From contig JARGFU010000010.1 in assembly GCA_029210625.1 (NCBI GenBank), positions 124,001 through 188,000 on the forward strand: 64,000 bases of DNA, read 5' to 3'. Below the pieces are notes generated by a model, which worked only from the letters and a program-made list of their open reading frames with translations, made no database searches and was not told the origin of the DNA. Shown here piece by piece: positions 1 through 64,000 of the stretch. Source of the stretch: Deltaproteobacteria bacterium (GTDB taxonomy: Bacteria; Myxococcota; Myxococcia; SLRQ01). The stretch's first letter is position 1; every line of letters begins with the position of its first letter. The position numbers were made by a program, and so were the translations under genes.

Positions 1-131
1 TCTCCGCGATCAACGCCGCCAACACCTTCCAGCTCTCGGGCAACGGCGGGACGGGAGGCAGCGGTGGGCTCTCCCTCTCCGCCAACGGAACGGACGGCGC
101 CAGCGGCGTGCACCAGGCCACCAACTTCTAG
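1..131 (+). CDS. C-terminal end of a secreted Gly/Ser/Asn-rich protein (partial)
   Basis: The open frame enters from the left edge (codons in phase with position 3) and stops at TAG 129-131. The visible 42 residues are dominated by Gly, Ser, Asn, Ala and Thr (for example GNGGTGGSGG), a composition typical of extracellular or surface proteins and of C-terminal passenger or repeat regions. No Cys, membrane segment or known motif is visible, so no function can be given. A GC-rich inverted repeat follows 10 bp after the stop. The reading frame is convincing because it keeps third-position G/C preference up to the stop, but the family cannot be named from this fragment. Confidence 0.55.
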   Translation, partial: SAINAANTFQLSGNGGTGGSGGLSLSANGTDGASGVHQATNF

Positions 132-140
132 GGGTCACCA

Positions 141-189
141 GGCCTCCCCCGCGGCCGCGTCTCCACGGGCGCGTCCGCGGGGAGGGGCC
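141..189 (+). terminator. GC-rich inverted repeat, possible terminator hairpin
   Basis: Arms 141-154 and 175-189 are complementary apart from one bulged base, with a 20-nt loop, and lie just after the stop at 131. There is no T-run, so this is a stem-loop without a classical intrinsic-terminator tail. Confidence 0.4.
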
Positions 190-195
190 TAGACT
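190..195 (+). promoter_or_regulatory. -10-like element (TAGACT) for a short-leader transcript
   Basis: TAGACT ends 8 nt before the ATG at 204. No clear -35 box is visible. It is one of a recurring set of TANNNT hexamers placed 6-10 nt before start codons in this window, which would give leaderless mRNA. Confidence 0.35.
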
Positions 196-203
196 CCAGG
201 GGC

Positions 204-668
204 ATGAACCCCTGGAACTCCTGGACGACCCGCATCGCTGCTGCCCCCCTGGGCTTCGTCGCCGGCGCCGTGCTGGCCCTGGTCTGGACCGGCGGCCACC
301 ACGCCCAGAAGCGCCGCTGCCACCCGCCGGTGAGCGCGGCCCACGCCTCGGTCGGCGGCTACCACGCCCGGCCGGCAGAAGGCCCGGTCCTCCGTCGCGC
401 GGTGGTGGTCCCCGTGGGTCAGGCCCTGACGATCCACGTCGAGGGCGGCCTGAAGAGCGTGGTCCACGACGCGGCGCTGGCCGAGGTGGCGGAGGTCACG
501 CCCCTGGTCGACGGCTCGCTGCGGATCGAGGGCCAGGCGGCCGGGGAGGGGAGCTTGAGCGTCTGGCGGCCCGACGGCGGCAAGACCGTGTACCGGGTGG
601 AGGTCCTCGGTGAGGACTACCGGCCTTACCAGCCGCCCTGCGGCAAGCGCAGCCTCTGGGTCCATTGA
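204..668 (+). CDS. Pilus/secretin N-domain-like envelope protein
   Basis: 154 aa. An N-terminal hydrophobic segment (about residues 9-29) looks like a signal anchor and is followed by a basic, Cys-containing stretch. Residues about 60-140 match the pattern of the pilus assembly/type II secretion N-terminal domain (CpaC/RcpA N-domain type): a VGQALTIHVEG strand, an xxADV-like turn, and a GEGSLSVWRPDGG strand like the usual GxTxLxLxDxxG. In full-size proteins this domain precedes a secretin channel. Here it stands alone, so it is probably a periplasmic accessory or an orphan domain rather than a pore. The start is the first ATG, with a TAGACT -10-like box 8 nt upstream and no clear Shine-Dalgarno. 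It is followed by an LNS2 lipoprotein gene 31 bp downstream. The domain call is by motif only. Confidence 0.65.
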   Translation: MNPWNSWTTRIAAAPLGFVAGAVLALVWTGGHHAQKRRCHPPVSAAHASVGGYHARPAEGPVLRRAVVVPVGQALTIHVEGGLKSVVHDAALAEVAEVTPLVDGSLRIEGQAAGEGSLSVWRPDGGKTVYRVEVLGEDYRPYQPPCGKRSLWVH

Positions 669-699
669 TAGAATCAGCCCCTCTTCGCTGGAGGGGTCC

Positions 700-1857
700 A
701 TGAGGTTCCGGCTCGTCATCGTCGTCGCGCTGCTCTCTTCGGCGCCGCTGATCCTCCTCGTTGCCGGCTGTGATGCGCTGGCCTGCGGACCGGCGCCGGG
801 CACGGTCTGCGCCGATGACGGTCGACCCGAGCCGCCCTGCTACGTCTGCCAGAACGGGGCGTGGCGGGAGCAGCACTGGGACCCCGCCACCGACGGCGGC
901 ACCTACCGACCCGCCTTCAAGACCTGCAGCAGCTCCGACCTGCCGCCGATGGCGACGGTGGACTGGGAGCACCCGGTGCTCACCGGCGCGGTGCTGCTCG
1001 CCGGCGCGCCCGACCACTCGGCCCAGGACGTGATCGCGATCGAGGATCAGAGCACGACGATCCCCGGGAAGTTCGCCTACGGGGACATCTCCAAGGATCT
1101 CGAGGGAGAGTACGTCGAGGTCTACCTCGACGACTGCTCGGGGCAGCTTCGGTTGATCGGCGAGACCCTCACCGACAGTGATGGCCGGATCGCGCTGAGC
1201 GTGCCCTGGAACGAGCGGCCGCCCGTGGGGGCTCATCGCCTCCACTTCCGGGTGAAGGGCGACGACAGCCGCACCTCTTCCTGGCTGCGGGTCGTGCCGC
1301 CGGGGACGAAGGCGATGGTCGCCGACATCGACGGGACCCTCACCACCTCGGACCTCGAGCTCTTCCAGGACATCTTCTCCGAGTACTTCGATCAGCTCGG
1401 CGCCGGGGCCTACGTCCCGGAGGCGCGGGCGGGGGCCATCGACCTGACCCTGCGGCGGCGGGTCGAGCAGGGCTACCTGCTGATCCTGGTGACCGGGCGG
1501 CCCTACTACCTCACCGACATCACCCGGGAGTGGCTGGAGACGACGGGGGTCGCCCCGGCCCACCTCCACGTCACCGACTCCAACGCCGAGGCCGTGCCCA
1601 GCGACACCGGGGTGGGGGCCTTCAAGGCCGACTACCTGAACGGCCTGAAGGCGATGGGCCTCGACCTGGTCGCGGCCTACGGCAACGCCACCACCGACAT
1701 CTACGGCTTCGAGCAGGCCGGGATCGACAAGGCAAGCACCTTCATCCTGGGCAAGCACGGCGGCGAGAGCGGCACCGTGGCGCTCGGCGAGGACTACCTG
1801 CAGCACCTGCAGGACATCGCCGCCGAGCCCCCGGCGACTCAGCCCTTCGACGGGTGA
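700..1857 (+). CDS. Lipoprotein with lipin-type (LNS2) HAD phosphatase domain
   Basis: 385 aa. Residues 1-24 form a lipoprotein signal peptide with lipobox LVAGC. A short Cys-rich segment follows (C-rich motif ending PPCYVCQNG). The C-terminal half has the HAD signature DIDGTLTTSD (about residues 207-216), the second motif VTGRPYY and a late GNATTDIYG segment, the arrangement seen in lipin/LNS2 domains of eukaryotic phosphatidate phosphatases and their bacterial relatives. A residue pair DxDGT is kept, so catalysis is plausible. The lipoprotein signal would place the enzyme outside the cytoplasm, where phospholipid or another phosphoester could be the substrate (inference). An in-frame ATG 90 bp upstream exists, but the signal peptide fixes the start at 700. 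A TAGAAT hexamer lies at 669-674. Confidence 0.75.
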   Translation: MRFRLVIVVALLSSAPLILLVAGCDALACGPAPGTVCADDGRPEPPCYVCQNGAWREQHWDPATDGGTYRPAFKTCSSSDLPPMATVDWEHPVLTGAVLLAGAPDHSAQDVIAIEDQSTTIPGKFAYGDISKDLEGEYVEVYLDDCSGQLRLIGETLTDSDGRIALSVPWNERPPVGAHRLHFRVKGDDSRTSSWLRVVPPGTKAMVADIDGTLTTSDLELFQDIFSEYFDQLGAGAYVPEARAGAIDLTLRRRVEQGYLLILVTGRPYYLTDITREWLETTGVAPAHLHVTDSNAEAVPSDTGVGAFKADYLNGLKAMGLDLVAAYGNATTDIYGFEQAGIDKASTFILGKHGGESGTVALGEDYLQHLQDIAAEPPATQPFDG

Positions 1858-1868
1858 CCCGCAGCCGG

Positions 1869-1874
1869 TAGTCT
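1869..1874 (+). promoter_or_regulatory. -10-like element (TAGTCT) for a short-leader transcript
   Basis: TAGTCT ends 6 nt before ATG 1881, predicting a start site at or next to the A of the ATG. No Shine-Dalgarno is visible before this ATG. Confidence 0.35.
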
Positions 1875-1880
1875 GCGGCC

Positions 1881-2390
1881 ATGACGGCCGCGATCGGACT
1901 GACCCTGCTCCTGCTCGCCGGAGGCGATACAGTCGCCCGGGTGAGCGCCCCCGTCCCCTACGCCGAGGCCGAGAAGGCCGCGCTGGCCAGCGCCGGGGAG
2001 GCGGCGAGCTACCCGCGCCCCGCCGGCGTGCGCCTGCGCATCCTGGAGCCGGTGAAGCGCACCGAGCACGCCTGGATCCTGGAGGCGGTGCTGGAGAACC
2101 AGGGGGAGGCGGCCGCCGAGGTCGTGGTCCTCTCCCTGCCCCTGCACGTGGAGCTGGGCGGAGAGGGCGTGACCCGGGTCCCCCACGAGGGCCCGCCGCC
2201 GCCGCCCCCCGTCCCGCCTCGCCCCGAGCGGCTGACGATCCCCGCGGGGGGCTCGATCCTCTTCGCCCACGGGTTGACGCGGGCGTACTACCGGCTGGCC
2301 GGGGACGCGAAGCCGGTCCTCCGCTGGTCCTTCCACTTCTGGGACGAGCCCAGGCCCTCCGGTGAGGTGGCGCTCGACCCCCGCCCCTGA
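1881..2390 (+). CDS. Secreted protein of unknown function, beta-sandwich-like
   Basis: 169 aa. A short hydrophobic N-terminus (about residues 3-16) suggests export. The rest alternates hydrophobic and polar residues as in a beta-sandwich (ILEAVLENQGEAAAEVVVL, then LTIPAGGSILFAHGLTRAYYRL), with a run of prolines around residues 110-120 forming a hinge. I recognise no catalytic motif. It sits 23 bp after the LNS2 lipoprotein and 17 bp before a TPR lipoprotein on the same strand, so co-expression is likely. A TAGTCT box ends only 6 nt before the start and no Shine-Dalgarno is seen. Folds of this kind often serve as protein-binding domains, but that is a guess. Confidence 0.6.
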   Translation: MTAAIGLTLLLLAGGDTVARVSAPVPYAEAEKAALASAGEAASYPRPAGVRLRILEPVKRTEHAWILEAVLENQGEAAAEVVVLSLPLHVELGGEGVTRVPHEGPPPPPPVPPRPERLTIPAGGSILFAHGLTRAYYRLAGDAKPVLRWSFHFWDEPRPSGEVALDPRP

Positions 2391-2407
2391 ACCGCGAGGC
2401 CGCGACG

Positions 2408-4018
2408 ATGATCCCCCTGCGACCGCGAGCGAGCCTGCTCTCCCTGCTGGCCCTCCTGCTCCTGCTCACCTCCGGCTGCGCCTTCGGGAAGGCGATGAAG
2501 GCCGGCGACGAGCACCTGGCGGCCGGCCGCTACTCCCAGGCCCTGAACGCCTACGAGAAGGCCCTGAAGCTCAAGCCCGAGTCGATGGAGGCCCAGGCGA
2601 AGGTGGCCCAGGCGCAGGCGGGGCTCTTCGAGGAGAGCTCGCGCAAGGCGACGGCCCTGCTCCAGGGGGGGGACATCCTCGGGGCCATCGAGGTGGGCAG
2701 CGAGGTCCACCGCCGCCTGCCTCCCAGCGCGGCCAAGGACGAGCTGATCAACGGCATCGCCGCCGGCGCCAACGCCCGGATCGATCAGGAGGTGGGGCAG
2801 GGGGAGTACGGCGTCGCCCTGGTGGTGATCGACGCCGCGGCGAAGGGGCTGCCGACCTGGTCGGCGGCCATGGAGGGGCGCCGCCAGCAGGTGGTGGCCC
2901 GCTGGGTCGAGGTCCTGGAGGGGCTCGGCGAGTCGGCCCGGAAGGCCGGGCGCCCGGGGGACGCGCTCCTCTGCTACGCCCAGATCGCCCGGCTCACCGG
3001 CGTGCCCGCCCACCTCGCGCGCCGGGACGAGCTCCGGCGCCAGCTCGACGACGAGCTGCGCTATGTGATCCAGCCGCGGGGGCAGGTGCGGGACGAGGGC
3101 TTCATGGCCGTGGCCCCCCGCCTGGCGACGCGGGATCCCGGGCCGCTCCTGCAGGTGCTCGGACCGCGGGAGAAGGGGAGGGCGGCGGTGCAGCTGGGCT
3201 TCTCCCTCGGCCGCCCCACCTTCCAGACCTACCGGAGCGACGACTCGAAGTCGGTCGAGTACCAGAGCGGCACCCGGCAGGTGGCGAACCCCTCCCACGA
3301 GAGCAAGCAGAACGAGGTCACGGATCAGGAGCGCCGCCTCAACGAGGCGCAGGACGAGGTGCTCACCCAGACCGAGTACGTCGAGCAGTACTCGGAGGAC
3401 GTCGCCCGCGAGGGCCCCTCCCCGAACACGAGCACCGGCGCCGAGCAGAACCTCTCCAACGCCAAGAATCGCCTGGAGGCCGCCCGCCGCAAGGAGAAGG
3501 AGGAGCGGGACCGGCTCCAGAAGCTGCGGGAGGAGCTGCGGGACACCCCCGCCTTCAACGAGGAGCCGGTCTACTCGGTGCACACCTTCCCGGTGGCCAC
3601 CTACACCCTGCGGGCCGAGATCCGGCTCCAGGGCGACCTCACGCACGGGGACGGCCGGCCGGCGCAGGGCTTCGGCGACCAGCTCGTCACCTCGGCGAGC
3701 GACGAGACCTACCCGGCTCAGCCGGTCGCCGGGGTGGCGGAGGATCCGCTCGCGCTCCCCTCCCAGGGGGAGCTGGCCGACCGGCTCTGGGAGCAGGCCC
3801 GCCTGCGGATCGAGGCGGAGGTCCGCCGGAGCTTCGACGAGCACCGCCACGCCTTCCTCGCCCAGGCCCGCGCGGCGAAGAGCGAGGCCGAGGTGATCGA
3901 GGCCCTGGTCGCCTACGTCCTCCTCGACCCCTCCTCGGTCGAGCCGGAGGTCGGTGACTGGCTCTACCGCCTGCGGCGGATCGGCGGCGTAGCGGATCTG
4001 CTCGCCCGGTCCAGGTGA
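2408..4018 (+). CDS. TPR lipoprotein with coiled coil
   Basis: 536 aa. The signal peptide ends in a lipobox (LLTSGC, Cys about residue 24). Residues about 30-75 contain a tetratricopeptide unit (GDEHLAAGRYSQALNAYEKAL), with further helical repeats to about residue 210. Residues about 300-380 are rich in Glu/Lys/Arg/Gln with heptad spacing and predict a coiled coil (NEAQDEVLTQTEYVEQYSE, then KEKEERDRLQKLREELRD). The C-terminal part is mixed alpha/beta and unrecognised. TPR lipoproteins of this type act as periplasmic or outer-membrane scaffolds. The partner cannot be told from the neighbours. The gene is 17 bp downstream of the preceding gene and ends 31 bp before a hemerythrin-like gene. Confidence 0.7.
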   Translation: MIPLRPRASLLSLLALLLLLTSGCAFGKAMKAGDEHLAAGRYSQALNAYEKALKLKPESMEAQAKVAQAQAGLFEESSRKATALLQGGDILGAIEVGSEVHRRLPPSAAKDELINGIAAGANARIDQEVGQGEYGVALVVIDAAAKGLPTWSAAMEGRRQQVVARWVEVLEGLGESARKAGRPGDALLCYAQIARLTGVPAHLARRDELRRQLDDELRYVIQPRGQVRDEGFMAVAPRLATRDPGPLLQVLGPREKGRAAVQLGFSLGRPTFQTYRSDDSKSVEYQSGTRQVANPSHESKQNEVTDQERRLNEAQDEVLTQTEYVEQYSEDVAREGPSPNTSTGAEQNLSNAKNRLEAARRKEKEERDRLQKLREELRDTPAFNEEPVYSVHTFPVATYTLRAEIRLQGDLTHGDGRPAQGFGDQLVTSASDETYPAQPVAGVAEDPLALPSQGELADRLWEQARLRIEAEVRRSFDEHRHAFLAQARAAKSEAEVIEALVAYVLLDPSSVEPEVGDWLYRLRRIGGVADLLARSR

Positions 4019-4049
4019 GGGGACTACACTCCCGCGTCTGGGAGACCCC

Positions 4050-4457
4050 ATGACGCGAGAGAACGATCCGACCCTCCTCCCGACCTGGGCCGCCGTCGAG
4101 ATGGAGCACGAGCACATGTACACCCTCTTCTCCAACCTCGAGGAGGCCGAGGAGCGGGACGAGGCCCTCGAGGCCCTCGGCCAGCTCGAGACCTGGCTCC
4201 AGCGCCACTTCGCGCAGGAGGAGAAGCCGGGAGGCTTCCTGGAGAGGATCTGCACCGGGCCCGGCGAGGCCGACGCGCTGCGGGAGGAGCACCGCTCGCT
4301 GCTCGTGCTCATCGAGCGGACCCGGGATGTGGTCGCCGACGTGACCGCTCCCTGGAACGAGGTCGCGCAGAAGATCATGGGTGACATCGGTTCAGGGCTG
4401 CGCGCCCACGAGAACCGGGAGCGCACCCTCGCCCACCGCCGCCTGGGCCTGAGCTAG
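4050..4457 (+). CDS. Hemerythrin-like HHE domain protein
   Basis: 135 aa, the size of a single four-helix hemerythrin domain. His and acidic residues fall in the expected helical pattern: EMEHEHMY in helix 1, QRHFAQEEK in helix 2, REEHRSLL in helix 3 and RAHENRERTL in helix 4, so a non-haem di-iron site is plausible. Such proteins bind O2 or handle iron or nitric oxide in the cytoplasm. No signal peptide is present. A TACACT box (4025-4030) and a GGGAGA Shine-Dalgarno-like stretch precede ATG 4050. The stop TAG lies in a CTAG tetranucleotide that also supplies the stop of the convergent cyclase gene, a four-base tail-to-tail overlap. Confidence 0.7.
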   Translation: MTRENDPTLLPTWAAVEMEHEHMYTLFSNLEEAEERDEALEALGQLETWLQRHFAQEEKPGGFLERICTGPGEADALREEHRSLLVLIERTRDVVADVTAPWNEVAQKIMGDIGSGLRAHENRERTLAHRRLGLS

Positions 4458-5833
4458 CCCGGCAGCGCCAGGGAGAGCAGGGCGGTCGAGCCCGAGCGCC
4501 CACGCAGGACGTGGTCGCCGGCCGGCCGGAGCACCAGGGCCTCGACGTCCACCGCGCTGGCCACGTCGGCGGTGAGGAGCACCGGGGCGCCGAGCTCCTT
4601 GGTCAGGGCCTCGACCCGGCTGGCGGTGTTCACCGTGTCGCCGATGACGGTGAAGTCCATCCGGTTCTCGCTGCCCACGTTCCCGGAGAGCACCGGCCCT
4701 CGGTGGACGCCGATGCCGATGGCCAGCGGCGCGTGGCCGTCGGCGGTCCACTCACCGTTGAAGCGCTCCAGGGCCGCCAGCATGTCCTGGGCGCACTCCA
4801 GGGCACGGGTGGCGTCGGTGCCGTCCCCCTCGGGGACCCCGAAGACCGCGAGGATGCTGTCCCCGATGAACTTGTCCACCATCCCGCCGTGGCGGAAGAC
4901 CACCTCGGTCATGGTCGTGAGGTAGCGGTTGAGCCCCGACACCACCTCCTCGGGGGAGAGCTGCTCGGAGATGCGGGTGAAGTCCCGGATGTCCGAGATG
5001 AGGATGGTGGCCACCCTGAGGTCGCCGCCCAGGCTCAGGCGGTGCCGGCCGATGATGATCTGGTCGACGATCTGCCGGGGCAGGTAGCGGCTCATCACCT
5101 TGCGCTGGTTCTCGAGGGCCTCGCGCTCCTGGCCGGCGTTCCGGACGGCGGCCAGCGCCAGCACCAGCATGGGCAGGGTGAGGATCGGCCCGAAGATCGA
5201 GGCGTTGAAGCCCAGGCCGAGGGCCGGGAGGATGTTGGAGACGAACACCGCCAGCAGGGCGCCGGCGATCGGCCCGAAGGCCCACCGGGCCCGGCTTCGC
5301 TGTCCCGAGCCCGCCTCCGCGCGGGCGTAGGAGCGCACGATGATCACCACGCTCGCCAGCACGCAGAGCACGATCTCCAGGGCGTTGGCGATGAAGGCCA
5401 CCGAGGGCAGCAGGTAGGTGGTCATGTCCCCGCGGTTGGCGGCGTCGACCAGGGCCAGCGGGTCGTCGCTCAGGACCAGGGTGAAGAAGACGGCGCTCCC
5501 GGGCAGGCCCAGGAGGAGGGTCCAGTAGTTGCGGCGGTCGAGGGGGCCGAAGGGGTCCAGGAGCTTGCGGGTGAGCAGGTAGAGGAAGGGGCCGAGGTAG
5601 CCCGCCAGCAGCATGGGGAGGGCCTGGAGGTGAGGGGAGTCGTCGATCAGCCCCGAGTGCCGGATCCCGACCGTCGCCGCGTACCAGGCGCTGACGATGA
5701 AGGTGGCGCCCACCAGGCGCGAGAGCTCCTTGCTGGTGCGCTCCAGGATCAGGCCGATCGCCGCGCCGAAGAGGTGGGCGGTCGCGGCGACGAGGCCGAG
5801 GCAGAGAGCGAGGACCTGGAGGGGTTCGAACAT
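4454..5833 (-). CDS. Membrane-bound class III adenylate/guanylate cyclase
   Basis: 459 aa. Residues 1-235 hold about seven hydrophobic segments, forming a multi-span membrane sensor domain. Residues about 265-450 are a class III nucleotide cyclase catalytic domain. The metal-binding aspartates are in ISDIRDFTRISE and DKFIGDSILAVFG, and the transition-state Asn/Arg pair is in GDTVNTASRVEALTKEL. The Lys in DKFIGD and the Asp before FTVIGD favour ATP as substrate, so cAMP production is likely. The ligand of the membrane part is unknown. The gene stands alone and converges on the hemerythrin-like gene, sharing the CTAG stop. On the opposite side it is divergent from giant lipoprotein A. Its upstream region has TAGGCT on the minus strand 15 nt from the start. 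Confidence 0.88.
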   Translation of the reverse strand: MFEPLQVLALCLGLVAATAHLFGAAIGLILERTSKELSRLVGATFIVSAWYAATVGIRHSGLIDDSPHLQALPMLLAGYLGPFLYLLTRKLLDPFGPLDRRNYWTLLLGLPGSAVFFTLVLSDDPLALVDAANRGDMTTYLLPSVAFIANALEIVLCVLASVVIIVRSYARAEAGSGQRSRARWAFGPIAGALLAVFVSNILPALGLGFNASIFGPILTLPMLVLALAAVRNAGQEREALENQRKVMSRYLPRQIVDQIIIGRHRLSLGGDLRVATILISDIRDFTRISEQLSPEEVVSGLNRYLTTMTEVVFRHGGMVDKFIGDSILAVFGVPEGDGTDATRALECAQDMLAALERFNGEWTADGHAPLAIGIGVHRGPVLSGNVGSENRMDFTVIGDTVNTASRVEALTKELGAPVLLTADVASAVDVEALVLRPAGDHVLRGRSGSTALLSLALPG

Positions 5834-5965
5834 GGGACTCCCGGGGCCAGCCTACTACAGCACCGGATGCGGAAACCCTCCGGCTTGGGTATGAATGGGC
5901 CGGGGCGTGTCGCCCCCATTGCACCTGTTTTCGGGGGTGGACCGATGTTCGAGTGGAGGGCCTCG

Positions 5966-8900
5966 ATGGCTCGCGGCGGAATACTTCTCGCTCTGCTGAT
6001 GACGATCGGCGGCTGCGGTACCGAGGTGGCGACCCGGGACAACCCCTTCGACCCCCAGTCCACCAACCCGGCGCCGGGCGCGCTGATCGGCCTCGTCGAG
6101 GTGCCGGACCGCGCCGACGCCTCGGGGCTCACCCTGGAGCTGGCCGGCGAGGAGGCCGTCGCGCCGGCGACCACGGACGCGAGCGGCGCCTTCCTCTTCG
6201 CCGCGCTGAACCCGGGCCGCTACAACCTCACCCTGGAGGAGACCGGCTACCAGCCCGTGCAGGTCTTCGGGATCGAGATCCCGGCCGGTGAGACCGTCGA
6301 CCTGGGCCGCCTGATCCTCACCACCACCACCGAGACCTCGCCCAGCGGCATCCAGGGCGTGGTGCTCCTCGAGGGGGCGATCGGTGGAGACCACAGCGGC
6401 TCTCACGTCCGGGTGATCGGGCGCAGCTACGACACCTTCTCGGCGCCGGACGGCTCCTTCTCCCTGGTCGTCCCCGAGGGCACCCACGATCTGGAGCTCT
6501 CGCACCGGGACCACGTCACCCAGCAGCTCTTCGGCGTCGTCGTCGCGGCGGGGACGCTCGTCACCCTCGCCGAGCCGGTCCTGCTGCCGGTGAACCCGGC
6601 CTCGGTGACGGGCAACGTCTCGGCCCTCACCTGTACGGTCGATCCGGCCGACGCCGTGGCGGTGGCCGCCGAGGGCGCCCTGGTCTCGGTGCAGGGCACC
6701 GGCGTCACGGCGGTGGTGGCCCCCGACGGGGCCTTCACGCTGACCGGGGTTCCTCCCGGATCCCACACCCTCCACTTCGGCCTCGCCGGACACGAGCCCG
6801 CCTCCACCACCGTCCTCGACCTCCACGGCGGCCAGGCGGCGACCCTCCCGGAGACCGTCGTCCTCACGCCCTCCCGGGGGACGGTCGACGGCACCATCCT
6901 CCTCACCGGCCAGCCCGAGCACGCGGGCACCGTGGTGCAGCTCACCGGCACCGGCTTCGTCTCGATCACGGGGACCGACGGCGGCTTCCGGATCGGCGAG
7001 GTCTGCGCCGGGCAGGGCTACGAGCTCCGCGCCGTCCCGACCCGCAGCGGTTTCCTCCCGGCGGTGGTCGGCGGCATCGAGGTCCTCGCCGGGCAGCGGA
7101 CGACCCTCCCCACCCAGACCCTGGCGCCGCAGTCCGGTGATCTCAACCTCGGCAACGGCAGCGGCCTGACGAACGATCCCACGCGCGTCGTCCCCTACAC
7201 CCTGCAGGCCGCGACCGGCACCACCGAGATGCGGATGAGCGAGGACCTCTCGCTCTTCACGGACGCGGCCCGGGCCGCGGAGGGGTGGGGGCCCTACGCC
7301 CAGAGCGGGACCTTCACCCTCTCGGCCGGGGAGGGGCGCAAGTGGGTCTACGCCCAGGTGCGAGACGCCGCGGGCGCGGTCTCCGGCCGCCTCGAGGCCA
7401 CGATCCTCCTCGACCTCACGGCGCCGACGAACCCGGCCATCCTGATCGAGGACGGCGGGATCTACAGCAACGATGGCGACGGCGCGCTCCTCCTCACCCT
7501 CACCGCCAGCGAGGCCCCGGATCTCGCCGCCGGCGTGGACGAGGTGAGCGGCCTCGCTCTGCTGCGCCTCCTCAACCATGACCTCCAGTCCGCGGGCACC
7601 CCGCCGAGCGACCCGGCGGATCCCGCCTGGGCGGCCGTGACCCCCATCGCCTACAGCCGGATCGTCGATCACCCCCTCCTGCGCCCCTCCACCGACGAGG
7701 CCAAGGAGGTCTGGGTGCGCTTCTCCGATCGGGCGGGGAACTGGAGCCTGCCGATCAGCGCGTCGGTCATCCTCGACCGCCAGGCCCCGAGCGGCACCAC
7801 CCTCGCCATCACCGGCTCGGCTCCCGGCTGGGCGAAGAGCGAGCGGGTGACCCTGAACCTCACCGCCACCGACGCCAACCCCGGCCTCCAGATGCGCCTC
7901 GCCCACGACAGCGGCTTCGCGGGGGCGGTCACGACCCCCTTCGCCCCGACGGTCGCCTGGAACCTCCTGCCGGGCGACGGCAGCAAGGAGGTCTGGGTGA
8001 CCTTCGTCGACGCCGCGGGGAACGCCGCCCAGGCCCTCTCGGCGAGCATCCAGCTGGACACCCTCGCGCCCACCGGCGTCTCGGTGAGCATCGCGCAGGC
8101 GCCCTACAGCCCCACGCGCGACCTCACCCTCGGCCTCGCCCAGGCGGGCGCGACCCAGATGGTCGTCTCGCTGAAGGCCGACTTCACCGACGGCGCCGGG
8201 CAGCCCCTTGCCTGGCTCCCGGTCGCGCCCACGGCCTCGATCCAGCTCCCGGACCTGGACGGTGAGCACGCCGTCCACGCGAAGTTCCGGGACGCCGCGG
8301 ACAACGTCTCCATCGCGCCGGCGGCGACGGTCGTCCTCGATCAGCTCACCCCCGACGCCCCCCTGCTCTCGGTCGAGGGGGGGCCGTGGGTGGCCTCTCC
8401 GGCCATCACCGCCACCATCGTCGCGGTCGGGCGCCCGATCGACGCCCACGAGATGCGGGTCGATCTGGTCGACCAGGTCTCGGGCTCGACGACCACCGGC
8501 ACCTGGCGGCCCTACGCCCTCCTCCTGGGCCTCTCCCCGCCCGGTGCCGACGGCGGCAAGCAGGTGGTGGCCCGGGTGCGGGACGCCGCCGGCCACGTCT
8601 CGCCGCCGGCCACCGTCGACCTCGTCCTCGACACCTCCCCGCCCTCGCTCAGCGTCTTCGAGATCGAGGGCGGCGCGGCGGCGGTGCGCTCGCCCTTCGT
8701 CACCCTCACGGCCACCGCGGCCGGGGCCTACCAGATGCGCGTCTCCGATCGCGCCGACTTCGCGGGCTCGGTCTGGCAGAGCTACGCCCCCACGCTCCCC
8801 TGGCGGCTGCCGGCCAGCGACGGAACCCACACCGTCTTCGTCGAGGTGCGGGACGAGGCGGGCCACGTGGCCGGCGCCAGCGACGACATCCTCCTCGACA

Positions 8901-11900
8901 CCACGCCGCCCGGGGCCCTCACCCTCACCCTGGCCGACGGCCAGACCTGGGACACCGACGGCCAGGTCAAGGTCGCGGTCAGCGCCGTGGACTCCGGCTC
9001 GGGGCTGGCTCAGCTCTGGCTGGATCACGACTCCTCCTTCTCGAACGCCACGGTCGTGTCCTGGCTCCCGGCGGGCGCGCCCTCGCTGGTGGTGGATCCC
9101 TGGGCGCTGCTCCCCGGCGACGGCCAGCGCGCCGTTCACGTCCGCGTGATCGACGCCGTGGGCAACCGCAGCGACGCCGCCCGGAGCATCGCCGTCGACG
9201 CCACGCCCCCGGAGGGGAAGGTCGTGATCGACAACGGCGCCACCTGGTCCACCGACACCACCCTCACCCTGAGCCTCAACACCGGGGACGCGGTGGACAT
9301 GGCGGTCGTGGAGAGCGGGACCGCGCCCGACTGCAGCGTGGGGGGGCTGCCCTGGGAGTTCGTCACCTTCACCAAGACCTGGCCCACCACCGCCACCCAG
9401 GGGCTGCACACGATCTGGGTCTGCTTCCGAGACGCCGCGGGCAACACCTTCCGGGTCTTCGACGACATCCTCCTCGACACCACGCCGCCCACCGGGACGA
9501 TCCGGATCGACGCCGACGCCACCTGGGCCACGAGCACGCAGGTCGTCCTCGGCCTGACCGCTCCTCCGGACACGACCCACATGGCTCTCGCCAACGCCGC
9601 CTCCCTGGCCTGCGGCACGGTGGTCTGGGAGCCCTTCGCCCCGAACAAGAGCTGGACCCTGCCGGCCGGCGACGGCCCGGCCACGGTCTCGGTCTGCTTC
9701 AAGGACGCCGCCGGGAACGTCGCCGGCTCCTTCTCCGATGGCATCCTGCTCGACACCACGCCGCCCCAGACGCCGACCCTCCTGATCGAGAACGGCGCCA
9801 CCTGGACCAACGCCCCGGCCCCGGGCCACACGGTGCAGATCAGCCCCTCGGCCGTCGGCGCCACCTGGGTCCGGATCGCCACCGACGGGATCCTCGACAC
9901 CGAGCCCCTCGAGGCCCTGGCCGGTCCCTTCAGCCGCAGCCTGCCCACCGGGGACGGCCCCAAGACGGTCTGGGCCATCTTCGAGGACGACGCCGGCAAC
10001 CAGAGCGTGGCGGTGAGCGACACGATCCTCCTCGACACCGCCGCCCCCACGGGGAGCGTCGTCGTGAACCAGGACGCGCCCTACACCAGCTCGCTCGTGG
10101 TGAACCTGACGCTCACCATGACCGAGCCCCACGAGATGCGGATCTGGACCGACGGCACCGAGGACGAGCCCTGGGTGCCGGTGGCCACCACGACCCTGGC
10201 CAACCTCCCGCCCGGTGACGGGACGGCGACCGTGCGGGCCCGCTTCCGGGACGCGGCGGGCAACGAGAGCGGCGTCTACCAGGACACCATCATCGTGGAC
10301 ACCGTGCCGCCCTCGGCGCCCCAGGTGATCACCGCCGACACGGTGGTGCCGCTGCCGGACAACAGCGTCTTCACGGTCCAGACCTTCGGGCCGGTGCTCG
10401 AGGCGAACTTCGATCGCTACGAGATCCTCGGCGGCAAGCTCTCGAGCTGGACCGCCCTGGCCGGCGGCCAGTCCACGACCTCCTTCGACTTCAACCTGCT
10501 CGCCAGCCCCTCGGCCGAGACCGGCGTGCCGAACCTCCTGCGGATCCGCGCCCGGGATCTGGCCGGCAACGTCGGCCCCGAGGGGTCGGTGATCGTGACC
10601 ACCGACATCAACCTGCCGAACGCCGCCACCGCCAACCTGGCCTGGGTGGTCAACGGCAACGGCTCGGTCACCCTCCACTGGCAGCCCGGCAACAGCCCCG
10701 ACGTGGTCGGCTACAACGTCTACTACGGACCGGCCTCCGGCACCCTCACGGGTCAGTACGCCCACCAGGGCCCCTCCCCGGTGCGGGTGGGGGTCACCGA
10801 CCGGGCCCTCCTCTCGGGGCTGGTCAACGGCACCCAGCTCTTCGCGACCGTCCGGCCGGTGGATCACGCCGGCAACGAGGGCCCGGTGCCGATCATCGCC
10901 GGTGAGGTCCGGGGGCAGCCCTCCGAGCACCCCATCAACCTGGTCGGCGACGTCACCACCGGCATGGAGCGCATCTCCAACACGATCGTCGAGGACGACC
11001 TCGTCTACCTCGCCGGCACCAAGAGCACCGACACGATGCTGGAGGTCTACGATCTGGGATCCCTGGCCTCGCCCCTCCAGGGAGGGGTGATCCAGGCGGC
11101 GCCGGCGCTGCCGGTGCAGACCGCGACCTTCACCTACGCCGACAACCTCGACTTCCGCTCCTACTACACGACCGGCCCCTCGATCTCCCTGGACGGCCCC
11201 TACCTCTTCCTGGCCTCGGGGCCCTACCTGCGCATCTACCGGCTCAGCCAGCCGGAGGCGCCGGCGCTCCTGACCACCCTCGACTTCTCCCCGCGGATCC
11301 TCCACGACGTGGTGGCCGAGGGGGAGCGGGCCTTCCTCTCGGTCCGCACCGACGTGACGACCGAGAAGGCCGCGCTGGTGGCCCTCGACCTCGGCAAGCT
11401 CTACGACCTGAACCCGGCGACCGTGCCCTCCCCCCTCGATGTCATCGGCGAGAGCGTGGCCGCGGGCGGCTGGCGTCCCTCCAGCCTGGCCTGGACGCGC
11501 GACAAGATCGTGCAGTTCAACTCCAGCTCCGGCAGCTTCCTGACCTACGACGTCGCCGACGCCCTCGACGACGACGTCCTGACCGTCTTCGACGACGCCG
11601 ACTACATCGGAGGCGCCGTGGGGCGCTCCTCTCCGATGCCCGGCGGGGCCGTGGTCAGCGGGAACCGGCTCTACCTGACCAACACCCAGGACTTCGAGGT
11701 CTACCCCCTGGAGTCCGTCTGGTCCGGCTCGGCGCTCAACGGCGGCAGCGCGATCCACGTCACGGGGGTCGTCTCCCAGGGTCAGCTGGCGCTGGCCGGC
11801 GGCCAGGTCTTCTTCCCCTCGTCCCCGGACAACGGGATCCGGGTGCTCGACCTGGTCGACTTCCCGGCGGGCCGCGAGGTCTCCCGCTACCTCTTCACCG

Positions 11901-13045
11901 GCTACCAGCCGACCGGGGTGACCCTCGCCGGCAACTATGGCCTGGTGGCCCGCTGGGGCGGGCTGCTGACGGTGGTCGAGCTGGGCGTCCCTCGCCAGCC
12001 CCACGAGCTCACCAGCGCCCTCGGGGGTGGGAGCACCCACGAGGTGCGGGGCGGCTTCGTCTACGGTGGCAGCGGCAACACCGTCGATCTCCAGTCCGGC
12101 TGGCCCCCCGTCGTGGACAACTCGGAGGGCAACTGCAGCTACAACGCCGCCTTCTACGACGACATGGTGATCCGGACCACCAGCGGCTCACCGGTGATCG
12201 CCCACCGGGACAAGGTCATCGATCGGGACCCCTCGACCATCTTCAACGCGGCCTTCGATCGCTACGGCCTCGACGTCACCGACGGGGGGCTGCGGCCCGG
12301 CGTGAAGGCCCTCGGGGTCGCCGCCCACGGCAACTACCTCCTCGTCGCCTCGCAGTGGTCCGATGGGATCTACCTCGATGTCTTCCTCGGCTCTCCCCTG
12401 CGGGACCGGATCCAGGCCACCGAGCTCGACATGAGCTACCTCATCGAGACCTACAAGCTCACCGACTGGACCTCGGCCGACGCCTGGGTCGAGCTCTCGG
12501 TCCACCGGGGACGGCTCTTCGTGTCCCTGGACGCCTACAACTTCGTCAACGCCCCGGCGACGGGCCTCTACATCATCGACCTCGCGCCGGCCCTCGACGA
12601 CGATCCCGCCACCTCCATCGGGGCGAGCCAGATCCAGGGCGCGGTCGGGATCTCCCGGGTCCGCACCGTGGACGTGAGCGGCGGGACGGCCTACGTCGCC
12701 ACCGGCGTCGGGCTCGAGATCGTCGACGTCTCGGCCGCCCTCGACGCCAGCCTGGCCACCCTCGTGCCGGCCAACCCCACCACCCTCACCCTCGGCTCCA
12801 CGGGGGTCTTCTCGGTGGTGGTCCACGGCAGCTACCTCTTCTCCCTCGGCCGGTCGGGCTGGCCCCTCGCCTTCCACGACGTCTCCGACCCCTCGGCTCC
12901 CCTGGGCATGGGGACGGTGCCGGTGACCCAGAAGGCCACCAACTGCGGCCTCCCCGGGGGGCTGACCCGGGGCAGCCTGAGCGTCCACGGCTCCACCCTC
13001 TATTCCTCGGCCAGCGGGTCCATCCAGCTCTTCGCCCTCGAGTAG
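5966..13045 (+). CDS. Giant Ig-repeat lipoprotein A with C-terminal beta-propeller
   Basis: 2359 aa. The start is ATG 5966: GGAGGG lies five bases upstream and the N-terminus is a clean lipoprotein signal (MTIGGCG, lipobox Cys 17) followed by DNPFDP. The open frame extends much further 5' only as antisense to the cyclase gene. In order: four carboxypeptidase-regulatory-like beta-sandwich domains (about residues 40-390, each with an xxDGxFxLxxVPPGxHxLxF pattern), about 11 Ig-like repeats of 90-100 aa joined by ILLDTTPP-type linkers (about 395-1450), a fibronectin III-like domain (VTLHWQPGNSPDVVGYNVYYG, about 1545-1630), and a long beta-propeller of LVIVD/YncE-like repeats (about 1660-2359). 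It is a cell-surface rod with a binding head, perhaps an adhesin (inference). Lipoprotein B at 44.3 kb is a paralogue. Confidence 0.88.
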   Translation: MARGGILLALLMTIGGCGTEVATRDNPFDPQSTNPAPGALIGLVEVPDRADASGLTLELAGEEAVAPATTDASGAFLFAALNPGRYNLTLEETGYQPVQVFGIEIPAGETVDLGRLILTTTTETSPSGIQGVVLLEGAIGGDHSGSHVRVIGRSYDTFSAPDGSFSLVVPEGTHDLELSHRDHVTQQLFGVVVAAGTLVTLAEPVLLPVNPASVTGNVSALTCTVDPADAVAVAAEGALVSVQGTGVTAVVAPDGAFTLTGVPPGSHTLHFGLAGHEPASTTVLDLHGGQAATLPETVVLTPSRGTVDGTILLTGQPEHAGTVVQLTGTGFVSITGTDGGFRIGEVCAGQGYELRAVPTRSGFLPAVVGGIEVLAGQRTTLPTQTLAPQSGDLNLGNGSGLTNDPTRVVPYTLQAATGTTEMRMSEDLSLFTDAARAAEGWGPYAQSGTFTLSAGEGRKWVYAQVRDAAGAVSGRLEATILLDLTAPTNPAILIEDGGIYSNDGDGALLLTLTASEAPDLAAGVDEVSGLALLRLLNHDLQSAGTPPSDPADPAWAAVTPIAYSRIVDHPLLRPSTDEAKEVWVRFSDRAGNWSLPISASVILDRQAPSGTTLAITGSAPGWAKSERVTLNLTATDANPGLQMRLAHDSGFAGAVTTPFAPTVAWNLLPGDGSKEVWVTFVDAAGNAAQALSASIQLDTLAPTGVSVSIAQAPYSPTRDLTLGLAQAGATQMVVSLKADFTDGAGQPLAWLPVAPTASIQLPDLDGEHAVHAKFRDAADNVSIAPAATVVLDQLTPDAPLLSVEGGPWVASPAITATIVAVGRPIDAHEMRVDLVDQVSGSTTTGTWRPYALLLGLSPPGADGGKQVVARVRDAAGHVSPPATVDLVLDTSPPSLSVFEIEGGAAAVRSPFVTLTATAAGAYQMRVSDRADFAGSVWQSYAPTLPWRLPASDGTHTVFVEVRDEAGHVAGASDDILLDTTPPGALTLTLADGQTWDTDGQVKVAVSAVDSGSGLAQLWLDHDSSFSNATVVSWLPAGAPSLVVDPWALLPGDGQRAVHVRVIDAVGNRSDAARSIAVDATPPEGKVVIDNGATWSTDTTLTLSLNTGDAVDMAVVESGTAPDCSVGGLPWEFVTFTKTWPTTATQGLHTIWVCFRDAAGNTFRVFDDILLDTTPPTGTIRIDADATWATSTQVVLGLTAPPDTTHMALANAASLACGTVVWEPFAPNKSWTLPAGDGPATVSVCFKDAAGNVAGSFSDGILLDTTPPQTPTLLIENGATWTNAPAPGHTVQISPSAVGATWVRIATDGILDTEPLEALAGPFSRSLPTGDGPKTVWAIFEDDAGNQSVAVSDTILLDTAAPTGSVVVNQDAPYTSSLVVNLTLTMTEPHEMRIWTDGTEDEPWVPVATTTLANLPPGDGTATVRARFRDAAGNESGVYQDTIIVDTVPPSAPQVITADTVVPLPDNSVFTVQTFGPVLEANFDRYEILGGKLSSWTALAGGQSTTSFDFNLLASPSAETGVPNLLRIRARDLAGNVGPEGSVIVTTDINLPNAATANLAWVVNGNGSVTLHWQPGNSPDVVGYNVYYGPASGTLTGQYAHQGPSPVRVGVTDRALLSGLVNGTQLFATVRPVDHAGNEGPVPIIAGEVRGQPSEHPINLVGDVTTGMERISNTIVEDDLVYLAGTKSTDTMLEVYDLGSLASPLQGGVIQAAPALPVQTATFTYADNLDFRSYYTTGPSISLDGPYLFLASGPYLRIYRLSQPEAPALLTTLDFSPRILHDVVAEGERAFLSVRTDVTTEKAALVALDLGKLYDLNPATVPSPLDVIGESVAAGGWRPSSLAWTRDKIVQFNSSSGSFLTYDVADALDDDVLTVFDDADYIGGAVGRSSPMPGGAVVSGNRLYLTNTQDFEVYPLESVWSGSALNGGSAIHVTGVVSQGQLALAGGQVFFPSSPDNGIRVLDLVDFPAGREVSRYLFTGYQPTGVTLAGNYGLVARWGGLLTVVELGVPRQPHELTSALGGGSTHEVRGGFVYGGSGNTVDLQSGWPPVVDNSEGNCSYNAAFYDDMVIRTTSGSPVIAHRDKVIDRDPSTIFNAAFDRYGLDVTDGGLRPGVKALGVAAHGNYLLVASQWSDGIYLDVFLGSPLRDRIQATELDMSYLIETYKLTDWTSADAWVELSVHRGRLFVSLDAYNFVNAPATGLYIIDLAPALDDDPATSIGASQIQGAVGISRVRTVDVSGGTAYVATGVGLEIVDVSAALDASLATLVPANPTTLTLGSTGVFSVVVHGSYLFSLGRSGWPLAFHDVSDPSAPLGMGTVPVTQKATNCGLPGGLTRGSLSVHGSTLYSSASGSIQLFALE
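7150..10310 (+). repeat. Coding tandem repeats: about 11 Ig-like units of lipoprotein A
   Basis: Each unit of roughly 280-300 bp ends in a phrase encoding (I/V)LLD(T/x)(T/x)PP, located near 7410, 7770, 8050, 8330, 8625, 8890, 9190, 9470, 9750, 10030 and 10295. The linker DNA is the best conserved part between units. Such repeats can recombine and change protein length. Confidence 0.75.
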
Positions 13046-13073
13046 CCGACCGAGACCCACGAGGTCCCGACGA

Positions 13074-14210
13074 TCACTCCTGAAGAGCGGGCCTCGCCGT
13101 CGTGGCGTCGGGGCCCTTCGGGTCCTTCAGGGTGGCCGGGTCGATGAGCGCGGCGAGGAGCCCCGGGGTGCCGGAGGTCTGGAAGTCGGTGTCGGAGAAG
13201 AAGAGCACCTCGATCCCCTCGATCTGCTTCGCCTCCACCAGCGCGAAGCGGGGTCCGCGGACGAAGAGCGCGGTGGCCCAGCCGTCGGCGAGGGTCGCGT
13301 TCGGGGCCTGCACGGTCACCGAGGAGAAGCCCCGCGCCGGCTGCCCGGTGCGGGGATCGAGGATGTGGTGGTAGCGGACGCCGTCCTTCTCGAAGTAGCG
13401 CTCGTAGTTGCCGCTGGTCGCCATGCCCCGATCCTCCAGCTCCACCACGCTGTGGACGGCCGAGCTGCGCGGATCCCGGATGCCGACTCGCCAGGGCCGA
13501 TCGCCGCGCTTGCCCGAGGCATAGAGGTCTCCTCCGGCGACGACGAGGTGATCGGTGAAGCCCCGCTCCTTCAGGACGGCGCTGGCCCGGTCGACGGCGT
13601 AGCCCCTGGAGATGCCCCCGAGGGCGAGCTTCATCCCCTCCTCCTCCAGGAAGATCGTCCGGGCCTCGGGGTCGAGGACGAGCTTGCGGTAGCTGACGAG
13701 CTTCAGCCGGGGGGCCAGCTCCTCGGCGGTCGGGATCTTCGGATCCTGCTGGCGGAAGTCCCAGGCGCCCCGGAGGGCGCCGATCGTCAGATCGAAGGCG
13801 CCCTGGGACCTCGAGGCGATCTTCCGCGCGGTCTCGACCACCTCGATGATCTCGTCGGAGACCTTCACCGGCTCCCGGCCGGCCTTCGCGTTCACCTCGG
13901 CGACCTGCGTGCCCTCCTTCCACTCGTCGAGGAGGGTCTCGAGGCGATCGATCTCGGCGAAGGCCGCGTCGATGGCGGCGATCTTCTCCGGGGTCTCGCC
14001 CCCCGGGAGGGTGATCGTCACCCGGGTGTGCAGCTGCTCCCGCTCGCGGACCGTCACCTCGGCGCCCGGATCGAGCGCCGGCGCCGCCGCGGGGGTGGGC
14101 TCCGGGGGGGCCTCGGGCTCCTTCTTCTTCGGACAGCCCGAGACGATCAGGAGCCCCGCCACGAGCAGCCCGAGGCAGCTCCACCTCTTCCAGCCGGAGA
14201 GCGTCTTCAT
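13074..14210 (-). CDS. apbE: FAD:protein FMN transferase (ApbE family) lipoprotein
   Basis: 378 aa. The start is set at the ATG that begins a lipoprotein signal peptide (LLIVSGC, Cys 26); a longer frame has no signal. ApbE enzymes attach FMN through a phosphoester to Thr/Ser of target proteins in the periplasm, such as NqrB/C or RnfD/G subunits. Family marks seen: LLDEWKEGTQVAEVN (about 93-107), SQGAFDLTIGAL (135-146), LGGISRGYAVDRA (197-209), ATSGNYERYF (264-273), HHILDPRTGQPA (281-292) and the metal-site region ADGWATALFV (308-317). A proline/alanine-rich tether follows the lipidated Cys. No obvious flavinylation target lies in the window. A TAACGT box ends 7 nt before the start. The gene is convergent with lipoprotein A (28 bp gap) and divergent from the next operon. 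Confidence 0.88.
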   Translation of the reverse strand: MKTLSGWKRWSCLGLLVAGLLIVSGCPKKKEPEAPPEPTPAAAPALDPGAEVTVREREQLHTRVTITLPGGETPEKIAAIDAAFAEIDRLETLLDEWKEGTQVAEVNAKAGREPVKVSDEIIEVVETARKIASRSQGAFDLTIGALRGAWDFRQQDPKIPTAEELAPRLKLVSYRKLVLDPEARTIFLEEEGMKLALGGISRGYAVDRASAVLKERGFTDHLVVAGGDLYASGKRGDRPWRVGIRDPRSSAVHSVVELEDRGMATSGNYERYFEKDGVRYHHILDPRTGQPARGFSSVTVQAPNATLADGWATALFVRGPRFALVEAKQIEGIEVLFFSDTDFQTSGTPGLLAALIDPATLKDPKGPDATTARPALQE

Positions 14211-14217
14211 GGCCCGG

Positions 14218-14223
14218 ACGTTA
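14218..14223 (-). promoter_or_regulatory. -10-like element (TAACGT) upstream of the ApbE gene
   Basis: Read on the minus strand, TAACGT ends 7 nt before the ATG of the ApbE-like gene, and no Shine-Dalgarno is visible, suggesting a leaderless or near-leaderless transcript. Confidence 0.3.
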
Positions 14224-14275
14224 GCGCGGGCGGGCGCCGGGCGGGAGGGCGCGCGCGCCGGCCGTCCGTTGGAGG

Positions 14276-14281
14276 TATCAT
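14276..14281 (+). promoter_or_regulatory. -10-like element (TATCAT) upstream of the 14290 gene
   Basis: TATCAT ends 8 nt before ATG 14290. A GGAGG lies at 14271-14275, too far (14 nt) from the ATG to be a good Shine-Dalgarno, so a short-leader transcript is suggested. Confidence 0.35.
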
Positions 14282-14289
14282 GCCTCTCC

Positions 14290-15177
14290 ATGGCCGGAAG
14301 AGCGCTCTGCATCGTGATCCCCCTGCTCCTCGCCCTGATCTCCGCCCCGGCGGAGGGCGCCGACACCATCAAGATCGCCATCCCCGACGTGCGCCCGGTG
14401 GGCAAGGTCGACGCGACGGTGGTCGAGCCGCTCTCGGCCCTGCTGGCCTCGGACGTCGCCCGGCGCGAGGGGGTCTCGGTGCTCTCGGCAGCGGACATCC
14501 GCACCATGCTGGGCTTCGAGGCCCAGAAGCAGCTGCTGGGCTGCAGTGAGGATCAGAGCTGCCTGGCCGAGATCGGCGGGGCGCTCGGCGCGGACCTCCT
14601 GATCTCCTCCGAGGCCTCGATGCTCGGCGAGTCCTACTTCGTCACGGTGGTGGTCCTCGAGACCGCCAGCGCCACCGGGGTGGGCCGGGCGACCGCCGAG
14701 GCCCAGGGCGAGGGCGCGCTGGTCGCGGCCTTGCGGGGCGCCATCGACGCGGCCCTCGATCCCGCCCTCGCGCGCCTGCGGGGCGAAGCCCCCCCGGAGG
14801 CGCCGCCGGTCTCGGCCTTCTCCTCGCCGGGGGGCGTCGGGCCGCTCCCCGACGAGGGCGCGGGCGCCGGCCGCGGCGGCCTCTTCTGGACGGCCCTGGC
14901 GGTCGGGGCGGCCTCCGCCCTCACCGGGGGCGGGCTGCTCCTCGACGGCAACCTCACCCACCAGCGCTGGAGCGAGGATCCCTCGACGGTGACCTGGGCC
15001 CGGGCCCAGACCGCCCAGACCGAGGCGAAGGTCGGTGGGGGGCTGCTGATCGCCGGCGCGGCGATCGGGGCGGGCGCCTTCCTCCTGCCGCGCCCGAAGC
15101 ACCTGCCGGCCCGGGTCGCCCTCCTGCCGACCCCGGGTGGGTTCCAGGCGATGATCACCCTGGAGCTGATGCCGTGA
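14290..15177 (+). CDS. Exported CsgG/TolB-N-like membrane protein, first gene of a lipoprotein operon
   Basis: 295 aa. A signal peptide (about residues 1-24, cleaved near ALISAPAEGA) precedes a domain resembling the CsgG/LpoB/TolB-N superfamily: TIKIAIPDVRPVGK, a helix with LLASDVARREGVSVLSAADI, then CSEDQSCLAEIGGALGADLLI, the pattern seen when such proteins build a name/score for a periplasmic component. A Gly/Pro-rich linker (about 180-205) leads to two hydrophobic segments (about 208-232 and 255-275). The function is not known; in myxobacteria such proteins usually sit beside lipoproteins, as here. The last codons overlap the GTG start of the next gene in a GTGA. The start ATG is chosen for the signal peptide; a TATCAT box ends 8 nt upstream. 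Confidence 0.62.
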   Translation: MAGRALCIVIPLLLALISAPAEGADTIKIAIPDVRPVGKVDATVVEPLSALLASDVARREGVSVLSAADIRTMLGFEAQKQLLGCSEDQSCLAEIGGALGADLLISSEASMLGESYFVTVVVLETASATGVGRATAEAQGEGALVAALRGAIDAALDPALARLRGEAPPEAPPVSAFSSPGGVGPLPDEGAGAGRGGLFWTALAVGAASALTGGGLLLDGNLTHQRWSEDPSTVTWARAQTAQTEAKVGGGLLIAGAAIGAGAFLLPRPKHLPARVALLPTPGGFQAMITLELMP

Positions 15178-16592
15178 GGTGGCTCCTGTCCATCTCGTCG
15201 CTGGCGCTCCTGCTCGGCGCGGCCGCTTGCCCCGGCTTCTCGGCCGAGGGGGAGTACGGCTGCAGCAGCGCCGCCGACTGCGAGGGCGTCGCGGGGCGGC
15301 CCTTCTGCGATCCGGCTCGGAAGCTCTGCGTGGACACCCTGGATCCGGTGGACAGCGGCACGCCGGACGGCGGCGGATCGGATGGCGGTGAGCCGGACGG
15401 AGGTCAGCCGGACGGTGGCGAGCCCGACGGCGGCGGGTCCGACGGGGGAACCTCCACCCCGACCTGCGAATACGCGGCGGCGACCTGCGGGGCGAACGAA
15501 TACGCCTGCGCCCGCGAGATCGATGGTTGCTGCCCCTGGGCCGCCGAGCAGATCCTCGAGGGGGTCACGGCCTTCTCCTCGGGGCGCCTCCTTCACGAGC
15601 CGCTCCACGGGTCGTCAGGCCTCGTCCTCCTGCACCGCGAGCACCAGCCCTCCCAGGGAGACGGCCTCTGGCTCCGCCGCCACGACGGGTCGGGCTGGGT
15701 GGACTCGGGCAAGATCCACTCCGACGCGGTCTTCGCGGCCGACTTCGCCATCGATGCCCGCGGGGACGCCTGGGTGATCCAGGCGCTGAGCGGCGGCGTG
15801 ACGAACCTGCTGCAGGTCGACACCTCGAACGGGAACATCCTGGACACCAAGTCGATCGAGACCAGCGCCGGCACCGAGGGGATCTCGGTCGCGATCGACG
15901 AGAGCGGCAACCCCTACGTGGCCTGGGTCCCGGACAACGGCCTCCAGGTGCTGGGGAGCAGCGGGGTGCTCATCGTCGACAACGTCATCGGGAGCGCCAG
16001 CGCCAACTCGACCATCGAGCGGGTGGCGCACGCCTTCGACAGCCAGGGTGAGCTCCACCTGGCCTGGCTGGAGCTCGGCCCGGGCGGGTACACGGTCCAG
16101 ATCCAGAAGGGCGCGGGCTCCCCGGAGGGGCTCGTGGCGGGCTTCTCCGGAGCGGACCCCGCCACCCACCCCCGGGAGATCGTCCTGGCGATCGACCCGC
16201 TGGATCGTCCGGTCCTGGTCATCCCCGAGTACACGACCACCGGCTCCCTCTCCAAGGTCGTCCTCTATCGGGAGGGCTCCGTGGGCTTCATCCGGACGGT
16301 GCTCGACTCGGGCTCCTACAACACGACGCCGAGCACGGACATGGCCGAGCCGACCCTGGCGCTGGACGCCGACGGCAACGCCCACGTGGCCTGGATCTTC
16401 GGGCGGGACACGAGCGCGGCCTCCATCCGCTACGCGATCGTCAACCAGCAGGGGGGCTTCATCGGCCCCTACGAGTATCCCGAGACCGCTGCCTTCGGGA
16501 TCGAGGGGCTGGGGCTGACGGTGGTGGACGGCTGCGATCCGGTGCTGGTCTACCAGAAGGACGAGGGCTCGGCCCTCTGGCTCCTGCGCTAG
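15174..16592 (+). CDS. Surface lipoprotein with Asp/Gly linker, tandem paralogue 1
   Basis: 472 aa, starting at GTG 15174, which overlaps the previous stop (GTGA). The signal peptide ends in a lipobox (LLGAAAC). A small Cys-rich module (YGCSSAADCEGVAGRPFC, then KLC) is followed by a low-complexity Asp/Gly/Pro linker (about residues 60-98) built of PDGG/SDGG units. The remaining 370 residues are a beta-rich, propeller-like domain with recurring AxDxxGNPxVAWV phrases (HVAWIF, YVAWVP, LHLAWLE), typical of repeat proteins that count or bind, and end in GSALWLLR. It is clearly paralogous to the next gene: same Cys module, linker, TCGxxxYxC motif and C-terminus. It is probably displayed on the outer membrane. 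No enzyme motif is seen. Confidence 0.75.
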   Translation: MRWLLSISSLALLLGAAACPGFSAEGEYGCSSAADCEGVAGRPFCDPARKLCVDTLDPVDSGTPDGGGSDGGEPDGGQPDGGEPDGGGSDGGTSTPTCEYAAATCGANEYACAREIDGCCPWAAEQILEGVTAFSSGRLLHEPLHGSSGLVLLHREHQPSQGDGLWLRRHDGSGWVDSGKIHSDAVFAADFAIDARGDAWVIQALSGGVTNLLQVDTSNGNILDTKSIETSAGTEGISVAIDESGNPYVAWVPDNGLQVLGSSGVLIVDNVIGSASANSTIERVAHAFDSQGELHLAWLELGPGGYTVQIQKGAGSPEGLVAGFSGADPATHPREIVLAIDPLDRPVLVIPEYTTTGSLSKVVLYREGSVGFIRTVLDSGSYNTTPSTDMAEPTLALDADGNAHVAWIFGRDTSAASIRYAIVNQQGGFIGPYEYPETAAFGIEGLGLTVVDGCDPVLVYQKDEGSALWLLR

Positions 16593-16603
16593 GAGGACGA
16601 AGC

Positions 16604-17968
16604 GTGGCCTCCCGAACGAAGCGCTGGTGGATGGCCTGCCTCCTCGGCGGGCTGCTTCTCACGGCGGGCTGTCCGAGCTTCCCCTCGAGCGAGGCCTACG
16701 CCTGCCAGCGCGACGCCGACTGCGCCGGGCTCGAGGGTCACACTCTCTGCGACACCAGCGCGGGCCTCTGCGTCGCTTCCCTGCCCGATCCCGACGGCGG
16801 GGGGGGCTCCGATGGCGGGAGCGAGGACGGTGGCGGGACGGATGGTGGCAGCCCGGACGGCGGCGCCACGGCGGCCTGCCCCCTGACCCAGACCACCTGT
16901 GGCACGAGCAGCTACCCCTGCGAGCAGGGCTGCTGCGACTGGAACGACGAGGCGATCCTTCACAACGCCACCCCCGTCACCGGTGTGCTCTTCCGGGAGT
17001 CCCTCCGGTGGACCCCCGAGGGCCTCCACCTCCTCCACTCCGACGCCCTCACCGGCCTGCGGCTCCGGATCGAGCAGGGCACGGGTTGGGACCAGAACAT
17101 CGACTTCGGGCTCGCCGACACCTTCACCGCGGACTTCGTCGTGACCGCCGGCTGGAAGGTGTGGATCGCGCGGGCGATCGGGGGACCCCACATCGAGCTG
17201 CTCGAGGTGGACCCCGCCCAGTCCTCCGCGCAGGCCCTGCTCGGCACCACCTCGATCGCCGATGGAAACGGCACCCGGGGTCTGTCGGTGGCGCTCCCCG
17301 GCGCCAGCGCCACCACGCCCACGGTGGCCTGGGTCCCCGCCGGCGGCGCCAGTCTGGTCGTCTCGGAGAGCGGCAACTGGTCTCCGGGCACCGCCGTGGC
17401 GGCCGCCGGGGGCGGCAGGACGGCCAGCTGGATCGACCACACCTACACCCCCGGGGGCCAGCGGGTGATCGCCTGGCTGGAGGAGGAGTCCGGCGGGGTC
17501 ACGCTGCGATTGAAGCGGGGCGCGGCGGCCATCGACTCGCTGCGCATCGGCGACCTCTGGGTGGAGACCGACTTCCACCCCCCCGAGGTCCGGATCGAGG
17601 CCACCCCGGAGGGGGACACCGTCGTCGCCGTCACCACCTGGACCGGCGGCGGGACCTCGAACCATGGCGTCGAGGTCTACCGGGTCGATGGCGTGACGGG
17701 GAGCTTCGACCACCTGTGGACCGCGCAGGCCAGTGACCTCGCCTGGCCCTCCCTGGCCCTGGATCTCGACGGGCGCGCCCACGTCGCCTGGGTGGAGGAC
17801 ACGGCCACCCTCCACCACTTCATCATCGAGCCCGACGGCACGAACCACGGCCCCTTCGTCCACACCCCCTCCCGCGTGGTCGACGGCCTCGGCATGACCC
17901 TCTTGAACGGCTGCGCGCCCGCCTTCGTCTACGAGAGCGAGGGCTCGGCCCTCTGGCTGGTGCGCTAG
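16604..17968 (+). CDS. Surface lipoprotein with Asp/Gly linker, tandem paralogue 2
   Basis: 454 aa from GTG 16604. A strong Shine-Dalgarno AGGAGG overlaps the TAG stop of the previous gene, so translation is coupled. The layout repeats its neighbour: lipobox (LLTAGC), Cys module (YACQRDADCAGLEGHTLC), Asp/Gly linker (about residues 60-88), a TCGTSSYPCEQGCCDW motif, then a beta-propeller-like domain with HVAWVED and a final GSALWLVR. Sequence divergence between the two is considerable, so the duplication is not recent. The gene ends four bases before the stop of a convergent lipoprotein gene. Role unknown; a surface-exposed binding protein is the likely reading. Confidence 0.75.
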   Translation: MASRTKRWWMACLLGGLLLTAGCPSFPSSEAYACQRDADCAGLEGHTLCDTSAGLCVASLPDPDGGGGSDGGSEDGGGTDGGSPDGGATAACPLTQTTCGTSSYPCEQGCCDWNDEAILHNATPVTGVLFRESLRWTPEGLHLLHSDALTGLRLRIEQGTGWDQNIDFGLADTFTADFVVTAGWKVWIARAIGGPHIELLEVDPAQSSAQALLGTTSIADGNGTRGLSVALPGASATTPTVAWVPAGGASLVVSESGNWSPGTAVAAAGGGRTASWIDHTYTPGGQRVIAWLEEESGGVTLRLKRGAAAIDSLRIGDLWVETDFHPPEVRIEATPEGDTVVAVTTWTGGGTSNHGVEVYRVDGVTGSFDHLWTAQASDLAWPSLALDLDGRAHVAWVEDTATLHHFIIEPDGTNHGPFVHTPSRVVDGLGMTLLNGCAPAFVYESEGSALWLVR

Positions 17969-17972
17969 CCAG

Positions 17973-18752
17973 CTACTCGCAGGGCGCGCAGGTCGACACC
18001 CAGCGCGTGGTTCCGCAGGCCTGGCCGGGGCAGCAGCGGCACTGGAAGTCGGCGCAGTCGGCGTGGCCGCTGCCGTCGTTGTCGAGGCCGTCCGAGCAGG
18101 TCAGGGCGTTGCCCTCGCAGACCGTGGTGCCGTCGCCTCGCTGGCAGGACCAGTCGGCGCAGTCGGTGTAGCCGTCGGCGTCGTTGTCCACCCCGTCGGC
18201 GCAGGCGACGTCGCCCACCTCCTCGTCGCAGAGGCCGGCGTACTGGCAGGAGAGGTCCTGGCAGTCGGTGTAGCCGTCGAGGTCGTTGTCGACGCCGTCC
18301 CCGCAGGCGCCGATGCTCAGCTCCTGGCAGGAGGAGGCCGAGGCCCGGCAGGAGTCGTCCTGGCAGTCGGTGTAGCCGTCGCCGTCGTCGTCCACGCCGT
18401 CACCGCACTCGGTCGCCCCGGCCTCCACGCTCGCGTCCGCGTCGCAGAGCCCGGCCTCCAGGCAGTCGTGGTCCTGGCAGTCGGTGTAGCCGTCCTGATC
18501 GTCGTCGGCGCCGTTGCTGCAGAGCAGGGAGCTGTTCTCCCGGGCGATCGCGCCGCCGTCCTCGCCGCCGCCGTCGACCGTCCCACCCCCGTCGGTGCCG
18601 CCACCTCCGTCGGAGCTGCTGCCGTCGGGGGTGCCGCCATCGCTGACGCTCCCGTCGGGGGTGCCGTCATCTCCATCGTCGCCGCCGGGGCCGAAGCAGC
18701 CGGGCAGGAGGAGGAGCAGGGTCAGGGCCAGGGGGGCGATCCGGGGTCTCAT
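17973..18752 (-). CDS. Lipoprotein with five Cys/Asp calcium-binding-like repeats
   Basis: 259 aa. The start is placed at the ATG beginning a lipoprotein signal (LLLLPGC); the frame extends 17 codons further upstream without a signal. After the lipid site comes an Asp/Gly/Ser linker (about residues 20-75). Five tandem units follow, each with the form C-x-D/N-G-x-D-x-D-x-D-G-x-x-D-C-x-D-x-x-C, for instance CGDGVDDDGDGYTDCQDDSC. The DxDxDG core resembles thrombospondin type 3 and EF-like loops, so calcium binding with disulfide stapling outside the cytoplasm is plausible. The C-terminus is Cys-rich (CRCCPGQACG). Divergent from the flavoenzyme gene with a 44-bp gap and convergent with the tandem lipoproteins (4 bp). 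Confidence 0.75.
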   Translation of the reverse strand: MRPRIAPLALTLLLLLPGCFGPGGDDGDDGTPDGSVSDGGTPDGSSSDGGGGTDGGGTVDGGGEDGGAIARENSSLLCSNGADDDQDGYTDCQDHDCLEAGLCDADASVEAGATECGDGVDDDGDGYTDCQDDSCRASASSCQELSIGACGDGVDNDLDGYTDCQDLSCQYAGLCDEEVGDVACADGVDNDADGYTDCADWSCQRGDGTTVCEGNALTCSDGLDNDGSGHADCADFQCRCCPGQACGTTRWVSTCAPCE

Positions 18753-18762
18753 CTGATCTCGG

Positions 18763-18768
18763 ATCCTA
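18763..18768 (-). promoter_or_regulatory. -10-like element (TAGGAT) for the Cys/Asp-repeat lipoprotein
   Basis: On the minus strand TAGGAT ends 10 nt before the ATG at 18752, with no Shine-Dalgarno between. Confidence 0.3.
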
Positions 18769-18781
18769 CTCCACATCCCGA

Positions 18782-18787
18782 TAGATT
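18782..18787 (+). promoter_or_regulatory. -10-like element (TAGATT) inside a small palindrome
   Basis: TAGATT ends 9 nt before ATG 18797. It lies in the loop/arm of CCCGA-TAGAT-TCGGG (18777-18791), so the promoter could be covered by a repressor. No Shine-Dalgarno is seen before the ATG. Confidence 0.35.
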
Positions 18788-18796
18788 CGGGCTCCC

Positions 18797-21259
18797 ATGG
18801 CATCGAAACCTCTCCCGGAACAGGCTCGCGTCGTCATCATCGGCGGCGGCATCATCGGCACCTCGGTCGCCTACCACCTGGCCCACGCGGGCTGGAAGGA
18901 CGTGGTGGTCCTCGAGCGCCACAAGCTCACGGCGGGCAGCACCTGGCACGCCGCCGGGCTGATGGTCACCTTCGGCACCTTCTCCGAGGTGTCGATGCAG
19001 ATGCGGCTGCACACCCGCCACCTCTGCGAGACCCTCGAGGAGGAGACCGGGCAGGCCACCGGCTACATGCCCATCGGCTTCATCGAGCTGGCCTCGGATC
19101 GCGATCGCCTGGAGGAGTACCGCCGGGTGGCCGCCTTCAACCGTCACTGCGGCGTCGACGTCCAGGAGATCTCGCCCTCGGAGGTCAAGGCGCTCTTCCC
19201 CCTGGCCAAGGTCGACGACATCCACGCCGGCTTCTACGTGGAGAAGGACGGCCGGGTGAACCCCGTCGACCTCACCATGGCCCTGGCCAAGGGCGCGCGG
19301 ATGCAGGGCGCCACCTTCATCGAGGACATCGACGTCGAGGACGTCCTCCACGAGCGGGGGCGCGTCACGAGCGTGCGCACCGCCGAGGGCGACATCCGCT
19401 GCGAGTACGTCGTGAACTGCGCCGGCGTCTGGGCCCGGCAGCTGGGCGAGAAGTCGGGGATCGTGATCCCCGGCCAGGCCGCCGAGCACTACTACCTGAT
19501 CACCGAGGCCATCCCGGAGATCAGCCGAAGCTGGCCGGTGATCGAGGATCCGGGCTGCCATGGCTACTACCGGGAGGAGGGCGGCGGCCTGATGATCGGC
19601 CTCTTCGAGCCGGTCTGCGCCCCCTGGAAGGTGGAGGGGGTGCCCGAGGACTTCGCCTTCGGTGAGATCCCCCCGGACTGGGAGCGGATGACCCCCTTCC
19701 TCGAGCGGGCGATGAGCCGGGTGCCCATCTCATTGGAGGTCGGCGTCAAGAAGTTCTTCTGCGGCCCCGAGGCCTTCACGCCGGATCTCCTGCCGGTGGT
19801 GGGCGAGTCCAAGGAGCTGCGGAACTACTTCGTGGGCGCCGGCATGAACTCCATCGGCATCCTCACCGGCGGCGGGCTCGGGCGCATCCTGGCCCACTGG
19901 ATCATGAACGGCCGCCCCGACGTCGACGTCACCGGCTTCAACATCGACCGGCTCCACCCCTACCAGAACAACCCCGAGTACCGGGCGAAGCGCACGGTCG
20001 AGTCCCTCGGCATGGTCTTCCAGGCCCACTACCCGACCCGGGCCGCGCTCACCGCCCGGGACGCCAAGCGCTCCCCCTTCCACGACCGCCTGGCGGCGCG
20101 GGGCGCCTACTTCCGCGACGTCAGCGGCTGGGAGGGGGCCGACTGGTATGCCCCCGAGGGCGGCACCCCCGATCCGGGGCCCCTCTCCTGGGGCCGGATG
20201 AAGTGGTTCGATCAGTGGGCCGCCGAGCACCGCGCCGCCCGGGAGGGCGTGATCCTCATGGACATGTCCTTCATGTCCAAGTTCCTGGTGCAGGGGAGGG
20301 ACGCCGGCGCGGTGCTGGAGTGGGTGTCGGCGAACGAGGTGAGCGCGGAGGCGGGCAAGGTCGTCTACACCCAGTGGCTCGATGAGGAGGGCAAGCTGCA
20401 GGCCGACCTCACGGTGAGCAAGCTGGACGACGAGACCTACTGGGTCGTGGCCAGCGACACCGCCCACGGCCACGTCGAGACCTGGCTGCGGCGGGCCATC
20501 GAGGATCGCCAGGCCCACGCCTTCGTCACCGACGTGACTGGCGCCTACGGGCAGCTCAACCTCCAGGGGCCGCGCGCCCGGGAGCTGATGCAGCAGCTCA
20601 CCAGCGTCGACATGTCGGACGAGGCCTTCCCCTTCCGCAGCGTGAAGACCATCGACCTCGGCCTGGCCCGGGTGCGCTGCATCCGGATCACCTACCTCGG
20701 TGAGCTGGGCTACGAGCTCTACATCCCCACCGAGCAGGCGGTCGTGACCTACGATCGCATCGTCGAGGCCGGCGAGCGCCACGGCCTGAAGCACGCGGGC
20801 CTCAAGGCCCTGGCGTCTCTGCGGATGGAGAAGGGCTACCGGGACTTCGGCCACGACATCGACAACACCGACACCGTGCTCGAGGCGGGCCTCGGCTTCG
20901 CGGTCGCCCTCGACAAGCCGGGCGGCTTCCTGGGCCGCGAGGCGGTGGCCGCCCAGAAGGCGAGCAAGGTGCTCCACTCGCGCCTGCTGCAGATCCTGGT
21001 GAAGGATCCGGAGCCGATGATGTGGCACGGCGAGATCGTCTACCGGGACGGCGTGGCGGTGGGCTACATCCGGGCGGCCTCCTACGGCCACACCCTCGGC
21101 GGGGCCGTGGGCCTGTGCATGGCCTCCTCGGCGACCCCCATCAAGAAGGCCTTCTGGGAGGAGGGGAGCTGGGAGGTCGAGATCGCGGGCAAGCGCTACC
21201 CGGCGGTGGCCTCGCTGCGGCCGCTCTACGACCCGAAGAACGAGAAGATCCGTTGCTGA
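18797..21259 (+). CDS. Dimethylglycine/sarcosine dehydrogenase-like FAD enzyme with GcvT domain
   Basis: 820 aa, the length of the DMGDH/SDH family. These enzymes oxidatively demethylate N-methylated glycine and pass the one-carbon unit to tetrahydrofolate. Residues about 12-40 form the FAD-binding GGGIIGTSVAYHLA fold. STWHAAGL (H51) matches the site of covalent FAD attachment to His in the family. The DAO domain runs to about 380, followed by a linking domain (FAO_M type) and a GcvT/aminomethyltransferase-like folate domain (about 440-815, with YLGELGYELYIP and KALASLRMEKGYRDFG). The substrate could be dimethylglycine, sarcosine or a related N-methyl compound; sequence alone does not decide. 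The stop overlaps the presumed TTG start of the histidine kinase, so the enzyme and the two-component system share a transcript. Confidence 0.85.
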   Translation: MASKPLPEQARVVIIGGGIIGTSVAYHLAHAGWKDVVVLERHKLTAGSTWHAAGLMVTFGTFSEVSMQMRLHTRHLCETLEEETGQATGYMPIGFIELASDRDRLEEYRRVAAFNRHCGVDVQEISPSEVKALFPLAKVDDIHAGFYVEKDGRVNPVDLTMALAKGARMQGATFIEDIDVEDVLHERGRVTSVRTAEGDIRCEYVVNCAGVWARQLGEKSGIVIPGQAAEHYYLITEAIPEISRSWPVIEDPGCHGYYREEGGGLMIGLFEPVCAPWKVEGVPEDFAFGEIPPDWERMTPFLERAMSRVPISLEVGVKKFFCGPEAFTPDLLPVVGESKELRNYFVGAGMNSIGILTGGGLGRILAHWIMNGRPDVDVTGFNIDRLHPYQNNPEYRAKRTVESLGMVFQAHYPTRAALTARDAKRSPFHDRLAARGAYFRDVSGWEGADWYAPEGGTPDPGPLSWGRMKWFDQWAAEHRAAREGVILMDMSFMSKFLVQGRDAGAVLEWVSANEVSAEAGKVVYTQWLDEEGKLQADLTVSKLDDETYWVVASDTAHGHVETWLRRAIEDRQAHAFVTDVTGAYGQLNLQGPRARELMQQLTSVDMSDEAFPFRSVKTIDLGLARVRCIRITYLGELGYELYIPTEQAVVTYDRIVEAGERHGLKHAGLKALASLRMEKGYRDFGHDIDNTDTVLEAGLGFAVALDKPGGFLGREAVAAQKASKVLHSRLLQILVKDPEPMMWHGEIVYRDGVAVGYIRAASYGHTLGGAVGLCMASSATPIKKAFWEEGSWEVEIAGKRYPAVASLRPLYDPKNEKIRC

Positions 21260-23103
21260 GGGCGCCCCTGCAGATCGACCGCCTCGAGGACCTCGAGTCC
21301 CTGGGCGAGTCCGCCTCCCTCCTCGGGGTCGGGCTCTCCCTGGTCGATCCGCAGATGCGGGTCGTCTGGCAGAACGCGCTGATGCGGGAGGCCTTCCCGG
21401 AGGTGCGCTGCGGTAGCAGCCACTGCTTCACCTCGCACTGGGGGCGCGACTCCCGCTGCCCCGACTGCCTGCCGCTGCTCACCTTCCGCTCCGGCGAGGC
21501 CCGGGAGGGGCTGCGGATCCGGGCTCGCCCGGGCGAGGCGCGCCAGACCTACCGGGTGATGGCCCTGCCGGTGGAGAGCCGGGAGGGGGAGGAGCGCTGG
21601 GTGCTCGAGACCCTGGTCCACCTCCAGAGCGTGCGCACCCTCGACGTGGACGGCGAGCTGACGACCTCCTATCGCCTCGACGCCTCGGCGCTGACGGCGG
21701 CCACCATGGTGATCGATCCCCAGGACCGCATCGTCTCCTGGTCGCCGGGCGCTGGCGCGGTCCTCGGCTACGACCGCGACGAGGTCCTCGGGCGCGCCGC
21801 GAGCCTGCTCCTGCCCCCCGAGGGGCAGGCGGCCTGGGCGGAGCTGCGGGAGCGCGTCGCCCGGGAGGGCCGGGTGCTCGGCGAGGAGGGGATGAGGCTG
21901 GCCCGCGACGGGCGGTTGGTGCCGGTGGGGGTCTCGGCCGTCGCCCTGCGCGACGAGCAGGGGACGCTCCTGGGCACCTCGATCATCCTGGAGGATCGCT
22001 CGGAGGTGCAGGTGCTGCAGCGGCAGCTCGACGCCCAGGAGCAGCTCCTCGATCACCTCCTGCGCGACGTGGGGAGCGCCGTGCTCTCGGTGGATCCCGA
22101 AGGCAGGATCACCAGCTGGAACGGGGAGGCCGAGCGCCTCTTCGGGCTGCCTGCCCTCGACGCCGTCGGCCGGCGCCTCGAGACCCTGGCCGGCAGCATC
22201 TGCGCCCGGACCATCATCGCGGCCTGTGAGCCCGAGGGAGCGCTGCGCGATCGACGCCTGCTCTGGCGACGCGGCAAGGCCGAGGGCATCCCGGTGGACG
22301 TCTCGGCCGCCCCCCTGCGGGAGCGGGCCGGGGGACCGGTGGGCGTGGTGGCCGTGGTGCGGGACGCCCGGGAGGCCATCAAGCTCGAGCGGCAGATGCT
22401 CCGCTCCGAGAAGCTGGCGGCGGTGGGCTCCCTGGCCGCCGGCCTGGCCCACGAGATCGGCACGCCCCTGAACGTCATCTCCGCCTCGGCCGAGTACCTG
22501 ATGCTCGACCAGCCCTCGGAGAGCCCCATCCACCAGGAGCTCAAGGGCATCGTGGCCGAGACCGAGCGGATCAGCGGCCTGGTCCGCGAGCTGCTCACCT
22601 TCGCCCGCGACGGCACCCAGGCGCGCACCGCCGTGGACGTGGAGCAGGCGGTCGGGCGCGCGGTCCACCTGCTGCGGATCCCCCTGGAGCAGAAGGGGGT
22701 CGTCCTCGACCGGGAGGGGCTCGACGCGCTCCCGCCCCTCGAGGCGGACGCGGACAGCCTCCATCAGATCCTCATCAACCTCCTGCTCAACGCCTCGGAG
22801 GTGGTGAAGGAGGGGGGGCGGATCTCGATCCGGGGTCGCGCCGAGCTCGGGGGCGCCGAGAGCGTGGTCCTGGAGGTGCACGACGACGGGCCGGGGGTGC
22901 CCGACGAGCTGCGCGAGCGGGTCTTCGATCCCTTCTTCAGCACGCGCGCCGAGGGCACCGGGCTGGGCCTGGCGGTCTGCGCCCGCCTCGTGCAGTCTCA
23001 CGGCGGCGATCTGCGGGTGGGCCGCAGCCCGCTGGGCGGCGCCTGCTTCTCGGTGCAGCTGCCCGTCTACCTGGACGAGGAAGAGGAGCCGGAAGGTGAG
23101 TGA
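21253..23103 (+). CDS. PAS-domain sensor histidine kinase (NtrB-like) with Cys-rich N-terminal PAS
   Basis: 616 aa from the proposed TTG at 21253, which overlaps the upstream stop by 7 bp; the exact start is uncertain because no ATG precedes the first PAS domain. Three PAS-like domains: about 20-125, 145-255 (MVIDPQDRIVSWSPGAGAVL) and 270-370 (AVLSVDPEGRITSWNGEAE). The first carries Cys 53, 58, 69 and 72 (spacing 4, 10, 2), a possible metal or Fe-S/redox site. HisKA has phosphoacceptor H400 (GLAHEIGTPLN), and the ATPase domain has N-box INLLLNASEVV, DDGPGVP and GTGLGLAV. No membrane segment, so it senses a cytoplasmic signal. It overlaps the activator gene by 8 bp and should phosphorylate its Asp 61. 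Confidence 0.88.
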   Translation: MLRAPLQIDRLEDLESLGESASLLGVGLSLVDPQMRVVWQNALMREAFPEVRCGSSHCFTSHWGRDSRCPDCLPLLTFRSGEAREGLRIRARPGEARQTYRVMALPVESREGEERWVLETLVHLQSVRTLDVDGELTTSYRLDASALTAATMVIDPQDRIVSWSPGAGAVLGYDRDEVLGRAASLLLPPEGQAAWAELRERVAREGRVLGEEGMRLARDGRLVPVGVSAVALRDEQGTLLGTSIILEDRSEVQVLQRQLDAQEQLLDHLLRDVGSAVLSVDPEGRITSWNGEAERLFGLPALDAVGRRLETLAGSICARTIIAACEPEGALRDRRLLWRRGKAEGIPVDVSAAPLRERAGGPVGVVAVVRDAREAIKLERQMLRSEKLAAVGSLAAGLAHEIGTPLNVISASAEYLMLDQPSESPIHQELKGIVAETERISGLVRELLTFARDGTQARTAVDVEQAVGRAVHLLRIPLEQKGVVLDREGLDALPPLEADADSLHQILINLLLNASEVVKEGGRISIRGRAELGGAESVVLEVHDDGPGVPDELRERVFDPFFSTRAEGTGLGLAVCARLVQSHGGDLRVGRSPLGGACFSVQLPVYLDEEEEPEGE

Positions 23104-24502
23104 GGCGACGCCGCGGGAGATCGGCATTTCGGTGCTGGTGGTCGAGGACGACGCGCGGATGCGCGACATCCTCACCCGTCACCTCGAGCGCCTCGGCTAC
23201 GCCGTGCAGGCCGCCGAGGACGCGGCCTCCGCCCTCGGCGTCCTGCGGGAGCTGCCCTTCGACGTGGTCCTCTCGGACGTGCGGATGCCGGGCATGGACG
23301 GCCACTCCCTGATGCAGGTGGTGCGGGAGAAGCACCCCGGCATCAAGGTGGTCCTGATGACCGCCTTCGGCACCGTGGACGCGGCGGTCGACGCCATGCA
23401 GGCCGGCGCCTACTCCTACGTCTGCAAGCCCTTCAAGGTGGAGGAGATCGCGGCGGTGCTGCGCAACGCGGCCCGCGAGATCTCGCTCACCCGCCAGGTC
23501 GAGCGCCTGCGGCGGATCCCGCGGGGGATGCTCTCCGCCGACAGCCTGGTGGGGATCTCGGAGTCGATGCGGGAGGTGCGGCGCTCGGTGCGCGAAGCGG
23601 CGGCCGTGACCTCCCCGGTGCTGATCACCGGCCGCTCGGGCACGGGCAAGGAGCTGGCCGCCCGGGCCATCCACAACGAGGGGCCCCGGCGCGAGGGGCC
23701 CTTCATGCCGGTGAACTGCGCGGCGATCCCCGAGACCCTCTTCGAGTCGGAGATGTTCGGGCACACCCGGGGGGCCTTCACCGGCGCTCGAGAGGATCGC
23801 CCGGGCCTCATCGAGCAGTCCAGCGGCGGCACCCTCTTCCTCGACGAGGCCGGCGAGATCCCCCTGCCGCAGCAGGCGAAGCTGCTGCGGGTCCTCGAGG
23901 AGGGGGTCGTGCGTCGCCTCGGCGCCTCCGAGTCGATCCCGGTGGACCTGCGGGTGGTCTGCGCGACCAACCGCAGCCTCGAGGCCATGATCCGCCAGGG
24001 GGAGTTCCGGGAGGACCTCTACTTCCGCCTCAACGTCCTGCAGGTGAAGATGCCCGAGCTCTCCACCCACCCCGAGGACATCCCGGCCCTCGCCGATCAC
24101 CTCCTCTCCCGGCTCGTGGACGAGACCGGGATCCACTGCCACGGCATCGAGCCGGTGGTGCACGAGCGGCTCGGTGCCCGCCGCTGGCCGGGGAACGTCC
24201 GGGAGCTGCGCAACACCATCGAGCGGGCGATGCTCAAGGCGCGGGGACGCCGGATCGCCGTGGAGGATCTCCCCGGGGATCTCCAGGGCGAGGGGCCCTC
24301 GGTCGACGAGGCCACCCCCGGTGCGCCCGGCGCCCTGCGCCCCCTCTCCGAGGTCGAGAAGGAGCACATCGACGCGGTGCTGCGAGCCTGCGACTGGAAC
24401 CGCTCGGCGGCCGCGAAGGTGCTCGGGATCGACCGCCGGACCCTCTTCTCGAAGATCCAGCGCTACGGGCTCATCGGCCCGAACCGGCAGGGCCGCGGCT
24501 AG
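23096..24502 (+). CDS. NtrC-family sigma-54-dependent response regulator
   Basis: 468 aa from GTG 23096. Receiver domain 10-125 with the phosphoacceptor D61 in VVLSDVRMPGMDG and Lys in VCKPFKV. AAA+ domain about 150-385: Walker A GRSGTGKE (179-186), sigma-54 contact loop GAFTGA (226-231), Walker B GGTLFLDEAGEIP and the RWPGNVREL region. Fis-type HTH at the C-terminus (NRSAAAKVLGIDRRTLFSKI). All motifs needed for activation of sigma-54 RNA polymerase are intact. The gene overlaps the kinase gene and is the last gene before a -24/-12 promoter that starts the respiratory operon 136 bp downstream, with a palindrome at a typical upstream activator distance. It is therefore the likely activator of that operon (inference). 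Confidence 0.93.
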   Translation: MSEATPREIGISVLVVEDDARMRDILTRHLERLGYAVQAAEDAASALGVLRELPFDVVLSDVRMPGMDGHSLMQVVREKHPGIKVVLMTAFGTVDAAVDAMQAGAYSYVCKPFKVEEIAAVLRNAAREISLTRQVERLRRIPRGMLSADSLVGISESMREVRRSVREAAAVTSPVLITGRSGTGKELAARAIHNEGPRREGPFMPVNCAAIPETLFESEMFGHTRGAFTGAREDRPGLIEQSSGGTLFLDEAGEIPLPQQAKLLRVLEEGVVRRLGASESIPVDLRVVCATNRSLEAMIRQGEFREDLYFRLNVLQVKMPELSTHPEDIPALADHLLSRLVDETGIHCHGIEPVVHERLGARRWPGNVRELRNTIERAMLKARGRRIAVEDLPGDLQGEGPSVDEATPGAPGALRPLSEVEKEHIDAVLRACDWNRSAAAKVLGIDRRTLFSKIQRYGLIGPNRQGRG

Positions 24503-24506
24503 GACG

Positions 24507-24531
24507 GGGTCACTTTGTACAATTTGATCCC
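24507..24531. promoter_or_regulatory. Palindrome, candidate upstream activator site for the respiratory operon
   Basis: A 25-bp imperfect inverted repeat with a perfect 8-bp core TTGTACAA (24515-24522) and GGGTCA / TGATCCC flanks. Its centre lies about 145 bp upstream of the start site predicted from the -24/-12 box, a usual distance for NtrC-type enhancers. The 163-bp intergenic region is visibly more AT-rich than the coding sequence around it. Confidence 0.5.
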
Positions 24532-24637
24532 AAACCCGCCCGGCAGAACCTTCCCATCCCCCACCTCTTGAGTCGGGAAATCGGGGTCTCTGGCTTTTTT
24601 TCTCCGTGAATCCGGTGATGTAGGGAAGGGTGCCACC

Positions 24638-24653
24638 TGGCCCGGGAGTTGCT
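24638..24653 (+). promoter_or_regulatory. Sigma-54 (-24/-12) promoter
   Basis: TGGCCCGGGAGTTGCT matches the consensus TGGCACRNNNNTTGCW at all but one defined base, and the GG-to-GC spacing is exactly 10 bp. The predicted start site is about 24663-24664, two or three bases before ATG 24666, so the message would be almost leaderless. Confidence 0.75.
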
Positions 24654-24665
24654 ACGCCCGCGCCC

Positions 24666-26459
24666 ATGGCCAACCTGCCCATCGAGATTCCGGGGCCCCG
24701 GTACTTCGAGAAGCTGATCTCCTGCCGCGAGGCGTGCCCGGTCCACACCGACGCCCGCGGCTACGTGCAGGCCGTGGCCCAGGGAGACTACGCCCTGGCC
24801 TACCGCATCGCGCGTGCCCCGAACCCCTTCGCCTCCATCTGCGGCCGGGTCTGCGGCGCGCCCTGCGAGGCCGCCTGCCGTCGCGGCGACATCGACGCGC
24901 CGGTCGCCATCCGGGCGATCAAGCGCACCACCACCGAGCGCCACGGCGTCGAGGTGGGGGGGGATCCGAAGGAGAGCCTGATCTTCTCCACCGCGCCGGG
25001 CTCCCTCGAGCCCGAGCAGCTTCCCCACAAGGTCGCCATCGTGGGCGCCGGCGTCGGCGGCCTGACCGCCGCCCACGACCTCGCCCGGGTCGGGGTGCAG
25101 TGCACGGTCTTCGAGGCCGGCGCCAAGCCCGGCGGGATGCTGCGCACCGGCGTGCCCATCTTCCGGCTTCCCGAGAAGGTCTGGAGCACCGAGATCGACG
25201 CCATCCTCTCCCTGGGGGTGGAGCTGAAGTGCAACACCCGGGTGGGCACCGACGTCACCCTCGAGGAGCTCAAGGCGCAGGGCTACGAGGCGGTGATCCT
25301 CGCCGTCGGACTGCAGAAGTCCCGGATGCTCGACCTGCCCGGCAAGGAGCTCGAGGGCATCATCCCGGGCCTGGAGATCCTCGAGGAGTTCAACGACCGC
25401 AAGCCGCGCGAGGGCCTCGGCCGGGTCGTGGTCATCGGTGGCGGCAACGTGGCCTACGACTGCGCCCGCTCCGCCATCCGGATGAAGGGGACCACCGAGG
25501 TCTCCATGGTCATCCTCGAGTCCCTCGAGGAGATGCCCGCCGACGAGATCGAGATCATCGAGGGCGACGAGGAGGGCATCGTCCGCCTGAACCGGCACGG
25601 TCCGGTCCGCTTCGTGGGCGAGGACGGGAAGGTCACCGGCCTCGAGACCCGCAAGGTCAGCCGGGTCTTCGACGAGGAGGGGCGCTTCGCCCCGGTGCTC
25701 GTCGACGGCTCCGAGGAGATCGTCCCCTGCGACACCATCATCGTCGCCATCGGCCAGGCCTCGGATACGGGCTTCGCCAACGGCGTGGAGGAGCTCGAGC
25801 TGGGCCGGGGCGGCGTCGTGGTGGCCGACCGGGAGACCGGCGCCACCTCGATCCCCTGGATCTACGCCGTCGGTGACGTGGCCCTCGGGCCCGGCCTCTT
25901 CATCAACGCGATCGCCCACGGGCAGAAGGCGGCGAAGCTCGTCTTCCGCCAGCTGGTCGGCGAGGAGAAGGCCGAGGAGATCCTGCGCCAGCCCAAGACC
26001 TTCGGCTTCCTGACCGAGAAGATCCGCGAGGGGCTGCGCCAGGACTACCTGCACCTGAACCGGGCGTTCCCGCCCGCGGCCGACCCCGGTGAGCGGCTCG
26101 GGCAGATGGATCTGCAGGTCGAGCACATGTACGACGACCGGGAGGCCCGGCTGCAGGGGTCGCGCTGCCTGCGCTGCGAGGTCGAGACGGTCTTCGACGG
26201 CGCCAAGTGCATCCTCTGTGGGGGCTGCGCCGACGTCTGTCCGACCTGGTGCCTGAAGCTGGTGGACACCGAGTCCATCGGCCTCGGTGACCAGTTCCCC
26301 GGCAAGTCCGCGATCATCAAGGACGAGGATCGCTGCATCCGCTGCGGCTACTGCGCCGAGCGTTGCCCCACCGACGCCATCACCATGGAGCGCCTGGTGG
26401 GCTTCGAGGAGTGGACCGATCAGCCGCTGGTCCAGCTCGGGAAGGTGCGGGGAGCCTGA
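24666..26459 (+). CDS. GltD-like FAD/NAD(P) oxidoreductase with C-terminal ferredoxin clusters
   Basis: 597 aa. N-terminal GltD-type Fe-S segment with Cys 20, 24, 59, 63, 67 and 71 (SCREACP, ICGRVCGAPCEAAC), FAD motif VAIVGAGVGG (123-132), NAD(P) motif VVVIGGGNVAYDCAR (about 258-272) and an AIGDVA-type FAD end (YAVGDVALG). The C-terminus adds a Cys-rich segment (CLRCEVE, CILCGGCADVCPTWC) and a second ferredoxin motif (CIRCGYCAERCP), about residues 500-570. Such GltD-like proteins move electrons between NAD(P)H and Fe-S carriers and are not necessarily glutamate synthase; no large GltB subunit is near. As the first gene of the operon it may link a soluble electron donor to the membrane complexes downstream (inference). 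The family N-terminus and lack of other Met make ATG 24666 the likely start; no Shine-Dalgarno is seen. Confidence 0.85.
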   Translation: MANLPIEIPGPRYFEKLISCREACPVHTDARGYVQAVAQGDYALAYRIARAPNPFASICGRVCGAPCEAACRRGDIDAPVAIRAIKRTTTERHGVEVGGDPKESLIFSTAPGSLEPEQLPHKVAIVGAGVGGLTAAHDLARVGVQCTVFEAGAKPGGMLRTGVPIFRLPEKVWSTEIDAILSLGVELKCNTRVGTDVTLEELKAQGYEAVILAVGLQKSRMLDLPGKELEGIIPGLEILEEFNDRKPREGLGRVVVIGGGNVAYDCARSAIRMKGTTEVSMVILESLEEMPADEIEIIEGDEEGIVRLNRHGPVRFVGEDGKVTGLETRKVSRVFDEEGRFAPVLVDGSEEIVPCDTIIVAIGQASDTGFANGVEELELGRGGVVVADRETGATSIPWIYAVGDVALGPGLFINAIAHGQKAAKLVFRQLVGEEKAEEILRQPKTFGFLTEKIREGLRQDYLHLNRAFPPAADPGERLGQMDLQVEHMYDDREARLQGSRCLRCEVETVFDGAKCILCGGCADVCPTWCLKLVDTESIGLGDQFPGKSAIIKDEDRCIRCGYCAERCPTDAITMERLVGFEEWTDQPLVQLGKVRGA

Positions 26460-26609
26460 ATGACGCTCATGACCCTGATCTTGCTCGCCAGCGCCGTCCT
26501 GATGGCGGCCGGCGCCGGGCTCATCTTCGCCTGGGCCGCCAGGAGCGGGCAGTTCGACGACATGGAAGAGGCCAAGTACCAGATGCTTCGCGAGGATACG
26601 CAAAAGTGA
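26460..26609 (+). CDS. ccoS: CcoS, cbb3 oxidase assembly protein
   Basis: 49 aa, a very short gene. The ATG directly follows the stop of the upstream gene (TGAATG). One membrane helix (about residues 4-26) is followed by the CcoS signature FAWAARSGQFDDME, then EEAKYQMLRED. CcoS is required for cofactor insertion during maturation of cbb3 oxidase. The stop overlaps the GTG of the Rieske gene (GTGA), so translation is coupled. In classical ccoGHIS clusters ccoS is the last gene; here it is near the front of the operon, before the bc-type subunits. Confidence 0.85.
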   Translation: MTLMTLILLASAVLMAAGAGLIFAWAARSGQFDDMEEAKYQMLREDTQK

Positions 26610-27097
26610 CCACGTCCAAGCTCAATCCCGAACGCTCCGGAGCCCAGCCCGAAGACCGGCGGAAGTTCATCGCCGTCGCCTCGGCCCTCGTCCTCGGCAT
26701 CGCCGGCGGCCTGATGGGGCTCTTCAACCTGATCTTCCTCCGCCCGCGGGTCACCTACGGCGCGCCCAGCAAGGTGCGGGTCGGCAAGCCCGAGAGCTAC
26801 TCCCCCGGCTCGACCATCGAGCTGCCGGCGGACAGCATCGTCGTGAAGCGCGAGGGCGACAGCTTCATGGCCATCAGCACGGTCTGCACCCACCTGGGCT
26901 GCACCGTGAAGGCCACGGAGATCGGCTTCGACTGCCCCTGCCACGGCAGCAGCTACGACTCCGAGGGGAACGTGGTCGCCGGCCCGGCGCCGAAGGCCCT
27001 CTCCTGGTACCGGATCTCCCTCACCCCCAACGGTGAGCTCGAGGTCGACAAGCAGCAGGTCGTGAAGGCCAACACCTACATGGAGCTGCCGTCATGA
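26606..27097 (+). CDS. qcrA: Rieske iron-sulfur protein of a cytochrome bc/b6f-type complex
   Basis: 163 aa from GTG 26606 (overlap with ccoS). It carries the 2Fe-2S high-potential cluster that takes electrons from quinol and passes them to cytochrome c. A single N-terminal helix (about 22-44) is preceded by RRKF, a Tat-like twin arginine context. Cluster-binding motifs are CTHLGC (94-99) and CPCHGSSYD (110-118), both complete. Frame continues upstream without a signal, so the GTG that overlaps the ccoS stop is chosen. Its stop overlaps the ATG of the cytochrome b gene (ATGA). Confidence 0.93.
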
Positions 27098-27915
27098 GTG
27101 TTCAGAACGTCCATGCCTCCGAGGCGCCCGACCGCTCCGGCGAGGGCAACCTCCTCAAGGTCCTCCCCGGGCGCCTCTGGCGCTCGATCTTCCGGACGCG
27201 GATCATCCCCACCAACGAGCTGGAGCGGTCGAAGTCGGTCTCCGACAACTTCTTCTTCCACATCCACTCCTCGAAGGTCACCGAGCACACCCTCAAGCCC
27301 ACCACCACCCTGGGGCTGGGGCTCTTCACGCTCTACACCTTCGTGATCCTGGTCATCACCGGCGTCCTGCTGATGTTCTACTACGTGCCGACGGTGGCCG
27401 AGGCCTACGACCGGATGCTCGATCTGCGGGGCGCCGTCTTCTTCGGCACCTTCCTGCGGAACCTGCACCGCTGGTCCGCCCACGCGATGGTCGCCCTCGC
27501 GGTGGCCCACATGGTGCGGGTCTACCTCACCGGGGCCCACAAGGCGCCGCGGGAGTTCAACTGGGTGGTGGGGGTCATCCTCCTGCTGCTCACCCTCTTC
27601 ATGTCCTTCACCGGCTACCTCCTGCCCTGGGACCAGCTGGCCTACTGGGCCATCGTGGTGGGCACGGCCATCGCAGGCTACGCGCCGCTCGTCGGTGACG
27701 AGATGCGCTACTTCCTCCTCGGCGACTTCGCGGTGGGTGGGGAGGCGCTGCTGCGCTTCTACGTCCTCCACGTCGTGGTGCTGCCGGCGGTGCTGACCAC
27801 CTTCATCGGGGTGCACTTCTGGCGCATCCGCAAGGACGGTGGCCTGGCTCGCCCGAAGCCGGCGCCCGCGTCGACCATCCCCACCCCGGTGCTGCCGGAT
27901 CAGGCGAAGGAGTAG
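27094..27915 (+). CDS. qcrB: Cytochrome b, N-terminal half (b6-type)
   Basis: 273 aa, the size of cytochrome b6 rather than full-length cytochrome b, so the protein is split as in b6f and some bacterial complexes. Four membrane helices lie at about 73-95, 125-150, 157-178 and 220-245. The haem ligands are H125 and H139 (spacing 14) in helix B and H226 and H241 (spacing 15) in helix D. The 15-residue spacing in helix D is the b6-type feature. [15 protein letters not shown] is the conserved quinol-site region. It would bind two b haems and form the quinol-oxidising core with the Rieske protein and the next gene product. Proline/alanine-rich C-terminal tail. Confidence 0.92.
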
Positions 27916-27918
27916 GTC

Positions 27919-28446
27919 ATGTCCGACCCCATCGAGAAGCCCGAGTTCGAGCGGTTCCCCCTGAAGCAGGGCAAGACCTACGGCCTGATGTGCGTGGTGG
28001 ACGCCAAGTCCGAGGCCACGCAGATCCCGACCGAGAAGCAGGTCCAGGCCTGGCCCAACGCGCTGATCCGCGAGGTCCTGCTCTTCGTCGTCACCCTGCT
28101 GGTGCTCTCCCTGGTGGCCATCCTCTTCGATGCGCCCCTGGAGGAGCCGGCCAACCCGCTGCATCCACCGAACCCCGCCAAGGCCCCCTGGTACTTCCTG
28201 GGTCTCCAGGAGCTCGTCAGCTACGACGCCTTCTGGGGTGGCATCGGCATCCCCGGGCTGCTGGTCGTCATGGCGATGGCCGCGCCCTACCTGGAGCGGA
28301 AGCCCGGAGGGGAGGGGGTCTGGTTCGCCCCCTCGCGCTCGGCGGCCAACTGGATCTTCATCATCATCATGGGCACCCTCGGCATCCTGACGATCATCGG
28401 GTCGCTCTTCCGGGGTGAGAACTGGGCCTTCGTGGTGCCCTGGTAG
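27919..28446 (+). CDS. Cytochrome b C-terminal half / subunit IV-like
   Basis: 175 aa. It starts 3 bp after the b6 stop. Three predicted helices (about 52-72, 102-122, 143-163) follow a hydrophilic N-terminus. The motif NPAKAPWYFLGLQELVSY matches the start of helix F in cytochrome b C-terminal domains and subunit IV, but the usual PEWY quinol-site motif is absent at the expected place. With the preceding gene it rebuilds a complete cytochrome b. The unusually long soluble N-terminus (about 45 residues) may contact the multihaem cytochrome encoded next (inference). Confidence 0.85.
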   Translation: MSDPIEKPEFERFPLKQGKTYGLMCVVDAKSEATQIPTEKQVQAWPNALIREVLLFVVTLLVLSLVAILFDAPLEEPANPLHPPNPAKAPWYFLGLQELVSYDAFWGGIGIPGLLVVMAMAAPYLERKPGGEGVWFAPSRSAANWIFIIIMGTLGILTIIGSLFRGENWAFVVPW

Positions 28447-28456
28447 GAGACGATCG

Positions 28457-30166
28457 ATGCGAATCAGGCTCATGCTCCTGGTGACCAGCCTGGCGATGAC
28501 CCTCGTCGTCGGCTTCGTCATCTTCAAGTCCACGTCCGAGGAGTGGCGGGACCACCAGCTGTCCTACTACGACCTGGCCATGGGGCGGGCTTCCACCGCC
28601 GCAACGAAGGAAGCCATCGCCAACGCTGGCCTCGAGATCAAGCAGGACACCCTCACCGCCTTCGGTGAGGAGACCCGGGTCGACCGGTGCCGCACCTGCC
28701 ACGCCGCTATCGACGATCCGAACTTCGCCGACGGGCAGAACCCGCTGAAGCAGCACCCGAAGATCCCGGAGCATTCCTTCAACGAGTTCGGTTGCACCAT
28801 CTGCCACGAGGGCAACGGGCGAGGTCTCTCCAAGTACTACGCCCACGGGGAGGACCACTTCTGGCCCGAGCCGCTGCTCACCGGCCCCTTCATCGAGGCC
28901 TCCTGCGCCCGCTGCCACCCCGAGCCCTACCTCGAGGAGATGCCCCACATCGCCCGGGGCCGGGAGCTCTTCAAGGAGTACGCCTGCGAGGGCTGCCACA
29001 CGATCCAGGGCTTCGCCCGCGGCAAGCTCGGGCCGGACCTCACCGAGGTCGGCGCCCACTTCAAGGTGGACTACCTGATCGAGTCGATCGCCGAGCCGGC
29101 AGCGAACATGCCGATGACGATCATGCCGAAGTTCCACATGAGCGAGCAGGAGCGCACCGATCTGGCGGTCTTCCTGAAGAGCCAGCGGGGCCGCACCCTG
29201 GTGGAGGATCCCATCACCCTGCGGATCACCACCCGCGAGTGGAAGGAGAAGAGCCCCACGCCGGTCGAGGTCTCGGTCGAGGTCGGCCAAGCCGCCTTCG
29301 AGAAGCGCGCCTGCATCGCCTGTCACAAGCTGGGCGAGCGGGACGGCAAGCTCGCTCCCGAGCTCGACTGGATCGGCCTGATCCGCGACGAAGCCTACAT
29401 CGCGAAGCACATCGAGAACCCGCGGGCCCACACCGGCGGCAGCAACATGCCGACCTTCTGGACCTCCAAGGAGGAGCGGCGGGCCATCGCCGCATTCCTG
29501 GCCACTCAGCAGACCATCGAGCTGCCGGAGAGCCCGGCCGAACAGTACGCGAAGCTCTGCTCCCGTTGTCACGGCAAGGAGGGGCACGCCGACGGCGTCA
29601 TCGCCAGCAACCTCCTGCCCCGGCCGCGCGAGTTCACCAACGCCAAGTTCTTCAACTGGCTCCCCGAGCAGCGGGCCCACAACGCCATCCGCAACGGCGT
29701 GCCGGGCACGGCCATGCCGGCCTTCGGCAAGATCCTCGACCAGCAGCAGGCCGAGGCCCTCTTCGCCTGGGTGCGGGAGAACTTCCTCAAGGCCGAGCGG
29801 GAGGAGTGGAACAAGCCCCGCAAGCTGCCGGAGAAGAAGGCCGTGGCCTACAGCGAGGAGAGCGTCGCCCGGGGAAAGAAGGTCTTCGCCATGCGCTGCT
29901 ACGGCTGTCACGGGCGGCGGGGCGACGGCAAGGGCCCCAACGCGCCCGACATGCTCCCCCGGCCGCGGGAGCTGACCTCCACCTCCTTCATGGGCCACGT
30001 CGACGACATGCGCCTCTTCGAGTCCATCACCTACGGCATCGTCGGCACCGGCATGCCGCCCTGGGACTACCTGCCCGAGAACCAGCGGTGGGACCTCGTG
30101 AACTTCATCCGTTCCATCTCCAACACGGCCGAGGCGTCCGGTGACGCTGGTCAGGGAGGCAGCTAG
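28457..30166 (+). CDS. Membrane-anchored seven-haem cytochrome c
   Basis: 569 aa. An in-frame ATG upstream exists, but ATG 28457 begins a single N-terminal hydrophobic anchor (about residues 5-24). Seven CXXCH motifs: 78-82, 113-117, 150-154, 177-181, 286-290, 368-372 and 481-485. The last four sit in cytochrome c-like folds; those at 368 and 481 are tandem copies sharing CHGxxG, LLPRPRE/MLPRPRE and a GxPGTAMPxF / GIVGTGMPPW axial-Met region. The first three haems form a separate N-terminal group. It lies between the cytochrome b and CcoN genes and may replace cytochrome c1 and CcoP, passing electrons from the Rieske protein to CcoO (inference). It follows the previous stop by 10 bp. Confidence 0.85.
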   Translation: MRIRLMLLVTSLAMTLVVGFVIFKSTSEEWRDHQLSYYDLAMGRASTAATKEAIANAGLEIKQDTLTAFGEETRVDRCRTCHAAIDDPNFADGQNPLKQHPKIPEHSFNEFGCTICHEGNGRGLSKYYAHGEDHFWPEPLLTGPFIEASCARCHPEPYLEEMPHIARGRELFKEYACEGCHTIQGFARGKLGPDLTEVGAHFKVDYLIESIAEPAANMPMTIMPKFHMSEQERTDLAVFLKSQRGRTLVEDPITLRITTREWKEKSPTPVEVSVEVGQAAFEKRACIACHKLGERDGKLAPELDWIGLIRDEAYIAKHIENPRAHTGGSNMPTFWTSKEERRAIAAFLATQQTIELPESPAEQYAKLCSRCHGKEGHADGVIASNLLPRPREFTNAKFFNWLPEQRAHNAIRNGVPGTAMPAFGKILDQQQAEALFAWVRENFLKAEREEWNKPRKLPEKKAVAYSEESVARGKKVFAMRCYGCHGRRGDGKGPNAPDMLPRPRELTSTSFMGHVDDMRLFESITYGIVGTGMPPWDYLPENQRWDLVNFIRSISNTAEASGDAGQGGS

Positions 30167-30168
30167 TC

Positions 30169-31569
30169 ATGTCCGATACGACCAAGAAGGGGGTCTGGAG
30201 CGAGCCCTCCGCCATGGGCTTCATCGTCAGCTCGGTGGTCTTCTTCGTGATCACCGTGCTGGTGGGCGTCCTGGTCTCCCTCAAGTTCATCTGGCCCGAG
30301 TTCATGGGCACCGCGCCCTGGCTGACCTTCGGCCGGATGCGCCCCCTCCACGTGAACGGCGTGCTCTTCGGCTGGCTGCTGGCGGCCGACATCGGCGTGC
30401 TCTTCTACATGGTGCCCCGGCTCTGCGGTAACAAGCTCTGGAGCGAGAAGCTCGGCCTGGCGACGCTCTTGCTCTTCGACCTGATCATCCTCGCCGCGGT
30501 CTTCACCACCCTCGGGGGCTACACCCAGGGCCTGGAGTACGCGGAGCTGCCCTTCGTGCTCGACGTAGGCGTGACCCTCGCCTGGGTGATGTTCGGGGTG
30601 AACATCTTCGCCACCATCGCCACCCGGAAGCACGAGAAGCTCTACGTGAGCCTCTGGTACACCATGGGCGCGGTCATCTGGACGGCCTTCGTCTGGATCA
30701 CGGGCAACTTCGCCACCGAGCTCTTCACGGGGATCAACCAGGCGAACCTCAACTGGTTCTTCGTCCACAACGCGGTGGGCCTGATCTTCACCCCGCTGGG
30801 CGTCGCCATCGCCTACTACTTCATCCCGAAGTCGGCGCAGGCGCCCCTCTACTCCCACAAGCTCTCGATGATCGGCTTCTGGAGCATCGCCTTCATCTAC
30901 GTCTGGACCGGCGCCCACCACATGATCCACGGGCCCATCAGCCAGTGGCTCCAGACGGTGGCGATCCTCTTCAGCGTCATGCTGATCATCCCGGTGTGGA
31001 CGGTGATCGTGAACTTCTTCGGCACCGTCGCCGGGCGGTGGGACGTCGTGAAGCAGGAGCCGATCCTCAAGTTCCTGATGACCGGCACCACCTTCTATCT
31101 GCTCACCTGCTTCCAGGGGCCGATGCACTCCCTGCGGACGGTGAGCGCCATCGTGAGCAAGACCGACTGGGTGGTCGGCCACGCCCACATGGCGGTGCTC
31201 GGGGCCTTCTCCTCCTTCGCGATGGCCGGCGTCCTCTTCGCCGTCCCGGAGATGGCGGGGCGGAAGCTGCACTCGAAGAAGCTGGCGAACCAGGCCTTCT
31301 GGCTCTTCCTCACCGGCGGCCTGATCTACTACGTCAGCCTCTGGGTGGGCGGCTTCATCCAGGGCCTGCAGTGGAACGACACGGCCATCCCCTTCATCGA
31401 CACCGTCAAGTCGATGCGGCCCTACTGGATCGCCCGCTCCTTCTCCGGGCTGCTGATCCTCACGGCGGTCGGGCTCTTCCTCTACAACATCGTCCGGACC
31501 CTGGGCCGCCAGGGAGACGGGGCCGCCGAGGCTCCCTCCGCCGACGTCACCCCGGCCGCGGCTTCCTGA
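30169..31569 (+). CDS. ccoN: cbb3-type cytochrome c oxidase subunit I
   Basis: 466 aa, the catalytic subunit reducing O2 to water with proton pumping. About 12 membrane helices. Conserved residues in the order seen in characterised CcoN: H61 (haem b ligand, RPLHVNG), H200 (CuB, FFVHNAVG), Y244 and H250/H251 (YVWTGAHH, the cross-linked Tyr/His and CuB site, six residues apart as in known cbb3 oxidases), and H338/H340 (GHAHMAV, haem ligands). Nothing essential is missing. It starts 2 bp after the seven-haem cytochrome stop. The high-affinity cbb3 type suggests respiration at low O2. C-terminal tail is Ala-rich. Confidence 0.96.
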   Translation: MSDTTKKGVWSEPSAMGFIVSSVVFFVITVLVGVLVSLKFIWPEFMGTAPWLTFGRMRPLHVNGVLFGWLLAADIGVLFYMVPRLCGNKLWSEKLGLATLLLFDLIILAAVFTTLGGYTQGLEYAELPFVLDVGVTLAWVMFGVNIFATIATRKHEKLYVSLWYTMGAVIWTAFVWITGNFATELFTGINQANLNWFFVHNAVGLIFTPLGVAIAYYFIPKSAQAPLYSHKLSMIGFWSIAFIYVWTGAHHMIHGPISQWLQTVAILFSVMLIIPVWTVIVNFFGTVAGRWDVVKQEPILKFLMTGTTFYLLTCFQGPMHSLRTVSAIVSKTDWVVGHAHMAVLGAFSSFAMAGVLFAVPEMAGRKLHSKKLANQAFWLFLTGGLIYYVSLWVGGFIQGLQWNDTAIPFIDTVKSMRPYWIARSFSGLLILTAVGLFLYNIVRTLGRQGDGAAEAPSADVTPAAAS

Positions 31570-31582
31570 AAGGAGAGAGGCA

Positions 31583-32128
31583 ATGCTCAAGAAAATGGAC
31601 ACGAGCGCGAGCGCCCTCTTCCTCGGGGCGCTGGTCTTCTTCCTCGTCGGTGGTCTCCTGACCACCGTCCTGCCCTGGCTCTCCGAGAAGTCCTGGGCGC
31701 AGCCGACCGCGCACCTGAAGGACTACACCGAGTCCGAGCAGCGCGGCCGGGACATCTACGTCCGGGAGGGGTGCTGGTACTGCCACACCCAGCAGATCCG
31801 CACCCTCGAGGCCGACACCGTCCGCTACGGCTGGCGCGGCGTGGACGCGCCGATCTCCGTTCCGGGCGAGTACACCCGAGACAAGCCTCACCTGCTGGGG
31901 ACCCGCCGGATCGGCCCCGACCTGGCCCGGGTGGGCGGGAAGTACGACAAGAGCTGGCACAAGACCCACTTCAACAACCCGCGAGATCTGGTGCCGGGCT
32001 CGGTCATGCCGCCCTTCCCCTGGATCGTGACCGACAATGGTGGCCAGGATCTGGATGACCTGGTCGCCTACATGCAGACCCTCGGTCGCGGCCAGGACTG
32101 GCGTCCGGACGACGACTACGAGCACTAG
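31583..32128 (+). CDS. ccoO: cbb3-type cytochrome c oxidase subunit II (monohaem)
   Basis: 181 aa, near the family size. One N-terminal membrane helix (about 10-32) and one haem site CWYCH (64-68) with the CcoO phrase GCWYCHTQQIR; Met142 in SVMPPFPW is the likely axial ligand. A strong Shine-Dalgarno (GGAGAGAGG) precedes the ATG. CcoO donates electrons to CcoN. Its normal partner, the dihaem CcoP, is not found here, so the seven-haem cytochrome upstream may feed it (inference). Confidence 0.95.
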   Translation: MLKKMDTSASALFLGALVFFLVGGLLTTVLPWLSEKSWAQPTAHLKDYTESEQRGRDIYVREGCWYCHTQQIRTLEADTVRYGWRGVDAPISVPGEYTRDKPHLLGTRRIGPDLARVGGKYDKSWHKTHFNNPRDLVPGSVMPPFPWIVTDNGGQDLDDLVAYMQTLGRGQDWRPDDDYEH

Positions 32129-32131
32129 GCC

Positions 32132-32323
32132 ATGATCTGGCAGAGCGAAGCGATCCTCTACGGGCTCATGATCACGAACGTGTTGGTCGTGGGCGCCGCC
32201 CTCGTCTGGGCCTGGCGCTCCGGTCACCTGCGCGATCTCGAGTCCGCCGGGGACGTGCTTTTCGAAGATCCGGCGCCATCTTCTACGCTTGGCGGCGCCG
32301 ACCACAGAGGAACGAAGTCATGA
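32132..32323 (+). CDS. Small membrane protein with CcoS-like motif
   Basis: 63 aa with one membrane helix (about 8-28). After the helix the sequence reads WRSGHLRDLE then VLFED, closely matching the RSGxxxDxE and LxED pattern of the CcoS encoded at 26460. It therefore looks like a second CcoS-like protein, located where ccoQ usually lies between ccoO and ccoP. Starts 3 bp after ccoO and its stop overlaps the next ATG (ATGA). It could be a CcoQ-position stabiliser or a diverged assembly factor. The homology to CcoS is by eye over about 25 residues. Confidence 0.6.
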   Translation: MIWQSEAILYGLMITNVLVVGAALVWAWRSGHLRDLESAGDVLFEDPAPSSTLGGADHRGTKS

Positions 32324-32532
32324 GCGAGAGCAAGAACGGTGCGCACGAGGAGCTCGCGGTCTACCCCAACGGCATCGAGGAGAAGCCGGGCGGGAACGTC
32401 CAGCTCTTCCTGAAGCTGACCTACATCGGGTTCGTCATCTTCGGGATCACCTACTTCATCCTGTACATGTCGGGGGACGGCAGCGAGCTGGTGCAGCAGT
32501 TGAATCAGGCCACCGGTCATGCCAGCCCCTGA
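32320..32532 (+). CDS. Small single-helix protein resembling the N-terminal domain of CcoP
   Basis: 70 aa. A soluble N-terminus with NGIEEKPGG is followed by one membrane helix (about 35-55). GIEE just before the helix recalls the DGIEEL-type motif of the FixP/CcoP N-terminal anchor, but there is no haem motif: the protein ends soon after the helix. It may be a stand-alone CcoP anchor whose haem domains were lost and whose role is taken by the seven-haem cytochrome; alternatively an unrelated subunit. Overlaps the previous gene by 4 bp and the ccoG gene by 14 bp. Confidence 0.5.
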   Translation: MSESKNGAHEELAVYPNGIEEKPGGNVQLFLKLTYIGFVIFGITYFILYMSGDGSELVQQLNQATGHASP

Positions 32533-33766
32533 TCCCCTCGCCGTACGCCCTCCCCGGGGAGGGCGCCTCCACACCCGGCGCCGGGCGCTGCAGCTCTTCA
32601 CCTCGCTCGCCCTGATCCTGGCGCCCTTCCTCGACCTCCTGCGCTTCGACCTCGAGGGCGGGCGGCTGATCCTCTTCCGTACCTCCTTCCACCTCAGCGA
32701 GATGGGGCCGATCTACGCCCTGCTCCTGCTCTGCATGCTGCTGATCTTCGCGGGGGCGCTGATCTACGGGCGGCTCTGGTGTGGCTGGATGTGCCCCCAG
32801 ACCACCCTCTCCGAGCTGGCGGCCACGATCGAGCGGGCCCTCCTCCTCGGGACCAAGCGCAGCCCGGGCCGCAAGGCCCTCTCCAAGGTGCTGATCCTGC
32901 TGGTCGCCGCCGGGGTGGCCACGAGCCTGATCTCCTACTTCGTGCCGCCCGCCCGCCTGATCGCGCCGACCCTGCCGGTCGCCGTCACCTGGGCGGTCTT
33001 CTTCGGCATCCTCGCCTTCGACCTGCTCTGGGTGCGCCACGACTTCTGCTTCAGCGTCTGCCCCTACGGCATCCTCCAGGGGGTGGTGCAGGACGAGCGC
33101 ACCCTGGGGGTCACCTTCGGCCGGGACCTCTCCGGCTACTGCGTGAGCTGCAAGGCGTGCGTGCGCTCCTGCTTCATGGGCATCGACATCCGCGAGTCGC
33201 CCTTCGATCCCCAGTGCCTCAACTGCGGGGACTGCGTGGACTCGATCAACGAGTCCCACGAGCGCCGCGGCATCCCCCTGATCACCGGCTTCGCCTACGG
33301 TCCGCAGACCTCGAGCTGGCCGCTCCCCTTGCTGGCGCTGGGCATCGTCGACTTCCGGCGGGTGGCGGTCGTCGTGCTCATCGCCGTGGTCGGGACCGTC
33401 TCGGCCTTCCTCCTCATGGGCCGGGCGCCCATCGACGGGACCATCTCGCCCCGCTTCGATCTGCAGGCCCTCGCCGACGGCCGGGTCGCGAACCACTACA
33501 ACGTCAGCGTCACCAACCACACCCCGGCCCAGGTGAAGGTGAAGGTCGCGGCCGGGGGGGTCCCCGGCCTGCGCGTGCTCCAGCCCACCAGCGCCGTGGA
33601 GATCCCCGCCGGGAAGCGCCAGCACCTCGAGCTGATCCTCGACGCGAGCTGCGCGGGCCTTGAGAGCGGCGCCCACCCGATCACGGTCGAGCTCGACGCC
33701 TCCCTCGCCGAGGGGCCCCAGGCGCTGCCGACCCGCTTCTTCATCCCCGGGAAGGACTGCTCATGA
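32519..33766 (+). CDS. ccoG: CcoG-like membrane ferredoxin, cbb3 maturation
   Basis: 415 aa. CcoG (RdxA/FixG) reduces copper during cbb3 assembly. Membrane helices at about 28-45, 65-85, 118-140, 155-175 and 280-300; the CGWMCPQ motif after helix 2 and CxxxCPYG follow the family. First ferredoxin site CVSCKACVRSC is complete. The second, CLNCGDCVDSIN, lacks the fourth Cys (Ile at the position expected three residues after the third Cys plus one), so that cluster may be [3Fe-4S]-like, use another ligand or be degenerate. A C-terminal Ig-like periplasmic domain follows (about 320-415). ATG overlaps the previous gene by 14 bp; stop overlaps the next ATG. Confidence 0.88.
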   Translation: MPAPDPLAVRPPRGGRLHTRRRALQLFTSLALILAPFLDLLRFDLEGGRLILFRTSFHLSEMGPIYALLLLCMLLIFAGALIYGRLWCGWMCPQTTLSELAATIERALLLGTKRSPGRKALSKVLILLVAAGVATSLISYFVPPARLIAPTLPVAVTWAVFFGILAFDLLWVRHDFCFSVCPYGILQGVVQDERTLGVTFGRDLSGYCVSCKACVRSCFMGIDIRESPFDPQCLNCGDCVDSINESHERRGIPLITGFAYGPQTSSWPLPLLALGIVDFRRVAVVVLIAVVGTVSAFLLMGRAPIDGTISPRFDLQALADGRVANHYNVSVTNHTPAQVKVKVAAGGVPGLRVLQPTSAVEIPAGKRQHLELILDASCAGLESGAHPITVELDASLAEGPQALPTRFFIPGKDCS

Positions 33767-33891
33767 AGCACCTCATCACCGGCATCATCGTCGTCTTCGT
33801 CGGCATCATGGCCACGGTCTGGATCGTCGCCGAGCGGACCGATCCCAAGATGCTCCCCCAGCCCACCAACTTCGCGGAGCCGCTGAAGTGA
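33763..33891 (+). CDS. Small 42-aa membrane protein in the cbb3 assembly cluster
   Basis: 42 aa, a very short gene. ATG overlaps the ccoG stop (ATGA) and its stop overlaps the GTG of the next gene (GTGA), so it is certainly placed for coupled translation. One membrane helix (about 4-24), then a short polar tail with DPKMLPQPTNF. It takes the position where ccoH stands in ccoGHIS clusters but is far too short to be CcoH. Function unknown; possibly a small subunit or assembly peptide. Confidence 0.65.
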   Translation: MKHLITGIIVVFVGIMATVWIVAERTDPKMLPQPTNFAEPLK

Positions 33892-34580
33892 CCCTCGCGT
33901 TGATGGTCGCTGCGGCCACCACCGGCCTCCTCGGCTCGCTCCACTGCGCGGGCATGTGCGGGCCCCTCGCCCTGGCCATCGGGACCGGCAGCGATCACCC
34001 CCTCGGCCGGCTGCTCCTCTTCGTCACCGGCAAGGCGGGAACCTACGCGATCCTCGGGACCATCGCCGGCCTCCTCGGCGCCGCCTTCGGCGCGGCCTCG
34101 AGCAAGACCGTCCTGGGGGAGAGCGGCCTGGCCTGGGTGGCCCTGGTCGCCGGCACCCTGATGATCGGCCTGGGGGTCCAGAACCTCTGGCGGCGGCTGG
34201 CGCCGAGGCCGGGCTCGAGGCCCTCGGCGATCAGCCTGCTCCTGGGCAAGGTCCTGCGCACCCGCAGCCCCTGGTCGCCGGTGGTGGCGGGCGCCCTCAC
34301 CGGCCTGCTGCCCTGCGGGCTGACCTGGGCCATGACCGCCCAGGCCCTCGCCGCGGGCTCGGCCCTCTCCGGCGCCCTGGTGATGGCCGCCTTCGGGGCG
34401 GGCACCGCGCCGGCGATGGTGGTCTCGGGGTGGCTGGGCAGCCGCCTCTCGGGGACCTCCCGGCGCCAGGGCGAGATCCTCGCGGCCAGCGCGGTGATCG
34501 CGATGGGCGCGGTGGCGATCTGGCGCGGCGTGATGATCTTGAGCGCCGATCCCGCCGCCGCGGCCTCCTGCTGTCACTAG
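33888..34580 (+). CDS. SafE/DsbD-like membrane protein, predicted metal-export or cbb3 assembly factor
   Basis: 230 aa from GTG 33888 (overlaps the previous stop). About six hydrophobic helices. N-terminal GLLGSLHCAGMCGPLALAI is the hallmark of the sulfite exporter TauE/SafE (DsbD-2) family, with a second conserved LTGLLPCGL in the middle. Family members are regularly encoded beside copper ATPases and cbb3 genes and have been proposed to move thiol reductant or metal. The Cys-rich C-terminus (ASCCH) is a possible metal-binding tail. ATG 33903 is an alternative start. Confidence 0.8.
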   Translation: MTLALMVAAATTGLLGSLHCAGMCGPLALAIGTGSDHPLGRLLLFVTGKAGTYAILGTIAGLLGAAFGAASSKTVLGESGLAWVALVAGTLMIGLGVQNLWRRLAPRPGSRPSAISLLLGKVLRTRSPWSPVVAGALTGLLPCGLTWAMTAQALAAGSALSGALVMAAFGAGTAPAMVVSGWLGSRLSGTSRRQGEILAASAVIAMGAVAIWRGVMILSADPAAAASCCH

Positions 34581-34601
34581 GTCGTCTGGTAGCCTCGCGC
34601 C

Positions 34602-36980
34602 GTGGAGAGCCAGGCCTGCACCCTCTGCGGCACCCCGACCCCCCGGCCCGAGGACGCCTTCTGCTGTGAGGGCTGCGCCCGGGTGGCCGAGATCCTCGAG
34701 AGCTCGGGCTACGCCGGGGACGTCCGGCAGGCGCCGGCCTTCCTCCAGGCCCAGCGCGCCGGGCTCATCCCCGTGGAGGGCAGCGCGGCGCCCGGGCGCG
34801 CCCCCGGCCCCGCGCTCGCGCTCGACGAGGCCCAGGCCCGGGAGTGCCCCCTCGAGATCGACGGGATGTGGTGCCCCTCCTGCGCCTGGCTCATCGAGCA
34901 CACCCTGCGGACCACGCCGGGAGTGATCAGCGCGGAGGTCTCCTTCCTCGCCGATCGGGCGGACATCCGCTTCGACCCGGCGCAGGTGGGCAAGGAGAGC
35001 CTCGAGGGTCGGGTGAAGGAGCTGGGCTACGCGGTGAAGGCTCTGGGCTCGGCCCGGGAGACCCGGGGCGCCTGGATCCGCTTCGGGATCTCGGCCGTCC
35101 TCTTCGCCAACGTGATGATGATCTCCTACGCCTACTACGGCTATCGCAGCAGCCCGGTGCCGGAGGTCGTCGCCTCGCTCCTGCCCTGGCTACTGGCGCT
35201 GCTGACCGCGCCGATCCTCTTCGGCGCCGGCTGGTCGATCCTGCGGCGGGGCGTGCTGGCCCTGCGCTTTCGCAGCGTCACCATGGACACCCTCATCACC
35301 GCGGCGGCGCTCTCGGCCTTCGCCTACAGCCTGCAGGCGGCCTGGGCCGGGACCAACGATCTCTACTTCGACGTCACCGCCGCCCTGGTTACCTTCTGGC
35401 TCCTGGGCCGGCTCATCGAGCAGAGCGCCTTTCGCAAGGCGGTGGAGACCACCGACGCCGTCCGCCGCCTCCTGCCCCGCAAGGCCCGCCGGCTGGAGGG
35501 CGGCGAGCCCCGCTGGGTGGACGTCGTCGAGCTGCAGCCGGGCGATCGTCTGCGGGTGGCGGCCGGGGAGCGGGTGCCGGTGGACGGACGCCTCCTCTCC
35601 GAGGAGGCGACGGTCAGCACCGCCATCGTCGACGGCGAGCCGCGCCCGCGGACGGTGCGGGCCGGGGACGCGATCCCCGGCGGGGCGACCGTGGGCGCCG
35701 CCGCCCTCGAGCTGGAGGTCGCCGCGGTGGCCGACGCCTCGATGCTCGCCCGCGTGGCGGACCACGTCGCCGCGGTGGCCGCCCGCACCGGCGAGGAGGC
35801 GACGATCACCGATGCGCTGGCGCGGGCGCTCCTGCCGGTGGTGATCGTCCTCTCGCTGTGCACGGGCGCCTACTGGATCACCCAGGGGGCCGAGTTCCCG
35901 GTCGCATTCGAGCGCGCCCTGGCGGTCCTCGTCGTCTCCTGTCCCTGCGCCCTGGCGGTGGCCGCGCCCCTGGCCCGGGTGGTGACCGCGACCTTTCTCG
36001 CCCGCCGGGGGGTGGTGGTGCGCGGGGAGGGCGCGGTGGACGCCGCTGGCCGGGCCCTCGAGGTGGCCTTCGACAAGACGGGCACCCTGACCCGGGGCGA
36101 GATGAGCGTGGCCGAGGTGCGCTGCGAGGGCATCGAGCGCGGGGCGCTCCTCCGCATCCTGGCCGCCCTGGAGGAGCGGGCCGGTCACCCCATCGCCTTC
36201 GCCATCTCCCGGGAGGTCGAGGGCGAGGCGCTCCCGGAGGTCGAGGGCGTCCGCGTCGAGGCCGGGCGGGGGGTGCGGGGGCGCCACGAGGGCGCCCTGC
36301 TCCTGGCCGGCAGGCCCGACTGGGTGGTGGAGGAGTCCTCGCCCGCGCCGCCGGCCCTCGCCGGGGCCATCGAGGCGGCGCGCGAGGCAGGGCGGCCGGC
36401 CATCGCCGTCGCCCGGGAGGGCCGGGTGATCGCCACCCTGGCCTTCGACGATCCGATCCGCGGGGAGGCGGCGGCGACCGTGGAGCGGCTCCACGCCCTC
36501 GGGCTGCACACGGCGGTGCTCTCCGGCGACGCCGGGCGGGCCGTGGCGGCGCTGGCCGCCGAGGTGGGGGTGGGGGAGGGCCACGGTGATCTGCTCCCCG
36601 AGGACAAGGCCGCCTGGCTCGAGGAGCGGCACGCGGCCACCGGCGAGCGGCCGATCTTCGTGGGAGACGGGGTCAACGACGCCCCTGCCCTCGCGGCCGG
36701 CGTCGGGGTGGCCGTGGCGGCCGGGACCGACTTCGCCCGGGAGACCGCCGCGGTGCTGCTCCTCGACGCCGACCTCGGCCGCCTGGTGGGCTTCGTCGAG
36801 GCCGCCCGCCGGATGCGGCGGATCATCAAGCAGAACCTCGCCTGGGCCTTCGCCTACAACGTGGTGGCCGTCGCCCTGGCGGCCTCCGGCAACCTCGATC
36901 CGGTGATCGCCGCCGGGGCCATGGTGAGCAGCAGCGTGCTGGTCACGATGAACTCCCTGCGCTTGCGCCGCCCGGCCTAG
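34602..36980 (+). CDS. ccoI: Copper-transporting P-type ATPase, cbb3 type
   Basis: 792 aa from GTG 34602. CcoI (FixI/CopA2) exports copper for insertion into the cbb3 CuB site. The N-terminus has a zinc-ribbon-like CTLC and FCCEGC (residues 6-25), then an HMA domain with MWCPSC (about 88-94). Eight membrane helices; the transport motif SCPCALA (about 446-452), phosphorylated Asp in DKTGTLT (about 491), GHPIAF-type ATP site (about 527), and GDGVNDAPAL hinge. All catalytic motifs intact. A TAGCCT hexamer precedes the start by 6 nt and no Shine-Dalgarno is seen, although the gene lies 21 bp after its neighbour. Its stop is shared in CTAG with the convergent ZIP gene. Confidence 0.93.
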   Translation: MESQACTLCGTPTPRPEDAFCCEGCARVAEILESSGYAGDVRQAPAFLQAQRAGLIPVEGSAAPGRAPGPALALDEAQARECPLEIDGMWCPSCAWLIEHTLRTTPGVISAEVSFLADRADIRFDPAQVGKESLEGRVKELGYAVKALGSARETRGAWIRFGISAVLFANVMMISYAYYGYRSSPVPEVVASLLPWLLALLTAPILFGAGWSILRRGVLALRFRSVTMDTLITAAALSAFAYSLQAAWAGTNDLYFDVTAALVTFWLLGRLIEQSAFRKAVETTDAVRRLLPRKARRLEGGEPRWVDVVELQPGDRLRVAAGERVPVDGRLLSEEATVSTAIVDGEPRPRTVRAGDAIPGGATVGAAALELEVAAVADASMLARVADHVAAVAARTGEEATITDALARALLPVVIVLSLCTGAYWITQGAEFPVAFERALAVLVVSCPCALAVAAPLARVVTATFLARRGVVVRGEGAVDAAGRALEVAFDKTGTLTRGEMSVAEVRCEGIERGALLRILAALEERAGHPIAFAISREVEGEALPEVEGVRVEAGRGVRGRHEGALLLAGRPDWVVEESSPAPPALAGAIEAAREAGRPAIAVAREGRVIATLAFDDPIRGEAAATVERLHALGLHTAVLSGDAGRAVAALAAEVGVGEGHGDLLPEDKAAWLEERHAATGERPIFVGDGVNDAPALAAGVGVAVAAGTDFARETAAVLLLDADLGRLVGFVEAARRMRRIIKQNLAWAFAYNVVAVALAASGNLDPVIAAGAMVSSSVLVTMNSLRLRRPA

Positions 36981-37777
36981 AGGAGCTGCAGGGTGATGGC
37001 CATGACGGCCATCCCCGCGATGAGCCCGTAGAGGCTCTCGTGTCCCTGGCCGTACTTCTTCGCGTTCGGGAGCATCTGGTCCAGGGAGATGAAGACCATC
37101 ACCCCGGCCACCCCGGAGTAGACCAGCCCCTGCAGGCTGTCCGAGAGGAAGGGGGCGAGCAGCGCCCAGCCCAGGAGGGCGCCGATGGGCTCCGAGATCC
37201 CCGAGAGGAAGGAGAAGATGAAGGCCTTGCGCTTGCTCCCGGTGGCGTAGAGCACGGGCACGGAGATCGAGATGCCCTCGGGGATGTTGTGGAGGGCCAC
37301 GGCGATCGCGATGGAGACGCCCACCGCGGGATCGTTCACGGCCGCGAAGAAGGTGGAGATCCCCTCCGGGAAGTTGTGGACGCCCACCGCCAGCGCGGTG
37401 AAGAGCCCGAGGCGCTCGAGGTGCTTGCCGTCGCCCGCCGGGAGCTCCACGTCCTCGAGGAGGACCGCGTCGTGGGGGTTCTCGTAGGAGGGCACCAGGA
37501 GGTCGATGGCGAAGATGAGGAGGATGCCCACGAAGAAGGCGATCATGCTCCACCAGCCGCTGGCGCTCTCGCCGAGGTCGCCGATGAGCAGCTCTCGCCC
37601 GCCGGGCAGCATCTCCACGAAGGCGATGTAGATCATCACGCCCGCCGAGAAGCCCAGGGTCGCCGAGAGGAAGCCGGGGTGGCTGCGCTTGCCGAAGAAG
37701 GCGATGGTCGAGCCGATACCCGTGGAGAGTCCGGCGAGGAGCGTCAGCCCAAGTGCGAGTAGAATCCTGTTGTCCAT
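36977..37777 (-). CDS. zupT: ZIP-family divalent metal transporter (ZupT-like)
   Basis: 266 aa, about eight helices, the size of ZupT. Metal-site helices: VGVHNFPEGIST (helix 4) and VALHNIPEGISI (helix 5), the paired HNxPEG motifs of ZIP proteins that import zinc or iron. An acidic cytoplasmic loop (about residues 100-120) lies between helices 3 and 4. The gene is convergent with ccoI and the two stops share CTAG. It is separate from the respiratory operon; the metal it moves is not decided by sequence. Confidence 0.92.
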   Translation of the reverse strand: MDNRILLALGLTLLAGLSTGIGSTIAFFGKRSHPGFLSATLGFSAGVMIYIAFVEMLPGGRELLIGDLGESASGWWSMIAFFVGILLIFAIDLLVPSYENPHDAVLLEDVELPAGDGKHLERLGLFTALAVGVHNFPEGISTFFAAVNDPAVGVSIAIAVALHNIPEGISISVPVLYATGSKRKAFIFSFLSGISEPIGALLGWALLAPFLSDSLQGLVYSGVAGVMVFISLDQMLPNAKKYGQGHESLYGLIAGMAVMAITLQLL

Positions 37778-37838
37778 GATCGGGCGCGCCCGGAACCCTC
37801 GTCTACACCTTCGGGTCCCGTCTCCTCAAGGCGCAAGG

Positions 37839-37844
37839 TAGAGT
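37839..37844 (+). promoter_or_regulatory. -10-like element (TAGAGT) upstream of the MOSC gene
   Basis: TAGAGT ends 7 nt before ATG 37852. Because it overlaps an alternative GTG at 37843, it supports ATG 37852 as the true start. No Shine-Dalgarno at a good distance. Confidence 0.35.
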
Positions 37845-37851
37845 GACCCCC

Positions 37852-38502
37852 ATGCACCTGGCCTCGATCCACGTCGGCCGACCGCGGGCGGTGAGCTGGC
37901 AGGGAAAGACCCTCCAGACGGCCATCTTCAAGGAGCGGGCCGGGGGTCCGGTGCGGGCCGCCTTCGGCCGCCTCGAGGGGGACGAGTCGGCTCACAAGGA
38001 GGTCCACGGCGGGGAGTACTCGGCCGCCTACTCCTACGCCTCCGAGCACTACGCCTTCTGGCGGGCCGAGCTCGCGCGGGCCGAGCTCGCCCCGGCGGCC
38101 TTCGGAGAGAACCTCTCCACGGTGGGCCTCGACGAGGCCGAGGTCTGCGTCGGTGACCGCTACCGCTTCGGTGAGGTGCTGCTCCAGGCGACCCAGCCCC
38201 GGATCCCCTGCGCCAAGCTGGAGATGGCGACCGGGACTCCCGGCATGATCGAGCGCTTCTCGGCCTCCGGCCGCTGGGGGATCTACTGGAGGGTCCTCGA
38301 GGAGGGGGTGCTTCGAGAGGGCGACCGCATCGAGTGCGTCTCCGTGGATCCCGCCCGGCTGCCGATGTCGCTCTTCTACGACTACGAGTCCGCTCCCCGC
38401 GCCCTCCTCGAGGCGACCCTCGAGCACGAGGCCCTGCACCCGATGTGGCGCAAGCGGATCCGCCAGCGGTTGAACAAGCAAGACGAGGGTCCGTCGAACT
38501 GA
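37852..38502 (+). CDS. MOSC domain protein (YiiM-like)
   Basis: 216 aa. MOSC proteins bind or transfer molybdenum cofactor or sulfur-containing groups; the YiiM branch reduces N-hydroxylated base analogues. Seen here: N-terminal SIHVGRP, HKEVHGGEYSAAYSY, GENLSTVGL and QPRIPCAKL with the conserved Cys. A C-terminal three-helix tail as in YiiM ends the protein. Start chosen as ATG 37852 (see the -10-like element); GTG 37843 is a less likely alternative. No partner gene is apparent. Confidence 0.85.
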   Translation: MHLASIHVGRPRAVSWQGKTLQTAIFKERAGGPVRAAFGRLEGDESAHKEVHGGEYSAAYSYASEHYAFWRAELARAELAPAAFGENLSTVGLDEAEVCVGDRYRFGEVLLQATQPRIPCAKLEMATGTPGMIERFSASGRWGIYWRVLEEGVLREGDRIECVSVDPARLPMSLFYDYESAPRALLEATLEHEALHPMWRKRIRQRLNKQDEGPSN

Positions 38503-38527
38503 CAAGCGCCCGGCCTTGCCGTAGGTT
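38499..38527 (+). promoter_or_regulatory. Sigma-70-type promoter candidate
   Basis: CTGACA (38499-38504), 17-bp spacer, TAGGTT (38522-38527). It would start transcription near 38534, 50 bp before ATG 38586. It overlaps the end of the MOSC gene by four bases. Confidence 0.4.
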
Positions 38528-38585
38528 GGCGGGGTCTTCGATGGCCAATGCGCCCGTGGGTGGGCGCCCGGAGGACAGGACGACC

Positions 38586-39566
38586 ATGCGCTCCACGACC
38601 CGCTTCTTCGCTCCAGTCGGGCTCCTGACCCTTCTCCTCGGCGCCCTCCTCCTCCCGCGGCCGGCTCCGGCCTTCTACAACGTGAAGGCGGGGGATCCGG
38701 TCCCCGCCGACGCCCTGCCCACCTTGACCGGCGACGAGGCCCGGCTCTGGGTGGAGGGCGTGGACGCCAGCGTCTTCGTCTTCTTCAAGCCCGATCAGCC
38801 CAACTCGGTGACCGCCCTGGAGGCCGTGGCCAAGCTGCCCGAGGCGATGTCCGGCAAGAAGCTCCACATCGTCGCCGTCGTGAGCACCACGTACGAGGAG
38901 GAGCAGATCGAGACCGCCCTGGCCAAGGCCGGCTTCGAGGGGCCGGTCATGTTCGACCTGGACGACGAGTTCTACGGGAAGCTCGGCGCCGTGCTCACTC
39001 CGGCGATCGGGATCACCTCTTCGGAGGGCAAGCTGGTGCACTACCAGGCCTTCCACCAGCTGAACCTCGGCCGGATCCTCCAGGCCCACCTCCAGCACCA
39101 CTTCGGCGAGCTCGACGACGAGGGCCTGAAGCGGGTGCTCGAGCCCCCGAAGGCCACCCAGGGGGGCGACGGCGCGATCGCCCGCCGGCGGGTGAACATG
39201 GGGCGGATGCTCTTGATGGCCAAGAAGCTGGAGAAGGCCCTCAAGATGGCGGACGAGGCCATCGAGAAGGATCCCGAGTTCGTGGGCGGCCACGCCCTGC
39301 GCGCCGCGGTGCTGGCGGCGGGGGAGAACTGCAAGGGGGCCCGCGCCAGCCTGAAGAAGGCCGTCGCGCTGGATCCCGAGCACGAGCTCGTCCTCCAGGC
39401 CCAGGAGGCCTGCCCGGAGAAGGCGGGCGGGAAGAAGGAGGCCAAGGCCGAGCCCGGAGCCAAGGCCGAGCCGAGGGCGAAGCCCGAGGAGAAGCCCGAG
39501 GCGAAGGCGGAGGAGAAGCCCGAGGCGAAGGCCGAAGAGAAGGCCGAGGAGAAGCCCGCAGAGTAG
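38586..39566 (+). CDS. Exported thioredoxin-fold protein with TPR-like helices and EAK-rich tail
   Basis: 326 aa. Signal peptide 1-28 (cleaved near APAF). Residues about 40-165 follow a thioredoxin/TlpA fold: VFVFFKPDQPNSVTALEAV is the motif region of the active-site helix, but the CxxC pair is replaced by DQPN, so it cannot be a disulfide reductase. Residues 175-280 form TPR-like helices (AIARRRVNMGRMLLMAKKLEKAL). The last 45 residues are a Glu-Ala-Lys-Pro repeat tail, likely disordered or coiled. A binding or chaperone role outside the cytoplasm is the best guess. Start chosen for the signal peptide. Confidence 0.72.
   Translation: MRSTTRFFAPVGLLTLLLGALLLPRPAPAFYNVKAGDPVPADALPTLTGDEARLWVEGVDASVFVFFKPDQPNSVTALEAVAKLPEAMSGKKLHIVAVVSTTYEEEQIETALAKAGFEGPVMFDLDDEFYGKLGAVLTPAIGITSSEGKLVHYQAFHQLNLGRILQAHLQHHFGELDDEGLKRVLEPPKATQGGDGAIARRRVNMGRMLLMAKKLEKALKMADEAIEKDPEFVGGHALRAAVLAAGENCKGARASLKKAVALDPEHELVLQAQEACPEKAGGKKEAKAEPGAKAEPRAKPEEKPEAKAEEKPEAKAEEKAEEKPAE
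39433..39563 (+). repeat. Low-complexity coding repeat (Lys/Glu/Ala/Pro tail)
   Basis: DNA is made of irregular repeats of GAGAAGCCCGAGGCGAAG-like units encoding the C-terminal tail of the thioredoxin-fold protein. Repeat number can vary without breaking the fold. Confidence 0.6.
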
Positions 39567-39636
39567 TCGGCAACCCCGCCGGCCCCGAGCGGCTATGATG
39601 GTGGCTTCTGGCCGCCCTCGGACCTGGAGCCCGCTC

Positions 39637-41316
39637 ATGCCCTGCCGCCTCGCCTCGACCTCGATCCCGGCCCTCCGCACCCTCGCCCTGGGCCTCGGGC
39701 TCCTCTGGATCACCTCCGCCTGGGCCCAGCCCCGCTGGGTGCGCCTCTCCTACGAGGGGGACGCCTCGAGCTCGGTGACGGTCTCCTGGAACACCGACTC
39801 CGCCACCGATAGCGAGATCGTGCGCTACGGTCCGACCACCCAGTACGGAACCGAGGTCTCGGCGACCGACGCCCCCATCCCGCTACCCGGCACCCTGGGC
39901 TTCGTCCACCAGGTCCAGATCCTCGGCCTGGAGCCCGAGACCGAGTACCACTACAGCGTCGGCGGTCCGGGGGCCTGGTCGGCCGACGCCATCTTCCGCA
40001 CCGCGCCGGCGGATCGCTGCGGGGGTCCCCTGCGCTTCGTGGCGCTGGGCGACGGCCGCTCCCAGGACGACTCGGGGGTGGACGACAAGTGGCACGAGAT
40101 CCTCCTCGACGCCGTCGCTCACGACCCCCTCTTCATCCTCGACACCGGTGACCTGGTGAAGGACGGCAAGAGCGATCCCCAGTGGGTGGACTGGCTCACC
40201 GAGACCGACGCCTTCAATCCCTACTTCCCCCACCAGCCCTCCATCGGGAACCACGACGACGACACGATGACGGGCGACGGGGCGATGTACAACGACATCT
40301 TCGCCCTGCCGCGAAACCTCTCCAGCGGGACCGAGGACTTCTACTGGTTCACCGCCGGTGACGCGATCTTCGTGGCCATCTCGTCGACCACCTACAACCA
40401 GGACGCCTTCGCCCAGCAGGCCGCCTGGCTGGACCAGGTGCTCACCGACAACCCCCGGCGCTGGAAGTTCGTCTGGATGCACCACCCGCCCTACACCTCC
40501 CACGCGAACTTCTTCGGGACCGAGTTCAACCACCCCCCGAACGAGGTGAACCAGAACGCGGCGCTGGTGCCCATCTTCGACAAGCACCACGTCGACGTCG
40601 TCTTCGCCGGCCACAACCACTACTACGAGCGCTTCGACCCCCTGAACTACAACCCGGGCGATGTCGAGCAGGGGCAGCTCGCCAGCGGCTTCGACACCGG
40701 GACGGTCTACGTGATCACCGGCGGCGCCGGCGCCTTCACCTACGACGAGTTCGACCTGGGCGGGGTCACCATCGACCTCATCGACTGGGTCTGCAGCCCC
40801 TTCACCGCGGCGAGGGGCTCCGCGATCTGCTCGGGCAAGCACCACTACACGGTGGTCGAGATCGTGGACAACGTGCTGACCTTCGAGGCGATCACCACTC
40901 GCAAGCAGAACTTCGGCGACGAGACCCCCTTCACGATCGAGACCTTCCAGATCACCAAGCCCGATCTCGGCCCCTGCCCGCCCCCGGATCCCACCGACGG
41001 CGGCACCGGCGACGGGGGCCCCGGTGACGGGGGCGCGGACGGCGGCGCCGACGCGGGTCCCGACGCGGGAGGCGAGCCGGACGCCGGCACGGATCCGGAC
41101 GCGGGTCTGCCGGATGGCGGCGTCCCGGACGGGAGCACCCCCGACGGCGGGACGATCACCGACGCCGGGACCACCGGGGACGGCGGGGGCGGCGGCACGG
41201 AGGCCAAGGGCTGCGGCTGCGAGAGCGAGGGTCCCGCGGGGGGAGGGCTCGCGCTCCTCCTGGCGGGTCTCCTCGGGCTCGCGCTCCCCGGCCGCCGCCG
41301 CCGGACGGGGGACTGA
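39637..41316 (+). CDS. Purple acid phosphatase-like metallophosphoesterase with MYXO-CTERM anchor
   Basis: 559 aa. Signal peptide 1-30 (cut near SAWAQ). A fibronectin III-like N-domain (about 33-125: VTVSWNTDSATDSEIVRYG) precedes a calcineurin-like phosphoesterase domain (about 130-400) with all metal motifs: GDGRSQDD, DTGDLVKDG, GNHDDD, HHPPYTS and GHNHYYERF, a purple acid phosphatase layout. A Pro/Asp/Gly linker of about 70 residues leads to CGC plus a hydrophobic helix and RRRR at the C-terminus, the MYXO-CTERM sorting signal that anchors proteins on the outside of myxobacteria. TATGAT at 39594-39599 is a good -10 box 37 bp from the start. An upstream ATG (39595) is not used because of the signal peptide. 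Confidence 0.9.
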   Translation: MPCRLASTSIPALRTLALGLGLLWITSAWAQPRWVRLSYEGDASSSVTVSWNTDSATDSEIVRYGPTTQYGTEVSATDAPIPLPGTLGFVHQVQILGLEPETEYHYSVGGPGAWSADAIFRTAPADRCGGPLRFVALGDGRSQDDSGVDDKWHEILLDAVAHDPLFILDTGDLVKDGKSDPQWVDWLTETDAFNPYFPHQPSIGNHDDDTMTGDGAMYNDIFALPRNLSSGTEDFYWFTAGDAIFVAISSTTYNQDAFAQQAAWLDQVLTDNPRRWKFVWMHHPPYTSHANFFGTEFNHPPNEVNQNAALVPIFDKHHVDVVFAGHNHYYERFDPLNYNPGDVEQGQLASGFDTGTVYVITGGAGAFTYDEFDLGGVTIDLIDWVCSPFTAARGSAICSGKHHYTVVEIVDNVLTFEAITTRKQNFGDETPFTIETFQITKPDLGPCPPPDPTDGGTGDGGPGDGGADGGADAGPDAGGEPDAGTDPDAGLPDGGVPDGSTPDGGTITDAGTTGDGGGGGTEAKGCGCESEGPAGGGLALLLAGLLGLALPGRRRRTGD

Positions 41317-41470
41317 ACGCCGCCGGCGAAGGTTCGGTCAGAGCTGTGACTTCCGTCATGGCAGCCGGAATTCGGCTCACCTAGGGTTGCGCCTCCCCTG
41401 AGCCTCGCGGAATCATGCGTCCGTTCGGGGAGTAACCGAATTGGTCCAAACCTAGCTGGGAGAAAACACA

Positions 41471-41824
41471 ATGGAAGGTAGTGGTGGTGGTGGCGGCGGG
41501 ATCGTCGTCCTCCTGATTCAGCTCGCGATCGCGGTCCTGATGATCGCTTCGATGTGGAAGATCTTCGTCAAGGCCGGGCAGCCGGGCTGGGCGGCCATCG
41601 TTCCGATCTACAACGCCGTCGTGCTGCTGCAGGTCGCGGGCAAGCCGATCTGGTGGATCGTGCTCTTCTTCATTCCGCTCGTGAACTTCGTGATCGCGAT
41701 CCTGGTCATGGTCGCCCTCGCCGAGCGCTTCGGGAAGGGCGTGGGCTTCGCGATCCTCATGCTGCTCCTGCCCTTCGTGGGCTACCCGATGCTGGGCTTC
41801 GGGGACGCGCAGTACCAGGGCTGA
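41471..41824 (+). CDS. DUF5684-like small membrane protein
   Basis: 117 aa. Gly-rich N-terminus (MEGSGGGGGG) and three hydrophobic helices (about 11-27, 40-62 with the family-type KAGQPGWAAIVPIYN before it, and 65-110). The KAGxPGWxxxVPIYNxxxLxxxAGKPxWW pattern is that of DUF5684, often beside signal peptidases. Function unknown. A clear Shine-Dalgarno (GGGAGAAAAC) precedes the ATG. In the 154-bp gap upstream I see an imperfect palindrome around GAATTC at 41364-41378 and nothing else definite. Confidence 0.78.
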   Translation: MEGSGGGGGGIVVLLIQLAIAVLMIASMWKIFVKAGQPGWAAIVPIYNAVVLLQVAGKPIWWIVLFFIPLVNFVIAILVMVALAERFGKGVGFAILMLLLPFVGYPMLGFGDAQYQG

Positions 41825-41830
41825 TCCGAT

Positions 41831-41846
41831 AGAGCCTGACGGCTCT
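41831..41846 (+). terminator. Short hairpin after the DUF5684-like gene
   Basis: AGAGCC-TGAC-GGCTCT, a perfect 6-bp stem with a tetraloop, starts 7 bp after the stop. Downstream sequence is only weakly T-rich, and further G/C-rich partial stems follow up to the convergent gene at 41908. Confidence 0.4.
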
Positions 41847-41907
41847 CGACGAGGGAGGGCTCCTTCTTTGAGGGGGGTTCTCCCTTCGTCTTGGTTCGAG
41901 GGGTCGG

Positions 41908-43188
41908 CTACTTCCCCAGGCTCGACTGGAAGTACTGACCGACCCGCTCCCGGATCCGGGCCGCCTCCCGGGCGGCGTCCTCGGGCTCTCTCTCCCCGTC
42001 GGCGGGCGTGATGGTGACCGCGAAGTTGTCGCTGGTCTCCTCCTCGCCGGCCTCGTTCCGGCGCTTCATCCGCGAGACCATCATCTGGGTGTCGCTCTCG
42101 TCCTCGGGGTACTGCTCGGCGAGGCGCGCCTCGAAGCGGCCGAGCGCCTCCCGCAGGGCCTCCTCGGTGTCGCCGACCGAGAGCACGCCGTGGACGATGC
42201 AGGGGTACTCGCTGCAGTCGATGGCCCGGACGTCGCCGGGGATCTCCCCCAGGCGCAGCGCCTCCTGGAAGGCGCTCATCAGGGCCTCCTCCCGGTAGCG
42301 GGCGTCGAGGCCATCGGGGAAGGGGATCGCCTGGCGGATCGGATCCAGGTCGGCCTTCTTCATCGCGTGGAGCTTCTCCCGTAGCGCCTCCACCTCCTGG
42401 CGGAGGGCGACGGTCTCACCGTCCAGCACCTCCGGCGCGATCCGGCCGCCCTCCTTCAGGGAGCTCAGCTGCTTCTCCAGGCTCTCGACCCGGCCCCGGA
42501 GGGCGTCCCGCTCGGCCAGGGTCGCGTCCAGCTCGCCCGGCGCCGCGGCCCCGGTGTCCACCCGGAGCACCCGCTGCTTGCGCGGCGCTCCCTTCACCCC
42601 GGTGGAGGCGACCTCTCCGGGGCCGACCCGCACCTCGCCGCCCTCGTTGGAGAGGAGGACGCCCCCCTCGTAGACCGACACCACCAGGCCGCGCTCGGCC
42701 ACGAGCTGCACCCGGAAGCAGGTGCCCTCCACCACGACCGAGCCGGCCGGGGTCTCCACCCGGAAGGGCGCCCCGGTGTCCACCCGGTAGAAGACGTCGC
42801 CGCGCTGCTGCTGCACGGTGGCCTGCCCTCCCATCTGCACCGACCAGAGGAGCGCGGCGCCGGCCTCCGCGACGGCCCGGGCCCGCGCGCCGATGGCGAG
42901 CTCGGTGCGGGTGTCGGCGTGGCTGCTCCCGCTCGAGGGCAGGATCAGCCAGTGGTCGATGCCGCCGAGCACGACGACGGCGAGGAGGGCCGCGGCGGCG
43001 CCGAGGCTCATCGGAGCGAGGCGCGCTCGCCAGCGGCGGGCAGGCGCCTCGGCGGGGGCGGAGAGGGTCTCGGCGGCGCGCGCCGCCAGGACCCGGTCGG
43101 CGAAGCCCTCCCGGGCGCTCGGGGCCGACCAGGCGGCGCGCAGCTCTTCCTCCAGCCGGGTGTCGTTCGCTTCCCTGGGATCAGTCAT
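41908..43188 (-). CDS. FecR-type anti-sigma factor with coiled coil
   Basis: 426 aa. The gene overlaps the ECF sigma gene upstream by 8 bp. A cytoplasmic N-terminus (1-55) that could bind sigma, one membrane helix (about 60-80), and a FecR domain (about 95-205: GDVFYRVDTGAPFRVETPAGSVVVEGTCFRVQ) outside the membrane, then a coiled coil (about 215-285: RDALRGRVESLEKQLSSL) and a C-terminal domain with a CSEYPC motif. FecR domains sense an outer-membrane signal. Usually a TonB receptor accompanies them; none is near, so the input is unknown. Confidence 0.82.
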   Translation of the reverse strand: MTDPREANDTRLEEELRAAWSAPSAREGFADRVLAARAAETLSAPAEAPARRWRARLAPMSLGAAAALLAVVVLGGIDHWLILPSSGSSHADTRTELAIGARARAVAEAGAALLWSVQMGGQATVQQQRGDVFYRVDTGAPFRVETPAGSVVVEGTCFRVQLVAERGLVVSVYEGGVLLSNEGGEVRVGPGEVASTGVKGAPRKQRVLRVDTGAAAPGELDATLAERDALRGRVESLEKQLSSLKEGGRIAPEVLDGETVALRQEVEALREKLHAMKKADLDPIRQAIPFPDGLDARYREEALMSAFQEALRLGEIPGDVRAIDCSEYPCIVHGVLSVGDTEEALREALGRFEARLAEQYPEDESDTQMMVSRMKRRNEAGEEETSDNFAVTITPADGEREPEDAAREAARIRERVGQYFQSSLGK

Positions 43189-43780
43189 GGCTCACCTCTT
43201 CGAGGGCGTCTCGCAGAGCGGTACGCGCCCGGGCGATGCGGGACTTGATGGTGCCCTCCTCCACGCCCAGCAGGCCGGCGATCTCCCGGTAGGAGAGCTC
43301 GTGGTGGATGCGCAGGACGAAGGCGGCCCGGTACTCGGGCGTGAGGGTCGAGAGGAGGGCGTCGACCTCGGCGAGGAGCACGCGCTGCTCGGGCCGGAGG
43401 GCCTCCCGCTCGTCCACGGCGAGGCTCTCCTCGATCGCGTGGGGCAGGCTGTCGGGCCGGATCCGGCGGAGGCTGTCGATGGCCAGCCTCGTGGCGATGG
43501 TCAGGATCCAGGTGGAGAGGCGGGCCGGCCCCTGGATCTGGAAGCGGGGCAGGGCGCGGAAGACCCGCAGGAAGCACTCCTGAGCCAGGTCGTCGATCTC
43601 GGCGCCTCTCCCGGCAGGCCCCAGGAGCCGGCCGAGGAGGGCGTGGACCGGCCCCTGGTAGCGCTCGATCAGGGCGCGGCTGGCCCCCGGGTCGCCCTGG
43701 CGGGCGCGGGCCACGGTCAGATCGTCGAGCTCCCCCGGGGGGGCGGCTCGCCGGGAGGCGTCGGGCATGGCCAGGCTCAT
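43181..43780 (-). CDS. ECF-type RNA polymerase sigma factor
   Basis: 199 aa from ATG 43780; ATG 43768 (195 aa) is an alternative. Region 2 spans about residues 30-105 (LIERYQGPVHALLGRL, IDDLAQECFLRVFRAL, STWILTIATRLAIDSLRR) and region 4 about 135-195 (LLSTLTPEYRAAFVLR, SYREIAGLLGVEEGTIKSRIARARTAL). Domains 1 and 3 are absent, as expected for ECF factors. It forms a pair with the FecR-type anti-sigma factor, whose ATG lies inside the end of this gene. Target promoters are unknown. Confidence 0.92.
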   Translation of the reverse strand: MSLAMPDASRRAAPPGELDDLTVARARQGDPGASRALIERYQGPVHALLGRLLGPAGRGAEIDDLAQECFLRVFRALPRFQIQGPARLSTWILTIATRLAIDSLRRIRPDSLPHAIEESLAVDEREALRPEQRVLLAEVDALLSTLTPEYRAAFVLRIHHELSYREIAGLLGVEEGTIKSRIARARTALRDALEEVSHD

Positions 43781-43850
43781 ACCCCGTTTCACGGGCGGGA
43801 GGGCAGAAGGTTCCCGGGCCTCGCGGGATTCCCCCCGGGCGGCGCGAGGG

Positions 43851-43856
43851 TAGAGT
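43851..43856 (+). promoter_or_regulatory. -10-like element (TAGAGT) upstream of the Smr gene
   Basis: TAGAGT ends 6 nt before ATG 43863 and no Shine-Dalgarno is present, implying a leaderless transcript. The divergent sigma gene starts 82 bp away. Confidence 0.4.
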
Positions 43857-43862
43857 CGGGCC

Positions 43863-44174
43863 ATGGCCGCCGATCGCCCCGAGGACGTCGACCCTCGCGA
43901 GGACGAGGTCGTGGAGCTGCCCATCGACGGCACCCTCGATCTGCACACCTTCCACCCGAGGGAGGTGAAGACCCTGGTGCCCGAGTACCTCGAGGCCTGC
44001 CGCGAGCGGGGGATCCTCGAGGTGCGGCTGATCCACGGGAAGGGCACCGGCCAGCTGCGAGAGCGGGTCCACGCCATCCTGCGCCGCCTGGACGGGGTCG
44101 AGCACTTCGCCCTGGCGGGGGAGGATCGCGGCGGCTGGGGGGCCACGGTGGTCTTCCTCGGGCCCCTGCCCTGA
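43863..44174 (+). CDS. Smr domain protein
   Basis: 103 aa, a stand-alone small MutS-related domain. Family features: LDLHTFHPREV at the start and the catalytic-site-like RLIHGKGTGQLRERV (about residues 58-72). Smr domains nick or bind nucleic acids, in MutS2 or in ribosome rescue/quality control. Here no MutS part is present. An acidic tail of about 15 residues precedes the domain. The gene is 90 bp upstream of giant lipoprotein B, with its own TAGAGT box. Confidence 0.88.
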   Translation: MAADRPEDVDPREDEVVELPIDGTLDLHTFHPREVKTLVPEYLEACRERGILEVRLIHGKGTGQLRERVHAILRRLDGVEHFALAGEDRGGWGATVVFLGPLP

Positions 44175-44264
44175 AGCTCCCCGCGGTGGATGTGGGGGAC
44201 GAAGCCGAGGGCTAGAATGAGGGGTGAACGGGGGGGCGAGATCGCACCCTCCCAGGGAGGCGTC

Positions 44265-47200
44265 ATGCGAGTTCGCATCATCGCGGGGATGGTCATTCTC
44301 TTCTCTTCGTCCCTCCTGGCCGCGGGCTGCGACCCCGGCCTGCAGGCGGACAACCCCTTCGACCCCGCGACGCCGGCGAACAACCAGGCGCCGGCGAAGG
44401 TGGAGGGGACGGTCTTCGCGCGCAGCGCCGAGGGCGCGGATCCGCGCCCGCTGCAGAGCGCTCACCTGAGCCTCCTGCGCACGGATCGCACCGAGCCCCT
44501 CACCTACGACACCGCCGCCGCGGGGACCTTCGCCTTCGAGGACCTGCAGCCCGGCACCTACCTGCTGGACGTCAGCCACGCGTCTCACCTCTCCCAGGCC
44601 CGGGAGTTCGAGCTCGGGCCGGGGGAGACCCGCAGCCTGCCCATCCTCCTCGACCCCATCCCCACCGTGGTCGGGGCCGAGGCGGGCGCGCTGACCGGCG
44701 TCGTCCTGCTCGAGGGGGAGCAGTCCAAGCCCGCCGGCGTGCAGGACCACTCGGGCATCCTCGTCGAGGTGGTCGGAGAGAGCCTGCGCACGACCACCGC
44801 CAAGGACGGCCGCTTCGACCTGATCCTCGCGCCGGGCGACTACACCCTGCGGATCTCCGCCCGCAACCACGCCGATCACCTCACGGCCGACCCGCTCTCC
44901 GTCTCCGCCGACACCGTGACCGAGCTCTCCACGGCCGCCTCACCCCTGGTGCTCCTGGCCCTCCCCGGCGCCATCCTCGGCAGCGTCGTGCTGGAGAACG
45001 TCGATCCGGCCGAGCCCACCTACCCCGTGGACCTGCCTGGCGCGGGAGTGAACGTCGCCCTCCTCGGCGCCAACGACGGTCCCACCGCCGCCGACGGCAC
45101 CTACCGGGTCACGGCGCCGGCGGGGACCTACGTCCTGGCGGTCTCCCGGCCGGGGTGGGTGACCGACGAGACGCGGGTGGTGACGATCGAGGGCGGCGTC
45201 GATCTCTCCCTGCCGCCGATCCGCCTGCGGGCCTCGCGGGGCTCGGTGGCGGGCCGCGTCATCCTCGAGGGCCGGGCGGACCACGCGGGCGCGCTGGCCT
45301 CGCTCTCCGGCACGACCTTCGCGGCCACCAGCACCCCCACCGGCGAGTTCGAGATCCGCGAGGTGCCGGTGGGCACCTACGAGCTGATGGTGCAGCGGGA
45401 TGGCTATCGCACCCGTACGCTCGGCAGCGTCACGATCTCCGAGGGCCTCGCGACCCCGGTGGGTGACATCGACCTCTTCCAGCAGGTGGGCGCCTTCGCC
45501 ATCAACGCCGGCGCCGAGTTCACCAACGACCCGGTCGTGACCCTCTCCCTGGGCAACCAGAACGCGGTGGCGATGCGGATCAGCCATGACAGCTCCTTCA
45601 CCGATCCGGCGCTGGGGGACACCGCCTTTGGCCCCTTCGCCCAGACCCCGAGCTTCACCCTCGTGGGGAGCGACGGCACCAAGACGGTCTACGTGCAGTA
45701 CCAGGACGCCGCCGGGAGCAGCGGGCCGGTCTTCTCCTCCAGCATCGTCCTGGACACCACGCCTCCCCAGAGCGTCGGGCTGGTCATCGATCAGGGGAGC
45801 CCCTACACGAACGACGCCGGCGCGATCGTCTCCCTCCAGCTCCCGGCCGTGGACGATGCCGCCCCGGGGGCCGACCGCTCCAGCGGCGTCGACGCGATGC
45901 GGATCTCCAACGATCCGGCCTTCGCCGGCGCCAGCTTCGTCCCCTACGAGCTCTCGCGGGTCTGGACCCTCGCCACGCCGGGCAGTGACGGGTCCAAGAC
46001 CGTCTACGTCGAGTACCGGGACCGGGCCGGGAACGTCTCGGCGCCGGCCAGCGACGGCATCGTGCTCGACCGGCAGGCGCCCACCCTGGTGGCGGGCACC
46101 TTCCAGATCGCCGGGGGGGCCGCCTACACCCGGCGCGCCTCGGTCGTGCTCACCCTCTCCAGCCCCGACGCGACCCGGATGGCCTTCTCCCAGGATGCGG
46201 GCTTCCCGGTGAAGGTCTACGAGCCCTACGCCGACGCCCGGATCTACGACCTGCTCCCGGGCGACGGGCCCAAGAGCGTCCACCTCCTGCTCATGGACGA
46301 GGCGGGCAACGAGGCCGGGCCCTTCCAGGCCAACATCACCCTGGACACCACCGAGCCGGGCGCGGTGACCCTCACCCTCACCGGCACCATCGCCGGAGGC
46401 CTCCCCTCGAGCTCCCTCACCGGCAGCCGGACCGTCGATCTCACCATCGGCGCCAGCGACGCCAGCGGTCTGGACCGGATGTGGATCGCGAACGACGCGG
46501 GCCTGGTCGGCGCCACGCAGGAGCCCTTCGCGACGAGCAAGCCCGGCTGGACCCTGCCCGCGGGCGCCGCGGATGGGCCCATCGCCGTCTACCTGATCGT
46601 CAGCGATCTGGCCGGGAACACCGGCCGGACCACCGCGACCATCGTCCTGGACACCACCCCGCCCGAGCTCCCCTCGCTGACGATCACCCAGGGGGCCTAC
46701 ACGACCTCGCCCACCGTGGACCTGCGGCTGGGCGCGGTGGGGGCCACCCAGATGTTCATCTCCGGCCAGGTGGCCGCGGCGGCGAACACCAACACCTGGA
46801 TCCCCTACCAGACCGGCCAGCAGGTGCCCCTGGTCGCCTCCCCCGAGGGCGCGCGCAGCGTCACCGTGCGCTACCGGGATGCGGCGGGCAACGAGGCCGC
46901 CGCCGTGAGCGCCGCAACCGTGCTGGATACGCAGGCGCCCACCAGCCCCGGCATCACCCTCCAGGGGATCGTCGCCGACGGAGCCACCAGCGCCTCCCTC
47001 ACCGGTCGCCTCGGGATCACCGCCTACCCCACCGCCACCGGGGCCACCGAGGTCATGCTGAGCAACGACGCCTCTTTCAGCGGCGGCGTCTGGCTGGCCT
47101 ACAGCCCGGGCCTGGCCGTCCCCTGGAACCTCCTGCCCGGCGACGGGGCCGGGAAGGTGGTCTGGGCCCGCTTCCGGGACGCCGCGGGCAACCTCACCTC

Positions 47201-50200
47201 GACCCAGAGCCTGCCCATCGAGCTGGACACCACGCCGCCGGGGAGCGCCGCCATCGTCGCGGGCAGCGGCGAGGCCTACACCGGCTCCACCTCGATCACG
47301 GTGCGCCCCTCCGCCACCGGCGCCTGGCAGATGCGCCTCTCCACCGACGGCGTCTTCGACGGAACCCTGAACGGGGGGAGCGCCGCCGCCTGGGAGAGCT
47401 GGGCGCCCTACGGCAACTCGGCGACGGTGAGCCTTCCCCCGCCGGACGGTACGAAGACCGTCTACGCCGTCTTCCGGGATCAGGCGGGCAACGAGAGCCC
47501 GGCCGCCACCGACGCGATCGAGCTGGACACCACCCTGCCGACCTCCCCGGAGCTGCGGATCGACGAGAACGCCCTGGGCTTCGTCTCCACGGTCGCGGTC
47601 ACCGTCCGGGCCCGGGTCGATCCGGGGAACAACGAGCGCGCGGAGATGCAGATGCGCCTCTCCACCGACGGCGTGCTCGACTCGGAGCCCTGGGTGGCCT
47701 ACGCCGAGACGGCGGTGGTCCTCCTGCCCGGCGGGGACTGCGCCACCGCCGCCCCCGGCTGCAAGGAGGTCTGCGCCGAGTACCGGGACCCGGCCGGCAA
47801 CACCACCAGCCAGGCCTGTGACACCACCACCCTCGATGGCACCCCGCCCACGACGCCCTCCCTGGTCACGCCCACGGAGACGGTGAACACCTCCAGCTCC
47901 AGCTACGTCCTGGCCATCGCGGCCCCGGTGGACGACGACTTCTTCGACCACTACGAGGTCGTGGTCGCCGCGCCGGATGGAGCCACCCAGAGCTACAGCT
48001 TCCCGGACCCCGGGCTCTCCCAGACCAACTTCCCGGTGAACATCACCCAGGGGGGCTCGGCCTACGACGCCGCCGCCCGCAACACCCTGCGGATCACCGG
48101 CGTGGATCGCGCCGGGAACCGCAGCTCGGACGCCGTCGCGGTGGTCATCGAGGACTCGGGGGTGCCGGTGGCGCCCACCCTGGTCGGGCTGACCGACGCG
48201 GTGGTGAACGCCGACACGCTCCTGGTCACCCTCGACCGCGCGGACTCGGCCAGCCGCGACGCGACCTTCTCCCACTTCGAGACGGCCGTCTCCACGATCG
48301 CCGGCTGCCCGCCCACCGGCCCCGACTGGGCGGCCACCTCCAGCACCCGCTCCTTCACCTTCCAGCTCCGCCAGGGCAACGGGGTGGACTGCTCGGCGGC
48401 GGTGCCCTGCTCCCAGCAGCTCTGCGTGAAGGCCGTCGACGCCGCCGGCAACGAGGGCCCGCCGACCTTCGTCTCGCTCCAGGAGGACTCGATCCCGCCG
48501 ACCACCCCCTCGGCCTCCCCTCGGCGGTCGACCGTGAACGCCCCGAGCGTGGACGTGCGCCTCGACACCCTCTCGAGCGACGACACGGCGATCACCTACG
48601 AGGTGCTGGGCGGTCAGTACTCGACCTACACGACCTCGCCCACCCAGGCCTACTTCTCCTTCGATCTCGCGCAGGATCAGGTCAGCGACTTCTGCATCCG
48701 GGCCCGGGACGAGGCCGACAACTTGAGCGTGCCCGACTGCGTGGAGATCACCGAGAAGTCCACCGCCCGGGTGACCTCCACCGACTACCACGAGGTGCCG
48801 GCGGCGATGCAGGGCGACTGGGTGCTCTACGAGCGCCACCAGGTCACGGCCCCCGATGACCCCTCGTGGATCTACCTGAAGAACATCGCCACCGACGAGG
48901 AGATCTACATCGGCTGGGGAAGCCGCGCCCGGATGGCGGTGACCGCCACCGACTTCTGGTTCGTCTGGGACAACGACACCCAGTCCGTGGACGGAGACGT
49001 CTACGTCCAGGCCCGCTCCTTCTCGGATCCCTCGGTGACGACCACCTCCACCCGCAACGTCACCCAGTGGCATACGGGAGACGCGAGCTATGCCGACACC
49101 GACGGTCGCTGGCTGACCTTCTACTCCTACGTGGGCGTGCACAACGTCTACCGCTTCGCGCTCGCCAACCTCTCCACCCTCGACGCGGGGACCTCGGCCT
49201 CCTACATCACGGAGGTCTCCGGGAGCGAGGTCGTCCAGCGGGGACCCACCCGGGTCTCCTCCTCCTCCCTCACCATGCGGGTCTTCTACATCGCCTACAC
49301 GGCGCCCAACTATCAGATCTACCGCTACTTCAACTCGGCCTTCACCGGCACGACCCGCGAGATCATCACCAACAACCGCAGCGGGGGCTGGGACTCCAAC
49401 TCCCGCTTCATCGTCTGGACCGAGCTCGTCGGCGGCGAGAACCAGCTCTTCTGGCTGCCCATCTCTGCCGCTCCGAACACGCGAACGGCGACCGGGGCGG
49501 CCGTCACCGGGATCGGGGGCATCTGGTCGCCCCCGGCCACCACGGGCTACGGCTACACCTTCGACGCCATGGTCGTCGTCACGCGCACGCCCGGGAACGG
49601 GAGCTCCTCGGAGCTCTACCTCTACAAGATCGGCGCCACCGACCCGGGGCCGACGCGGCTGACGGACTCGCCGGCCCCCAAGAGTGTCCCGGCGCTTTCC
49701 AACGGCGGCCGGATCCTCTTCCCGGCGTTCTCGGCGATGGCCGCGGACCTCTACGTCATGGACCTCTCGGAGACCCGGTGGATCACCGCGGATCCGGGGG
49801 ACCAGTACTTCCCGAAGATCGACGGGGACCTCGTGATCTGGGGTGACGCCCGCCTCGGCGCGGCCGACCTGGGGGTCCACGATCTGAGCACGAAGACCGA
49901 GACCCTGATCACCTCCTTCGAGGGCGCTCCCCAGAGCCTGGGGGGAGCCTTCGTCGGCTACAGCGACGTCGGCATCCCCACCAACATTCGCCTCCTCGAC
50001 ATCTCGAACCCCGCCAGCCCGGTCCAGACCCTGGTCTCCACGTCCGGGGTCGGACCCACCGCGGTGGCGCTCGGCGGATCGCGGGTGGCCTGGACCCAGT
50101 TCAACGCCAACACCTACGCGATCTACCGCTCGGATCTTCCTCCGCCCATCAGCACGGTCCCCGAGACCTCCTTCGGGGCGAGGTTGTGGCCCGACGTGCA

Positions 50201-50687
50201 GTTCGACACGGTGGTCTGGTCGCAGGTCAACGACGGCTTCCGGATCTACTGCAAGAACATCGGAACCGGTCAGACGGCCGTCCTGGACACGGGCTTCTAC
50301 GCGGACCTGGGGCCGGCCGTGACCGGCTCGCCCAACGTCGATCTGGTCTGGCGCGACGACATCAACGTCGCCAACGCCGACCTGCGCTATTGCCACCTCA
50401 CCTGCGCGACCACCCCCACCTGCAACCAGATCGTCCTCGAGCCCGTCGGCTCGGCGCCGGCCAGCTTCTCCATCGCCGACGGCCTGATCGCCTGGCGCCG
50501 GGAGAGCCCCCAGGGCAGCGCCAACGTGAAGGTCTTCGACCAGAGCGTGGGTGCCCCCTTCACCCTGAGCCCCTTCGTGGCGCGCACCAGCACTCAGTCC
50601 GAGCCCGAGACCCAGGGCGGCCGGGTGGTCTTCGAGGACGATCGCAGCGGCAACCGCGACATCTACCTCTGGACCGCCTACCGCTGA
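44265..50687 (+). CDS. Giant Ig-repeat lipoprotein B with C-terminal beta-propeller
   Basis: 2140 aa. Start at ATG 44265: AGGGAGG lies 4-10 nt upstream and the N-terminus is a lipoprotein signal (LLAAGC) followed by DNPFDP. In order: carboxypeptidase-regulatory-like domains (about 45-400, including VLLEGxxxHxG and PAGTYVLAVSRPG), Ig-like repeats with IVLDTTPP-type linkers (about 405-1420, linkers near 45757, 46065, 46340, 46645, 46920, 47220, 47520 and 47830), two related units to about 48500, then a WD40/TolB-like propeller (about 1500-2140) with repeated VVWSD/VIWGDAR phrases. Paralogue of lipoprotein A with the same order but a different type of propeller. TAGAAT at 44213-44218 is a candidate -10. 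Convergent with the ferritin-like gene (10-bp overlap). Confidence 0.88.
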   Translation: MRVRIIAGMVILFSSSLLAAGCDPGLQADNPFDPATPANNQAPAKVEGTVFARSAEGADPRPLQSAHLSLLRTDRTEPLTYDTAAAGTFAFEDLQPGTYLLDVSHASHLSQAREFELGPGETRSLPILLDPIPTVVGAEAGALTGVVLLEGEQSKPAGVQDHSGILVEVVGESLRTTTAKDGRFDLILAPGDYTLRISARNHADHLTADPLSVSADTVTELSTAASPLVLLALPGAILGSVVLENVDPAEPTYPVDLPGAGVNVALLGANDGPTAADGTYRVTAPAGTYVLAVSRPGWVTDETRVVTIEGGVDLSLPPIRLRASRGSVAGRVILEGRADHAGALASLSGTTFAATSTPTGEFEIREVPVGTYELMVQRDGYRTRTLGSVTISEGLATPVGDIDLFQQVGAFAINAGAEFTNDPVVTLSLGNQNAVAMRISHDSSFTDPALGDTAFGPFAQTPSFTLVGSDGTKTVYVQYQDAAGSSGPVFSSSIVLDTTPPQSVGLVIDQGSPYTNDAGAIVSLQLPAVDDAAPGADRSSGVDAMRISNDPAFAGASFVPYELSRVWTLATPGSDGSKTVYVEYRDRAGNVSAPASDGIVLDRQAPTLVAGTFQIAGGAAYTRRASVVLTLSSPDATRMAFSQDAGFPVKVYEPYADARIYDLLPGDGPKSVHLLLMDEAGNEAGPFQANITLDTTEPGAVTLTLTGTIAGGLPSSSLTGSRTVDLTIGASDASGLDRMWIANDAGLVGATQEPFATSKPGWTLPAGAADGPIAVYLIVSDLAGNTGRTTATIVLDTTPPELPSLTITQGAYTTSPTVDLRLGAVGATQMFISGQVAAAANTNTWIPYQTGQQVPLVASPEGARSVTVRYRDAAGNEAAAVSAATVLDTQAPTSPGITLQGIVADGATSASLTGRLGITAYPTATGATEVMLSNDASFSGGVWLAYSPGLAVPWNLLPGDGAGKVVWARFRDAAGNLTSTQSLPIELDTTPPGSAAIVAGSGEAYTGSTSITVRPSATGAWQMRLSTDGVFDGTLNGGSAAAWESWAPYGNSATVSLPPPDGTKTVYAVFRDQAGNESPAATDAIELDTTLPTSPELRIDENALGFVSTVAVTVRARVDPGNNERAEMQMRLSTDGVLDSEPWVAYAETAVVLLPGGDCATAAPGCKEVCAEYRDPAGNTTSQACDTTTLDGTPPTTPSLVTPTETVNTSSSSYVLAIAAPVDDDFFDHYEVVVAAPDGATQSYSFPDPGLSQTNFPVNITQGGSAYDAAARNTLRITGVDRAGNRSSDAVAVVIEDSGVPVAPTLVGLTDAVVNADTLLVTLDRADSASRDATFSHFETAVSTIAGCPPTGPDWAATSSTRSFTFQLRQGNGVDCSAAVPCSQQLCVKAVDAAGNEGPPTFVSLQEDSIPPTTPSASPRRSTVNAPSVDVRLDTLSSDDTAITYEVLGGQYSTYTTSPTQAYFSFDLAQDQVSDFCIRARDEADNLSVPDCVEITEKSTARVTSTDYHEVPAAMQGDWVLYERHQVTAPDDPSWIYLKNIATDEEIYIGWGSRARMAVTATDFWFVWDNDTQSVDGDVYVQARSFSDPSVTTTSTRNVTQWHTGDASYADTDGRWLTFYSYVGVHNVYRFALANLSTLDAGTSASYITEVSGSEVVQRGPTRVSSSSLTMRVFYIAYTAPNYQIYRYFNSAFTGTTREIITNNRSGGWDSNSRFIVWTELVGGENQLFWLPISAAPNTRTATGAAVTGIGGIWSPPATTGYGYTFDAMVVVTRTPGNGSSSELYLYKIGATDPGPTRLTDSPAPKSVPALSNGGRILFPAFSAMAADLYVMDLSETRWITADPGDQYFPKIDGDLVIWGDARLGAADLGVHDLSTKTETLITSFEGAPQSLGGAFVGYSDVGIPTNIRLLDISNPASPVQTLVSTSGVGPTAVALGGSRVAWTQFNANTYAIYRSDLPPPISTVPETSFGARLWPDVQFDTVVWSQVNDGFRIYCKNIGTGQTAVLDTGFYADLGPAVTGSPNVDLVWRDDINVANADLRYCHLTCATTPTCNQIVLEPVGSAPASFSIADGLIAWRRESPQGSANVKVFDQSVGAPFTLSPFVARTSTQSEPETQGGRVVFEDDRSGNRDIYLWTAYR
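45490..48500 (+). repeat. Coding tandem repeats: Ig-like units of lipoprotein B
   Basis: About ten units of roughly 280-300 bp, each ending in a phrase encoding (I/V)xLDTTPP. The first part of each unit contains a MRISxD or similar conserved segment and the end contains a VxFRDAAGN segment. The same pattern occurs in lipoprotein A. Confidence 0.7.
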
Positions 50688-51304
50688 GCTTCCGGCGAGA
50701 GCTCGGCGATGCGCCGGCGCAGGTGCTCGAGGTGGGTCGCGCAGGCGGCCTGGAAGGCCTCGAGCGTGCGGACGAAGTCCGAGTCGGTGGCCTTCACCAC
50801 CGCCTCGAAGACGTCGTTGATCTCGGAGGCCTCGAGCTCCAGCACCAGGCTGAAGACCTCGTCGAGGGTCTCGGCCTCCCTCACCTGGATCTCGGCCGCC
50901 TCGAGCTCCTCCTCCAGCTTCGGGATCGAGGCGCGCCAGGGCGTGAAGGAGGCCTCCTGCCAGCCCGAGCGCTCGGCGGCCGCGCGGCAGAGGCGCAGCA
51001 GCTCGGCGTGGCCCTCCTCCTCCCGGGCCAGGCCGGCGAAGAAGGCGGCGACCTCGGGTCGATCCGAGAAGCGCCCCGAGAGGTCCTCGTAGATCGTCCC
51101 GGCGCGCTCCTCGAGGGCGATGGCCCGCTCGAGCAGCTCGGGCACCGCCACCGGCCGGGCGTGGGCCGGGACGGCGCAGACCAGCTCGAGGAAGGTCGTG
51201 CCGCGGCTGGCGGTCAGGGCCCGGAGGAGGACCACCCAGCCGAAGCAGCGGATGGTGACCACCGGGTGCGCGAGGATGTCACGGGTGCGAATGACGCCGA
51301 GCAT
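50678..51304 (-). CDS. Ferritin-like di-iron domain protein
   Basis: 208 aa from ATG 51304, preceded by a GGGGG Shine-Dalgarno. Four-helix bundle sequence with the rubrerythrin-like EERAGTIYEDL in helix 1 and AREEEGHAELL in helix 2, followed by Glu-rich helices (KLEEELEAAEIQV) and EASEINDVF. Both E-x2-H-type sets are partly present, so a di-iron site is likely but not proven. Such proteins detoxify peroxide or store iron. The gene is divergent from the ABC exporter (50 bp) and overlaps lipoprotein B tail-to-tail. Confidence 0.72.
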   Translation of the reverse strand: MLGVIRTRDILAHPVVTIRCFGWVVLLRALTASRGTTFLELVCAVPAHARPVAVPELLERAIALEERAGTIYEDLSGRFSDRPEVAAFFAGLAREEEGHAELLRLCRAAAERSGWQEASFTPWRASIPKLEEELEAAEIQVREAETLDEVFSLVLELEASEINDVFEAVVKATDSDFVRTLEAFQAACATHLEHLRRRIAELSPEAQR

Positions 51305-51354
51305 CGAGTGTCCCCCTTCAAGCGATCCGTAGGCACCAGCGGGCACTTCGGCCT

Positions 51355-52092
51355 ATGCTCGAAGCCATCTTGCAGAGCGCGATCGAGCTGAAGGGCCTCG
51401 TCAAACGCTTCGGGGAGCGAGAGGCCCTCTCCGGGCTGACCCTCGCCGTCCCGGCCGGCACCACCTTCGGCCTGGTGGGCCCGAACGGGGCGGGGAAGAC
51501 CACCCTCTTCCGGATCCTGGCGGGCCTCTCCCGGCCCAGCGGCGGGGAGGTCGCGGTCCTGGGGACCACCCCCGACCGGGCCCGGTCGGGGGGGCAGATC
51601 GGCTACATGACCCAGGCCGAGGCGCTCTACCAGGAGCTGGGCGTCGAGGAGAACGTGCGCTTCTTCGGCTCCCTCTTCGGGCTCTCCGGGGCCGCCCTCG
51701 ACAAGGCCACCGCGGGGGCGCTGGAGCTGGTCCACCTCGAGGATCGGGCGGACGATCGCATCCAGGATCTCTCGGGGGGTATGCGCCGGCGGGCCTCCCT
51801 GGCCTGCGCGGTGGTGCACCGCCCGAGGCTGCTCTTGCTGGACGAGCCGACGGTCGGGGTCGATCCCGAGCTGCGGGCCGAGTTCTGGGACGAGTTCCTG
51901 GAGTGGGGCAAGGCGGGGACGACCCTCCTCATCTCCACCCACCACCTCGACGAGGCCAGCCGCTGCGCCCGCCTGGGCCTCTTGCGGGCGGGCGCGGTCA
52001 TCGCCGAGGGCGCGCCCTCCGAGCTGCTCGAGCAGGCGGAGGCCGAGACGGTCGAGGAGGCCTTCCTGACCTTCGCCCGGAGGCAGGCATGA
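51355..52092 (+). CDS. ABC transporter ATP-binding protein
   Basis: 245 aa. Walker A GPNGAGKTT, Q-loop MTQ, signature LSGGM, Walker B LLLLDEP and H-loop ISTHH are all present, giving an active ATPase of the drug/ABC-2 exporter type. ATG 51355 lies within a possible -10 box TATGCT (51354-51359); if that box is used, the true start would be TTG 51370, 10 nt after it, which fits the usual start of the family just before IELKGLVKRFG. Stop overlaps the permease ATG (ATGA). The substrate is unknown. Confidence 0.93.
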   Translation: MLEAILQSAIELKGLVKRFGEREALSGLTLAVPAGTTFGLVGPNGAGKTTLFRILAGLSRPSGGEVAVLGTTPDRARSGGQIGYMTQAEALYQELGVEENVRFFGSLFGLSGAALDKATAGALELVHLEDRADDRIQDLSGGMRRRASLACAVVHRPRLLLLDEPTVGVDPELRAEFWDEFLEWGKAGTTLLISTHHLDEASRCARLGLLRAGAVIAEGAPSELLEQAEAETVEEAFLTFARRQA

Positions 52093-53237
52093 ACGCCGGG
52101 CGCACGGGGGCGGTGGCGGTCCGGATCCTGCGGCAGATCATCCGCGACCGGCGCGCCGTCGCCCTCTTCCTGATCGGACCGCTGGTGGTGATGACCCTCC
52201 TGGCCGTGCTCCTGCGCAGCGAGCAGAGGCCGCCGCGGGTCGCCATCGACGCGCGGGGCTCGATGGCGCTCTTCGTCGGAGAGCTCGAGCGGATGCTCGA
52301 CGAGCCGGGTGAGGACGACGTCGCCCTCGAGCTGCGGATGGTCCCCGAGGGGATGAGCGCCCGGGAGGCGGTCGAGCGGGGCGAGCTGGACGCCGTGCTG
52401 GTCTTCCCCGAGACCTTCCTGGAGGAGCGGGCCGAGGGGCAGCGCTCGGGCACCGAGCTCATCGTCGAGGGCGCCGACCCGATGCGGACGGCCGAGATCT
52501 TCTCTCGCTTCCGCAAGGCGCTGCCCGACTCGATGGGGGGGCTGCCCCTCTTCCTGCCCGACGACTGCGACAGCCACTGCGCCGACACCATCGCCGACGG
52601 CCCCCCCGAGATGGAGCTGGTGAAGGTCTACGGGCAGGAGCTCGACGAGCAGATGGACTTCTTCACGCCCGTCCTGCCGCCCTTCTTCGCCTTCTTCTTC
52701 GTCTTCCTCATCTCGGGGATGACCTTCCTGCGGGAGCGCACCAGCGGCACCGCCGAGCGGATCCTCTCCAGCCCCCTGACCCGCTCCGAGCTGGTCGCGG
52801 GCTACGTGCTGGGCTTCCTCCCGGTGGCGATCGTGCAGGGGGGCGTGGTCATCGCCTTCGCCTACTGGGCGCTGGGCGGCCCCTGGGGCGGGATGGCCGT
52901 GGTGATCACGGTGCTGCTGCTCTCGGTGGTGGCCGAGTGCATCGGGGTGCTGGTCTCGGCCTTCGCCCGATCCGAGTTCCAGGTGATGCAGTTCATCCCG
53001 GTGATCATCCTGCCGCAGTTCCTCCTCTGTGGGTTGATCTGGCCGGTGGACCAGATGCCCGGCTGGCTTCAGGTCGTCGCCCACGCCTTCCCCCTGACCT
53101 ACGCGGTGACGGCGATCCGGAACGTGGCCATCCGGGGGATGAGCCTGGGGGAGATCTCTTTCGAGCTGACGGTGATCGTCGGCTTCTGCGTCGCCGGGAT
53201 CCTCCTGGCCGCCGCCAGCATCCGCCGGCGCGTCTAG
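52089..53237 (+). CDS. ABC-2 type transporter permease
   Basis: 382 aa. One N-terminal helix (about 25-45), an extracytoplasmic domain of about 150 residues (containing CDSHC), then five helices ending near residue 380, the ABC-2 family layout. FLRERTSGTAERILSSP is the conserved coupling segment after the second helix. It forms a half-exporter with the ATPase encoded just upstream, with which it overlaps by 4 bp. The cargo is unknown. The following 198-bp gap has one long inverted repeat and is otherwise empty. Confidence 0.92.
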   Translation: MNAGRTGAVAVRILRQIIRDRRAVALFLIGPLVVMTLLAVLLRSEQRPPRVAIDARGSMALFVGELERMLDEPGEDDVALELRMVPEGMSAREAVERGELDAVLVFPETFLEERAEGQRSGTELIVEGADPMRTAEIFSRFRKALPDSMGGLPLFLPDDCDSHCADTIADGPPEMELVKVYGQELDEQMDFFTPVLPPFFAFFFVFLISGMTFLRERTSGTAERILSSPLTRSELVAGYVLGFLPVAIVQGGVVIAFAYWALGGPWGGMAVVITVLLLSVVAECIGVLVSAFARSEFQVMQFIPVIILPQFLLCGLIWPVDQMPGWLQVVAHAFPLTYAVTAIRNVAIRGMSLGEISFELTVIVGFCVAGILLAAASIRRRV

Positions 53238-53313
53238 GCGGCGCACTTACCTCCGCCGCGGCCTTGCCGGTGAGTCACACCGCCGCTAGCCGCGCCTCCG
53301 GTTCGCTCGGGTC

Positions 53314-53359
53314 GGGGCCGGCTTCGACCCGTGCTGGTTCGCTCCACGAAGCCGGCCCC
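53314..53359. repeat. Inverted repeat between convergent genes
   Basis: Perfect 13-bp arms at 53314-53326 (GGGGCCGGCTTCG) and 53347-53359 with a 20-nt loop. It lies between the permease gene and a convergent hydrolase gene and could terminate both transcripts in either direction. There is no T-run on either side. Confidence 0.6.
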
Positions 53360-53435
53360 TCCACGCCCTCGGCCGGGCACTCCCCCTCGACCCGCAGGCC
53401 GCTCGCGAGCCATCGCGCGCCGACCGCGCTATCGG

Positions 53436-54176
53436 CTACAGCTCGGCGAGGAAGTCGGTCACCGCCGCGTGGTAGGCGTCGCGGTTCACGAAGTAGATCC
53501 CGTTGTGGCCGCCCTCGTCGAAGGCGCAGCGCCGGGGGAGGGCGCAGGCCGCGGCGTTGGCCTCCGCGTGGTGCAGGCCGACGAGGTCGTCGTCCCGGGC
53601 GTGGAGGAGGAGGGTGGGGCCGGTGAAGGCCGCCAGCTTGGCCGCGTGATCGAAGTCGCGCTCGAGGGCGGCGGCGAACTCCTCTTCGGTGGCGCCCAGC
53701 TCGGCCGGGGCCATCCGCAGCCGCAGCCGCTCCCCGAGGTCGTGGATCCCGCTCTCGAGGATCAGCCCGGCCAGGGGCAGGCGCCGGCAGAGCTCGATGG
53801 CGTAGAGCGAGCCGATGCTGCGGCCGAAGGCCACGCAGCGGCCGGGGTCGAGCCCGAGGGCCTCCACCAGCGCGGCGCCGTCACCCAGCATGGCCGTCAG
53901 CGCTGGTTGGCCGGTCGAGGCGCCGTAGCCCCGGTACTCCACCAGGAGCGAGGAGAAGCCCGCGGCGGCGAAGAGGGCCGGGAGGAGGGGCTCCCAGTCG
54001 GCGACGACCTCGCCGTTGCCGTGGAAGTGCAGCACCCACCGGTCGCCGGGGACCTCGCTGCGGACACAGCCGAGGGTCTCGCCGCCCGGGAGCTCGAAGG
54101 TCCAGCAGCGGCGGGGAGGATCGCGGCGGGGGAAGAAGTAGCGCTCGGAGACGATCCGGTGGTCGAGGAGGCTCAT
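53436..54176 (-). CDS. Alpha/beta hydrolase (BEM46/ABHD-like)
   Basis: 246 aa. Strand 3 oxyanion region HFHGNGEV, nucleophile elbow GRSIGS (Ser about residue 119), acid in ARDDDLV (about 194) and catalytic His in GGHNGIYF (about 224). These make a complete triad. LVEYRGYGASTG is typical of the ABHD/BEM46 group. Substrate unknown. It starts 4 bp after the stop of another alpha/beta hydrolase, so the two form an operon on the minus strand. Confidence 0.85.
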   Translation of the reverse strand: MSLLDHRIVSERYFFPRRDPPRRCWTFELPGGETLGCVRSEVPGDRWVLHFHGNGEVVADWEPLLPALFAAAGFSSLLVEYRGYGASTGQPALTAMLGDGAALVEALGLDPGRCVAFGRSIGSLYAIELCRRLPLAGLILESGIHDLGERLRLRMAPAELGATEEEFAAALERDFDHAAKLAAFTGPTLLLHARDDDLVGLHHAEANAAACALPRRCAFDEGGHNGIYFVNRDAYHAAVTDFLAEL

Positions 54177-54180
54177 CGGA

Positions 54181-54996
54181 TCAGGCCCGGGCGAAGTGCT
54201 CGAGGCTCGCCTGGTTGAAGCGCTCGGCGCCCTCGCGGCTGACGCCGTGGCCGGCCTCGTCGATCCGCGCGAGGCGGGCCTCGGGGATGAGGCGGGCGAG
54301 GCGGTCGCTCTCTCGCGGCGGGACCAGGATGTCCTGACCGGGCCGGATCACGAGGGTGGGCAGGCCGCGGAGCTCGTGGAGGCGCGGTGCGGTGTGGTGT
54401 CCGGAGACGGCGTGGAGCTGCCGCAGCCGGACGCCAAAGGGGGCCAGGCTCTTGAAGTCCCGCCGGATGGCCTCCCGGGCCGCCTCGGGGTTGGCCCGGC
54501 GGTAGCCGTCCGAGAAGAGGAGGTGGGTCATGGCGTCGAGGCGCTCGGTCTGGCTCTTCGCCCGGCTAACCTTCAGGAACCACCTCGCCCCGCTGGCCGT
54601 CGGCAGCACCGGGAGCCGCCCCCCGGCGTGGGTGGCGGCCAGGGTCAGGGAGAGCACCCGCTCCCGGGCGTCGAGGGCCAGGTGCTGGGCGATCATCCCG
54701 CCCATGGAGATCCCCACCACGTGGGCCCGCTCCCAGCCCAGATCGTCCATCACCGAGAGGGCGTCCCGGCGCAGGTGGTCCATCGTGAGGCGCCGCACCG
54801 AGATGGGGCCGCTGTCGCCCACCCCGGCGTGATCGAAGACGGCCACCCGGTGGTGGGGGGCGAAGGCCTCCACCTGCCGGTGCCAGGCGATCCCGGACAT
54901 CGTGAGGCCCATGATCAGCAGCACGGGGCTGCCGCTCTCTCCGGCGGTCTCGTACCAGATGCGGTGGGGGCCGCGCTCGGCGTGGGCGGTGGGCAT
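54181..54996 (-). CDS. Alpha/beta hydrolase fold protein
   Basis: 271 aa from ATG 54996, with GGGGGG as a Shine-Dalgarno; a longer frame upstream is antisense to the next gene. Family features: LIMGLTMSG oxyanion region, DHAGVGDSG, nucleophile elbow GISMGGM (Ser about residue 99) and a final DEAGHGVSRE with the catalytic His, as in lipases and esterases. The C-terminal RPGQDILVPP carries the acid. Substrate unknown. It leads a two-gene minus-strand operon with the hydrolase at 53436. Confidence 0.85.
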   Translation of the reverse strand: MPTAHAERGPHRIWYETAGESGSPVLLIMGLTMSGIAWHRQVEAFAPHHRVAVFDHAGVGDSGPISVRRLTMDHLRRDALSVMDDLGWERAHVVGISMGGMIAQHLALDARERVLSLTLAATHAGGRLPVLPTASGARWFLKVSRAKSQTERLDAMTHLLFSDGYRRANPEAAREAIRRDFKSLAPFGVRLRQLHAVSGHHTAPRLHELRGLPTLVIRPGQDILVPPRESDRLARLIPEARLARIDEAGHGVSREGAERFNQASLEHFARA

Positions 54997-55057
54997 GCCC
55001 CCCTCTCTATCAAAGCAGCCTTCGGTCGGGGGCCCTCTTCGTGCTAGTTGCCTGAGG

Positions 55058-55903
55058 GTGAGCGAAGGCAGACCCATCGAGCTCCCCCTCCCCGGCCTCA
55101 CCCTGCGGGGCCTCGCCTGGGGCCCGAGGGAGGCCCCCCCGGTGCTGGCTCTCCACGGCTGGCTCGACAACGCGGCGAGCTTCTCGACCCTCGCCCCTCG
55201 GCTCGAGGGCCGGCAGGTCGTGGCCCTGGACCTGCCGGGGCACGGCCGCTCCGATCACCGGGCGGCCAGCGCGAGCTACAACTTCATCGACTGGGTGCCC
55301 GACGTCCTGTTGGCGGTGGATACCCTGGGCTGGGGGCGCTTCTCCCTCCTCGGGCACTCGATGGGCGCGGGGATCGCCTGCCTCCTGGCCGGCGCCCTCC
55401 CGGAGCGGGTCGAGCGGCTGGTGCTGATCGAGGGCTTCGGGCCGCTGACCGAGGCGGCCGAGGCCGCGCCCGCCCGCCTGGCCCGGCACCTGGTGCAGCG
55501 CGGCTTCGGCGGGGAGCCGCGGGTGATGGCGGGCCGGGAGGAGGCGGTGGAGCGGATGCTCCGGGCCAGCCACGGGCTGGAGCGGTCCTCCGCCGAGCTG
55601 CTGGCGGCCCGGGGGACCCGCGAGGTCGAGGGCGGTGTGGTCTGGGCCTGGGATCCGCGGCTGCGGCAGTCCTCGGCCATTCGCCTGACCGAGGAGCAGG
55701 TGATCGCCTTCCTCTCGCGCATCGAGGCGCCGGTGCTGGTGGTGCGGGGGGTCCCGGGCTGGCCGGCGGACGAGGCGCTCCTCGACGGGCGCAAGGCCGC
55801 GGTGAAGGACCTCACGGTGCGGGAGCTCGCCGGCGGCCACCACCTGCACCTCGATCACCCCGAGCCCGTGGCCGAGGTGGTGCGGGCCCACCTGGAGCGC
55901 TAG
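55058..55903 (+). CDS. Alpha/beta hydrolase, SERHL-like
   Basis: 281 aa from GTG 55058; an earlier in-frame ATG (54902) would run antisense into the neighbouring gene. Nucleophile elbow GHSMGAG, oxyanion region LHGWLDNAASF, DLPGHGRSDH and a final GGHHLHLDHPE with the catalytic His, matching serine hydrolase-like (SERHL) proteins. Substrate unknown. It diverges from the hydrolase at 54996 by 61 bp; three alpha/beta hydrolases thus sit together. Its stop is shared in CTAG with the convergent Hsp70 gene. Confidence 0.85.
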   Translation: MSEGRPIELPLPGLTLRGLAWGPREAPPVLALHGWLDNAASFSTLAPRLEGRQVVALDLPGHGRSDHRAASASYNFIDWVPDVLLAVDTLGWGRFSLLGHSMGAGIACLLAGALPERVERLVLIEGFGPLTEAAEAAPARLARHLVQRGFGGEPRVMAGREEAVERMLRASHGLERSSAELLAARGTREVEGGVVWAWDPRLRQSSAIRLTEEQVIAFLSRIEAPVLVVRGVPGWPADEALLDGRKAAVKDLTVRELAGGHHLHLDHPEPVAEVVRAHLER

Positions 55904-57423
55904 CGGTTCCGGGGCGGCGGCTTCAGCTCGAGTCGCGCTGACCCCCCCTCGGAGGCGAGGATCGAGAGGGTCAGATCGAAGTCGTGGCCCATCCGCATCT
56001 CGAGCAGCAGGTCGCCCTCGTTCTCCTCGAGCCACTCCGGCGGGACGCGGACCGTGCCCAGCAGGTCGCGGTCCACCGAGGTGGCGTCCACTGCCTCGTA
56101 GATCGCGATCATCAGGGGCTGCCCCGCGGGCGGCCGGGTGACCGCGGTTCGCTCGGTGCAGGGGATGGTCGAGTTCTGGGAGAGCACCTCCACCGAGCCG
56201 ATCCCGGCGGCCATGATGCCGATGGGGATGGGGATGACGTCGATGAGGGCCGCGCCGTTGGGCAGGCCCAGGGTGCGCCCCAGGATGGCGGCGCCGACCG
56301 CCACCCCCAGCTCGGGGTGGACGTTCTTGCCGGGATCGGTGTCGAAGCGGTCCGTGAGGCGGTCGCGGATCCGGGGCATCCGGGTCTGGCCGCCGACGAA
56401 GACGACCTCGCCCACCTGCGAGGGCTCGCGGTTCCCGCGCTTCAGCACGTCCTCGACGATGCCCAGGCAGCGCTCGATGAGGCCCTCGGTGAGGTCCTCG
56501 AGCTCGTCGCGGGTGATCACGGTCTCGAGATCGAGGAAGCCCCCGGAGGGGTTCTGGGCGACGAAGGGCACCCGGATCTTCGCGGTGTCCTCCTTCGAGA
56601 GGAGGATCTTTGCGGTCTCCGCCGCCGAGCGCAGGCGCTGGAGCACGACCTTGTTCTCCCGCAGGTCGATCCCGTGCCGGTCCTGGAAGCTGTTCACGAG
56701 GTGATCGACGATCGTCGAGTCGAAGTCGTGGCCGCCCAGGAAGGCGTCGCCGCCGGTGGCGAGCACCCGCACCTCGCGGCGGTCGACCTGGAGGAGGGTG
56801 GCGTCGAAGGTGCCGCCGCCCAGGTCGAAGACCAGGACCTCGTCCGAGGCCTCGCGGTGCTTGGCGTAGTAGAGGGCCGCGGCGGTGGGCTCGTTCACCA
56901 CCGCCCGCACGTCCAGGCCCGACATCTCGGCGGCGGTCCGGACGGCCTTGCGCTGCCCGTAGGAGAAGTGAGCGGGGACGGTGAGCACGACCTTTTCGAA
57001 CTCGAGGCCCGCGGCGCCGTTCGCCAGCTCGACGATGCGGTGGATGATCTCGAAGGCGGCGTCGATGAAGGAGATGGGCGCGCCGAAGATGTCGACCGCC
57101 GCGTTGCCCACGTCGTCCTCGATGATCGGGTAGACGTAGCGGTCCTTGTTCTTGGTCACGAACTCGGAGTTGTAGCGCCGCCCGAGGAAGCGCTTGGCCC
57201 CGATGATCGTGTGGGTGGGGTCGTCGGCGATCTGCTTGCGGGCCATCTCGCCCACGAGGATACGGTCGCCGCCCCCGTACCAGACGATGGAGGGGAGGGT
57301 GTAGCGCTTCGCCGCCACGGGGACGAGGTGGATCTTGGAGGCCTCGTCACACCAGGCTGCTGCAGTGTTCGTCGTGCCGAAGTCGATGCCCAGGACGGGA
57401 GGATCAGACGCCATTCCCGACAT
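55900..57423 (-). CDS. Hsp70-family protein without the C-terminal lid
   Basis: 507 aa against about 640 for DnaK. Nucleotide-binding domain about 10-390: GIDFGTTNT, the EPTAAALYY segment, VFDLGGGTFD and VFVGGQTRMP are all present. A beta-rich substrate domain follows (about 395-507), but the helical lid and the EEVD-like tail are missing. Lidless Hsp70-like proteins are known and may work as sensors or protein-holding ATPases. The start could be ATG 57414 instead of 57423. No DnaJ or GrpE gene is next to it. It is convergent with the SERHL gene (CTAG overlap) and 58 bp from the POT transporter gene. Confidence 0.9.
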   Translation of the reverse strand: MSGMASDPPVLGIDFGTTNTAAAWCDEASKIHLVPVAAKRYTLPSIVWYGGGDRILVGEMARKQIADDPTHTIIGAKRFLGRRYNSEFVTKNKDRYVYPIIEDDVGNAAVDIFGAPISFIDAAFEIIHRIVELANGAAGLEFEKVVLTVPAHFSYGQRKAVRTAAEMSGLDVRAVVNEPTAAALYYAKHREASDEVLVFDLGGGTFDATLLQVDRREVRVLATGGDAFLGGHDFDSTIVDHLVNSFQDRHGIDLRENKVVLQRLRSAAETAKILLSKEDTAKIRVPFVAQNPSGGFLDLETVITRDELEDLTEGLIERCLGIVEDVLKRGNREPSQVGEVVFVGGQTRMPRIRDRLTDRFDTDPGKNVHPELGVAVGAAILGRTLGLPNGAALIDVIPIPIGIMAAGIGSVEVLSQNSTIPCTERTAVTRPPAGQPLMIAIYEAVDATSVDRDLLGTVRVPPEWLEENEGDLLLEMRMGHDFDLTLSILASEGGSARLELKPPPRNR

Positions 57424-57481
57424 TCTGCCGCGAATGACCCTCTCCTGGAAAGCGGCCTTCGGGTCTGGCCCGGCTCAGGCC

Positions 57482-59542
57482 CTACTCGGTGGCCTCGTCC
57501 GGGTGCGTCCACTTCGTCAGGAGCGGGGCGATCGCGAAGCAGATCACCGCGGAGACCAGGGCGGTCAGCCCGATGGTCCCGAAGACGTCGCCGTAGAGGT
57601 GGACGGTCTCGGCGGGGGCCGGGATGAACTGCAGCCCGCCCTCACCGTGACCGACGCCGGTCTGGGAGGCGATGAGCGAGGCGAGGTCGTTGGAGAAGGC
57701 CGTGGCCAGGAACCAGGCGCCCATCACCGTCGAGACCAGGCGGGCCGGCGAGAGCTTGGTGACCATCGAGAGGCCCACCGGCGAGAGGCAGAGCTCGCCG
57801 GTCGTGTGGAGCAGGTAGCCCAGGAGGAGCCAGCTCATCCCGACCATGCCCAGGGCGTCGCTCTGCTGCGCGCCCCACCAGAGCACGCCGAAGCCCATGG
57901 CCAGCTGCAGGAGGCCGAGGGCGAACTTGAAAGGGGTCGAGGGCTCCCAGCCCCGCCGGCCCAGGAAGGTCCAGAGGGCCGAGAAGACCAGCCCGAAGAT
58001 CAGGATGAAGACCGGGTTGGCCGCCTGGAACTCGGAGGCCGGGATCTCGCTGCGGGAGAGGCCCATGCCCACGTTGGACTCGTCGATCTTCCACTCGACG
58101 AAGCGATCGGCCTCGGTGGCGCCCTCGGCGCTCGCGGCGGTGCGCAGGTAGGTCAGGCCGGTCATGGTGAGGGTGCCGGCGGCCCGCACCCGGGCGGTCA
58201 GCTCCTCGATCTCGGCGGGGGTCGCCTTGCCCCGGGCCTCCTCCTGCTTGCGGACCTCGGCGACGATGCGGTCGAGCATCCCCGGGTCGGCGTTCTTCCG
58301 GCCGAGCTGCTCCTGGGAGAGGAGGAAGGCGTCGCCGTCCGCCTCGTCGCGCAGCAGGTCCACCCGCAGCTTCAGGGTCTCGCCCACCTGTCCGGCGGCG
58401 ACCCCCTGGCCCTCGAAGACCCGGTCGACGTTCCGGTCGGTGAAGTTGTTCACCGAGGAGCCGGCCTGCTCGAAGAAGGCCCAGAAGAGCATGGAGAAGA
58501 ACATCAGGATGAGCACCACGAACATCCGCTGGCGCTCGACCTTCGCCGAGCGGATGGCGCCGACGAGGAGGTAGACGATCGCCACGCCGCCCAGGAGGAC
58601 GAGGACGATCCGGTGGATGGGGATGGCGGTCTCGCCGACGTGCAGCTGGGCCTCGGTCACGGTGGCCAGCTTCACGATCAGGCCGAGGACGGGGACCAGG
58701 GCGAAGGTGCCCACGTAGACCCAGAGGCCCAGGGGGAGCCCGCCGACCTTCTTCTTCAGCTTCTCGGGGTCCGGCGGGCCGCCGGCCTCCGGCGAGAGGC
58801 CGCCGCGATCGAGGGCCATGAAGGCCGAGCCGCCGGCGATCAGCAGGGCCAGGGCGATGAGGATCCGCACGCCCAGCTGCAGCCAGCTGTCCTGCAGGAA
58901 GGGCAGGGAGAGGGCGACGGCCAGGGCGCCGGCGCTGATGGTGATCTGGGAGAAGCGGCCGGGGATGGCGAAGACCGCCAGGCCCACGAGCATGCCGATG
59001 GTGGCCAGGCCGAAGCCGTAGTGCCAGCCGTAGGTCTCGCCGATGTAGCCGCAGAGGATCGGCGACATGGCGGCACCCAGGTTGATGCCCATGTAGAAGA
59101 TGGTGAAGCCCGCGTCCCGCTGGCCGGAGCCGGCCGGGTAGAGCGAGCCCACGATGGTGGAGATGTTCGGCTTGAAGAAGCCGTTGCCGCAGATCAGCAG
59201 GGCCAGGGCGCCGTAGAAGGCCCAGTCGAACTCCACGGACATCAGGAGGTGACCGGCGGCCATGAGGATGCCGCCGAGGATCACGCCCCGGCGGGGGCCC
59301 AGCAGCCGGTCGGCGAGCATCCCGCCGATGTAGGGGGCGGCGTAGACCAGCGCGCCGTAGGCGCCGTAGATGGCGTAGGCCGACTGGTCGTCGAGGCCCA
59401 GGAAGCCCTTGATGATGTAGAAGATCAGCAGGGCGCGCATGCCGTAGTAGGAGAAGCGCTCCCACATCTCGGCGAAGAACAGCGTGAAGAGGCCGGTCGG
59501 GTGGCCGTAGAGGGTCGGGCCTTCGATCTTCTTGTCTTCCAT
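57482..59542 (-). CDS. Proton-dependent oligopeptide transporter (POT/PTR2) with large insertion
   Basis: 686 aa; most bacterial POT proteins have 450-520. The ExxERFxYYG motif is present (EMWERFSYYGMRALL), as are FYMGINLGA and FFEQAGSSVNNF of the family. About 12-14 helices. Residues about 372-495 are a hydrophilic, charged insertion (KQEEARGKATPAEIEELTAR region) between the conserved DRNVDR and IPASEFQ segments, predicted to lie outside the membrane. It imports di- and tripeptides with protons. The gene stands alone, read from right to left, and is divergent from the secreted protein at 59692. Confidence 0.92.
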   Translation of the reverse strand: MEDKKIEGPTLYGHPTGLFTLFFAEMWERFSYYGMRALLIFYIIKGFLGLDDQSAYAIYGAYGALVYAAPYIGGMLADRLLGPRRGVILGGILMAAGHLLMSVEFDWAFYGALALLICGNGFFKPNISTIVGSLYPAGSGQRDAGFTIFYMGINLGAAMSPILCGYIGETYGWHYGFGLATIGMLVGLAVFAIPGRFSQITISAGALAVALSLPFLQDSWLQLGVRILIALALLIAGGSAFMALDRGGLSPEAGGPPDPEKLKKKVGGLPLGLWVYVGTFALVPVLGLIVKLATVTEAQLHVGETAIPIHRIVLVLLGGVAIVYLLVGAIRSAKVERQRMFVVLILMFFSMLFWAFFEQAGSSVNNFTDRNVDRVFEGQGVAAGQVGETLKLRVDLLRDEADGDAFLLSQEQLGRKNADPGMLDRIVAEVRKQEEARGKATPAEIEELTARVRAAGTLTMTGLTYLRTAASAEGATEADRFVEWKIDESNVGMGLSRSEIPASEFQAANPVFILIFGLVFSALWTFLGRRGWEPSTPFKFALGLLQLAMGFGVLWWGAQQSDALGMVGMSWLLLGYLLHTTGELCLSPVGLSMVTKLSPARLVSTVMGAWFLATAFSNDLASLIASQTGVGHGEGGLQFIPAPAETVHLYGDVFGTIGLTALVSAVICFAIAPLLTKWTHPDEATE

Positions 59543-59637
59543 GGGGTCCCCGCAGCAGTAAGGAGGCGTCTAGCTACCACCTGCTGGCCCGCGTGCGTAG
59601 GGGGGGCGCGCCGGCGGCGGACGAGCCCGGAAGGGGT

Positions 59638-59653
59638 CTGGTAGACTTACCAG
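59638..59653. promoter_or_regulatory. Inverted repeat, candidate operator
   Basis: CTGGTA-GACT-TACCAG, a perfect 6-bp inverted repeat in the 149-bp divergent region between the POT gene and the secreted protein gene, 38 bp before ATG 59692. TAGACT (59642-59647) within it resembles the local -10 boxes. Confidence 0.4.
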
Positions 59654-59691
59654 GTCATATCTTTCGGGCTTGACCGCTGGAGAACCAGACG

Positions 59692-60975
59692 ATGACCTTC
59701 CCTCGCTCCCTCGCTCCCTCGCTCCCTCGCTCCCGGCTAGCCGCTTCGCTGGTCCTGCTGGGGTGTCTCGCCCCTTTCTCGGCTAGCGCTCAGCCAGCCT
59801 GCGACCAGTTGCCACCGCTCTTGCCGCTGCTCGACGGGTATCCCACTCGGGTGCAGAACCCGGGCGGGTGGCAGTCTTCCTCGTCGGCGATCCACGCCAT
59901 CGACGGCGAGGTCGCCCGCGGGGTGTTCCTGGCGGTCGATGGCAACCAGGGCGAGATCGACTCGCTCACGGACGTCTCCGGTAGAACCACGAAGCTCGAG
60001 GAGGTGGTGGCGCCCCTCGCCCTGGAGCCGACCGCGCCGGACCTCCGGGGCGCGATCGCCGTGTTCGGCGGAAGGGACTCCAACAAGTCCGACATCTATC
60101 TCTACCCCTTCTCCCTCGGGACCCTGATCAACCTGACGGAGGAGGAGAACCCACTCCTCCCGGAGGACACGCTCCCCACGGTCGGCGGATTGGAGGGTGA
60201 TGAGGTCTTCTGGCAGCGGAACCAGGGGATCTGGCCGCCTGCCGGGGTGACCCAGGAGTGGGACCTCTGGCACAAGCCCTCCGGGTGCGGGCGCCTCTCC
60301 TGCTCGCGCGCCATCTTCGAGAGGAATGGGCGGAACGAGATCCGTCCGCGGGCCTCCCGGGACCACCTGGCCTACGAGGTCTTCTCCCCCGGGGCGCCTC
60401 TTTCCGGTCACGATGTCGCCGTCTGGGACGTCGAGCAGAGGACCGAGGTGTGGCAGTCGAATCACCCGCAGGAGGAACGGGCGCCCGACACCCACGCAGG
60501 TCGACTGGCTTTTCTGCGTCGTCGCCCCGACCTGACCAACAACCCCTACTGGGTCTGCCACGGTGCCCTCGGAGCCGTGCCACAGCCGGTCCTCAGCCCG
60601 GATTCGCCTCCCTACAACGAAGCCTGCGAAGAGATGCTCGGTGTGCGCGTCGGAGGGAGTGAAGGTCAGCTGCTGCTCTATCTCACGCAAGATTGCTGCA
60701 ACCTCGGAAACAGCACCCGCAACCTCGTCCTCTGGCTGGAGGATGTGTCCGCTGGGTGCGTCTGGGAGGTCGATGTCATCGCGAACAGCCAGTCGACCTT
60801 TGTGCCTCAAACGACCCTCGTTGGCCTCCCATCACTCTTCGACATCTCGGGGAACGCGATCATCTACTCGAAGGACCGCGACGACAGTGGCCAGGACGAG
60901 TGGTGGACCTACGTGGTGCGCTTCGATGAATCCCGTCTCCCGGAGACCTGTGGAAAGATCCGGGAGCTGCCTTGA
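59692..60975 (+). CDS. Secreted protein of unknown function, propeller-like
   Basis: 427 aa. Signal peptide 1-33 (cleaved near SASAQ); its DNA contains a fourfold 8-bp repeat. The mature part has beta-rich phrases such as GAIAVFGGRDSNKSDIYLY, GDEVFWQRNQG, RLAFLRRRPD and GNAIIYSKDRDDSGQDEWW, recurring every 45-60 residues, as in a WD40/TolB-like propeller. Cys pairs (CGRLSC, CC) suggest disulfides. No enzyme motif is seen. Stop overlaps the TTG start of the ASH-repeat/VWA lipoprotein (TTGA), so the two are made together and probably act together outside the cell. Confidence 0.75.
   Translation: MTFPRSLAPSLPRSRLAASLVLLGCLAPFSASAQPACDQLPPLLPLLDGYPTRVQNPGGWQSSSSAIHAIDGEVARGVFLAVDGNQGEIDSLTDVSGRTTKLEEVVAPLALEPTAPDLRGAIAVFGGRDSNKSDIYLYPFSLGTLINLTEEENPLLPEDTLPTVGGLEGDEVFWQRNQGIWPPAGVTQEWDLWHKPSGCGRLSCSRAIFERNGRNEIRPRASRDHLAYEVFSPGAPLSGHDVAVWDVEQRTEVWQSNHPQEERAPDTHAGRLAFLRRRPDLTNNPYWVCHGALGAVPQPVLSPDSPPYNEACEEMLGVRVGGSEGQLLLYLTQDCCNLGNSTRNLVLWLEDVSAGCVWEVDVIANSQSTFVPQTTLVGLPSLFDISGNAIIYSKDRDDSGQDEWWTYVVRFDESRLPETCGKIRELP
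59701..59732 (+). repeat. Tandem repeat CCTCGCTC x4 in a signal-peptide coding region
   Basis: Four exact copies of an 8-bp unit, directly after the first three codons of the gene. Eight is not a multiple of three, so loss or gain of one unit would shift the reading frame of the secreted protein. Confidence 0.85.
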
Positions 60976-63869
60976 GACCTCGGGCAACAGCCCTCGCGAT
61001 CCTGCTGCTCCTCACGGGATGCGACGGCCTGGGGCTCGGTGTCTCCGGCGAGGACCTCCTGGTCGAACCTGAAGCCCTGGACTTCGGGATGCAGGAGGTG
61101 GGGCGGGTCGTCGGTCGAGAGGTCTCGATCACGAACCTTTCTCGGTCCGCCGTCGAACTCTCGCTGCGGGTCGATCCGGGGACGGAGGGTGCCACCTTCG
61201 GGGTCGATCCCGAAGAGTTGCGCCTGGAGGCGGGCACCACCGGCACGGTTCTCGTCGAGTACCTGCCGGTGCTCGGAGCCTCGGAGGCCACGCTGGTGCT
61301 GGCTCACCGGGGGAAGACCCTCGAGAGCCTTCCGGTCAGTGGGAGCGGAGCCATTCCCACGCTGCGGATCGAACCAGAGGCGATCGACTTCGAGCTGGTG
61401 CTGATCGGCACCGCCGAGTCGATACCCTTCGCCGTGAGGAACGAGGGACCCATTCTCGCGAGGTTCACCCCGCGCGTCGTTCCGGCTGAAGGGGCCTTTG
61501 CCTTGGGATCGACGCCCGATGCCATCGAGCTGGCCGTCGGGGACGAGGTCGAGCTCGACCTACGCTTCGCTCCCTCGGTCGAGGGCGTGCAGGGAGGGTG
61601 GCTGGAGCTGGTTCCCTGCACGGGGTGCGAGGTGGTCCGCGCCGCGCTCGAGGGCGAGGGCATCCGCTCGGGCCTGGTGCTCTCCCCCTCCAGCCTCGAC
61701 TTCGGGGCCGTGACCCTCGGTGAGGCTCGCACACTCCCGCTCGAGCTCCGAAACCTCTCCAACGTGGAGCTCTCCTTCGACCTGGCTCCTGCCAGTGGGG
61801 GTCCCGATGCGCTGGCCTTCGAGATCGGGGAGGGGCCCTGGGTGATCTCGCCGCGGTCGAGCCACGAGATCCCCGTGACCTTCGCTCCTACCGAGGAGCG
61901 CGCCTACGCTGCCTTGCTCGGCTGGACCTCGACCGACCCTCGTTCTCGTAGTGGCAGCCTGCCGCTCCTCGGTTCCGGCGGAGGACCGGAGCCTCTCGTC
62001 CTGCCCACGCGGCTCGACTTCGGTGAGGCGGCCCTCGCGACGCGCCGCCAGGCCGAGCTCGTCGTCTCGAATACCGGCACCTCGGTGCTGCGACTGGAGT
62101 CGGCCGCCTTCTCCACCCCGGAGGCGTTCTCCCTGCTGACGCCGCTCCCCCTCGCGGTGGAACCGGGTGCGCTGGAGAGAGTCGAGGTGGCGTTCGAACC
62201 GGGTGTGCCGGGTGCTCACACCTCCACGCTCCAGCTCGAGACCAACGACATCGACACTCCCCGGCTGGAGATCCCCCTCACGGGGACCGGGATCGTGCTC
62301 CCGGCCTGCGAGGTGGAGGTCCACCCCCCGGCGCTCACCTTCGGGGTGAGCGCGGACGGGTGGCCGCTGCGGCGCCAGATCGTGGTGCGAAACGGGGGCT
62401 TGCTCGGCGACTGCCTGGTGGCCGACTGGCGGATCTCCGGCGCGGACGCCGGCACCTTCACGCTCGATGGACCGATCGGTGGCAGCGCGAGGCTCGCGCC
62501 GGGAGAGCGGCTGGTGTTCGGAGTGGAGGCCACGCTCCCCGAGGTCGGCAGCTTTTCCGCCCTCTGGACGGCCTACGTCTCACGCCCGGGGGAGGATCGA
62601 ATCAGCGTCCCCCTCACCGCGCATCGCGTGGATACCGAGCTCTTCGTGGCGCCCGCTCCACTCGACTTCGGCGCCGCGCGGCCGGGTTGCGTCCGGGCCG
62701 AGCGCAGCGTCTGCCTCCACGACGCGGGCAACCTGGGGGCCCGTGTACTGGACGCCGGCGTCTCGACCACGGGGCCCGCGGACGCCTTCTTCCTCAGCGC
62801 CCTGCCCCCCGAGCTGGGGACGCCTGCCGGATACACCTTGGGTGCAGGGGAATCCCTCTGCGTGGGGGTGTCCTATCTGCCGACCGTCCCCAGTGGGTCC
62901 GAATACGGGGCGCTTCGTTTCGAGGTGGAGGGCCAGCCCGGCCCCTTCGTGGTCGGTCTTCGTGGTCTGGCAACCTCCCTGACCGGATTGAGCGAGCGCT
63001 TCAGCCTCCCCGGGGCGGCTCCTGGTCCGAAGGCAACGCTCTTCGTGGTGGATGTGTCAGCCTCGATGTACGCGGAGGAGGGGAGCTTCGTCGCAGGTGC
63101 CCCGATCTACTTCGACCGGCTCTCGAACTCCAGTTCGAACTATGCCATTGCCGTGACCAATATGGAGACGATCCAGGAGGGCGGTCGGTTTCACCCGCTG
63201 GATGACGCTCGTCCAAGAGTCGTCACACCGGCGCTCGCCGATCCCCGGGGGGCGTTCCTCGCAACCGTCGCAGAGCTTGCGGCTACCAATCTCTTCAATA
63301 GCGAGCTCGGAATGGAGGCCACATTCCTCGCCTTCTCGACCGCGGCCCTGACCACCACCAACCAGGGCTTCCTCTCGCCGGAGGGACCACTTCACATCGT
63401 GTTCGTCTCGGACAACGACGACTGGTCTCCGCGAGACGACCTTCTCTACGCTCACTTCCTGGAAGCCCTCGTGGGGCGCGAGGTGTCCTCCCTTACGGTC
63501 TCGGCGGTCGTGACGCCGCCAGAGGGTTGCCCGCTGCCCTCCGACACGACCGAGCTCGTGGGTCACCGCTACATCGGTCTGGCCGGGCGCTTCGGGGGCA
63601 TCGTCCGCCCCGTCTGCTCGGAGGCCGACTGGAGCGAGACCATGACCGCGCTCGCCGACGTCTCCACCGGGAGCCGCTGGCACTTTCCACTCTCCGACCA
63701 GCCCGTTCCGGCTTCCATCGCCGTGTTCGTGGAGCAGCGCGGCGGTCAGCGGCTCCCGCTCACGGGGTGGATCCACGACCCGGCTCGCAATAGCGTGGAT
63801 TTTCCTGAGACTGGTCCTGCTCCGGAAGGCGAAGCGGTCGTCATCGAATACGAGCCGATCTGTCTCTGA
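60972..63869 (+). CDS. ASH-repeat/VWA lipoprotein
   Basis: 965 aa from TTG 60972, overlapping the previous stop by 4 bp. Lipoprotein signal (LLLLTGC). About six ASH/HYDIN-like (choice-of-anchor D) beta-sandwich units, each opening with a xxPxxLDFGxxxxG phrase (about residues 32, 135, 235, 335, 445 and 555). Then a von Willebrand A domain starting at about residue 688 (LFVVDVSASMYAEEG, with MIDAS D-x-S-x-S) and ending near 910, and a short C-terminal domain. The VWA could bind metal and a ligand at the cell surface. Codon usage seems slightly less G/C-biased than in the rest of the window. Confidence 0.85.
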   Translation: MRPRATALAILLLLTGCDGLGLGVSGEDLLVEPEALDFGMQEVGRVVGREVSITNLSRSAVELSLRVDPGTEGATFGVDPEELRLEAGTTGTVLVEYLPVLGASEATLVLAHRGKTLESLPVSGSGAIPTLRIEPEAIDFELVLIGTAESIPFAVRNEGPILARFTPRVVPAEGAFALGSTPDAIELAVGDEVELDLRFAPSVEGVQGGWLELVPCTGCEVVRAALEGEGIRSGLVLSPSSLDFGAVTLGEARTLPLELRNLSNVELSFDLAPASGGPDALAFEIGEGPWVISPRSSHEIPVTFAPTEERAYAALLGWTSTDPRSRSGSLPLLGSGGGPEPLVLPTRLDFGEAALATRRQAELVVSNTGTSVLRLESAAFSTPEAFSLLTPLPLAVEPGALERVEVAFEPGVPGAHTSTLQLETNDIDTPRLEIPLTGTGIVLPACEVEVHPPALTFGVSADGWPLRRQIVVRNGGLLGDCLVADWRISGADAGTFTLDGPIGGSARLAPGERLVFGVEATLPEVGSFSALWTAYVSRPGEDRISVPLTAHRVDTELFVAPAPLDFGAARPGCVRAERSVCLHDAGNLGARVLDAGVSTTGPADAFFLSALPPELGTPAGYTLGAGESLCVGVSYLPTVPSGSEYGALRFEVEGQPGPFVVGLRGLATSLTGLSERFSLPGAAPGPKATLFVVDVSASMYAEEGSFVAGAPIYFDRLSNSSSNYAIAVTNMETIQEGGRFHPLDDARPRVVTPALADPRGAFLATVAELAATNLFNSELGMEATFLAFSTAALTTTNQGFLSPEGPLHIVFVSDNDDWSPRDDLLYAHFLEALVGREVSSLTVSAVVTPPEGCPLPSDTTELVGHRYIGLAGRFGGIVRPVCSEADWSETMTALADVSTGSRWHFPLSDQPVPASIAVFVEQRGGQRLPLTGWIHDPARNSVDFPETGPAPEGEAVVIEYEPICL

Positions 63870-63908
63870 AACTCGAGAGCGGTCGGGCTGAAGAGGGATG
63901 ACTGACGC

Positions 63909-64000
63909 CTAGAAGACGTGGCCGAGATCGAGGTAGAAGCCGGTCGTGCCGTCGGTGGGGGAGACGCCGTAGTCGGCGCGCACCAGGAAGGTCTTGCCCC
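63909..64000 (-). CDS. C-terminus of an outer-membrane beta-barrel protein (partial)
   Basis: The frame enters from the right edge and ends at TAG (minus strand 63909-63911). The last 29 residues read as amphipathic strands (FLVRADYGVS, TGFYLDLGHVF), ending in Phe, the C-terminal beta-signal of proteins folded by the BAM complex. The pattern RADYGVSPT-x-GFYLDLGHVF resembles the last strands of Omp85/BamA-like or other surface-antigen barrels. The family cannot be fixed from this fragment. Confidence 0.65.
   Translation of the reverse strand, partial: GKTFLVRADYGVSPTDGTTGFYLDLGHVF

Follow-up and report, generated by a model that had tools for sequence, protein, structure and literature searches.

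Fourteen densely packed genes, each adjacent to or overlapping the next, occupy positions 24666-36980 on the + strand of the window, which is the whole 64,000-nucleotide stretch of DNA that was analysed (Table 1). With the start codons that we chose, the intergenic gaps range from -14 to +21 bases. The genes were assigned by Pfam and NCBIfam profile scans of the window proteins, and the profile matches and tight packing confirm the original prediction that a single unit joins bc-type genes, a seven-haem cytochrome, CcoN and CcoO. The name CcoI was given to the final ATPase on the basis of its position in the cluster. The 42-aa protein has a counterpart after CcoG in the loci L034, L039 and L040, as detected by tblastn. 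Directly upstream lie a sensor kinase and an NtrC-type response regulator; relatives of both are found upstream of the cluster in genome G048, where the kinase, in the same position, is 50% identical and the regulator 64% identical, and the response regulator likely controls the 14-gene cluster.

Table 1. Features of the cytochrome and oxidase cluster and its upstream neighbours (window positions)
Feature	Position	Strand	Evidence
PAS/HisKA sensor kinase ORF (true start uncertain)	21022..23103	+	Pfam PAS, HisKA, HATPase_c on 21166-23103
NtrC-type sigma-54 response regulator	23096..24502	+	Pfam Response_reg, Sigma54_activat, HTH_8
FdGltD, GltD/NfnB-like FAD/NAD(P) protein, N-terminal Fer4_20 and C-terminal 2[4Fe-4S]	24666..26459	+	
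CcoS, copper insertion/maturation	26460..26609	+	FixS 1.1e-12
Rieske protein	26606..27097	+	PF00355 6e-13
b6-type cytochrome b	27094..27915	+	PF00033 (Cytochrome_B) 1.5e-41
Subunit IV-like half of cytochrome b	27919..28446	+	PF00032 (Cytochrom_B_C) 3e-4; ExtQ model 2e-24
Heptahaem cytochrome c, N-terminal membrane anchor	28457..30166	+	7 CXXCH
CcoN, catalytic subunit, C-family haem-copper oxidase	30169..31569	+	COX1 1e-89
CcoO, mono-haem	31583..32128	+	FixO 2e-46
Second CcoS/CcoQ-like small membrane protein	32132..32323	+	FixS 0.0016, under curated cut-off
70-aa membrane protein, possible haem-free CcoP anchor (PN-like)	32320..32532	+	FixP_N 0.1, under cut-off
CcoG	32519..33766	+	FixG_C 7e-11; CcoG model 3e-50
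42-aa single-span membrane protein	33763..33891	+	no family match in Pfam and NCBIfam scans
SafE-like DsbD_2 membrane protein	33888..34580	+	PF13386 1.4e-41
CcoI copper P-type ATPase	34602..36980	+	HMA, E1-E2 ATPase and heavy-metal ATPase models

The cluster or fragments of it were found in 34 genomes from four phyla, and cluster-type CcoN was present in 27 of the 396 sampled Acidobacteriota genomes. A contig scan with two peptide patterns recovered 8 loci, two of them acidobacterial, which is far below the 27, and that scan is no gauge of distribution. The order CcoS-Rieske-b6-SubIV-cytochrome-CcoN-CcoO was retained in each of the 26 Acidobacteriota loci that were retrieved by position, and the identical CcoS-to-CcoO order was observed in L034, L039, L040 and L043; because the order that the original prediction had proposed to look for elsewhere recurs at other annotated cluster loci, the arrangement is not a product of chance. 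CcoG and CcoI were both seen in 24 of the 26 Acidobacteriota loci and neither was seen in the remaining two, and CcoI is absent from L040. Furthermore, the cluster CcoN proteins form one clade (31 sequences against 32 other CcoN, support 0.997) in which L089 branches first, with a support of 0.961 for the other 30. Pairwise distances of CcoN and of the heptahaem cytochrome are correlated (r=0.97, 435 pairs), and seven gene trees all recover the same cross-phylum group.

In the bc half, the Rieske motif CTHLGC and the subunit IV Qo motif KAPWYF are each present in 31/31 sequences. Haem-His spacing tells b6-type from b-type cytochromes, and cytochrome b His 125, 139, 226 and 241, invariant in 31/31, show the b6-type spacing, with 14 residues between H226 and H241. 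The best solved matches of the Rieske protein are the structures 9rk4 and 9rk3, which, going by the depositor names, are apparently anammox Rieske proteins. The window cytochrome b contains no Cys and therefore would carry no haem c_N; a haem c_i/c_N Cys near helix A is not conserved in the cluster cytochromes b, and L044 (Nitrospinota) has one. Residues H56 and H58 of b6, considered for the part of the N-terminal His ligand to the extra haem b proposed in anammox-type complexes, are likewise invariant (31/31); this HxH motif was rejected as a mark of an NAD(P) subunit, since it is nonspecific and occurs in L044 and in the C7 complex of the window's own genome, both of which have no FdGltD match nearby. 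In NCBIfam, b6 and subunit IV are matched best by the models for the Ext cytochrome bc of a selenite/tellurite reduction operon (ExtP, ExtQ, ExtS); however, with 255 bits against 290 and 86 bits against 150, the scores lie under the curated cut-offs.

The six haem/CuB His and the helix-VII Tyr of CcoN are invariant in all 31 cluster CcoN proteins, and we take the roles of these His residues, and of the Tyr as the cross-linked residue, to be those of the P. stutzeri structure. CcoO has a single CXXCH in the window and in the 30 of 30 relatives counted. CcoN reaches 348 bits with the ccoN equivalog model, whose cut-off is 583. A Glu-to-Gln exchange at CcoN 316 was considered as a hallmark of the cluster and discarded, as most ordinary cbb3 oxidases of the same phylum also have it (22 Q and 10 E of 32). 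The cluster resembles cbb3 (CcoNOQP) in its CcoN catalytic residues and in CcoO, CcoG, CcoI and CcoS, but it differs in the separate CcoN clade and in containing no recognisable haem-bearing CcoP.

The absence of CcoP was judged by its anchor domain FixP_N only, a profile that can miss diverged anchors. The window's own genome (98% complete) has no FixP_N hit at E<=1; among the 32 cluster genomes the profile was above the cut-off in 3, never inside the cluster, and 9 had a match at E<=0.1, and in the window's own phylum it was above the cut-off in 83 of 189 genomes. By this measure, no separate ccoP consistently accompanies the cluster, and no CcoH was recognised among the window proteins scanned. 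The anchor may persist in a haem-free form, in which case what is missing of CcoP is its haem part. A candidate for that anchor is the 70-aa protein, a homologue of which was extracted in 29 of the 30 other loci. When 3148 small ORFs were scored with a CcoP-anchor profile, the four members from outside the Acidobacteriota took ranks 1, 3, 4 and 10; acidobacterial members rank down to 1705 of 1904 among the matches listed. An hhalign comparison with the CcoP anchor gave an E of 0.008 and a probability of 5% (score 18.1, against 15.9 for the reversed control), and no CcoP chain appears among the PDB profile matches. The resemblance is statistically weak, and the protein is a possible haem-free vestige of CcoP; its identification as a proven CcoP was rejected on account of the near-control hhalign score, the lack of a CcoP match in the PDB and the low acidobacterial ranks.

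Between SubIV and CcoN there is no gene for cytochrome c1 or f, in the window or in the Acidobacteriota loci, but only the heptahaem cytochrome. Its seven CXXCH motifs, noted in the window by the original prediction, are kept in 30/30 unsplit proteins counted (the window and 29 relatives). Numbered from 28460, the non-motif His 99, 105, 129 (and 317) and Met 222, 330, 419 and 532 are also invariant in 30/30, a pattern that suggests three putative bis-His and four putative His/Met haems. In L089, the cytochrome is encoded as two genes, one with five haems after subunit IV and one with two haems directly before CcoN, with a SafE-like gene between them. Given this two-gene form in the first-branching lineage, the heptahaem cytochrome is most readily explained as the fusion of a bc-side cytochrome with an oxidase-side dihaem, in which haems 1-5 would belong to the bc side and haems 6-7 to the oxidase side. 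Residues 354-554 match Kustc0457 (6h5l_B) at 8e-21 by sequence and at 1.5e-9 by fold, and CcoP chains of solved cbb3 oxidases match more weakly (5e-5 to 6e-3); the dihaem end is thus nearer to Kustc0457 than to CcoP by sequence. An AlphaFold model of the heptahaem cytochrome was poor (mean pLDDT 58, six-sequence alignment), and a PDB fold search with it added mainly the Kustc0457 match.

Across the 396 Acidobacteriota genomes, in which at most three candidates per genome were scored, strong heptahaem matches were found in exactly the 27 genomes with cluster-type CcoN. This tier (E<=1.4e-81) consists of 26 full-length proteins and one five-haem half from the split form. The next best match is at 1.4e-40, and at the 19 second-tier places the best matches span only approximately residues 1-394 of 591, which is the five-haem half. 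These results bear on the possibility that the two halves share regulation and nothing else, so that an ordinary Rieske/b complex and CcoNO would be co-transcribed and joined by a diffusible cytochrome c, with the heptahaem cytochrome as a substitute for c1/f. Complex III and IV superoperons are reported for Acidobacteriota in the available portion of PMC8407424, and the A. capsulatum cbb3 oxidase is drawn as cytochrome c-fed in that of PMC11636273. Moreover, the haem 6-7 region is weakly and locally matched by stand-alone multihaem cytochromes of Rieske/b loci, and this end is therefore not unique as a module. However, haems 6-7 form their own gene directly before CcoN in L089, the second-tier matches are limited to the five-haem half, a strong heptahaem match never occurs without cluster-type CcoN, and FixP_N is under the cut-off in 29 of the 32 cluster genomes; shared regulation as the whole explanation is accordingly considered unlikely. 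As far as sequence can indicate, co-inheritance and fusion show a functional linkage of the two halves, as distinct from contact between them.

All 31 fully annotated clusters include FdGltD, and 16 of its Cys residues are each shared by at least 30 of 31 homologues. Among solved structures, its closest relatives are of the NfnABC type (9bov/9bp5 and 9n5u), and Nfn/GltD-type flavoproteins react with NAD(P)H. Among 12 second-tier Acidobacteriota Rieske/b6/multihaem loci, a full FdGltD lies beside the Rieske gene in 9, a partial one at the contig end in 1, and no match was found in 2; no CcoN or CcoO is present in these 12 stretches (5 to 18 kb). An FdGltD-Rieske-b6-multihaem module therefore exists without oxidase genes nearby. 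The anammox Rieske/b complexes with an NAD(P) oxidoreductase (Kuste4569-4574 and Kustd1480-1485), as presented in the accessible part of PMC12954380, share the b6-like cytochrome b, subunit IV and Rieske protein, a multihaem cytochrome c that replaces cytochrome f, and an FAD/FeS NAD(P) oxidoreductase whose nearest relatives are also NfnABC-type. In contrast to these complexes, the window multihaem protein has seven haems with a terminal dihaem tied to a cbb3 oxidase, and the window has neither a cytochrome b Cys (no haem c_N) nor an HAO-like protein. The oxidase-free module and the anammox likeness place FdGltD with the bc half.

The original prediction had cast FdGltD as an electron entry point, and this role is now one of two options of about equal likelihood. 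As an entry point, FdGltD would feed an NAD(P)H:O2 chain through the b haems or menaquinone, an arrangement compatible with a heptahaem wire; its presence in every fully annotated cluster and the chemistry of its relatives speak for such a chain. However, PF00346 (complex I 49-kDa subunit; hydrogenase relatives may score with this profile as well) is present in 32/32 cluster genomes, so NADH entry is probably already served with a better energy yield, and the anammox authors, in the part of PMC12954380 available, argue against this direction for the analogous complexes. The entry role is possible, if somewhat doubtful. Instead, FdGltD may be an electron exit that reduces NAD(P)+, and the complex, equally tentatively, could be an O2-powered quinol bifurcator, in which the first electron of menaquinol would pass to O2 through Rieske, heptahaem and cbb3, and the energy released in this steep drop would drive the second uphill to NAD(P)+ through the b haems and the FdGltD FeS centres.

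Altogether, we consider it likely that the product of the operon is a single, dedicated menaquinol:O2 oxidoreductase in which two known machines are combined, with the heptahaem cytochrome as the wire between them. Menaquinol would be oxidised at the Qo site by Rieske, b6 and subunit IV, and the high-potential electron would pass from Rieske to the heptahaem cytochrome, across three bis-His haems followed by four of the His/Met type, and on through CcoO to the haem-copper centre of CcoN, where O2 would be reduced. Haems 1-5 would stand in for cytochrome c1/f, and haems 6-7 would replace the haem domains of CcoP; with both roles covered by one protein, a soluble cytochrome c and a haem-bearing CcoP would be dispensable, and a small haem-free CcoP-like anchor would probably be kept beside CcoN. 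As in the Rieske/b complexes of anammox bacteria, FdGltD would be located at the cytoplasmic side of the b half, where it would exchange low-potential electrons with NAD(P). The physical assembly, the electron path, the haem ligation, the menaquinol substrate and the direction of FdGltD electrons are all what we infer, and a soluble cytochrome c could still mediate. In its core, the predicted quinol:O2 unit with a multihaem protein wiring Rieske to the oxidase has good comparative support, from synteny across phyla, from the exact co-occurrence of heptahaem and CcoN, and from the cytochrome divided into five-haem and two-haem genes.

A function in O2 scavenging or NO detoxification, rather than in energy-conserving respiration, was also weighed. 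cbb3 enzymes can reduce NO. In the available portion of PMC8407424, acidobacterial cbb3 transcripts were low and, in two strains, fell or were undetected at low O2, unlike those of a microaerobic respiratory enzyme. However, a full quinol-oxidising Rieske/b half would conserve energy, and on C4 the window's own genome encodes another protein of the oxidase family, whose sequence we read as that of a quinol NO reductase (COX1 being its only Pfam match); scavenging or detoxification is on these grounds quite improbable.

The dedicated oxidoreductase has a parallel in the actinobacterial bcc-aa3 (III-IV) supercomplex, in which a multihaem cytochrome replaces c1 and the soluble cytochrome c. The heptahaem model gave weak fold matches to the bcc-aa3 cytochrome c subunit (E 0.006-0.03); the present cluster differs in its C-family oxidase, b6-type cytochrome b, seven haems and FdGltD, and its assembly is a prediction. 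In the accessible text of PMC8407424, the cbb3 operons of T. roseus KBS 63 and A. capsulatum 161 contain CcoN, CcoO and one cco gene of unassigned function, with CcoP not named; they probably represent the present cluster, although the merged bc/heptahaem/NAD(P) module does not figure in that description. One acidobacterial MAG, like other Acidobacteriota, is said to lack a cbb3 oxidase in the available part of PMC10564751. Within the open-licence literature, the merged unit is undescribed in the accessible parts of PMC13253579, PMC8862662, PMC10654088, PMC6018796, PMC10564751 and PMC9386147.

If the proposal is correct, a respiratory supercomplex would be encoded in one operon, with one protein acting as cytochrome c1, soluble cytochrome c and the CcoP haem domains, and it would reach approximately 7% of the sampled Acidobacteriota (27/396) and three other phyla. 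Should the strains described in the available part of PMC8407424 carry the cluster, this would suggest why their cbb3 genes do not behave like those of a microaerobic respiratory oxidase. The anammox-style idea of a bifurcating Rieske/b-NAD(P) complex would be extended to aerobes, some of them possibly culturable, and, if the complex does bifurcate, these aerobes would draw on the quinol pool to form NAD(P)H, with no need for reverse flow through complex I.

The unit consists of 14 neighbouring genes on the + strand, with intergenic gaps of -14 to +21 bases in the translated window, and both the gene list and the gene count of the original prediction were correct when assessed by translation, Pfam and NCBIfam. 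Pfam and NCBIfam named a GltD/NfnB-like flavo-FeS protein (FdGltD; Fer4_20, Pyr_redox_2 and Fer4), CcoS, Rieske, cytochrome b6, subunit IV and a c-type cytochrome in which seven CXXCH motifs occur (heptahaem cytochrome), and after these CcoN, CcoO, a CcoS/CcoQ-like protein, a 70-aa membrane protein, CcoG, a DsbD_2/SafE-like protein and CcoI. A 42-aa membrane protein encoded between CcoG and the SafE-like gene had no family in Pfam or NCBIfam; this single-span protein recurs behind CcoG in other clusters, in several of them with a tail like K-A-N-P-x-M. Directly upstream, Pfam identified genes for a sensor kinase and an NtrC-type regulator, and a convergent ZIP metal transporter gene (Pfam) ends the unit, with a 4-base overlap at the end of ccoI.

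Coordinates of the cluster and of associated features
Feature	Location	Coordinates	Strand
14-gene cluster	window	24666-36980	+
FdGltD	window	24666-26459	+
Heptahaem cytochrome	window	28457-30166	+
70-aa membrane protein	window	32320-32532	+
42-aa membrane protein	window	33763-33891	+
SafE-like (DsbD_2) protein	window	33888-34580	+
ZIP metal transporter	window	36977-37777	convergent
Rieske/cytochrome b/multihaem cluster (L135)	own genome, contig C7	216988-219555	
Rieske/cytochrome b/multihaem cluster (L136)	own genome, contig C42	6837-11306	

CcoN matches at E<=1e-60 were present in 99 of 195 genomes of the phylum Myxococcota; the only close relative was in genome G048 (contig JACRMN010000012.1; 75%, the next at 43%). 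G048 carries the cluster whole, kinase and NtrC gene included, followed by an ordinary cbb3 operon; no match to the SafE gene was found at this cluster. A heptahaem profile scan of species genomes returned eight loci: the close new loci L039 and L040 (Planctomycetota MAG), the G048 contig again (L041), two acidobacterial loci (L042 and L043), and three distant ones of another type. CcoN searches placed the cluster type in 27 of 396 Acidobacteriota genomes, 3 of 343 Planctomycetota genomes (one match with an internal stop) and, in the small phylum to which L039 belongs, 1 of 8 genomes. Altogether, the cluster or fragments of it occur in 34 genomes from four phyla (including the window, G048 and the L042 genome), the L042 and L139 contigs holding fragments only; the operon first noticed in the window is thus borne out as a conserved cluster.

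Each of the 26 Acidobacteriota loci retrieved by position (L064-L089) has the order CcoS-Rieske-b6-SubIV-cytochrome-CcoN-CcoO, with FdGltD in 26/26 and CcoG and CcoI in 24/26. FdGltD follows the small proteins in L043 and in 25 of the 26 loci, but precedes CcoS in the window, L034, L039, L040 and L089; since its position differs between loci, FdGltD stays in the cluster through rearrangement. Cytochrome b6 and subunit IV are separate genes in L089, L034, L039 and the window, and form a single frame of 440-450 aa in L040 and L043; all remaining Acidobacteriota loci but L089 have cytochrome b frames of at least 406 aa.

Two genes encode the cytochrome in L089 (genome G260), with a SafE-like gene between them: a five-haem ORF behind SubIV aligns to residues 18-354 of the window protein, and directly ahead of CcoN a two-haem ORF aligns to residues 363-551. 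In the CcoN tree, the 31 cluster members formed one clade against 32 others (support 0.997), and L089 was its first branch when rooted on solved cbb3 CcoN (support for the other 30, 0.961). The simplest reading is that the heptahaem cytochrome arose by a single fusion of a bc-side five-haem cytochrome with an oxidase-side dihaem protein. The two-haem half was most similar to Kuenenia Kustc0457 (6h5l_B; 8e-21), which Foldseek also recovered (1.5e-9) with a low-confidence heptahaem model. Seven CXXCH motifs are present in each of the 30 unsplit proteins, as are, outside these motifs, invariant His 99, 105, 129 and 317 and Met 222, 330, 419 and 532. This pattern is consistent with three bis-His and four His/Met haems under a putative assignment of ligands to haems.

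Heptahaem matches in the 396 Acidobacteriota genomes (best candidates, at most three scored per genome) fell into two tiers. The top tier comprised 27 genomes (E<=1.4e-81; 26 full length, and the five-haem half in G260), exactly the 27 with cluster-type CcoN, on the same contigs and near CcoN. The second tier, with E-values of 1e-40 to 1e-30, comprised 18 further genomes and 19 places, among them a second match in G203; of the 591 residues, the best matches covered no more than about 1-394. Gene trees for Rieske, b6, heptahaem cytochrome, CcoN, CcoO, FdGltD and CcoG each grouped the window with G048, L039 and L040 (support 0.95 to 1.0), and this agreement of seven genes across three phyla indicates that the cluster was probably transferred between phyla as one piece. 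CcoN distances correlated with those of six other cluster genes at 0.85-0.97 (heptahaem, 0.97; 435 pairs), which is expected for any jointly inherited genes and says nothing of contact.

CcoN retains every histidine ligand of haem and CuB, together with the Tyr of helix VII (31/31), and so the oxidase should reduce O2. The own genome also encodes an aa3 oxidase, beside which the genes, read by eye, resemble alternative complex III, and another oxidase-family protein read as a quinol NO reductase. FixP_N, the CcoP anchor domain, had no match in the own genome at E<=1; among the 32 cluster genomes it passed the cut-off in three (nine at E<=0.1), compared with 83 of 189 genomes in a Myxococcota control, although the model may overlook diverged anchors. 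The three matches lie within the adjoining ordinary cbb3 operon (G048), on another contig, roughly 7 kb away from a second oxidase (G196), and at the end of a haem-free 92-aa protein adjoining a CcoO-cytochrome c gene (L094 of G260), which looks like another form of CcoP reduction. The original claim that the oxidase lacks CcoP holds, as far as tested by the FixP_N search, for the haem-bearing part.

A haem-free CcoP anchor may persist as the 70-aa protein, a homologue of which was extracted from 29 of 30 other loci. With a CcoP-anchor profile over 3148 small ORFs, the members from the window, L034, L039 and L040 ranked 1, 3, 4 and 10, and many Acidobacteriota members ranked far lower. Profile comparison scored above 200/200 column shuffles, yet with E 0.008 and a probability of 5%, and the reversed control reached 15.9 vs 18.1; against Pfam, the protein was below cut-off. 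A precedent is offered by nine readable ordinary cbb3 operons of family f3 (L007, L009, L011, L013, L016, L017, L019, L021 and L022), from genomes that we take to be Anaeromyxobacter relatives: a haem-free protein of 65-106 aa stands at the FixP_N match (6/9 over cut-off) and CcoO has a second haem domain, so that CcoP seems to be split between two genes.

In the bc half, the b6-type His spacing, the Qo motif KAPWYF and the Rieske motif CTHLGC were each found in 31/31, and no haem c_i Cys was conserved among the 31 cytochromes b. The best solved matches were 9rk4 and 9rk3 for Rieske, and NfnABC-type 9bov/9bp5 and 9n5u for FdGltD. In the anammox complexes of PMC12954380, Rieske, a b6-like cytochrome b and subunit IV are combined with a hexa- or octahaem cytochrome c and an NAD(P) oxidoreductase; the latter resembles NfnABC in structure and carries four FeS clusters, and the paper supports bifurcation to NAD(P)+. 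PMC3578206 describes an octahaem Rieske/b operon common to Nitrospina, Kuenenia and Methylomirabilis. Similar to these anammox Rieske/b-NAD(P) complexes, the 12 of 19 second-tier places examined (L140-L151; stretches of 5 to 18 kb) all encode Rieske-b6-SubIV-multihaem, with eight CXXCH in 11 and six in one (L148), and FdGltD is matched beside Rieske over its full length in nine, partially in one, at the edge of a contig, and not at all in two. Neither CcoN nor CcoO was found in these stretches, which places FdGltD with the bc half. Since the haem 6-7 region also has weak local matches at these places, it is not a module peculiar to the merged cluster. The merged cluster looks like an FdGltD-Rieske-b6-SubIV-multihaem module joined to CcoNO. 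The own genome has two more Rieske/cytochrome b/multihaem clusters (7 and 8 CXXCH), with no FdGltD or oxidase matches nearby.

PF00346 (complex I 49-kDa subunit), a family that may also catch hydrogenase relatives, was present in 32/32 cluster genomes; a second NADH entry would thus be unneeded, and an electron exit through FdGltD to NAD(P)+ is favoured over NADH entry, though not decisively. Electron bifurcation to NAD(P)+ by the cluster complex itself may occur, but is less likely than not. We infer that the cbb3 genes of T. roseus KBS 63 and A. capsulatum 161 in PMC8407424 are the same cluster; PMC11636273 draws the A. capsulatum cbb3 as receiving electrons from a cytochrome c. No description of a heptahaem bc-cbb3 unit was found in the open-licence papers searched. 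The window operon thus represents a respiratory unit that is conserved and for which these papers gave no description, and in which the heptahaem cytochrome likely carries electrons from Rieske to the oxidase, with haems 1-5 on the bc side and haems 6-7 on the oxidase side.

Follow-up and report, generated by a model that had tools for sequence, protein, structure and literature searches.

Gene content of the locus

The window, that is, the whole stretch of 64,000 nucleotides that was analysed, carries a respiratory gene cluster in the order flavoprotein, Rieske protein, cytochrome b6, subunit IV, seven-haem cytochrome, CcoN, CcoO, two small membrane proteins and CcoG; the gene of a CcoI-like ATPase follows at some distance. 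All of them point the same way, and between Rieske and CcoG neighbouring genes overlap or are spaced by 14 bases at most. The features are the following, where the counts of loci refer to the 25 related loci described below.

24630..26459, + strand: GltD-like NAD(P)/FAD flavoprotein, whose N-terminal part bears Cys clusters and whose C-terminal part bears two 4Fe-4S motifs (401.6 bits to NCBIfam PRK12771, under the cut-off of 516)
26606..27097, + strand: Rieske 2Fe-2S protein (Pfam Rieske, E=1e-12; putative GTG start)
27094..27915, + strand: cytochrome b6-type subunit (Pfam Cytochrome_B, 142.7 bits; NCBIfam ExtP, 255 bits, below the cut-off of 290)
27919..28446, + strand: subunit IV (NCBIfam ExtQ, E=2e-24, below cut-off; Pfam Cytochrom_B_C, 21.3 bits)
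28457..30166, + strand: seven-haem membrane-anchored cytochrome c with three probable bis-His and four probable His/Met haems (CXXCH motifs and conserved ligand candidates)
30169..31569, + strand: CcoN, catalytic subunit of a C-type (cbb3) haem-copper oxidase (NCBIfam ccoN, E=1e-103, below cut-off; Pfam COX1, 302 bits)
31583..32128, + strand: CcoO, monohaem subunit (Pfam FixO, 158.7 bits)
32132..32323, + strand: small CcoQ/CcoS-like membrane protein (Pfam FixS, 18.6 bits, and FixQ, 14.8 bits, both below cut-off)
32320..32532, + strand: small membrane protein resembling the N-terminal anchor of CcoP, with no haem motif (FixP_N, 12.8 bits, cut-off 24.9)
32519..33766, + strand: CcoG-like oxidase assembly protein (found in 21 of the 25 loci; E=3e-50 to NCBIfam CcoG, short of the cut-off)
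34602..36980, + strand: CcoI-like copper P-type ATPase, named by sequence and position (19 of the 25 loci have a homologue in this position)

The features of a b6-type Rieske/cytochrome b complex are present here: the Rieske cluster ligands, which are invariant across 35 sequences, the four candidate haem-ligand histidines of cytochrome b (125, 139, 226 and 241), which are invariant as well, and a separate subunit IV. In many Acidobacteriota the latter is fused with cytochrome b. The longest Rieske frame starts before 26606 and overlaps the flavoprotein gene, and the start was placed at 26606. In subunit IV the Qo-site motif reads KAPWYF instead of the usual PEWY; KAPW-F is invariant in 36 sequences, and the Tyr is found in 35 of them, with a single change of Y to F. 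Moreover, cytochrome b bears an HxH motif at residues 56-58, where His56 occurs in all 32 sequences and His58 in every one of the cbb3-linked operons. Cysteine is missing altogether from the window cytochrome b, which thus has no covalent haem cN like that of the Kuenenia and b6f complexes. As for the flavoprotein, two GxGxx-type nucleotide motifs accompany its Cys clusters.

On the oxidase side, the haem and CuB ligands of CcoN (His61, His200, His250, His251, His338 and His340) are invariant, and so is Tyr244, which we take to be the active-site tyrosine from its 44-residue spacing to His200, the spacing of the P. stutzeri enzyme. The dihaem CcoP of a cbb3 oxidase is absent at the locus, where only the haem-less anchor-like frame 32320-32532 is seen. 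A similar frame lies at the same place in 19 of the 25 loci; FixP_N matches its copies in all four non-acidobacterial cases (11-13.5 bits) and in one from Acidobacteriota (14.3 bits), the rest being unmatched and all scores falling below 24.9, so that a CcoP ancestry of this small protein is suggestive only.

Directly upstream of the operon (21022-24502) the window encodes a PAS histidine kinase and an NtrC-type regulator, and relatives of this pair (50-64% identity) are also found upstream of the operon in L003, one of the related loci.

The seven-haem cytochrome and its haem ligands

The frame 28457-30166 on the + strand is open over 569 amino acids and contains CXXCH at residues 78, 113, 150, 177, 286, 368 and 481, while shuffles of the same composition contain on average 0.01 such motifs and at most 2 (20,000 trials). 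Its limits, as drawn by the initial annotation, are right: the gene starts with ATG preceded by AGGAG, and is separated from its flanking genes by 10 and 2 bases. Residues 2-25 are hydrophobic and form a helix in structure prediction, which together with the motif positions and the shuffle test bears out the description of a membrane-anchored protein with seven haem motifs. The proposed layout, namely a haem triplet, two cytochrome c domains (haems 4 and 5) and two C-terminal domains, is likewise recovered by Pfam, which gives c7/c3-type matches at the triplet followed by four Cytochrome_CBB3/Cytochrom_C domains. The two C-terminal domains, which had been called tandem-duplicated, are indeed repeats of each other (33% identity over 83 residues, E=4e-17).

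The ligand candidates were examined in an alignment of 27 rows, comprising the 25 seven-haem loci, the window protein and a split five-haem protein described below. Besides the CXXCH histidines, H100, H106, H130, M223 and M331 are invariant in 27/27 rows, and M420 and M533 in all 26 rows having that part. In the simplest reading of these residues, haems 1-3 would be bis-His and haems 4-7 His/Met coordinated. H318 is also invariant and probably plays a structural role. The triplet ligands and M223 are shared by two five-haem proteins of the window's class and by a second multihaem protein of the window's genome.

The full-length AlphaFold2 model (5-row alignment) reached a mean pLDDT of 54, which is too poor for placing haems; the C-terminal half modelled alone reached 77.5 and was used for fold search only. 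The best match of this half is the Kuenenia dihaem protein 6h5l_B (E=5e-13), followed by monohaem cytochromes, some of them from alternative complex III, and by actinobacterial QcrC, the match to the latter fold being weak (7qhm_C, E=7e-5). In a profile search of PDB sequences CcoP was also among the matches (E=4e-8), weaker than 6h5l_B. On the seven-haem protein the CcoP family TIGR00782 scores 63.8 bits, under its curated cut-off of 179.95, and on the N-terminal half the ExtS cytochrome of the selenite/tellurite operon (NF040971) scores 76.5 bits, under its cut-off of 100.

Relatives and conserved gene linkage

A scan of genome contigs yielded full-length relatives in L001 and L002 (61-63% identity), L003 (56%) and L004, from an Acidobacteriota metagenome-assembled genome (43%), together with one partial relative. 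A profile search with a threshold of E<=1e-60 then placed the family mostly in Acidobacteriota, where 24 of 297 genomes match (20 over full length), with matches in 3 of 392 genomes of Planctomycetota, 2 of 195 of Myxococcota (the window's phylum, the window itself included) and 1 of 8 of the unassigned phylum of L001. Besides the window, 25 seven-haem loci were found, 20 from Acidobacteriota, 3 from Planctomycetota, 1 from Myxococcota and 1 unassigned, the genome of L003 (G783, of the window's class) being counted once.

The gene linkage in these loci is strict. Subunit IV is present in 25/25, the Rieske protein, cytochrome b and the flavoprotein in 24/25 each, CcoN in 24/25 and CcoO in 23/25, and all the misses come from two loci at contig ends, L004 and L085. 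In every locus where the contig allows judging, the seven-haem gene stands between the Rieske/cytochrome b genes and CcoN-CcoO. The initial annotation had suggested a family search to see whether the architecture always lies beside CcoN, and so it does except at one contig end; among the relatives found, none with the complete seven-haem architecture is encoded apart from CcoN. The position of the flavoprotein gene varies: it comes first in the window's clade, and lies after CcoO, within the cco genes, in Acidobacteriota. In the tree L001, L003 and the three rows of Planctomycetota form one group with the window (support 100/99), and the Acidobacteriota form a clade apart (99/96); the deepest part of the tree has very long branches and was left out of interpretation. 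With three phyla interleaved in one clade, the tree suggests that the operon has spread by lateral transfer.

Directly after the operon in the genome of L003 a second cbb3 cluster was seen (L086, 14090-18354), with CcoN, a two-haem CcoO match and CcoG.

Split forms and absent partner cytochromes

One acidobacterial genome (G123) has a split form of the gene (L083), where a 402-residue five-haem protein, a further gene and a 298-residue two-haem protein are followed by CcoN and CcoO. The five-haem protein matches residues 19-355 of the seven-haem protein and the two-haem protein residues 364-552. In addition, relatives of the N-terminal half with five or six haems adjoin Rieske/cytochrome b and flavoprotein genes in L088, L090 and L091-L093, where no CcoN was found beside them within the sequence span examined. 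Given the split form and the occurrence of the five-haem half alone in bc-type loci, the seven-haem protein is best read as a fusion, and it looks like a natural one, between the multihaem subunit of a bc complex and a dihaem cytochrome standing in for CcoP.

The cytochromes that usually link such complexes were sought with family profiles. CcoP (TIGR00782) is over the cut-off in 0/28 genomes, with one control genome over it, and cytochrome c1 (PF02167) is found in 0/27, with Caulobacter as positive control. FixP_N passes its cut-off in four genome entries, two of which are one genome, and there it lies beside a second, separate cbb3 cluster. The genomes tested hold many other cytochrome c genes. 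It had been claimed from the sequence that the seven-haem protein replaces two separate cytochromes. As a functional statement this is well supported by the position in the locus, the unfused five-haem plus two-haem form and the absence of c1 and CcoP over cut-off; the descent of the C-terminal half from CcoP does not follow, as its nearest solved relative is 6h5l_B and CcoP is weaker.

The genome of the window has further respiratory loci. Two more Rieske/cytochrome b loci were observed (G000:C42, L095, and G000:C7, L096); an 8-haem protein belongs to one of them, and a compact 316-residue protein bearing seven CXXCH motifs to the other. A separate aa3-type oxidase (G000:C13, L097) lies among genes resembling alternative complex III (ActD/ActE-like by eye), by which this genome has at least two routes to oxygen. 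A third COX1-family gene (G000:C4, L098, 7552-9915, minus strand; 787 residues) looks like a quinol nitric oxide reductase.

A probable fixed conduit from quinol to oxygen

As the seven-haem gene lies between two complexes that are without their usual linking cytochromes, its product is probably a built-in wire that hands electrons across. More specifically, we consider it likely, judging from gene arrangement and conserved residues, that the protein serves as the fixed electron conduit of one quinol:oxygen assembly, in which a b6-type Rieske/cytochrome b complex is joined to CcoN-CcoO. The five-haem N-terminal half would supply the Rieske/cytochrome b complex with its c-type subunit, replacing cytochrome c1 or f, and the two-haem C-terminal half would take the place of CcoP. 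Electrons would then pass from quinol to the Rieske cluster, the haems of the five-haem half, the C-terminal haems and the haem of CcoO, and from there through haem b of CcoN to haem b3/CuB and O2. In this scheme we infer the physical complex itself, the order of the haems, the path and speed of the electrons, O2 as the acceptor in vivo and the type of quinone.

A precedent for a working fusion exists, since an engineered cytochrome c1-CcoP fusion forms an active bc1-cbb3 supercomplex (PMC7876108). On the other hand, the distance between the c1 and CcoP haems in that construct is about 50.8 A and a mobile cytochrome is still needed (PMC7876108), so that here too a soluble carrier may bridge the two enzymes, the more so as other cytochrome c genes are numerous in these genomes. 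Also counting against a wire are the closer relation of the C-terminal half to the Kuenenia dihaem protein than to CcoP, and the free-standing two-haem protein of L083, which seems to be secreted and not anchored and shows that a covalent link is not essential.

Comparison with known systems

The closest published systems are the two Rieske/cytochrome b complexes of Kuenenia stuttgartiensis (Kustd1480-1485 and Kuste4569-4574), which contain a multihaem cytochrome c and an NAD(P) oxidoreductase and for which formation of NAD(P)H by bifurcation has been proposed (PMC12954380). Like the window operon, they combine a b6-like cytochrome b, a subunit IV-like protein, a membrane-anchored multihaem cytochrome c replacing cytochrome f and an NAD(P) oxidoreductase; unlike it, they have a hexa- or octahaem cytochrome c and a modelled covalent haem cN, and no oxygen reductase in the cluster. 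The Kuenenia-type trait of encoding an NAD(P)-binding FeS flavoprotein alongside the complex is conserved here in the 24 loci counted above, and the best solved relatives of the window Rieske protein are 9rk4 and 9rk3, i.e. the Rieske proteins of both Kuenenia complexes, a kinship suggestive of a link to NAD(P)H. Neither the flavoprotein as a member of the conserved set nor the Kuenenia parallel had been included in the initial annotation. The HxH motif of cytochrome b is possibly the counterpart of the extra interface haem site modelled in Kuenenia.

In the actinobacterial bcc-aa3 supercomplex, the dihaem QcrC, the c-subunit of complex III, forms a fixed link to the oxidase; it differs from the present case in having an aa3 oxidase and two haems, and we know of no NAD(P) flavoprotein in it. 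The engineered c1-CcoP fusion of Rhodobacter capsulatus resembles the window protein in that one polypeptide spans the c-subunit of complex III and the position of CcoP; however, it is man-made, joins one haem to two in a true c1 and CcoP and depends on the mobile cytochrome (PMC7876108), whereas the window protein is natural, has seven haems and uses an unrelated c-subunit. The octahaem bc-like operons of Nitrospina, Kuenenia and Methylomirabilis share the split b6-type cytochrome b and a multihaem cytochrome c as sole c-subunit, but are octahaem with no cbb3 gene described alongside, and the three cbb3 subunits of Nitrospina are fused together (PMC3578206). Within Acidobacteriota, Terriglobus roseus and Acidobacterium capsulatum are reported to have cbb3 operons where a further cco gene of unknown function accompanies CcoN and CcoO, with no low-oxygen role found (PMC8407424); as in the window, CcoN-CcoO are reported and CcoP is not, while the text of that paper names no seven-haem link (PMC8407424). 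No natural fusion of bc and cbb3 cytochromes was found in the literature searched, subscription papers lying outside its scope, which is weak evidence of novelty.

Alternative and additional readings

The Kuenenia parallel raises the question of whether the operon encodes a bifurcating, O2-driven NAD(P)+ reductase, in which one electron of quinol would go through the seven-haem wire to O2 and the other through haems b and the flavoprotein to NAD(P)+. Such a reading would add to the wire and not replace it. The near-constant flavoprotein, lying inside the cco genes in Acidobacteriota, points this way, as do the Rieske relatives from two complexes for which the same mechanism is proposed, and the invariant His56/His58 of the cbb3-linked cytochrome b, which could match the extra interface haem of Kuenenia (PMC12954380). 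However, in Kuenenia too the mechanism is a proposal, the cysteine for haem cN is missing from the window cytochrome b, and a normal Q cycle in which NAD(P)H enters through the flavoprotein fits equally well, so that we hold bifurcation to be a tentative possibility. Similarly tentative is the full picture of one machine joining quinol oxidation, O2 reduction and NAD(P)+ reduction, where the wire would take the high-potential electron to a CcoP-less cbb3 oxidase and the low-potential electron would make NAD(P)H.

Two other readings give the seven-haem protein a different partner. It might belong to the Rieske/cytochrome b complex only, with a soluble cytochrome feeding CcoN-CcoO and the co-location being merely regulatory; in fact the five-haem half does occur in bc-type loci without an oxidase, other cytochrome c genes are plentiful in these genomes, and engineered bc1-cbb3 fusions still require a mobile carrier (PMC7876108). 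This becomes unlikely in view of the presence of CcoN beside the whole seven-haem relatives found, all but one at a contig end, and of the missing CcoP haems, which are the normal meeting point of a soluble donor. Alternatively, the bis-His triplet might be an entry port for electrons donated from outside, for instance by iron, sulfur or nitrogen compounds, from which the wire would lead to CcoNO or back into the quinone pool. The matches to ExtS (N-terminal half) and ExtP (cytochrome b) of the selenite/tellurite Ext operon, though below cut-off, would agree with it, and one Kuenenia complex is thought to be coupled to nitrite reduction (PMC12954380). But the triplet and its ligands are common to bc-linked relatives without an adjoining oxidase, which points to a role in the bc complex, and among the named genes mapped beside the seven-haem gene no conserved donor protein was recognised; we therefore regard an entry port as quite improbable.

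Implications

If the fixed conduit is true, it explains how a cbb3 oxidase can work without CcoP. The structures of a bc1-cbb3 supercomplex came only after c1 and CcoP had been artificially fused (PMC7876108), and such a fusion has apparently been made naturally in several phyla, with enough haems for a fixed wire. The operon would moreover provide an aerobic counterpart to the complexes of anammox bacteria, for which bifurcation is proposed to yield NAD(P)H.
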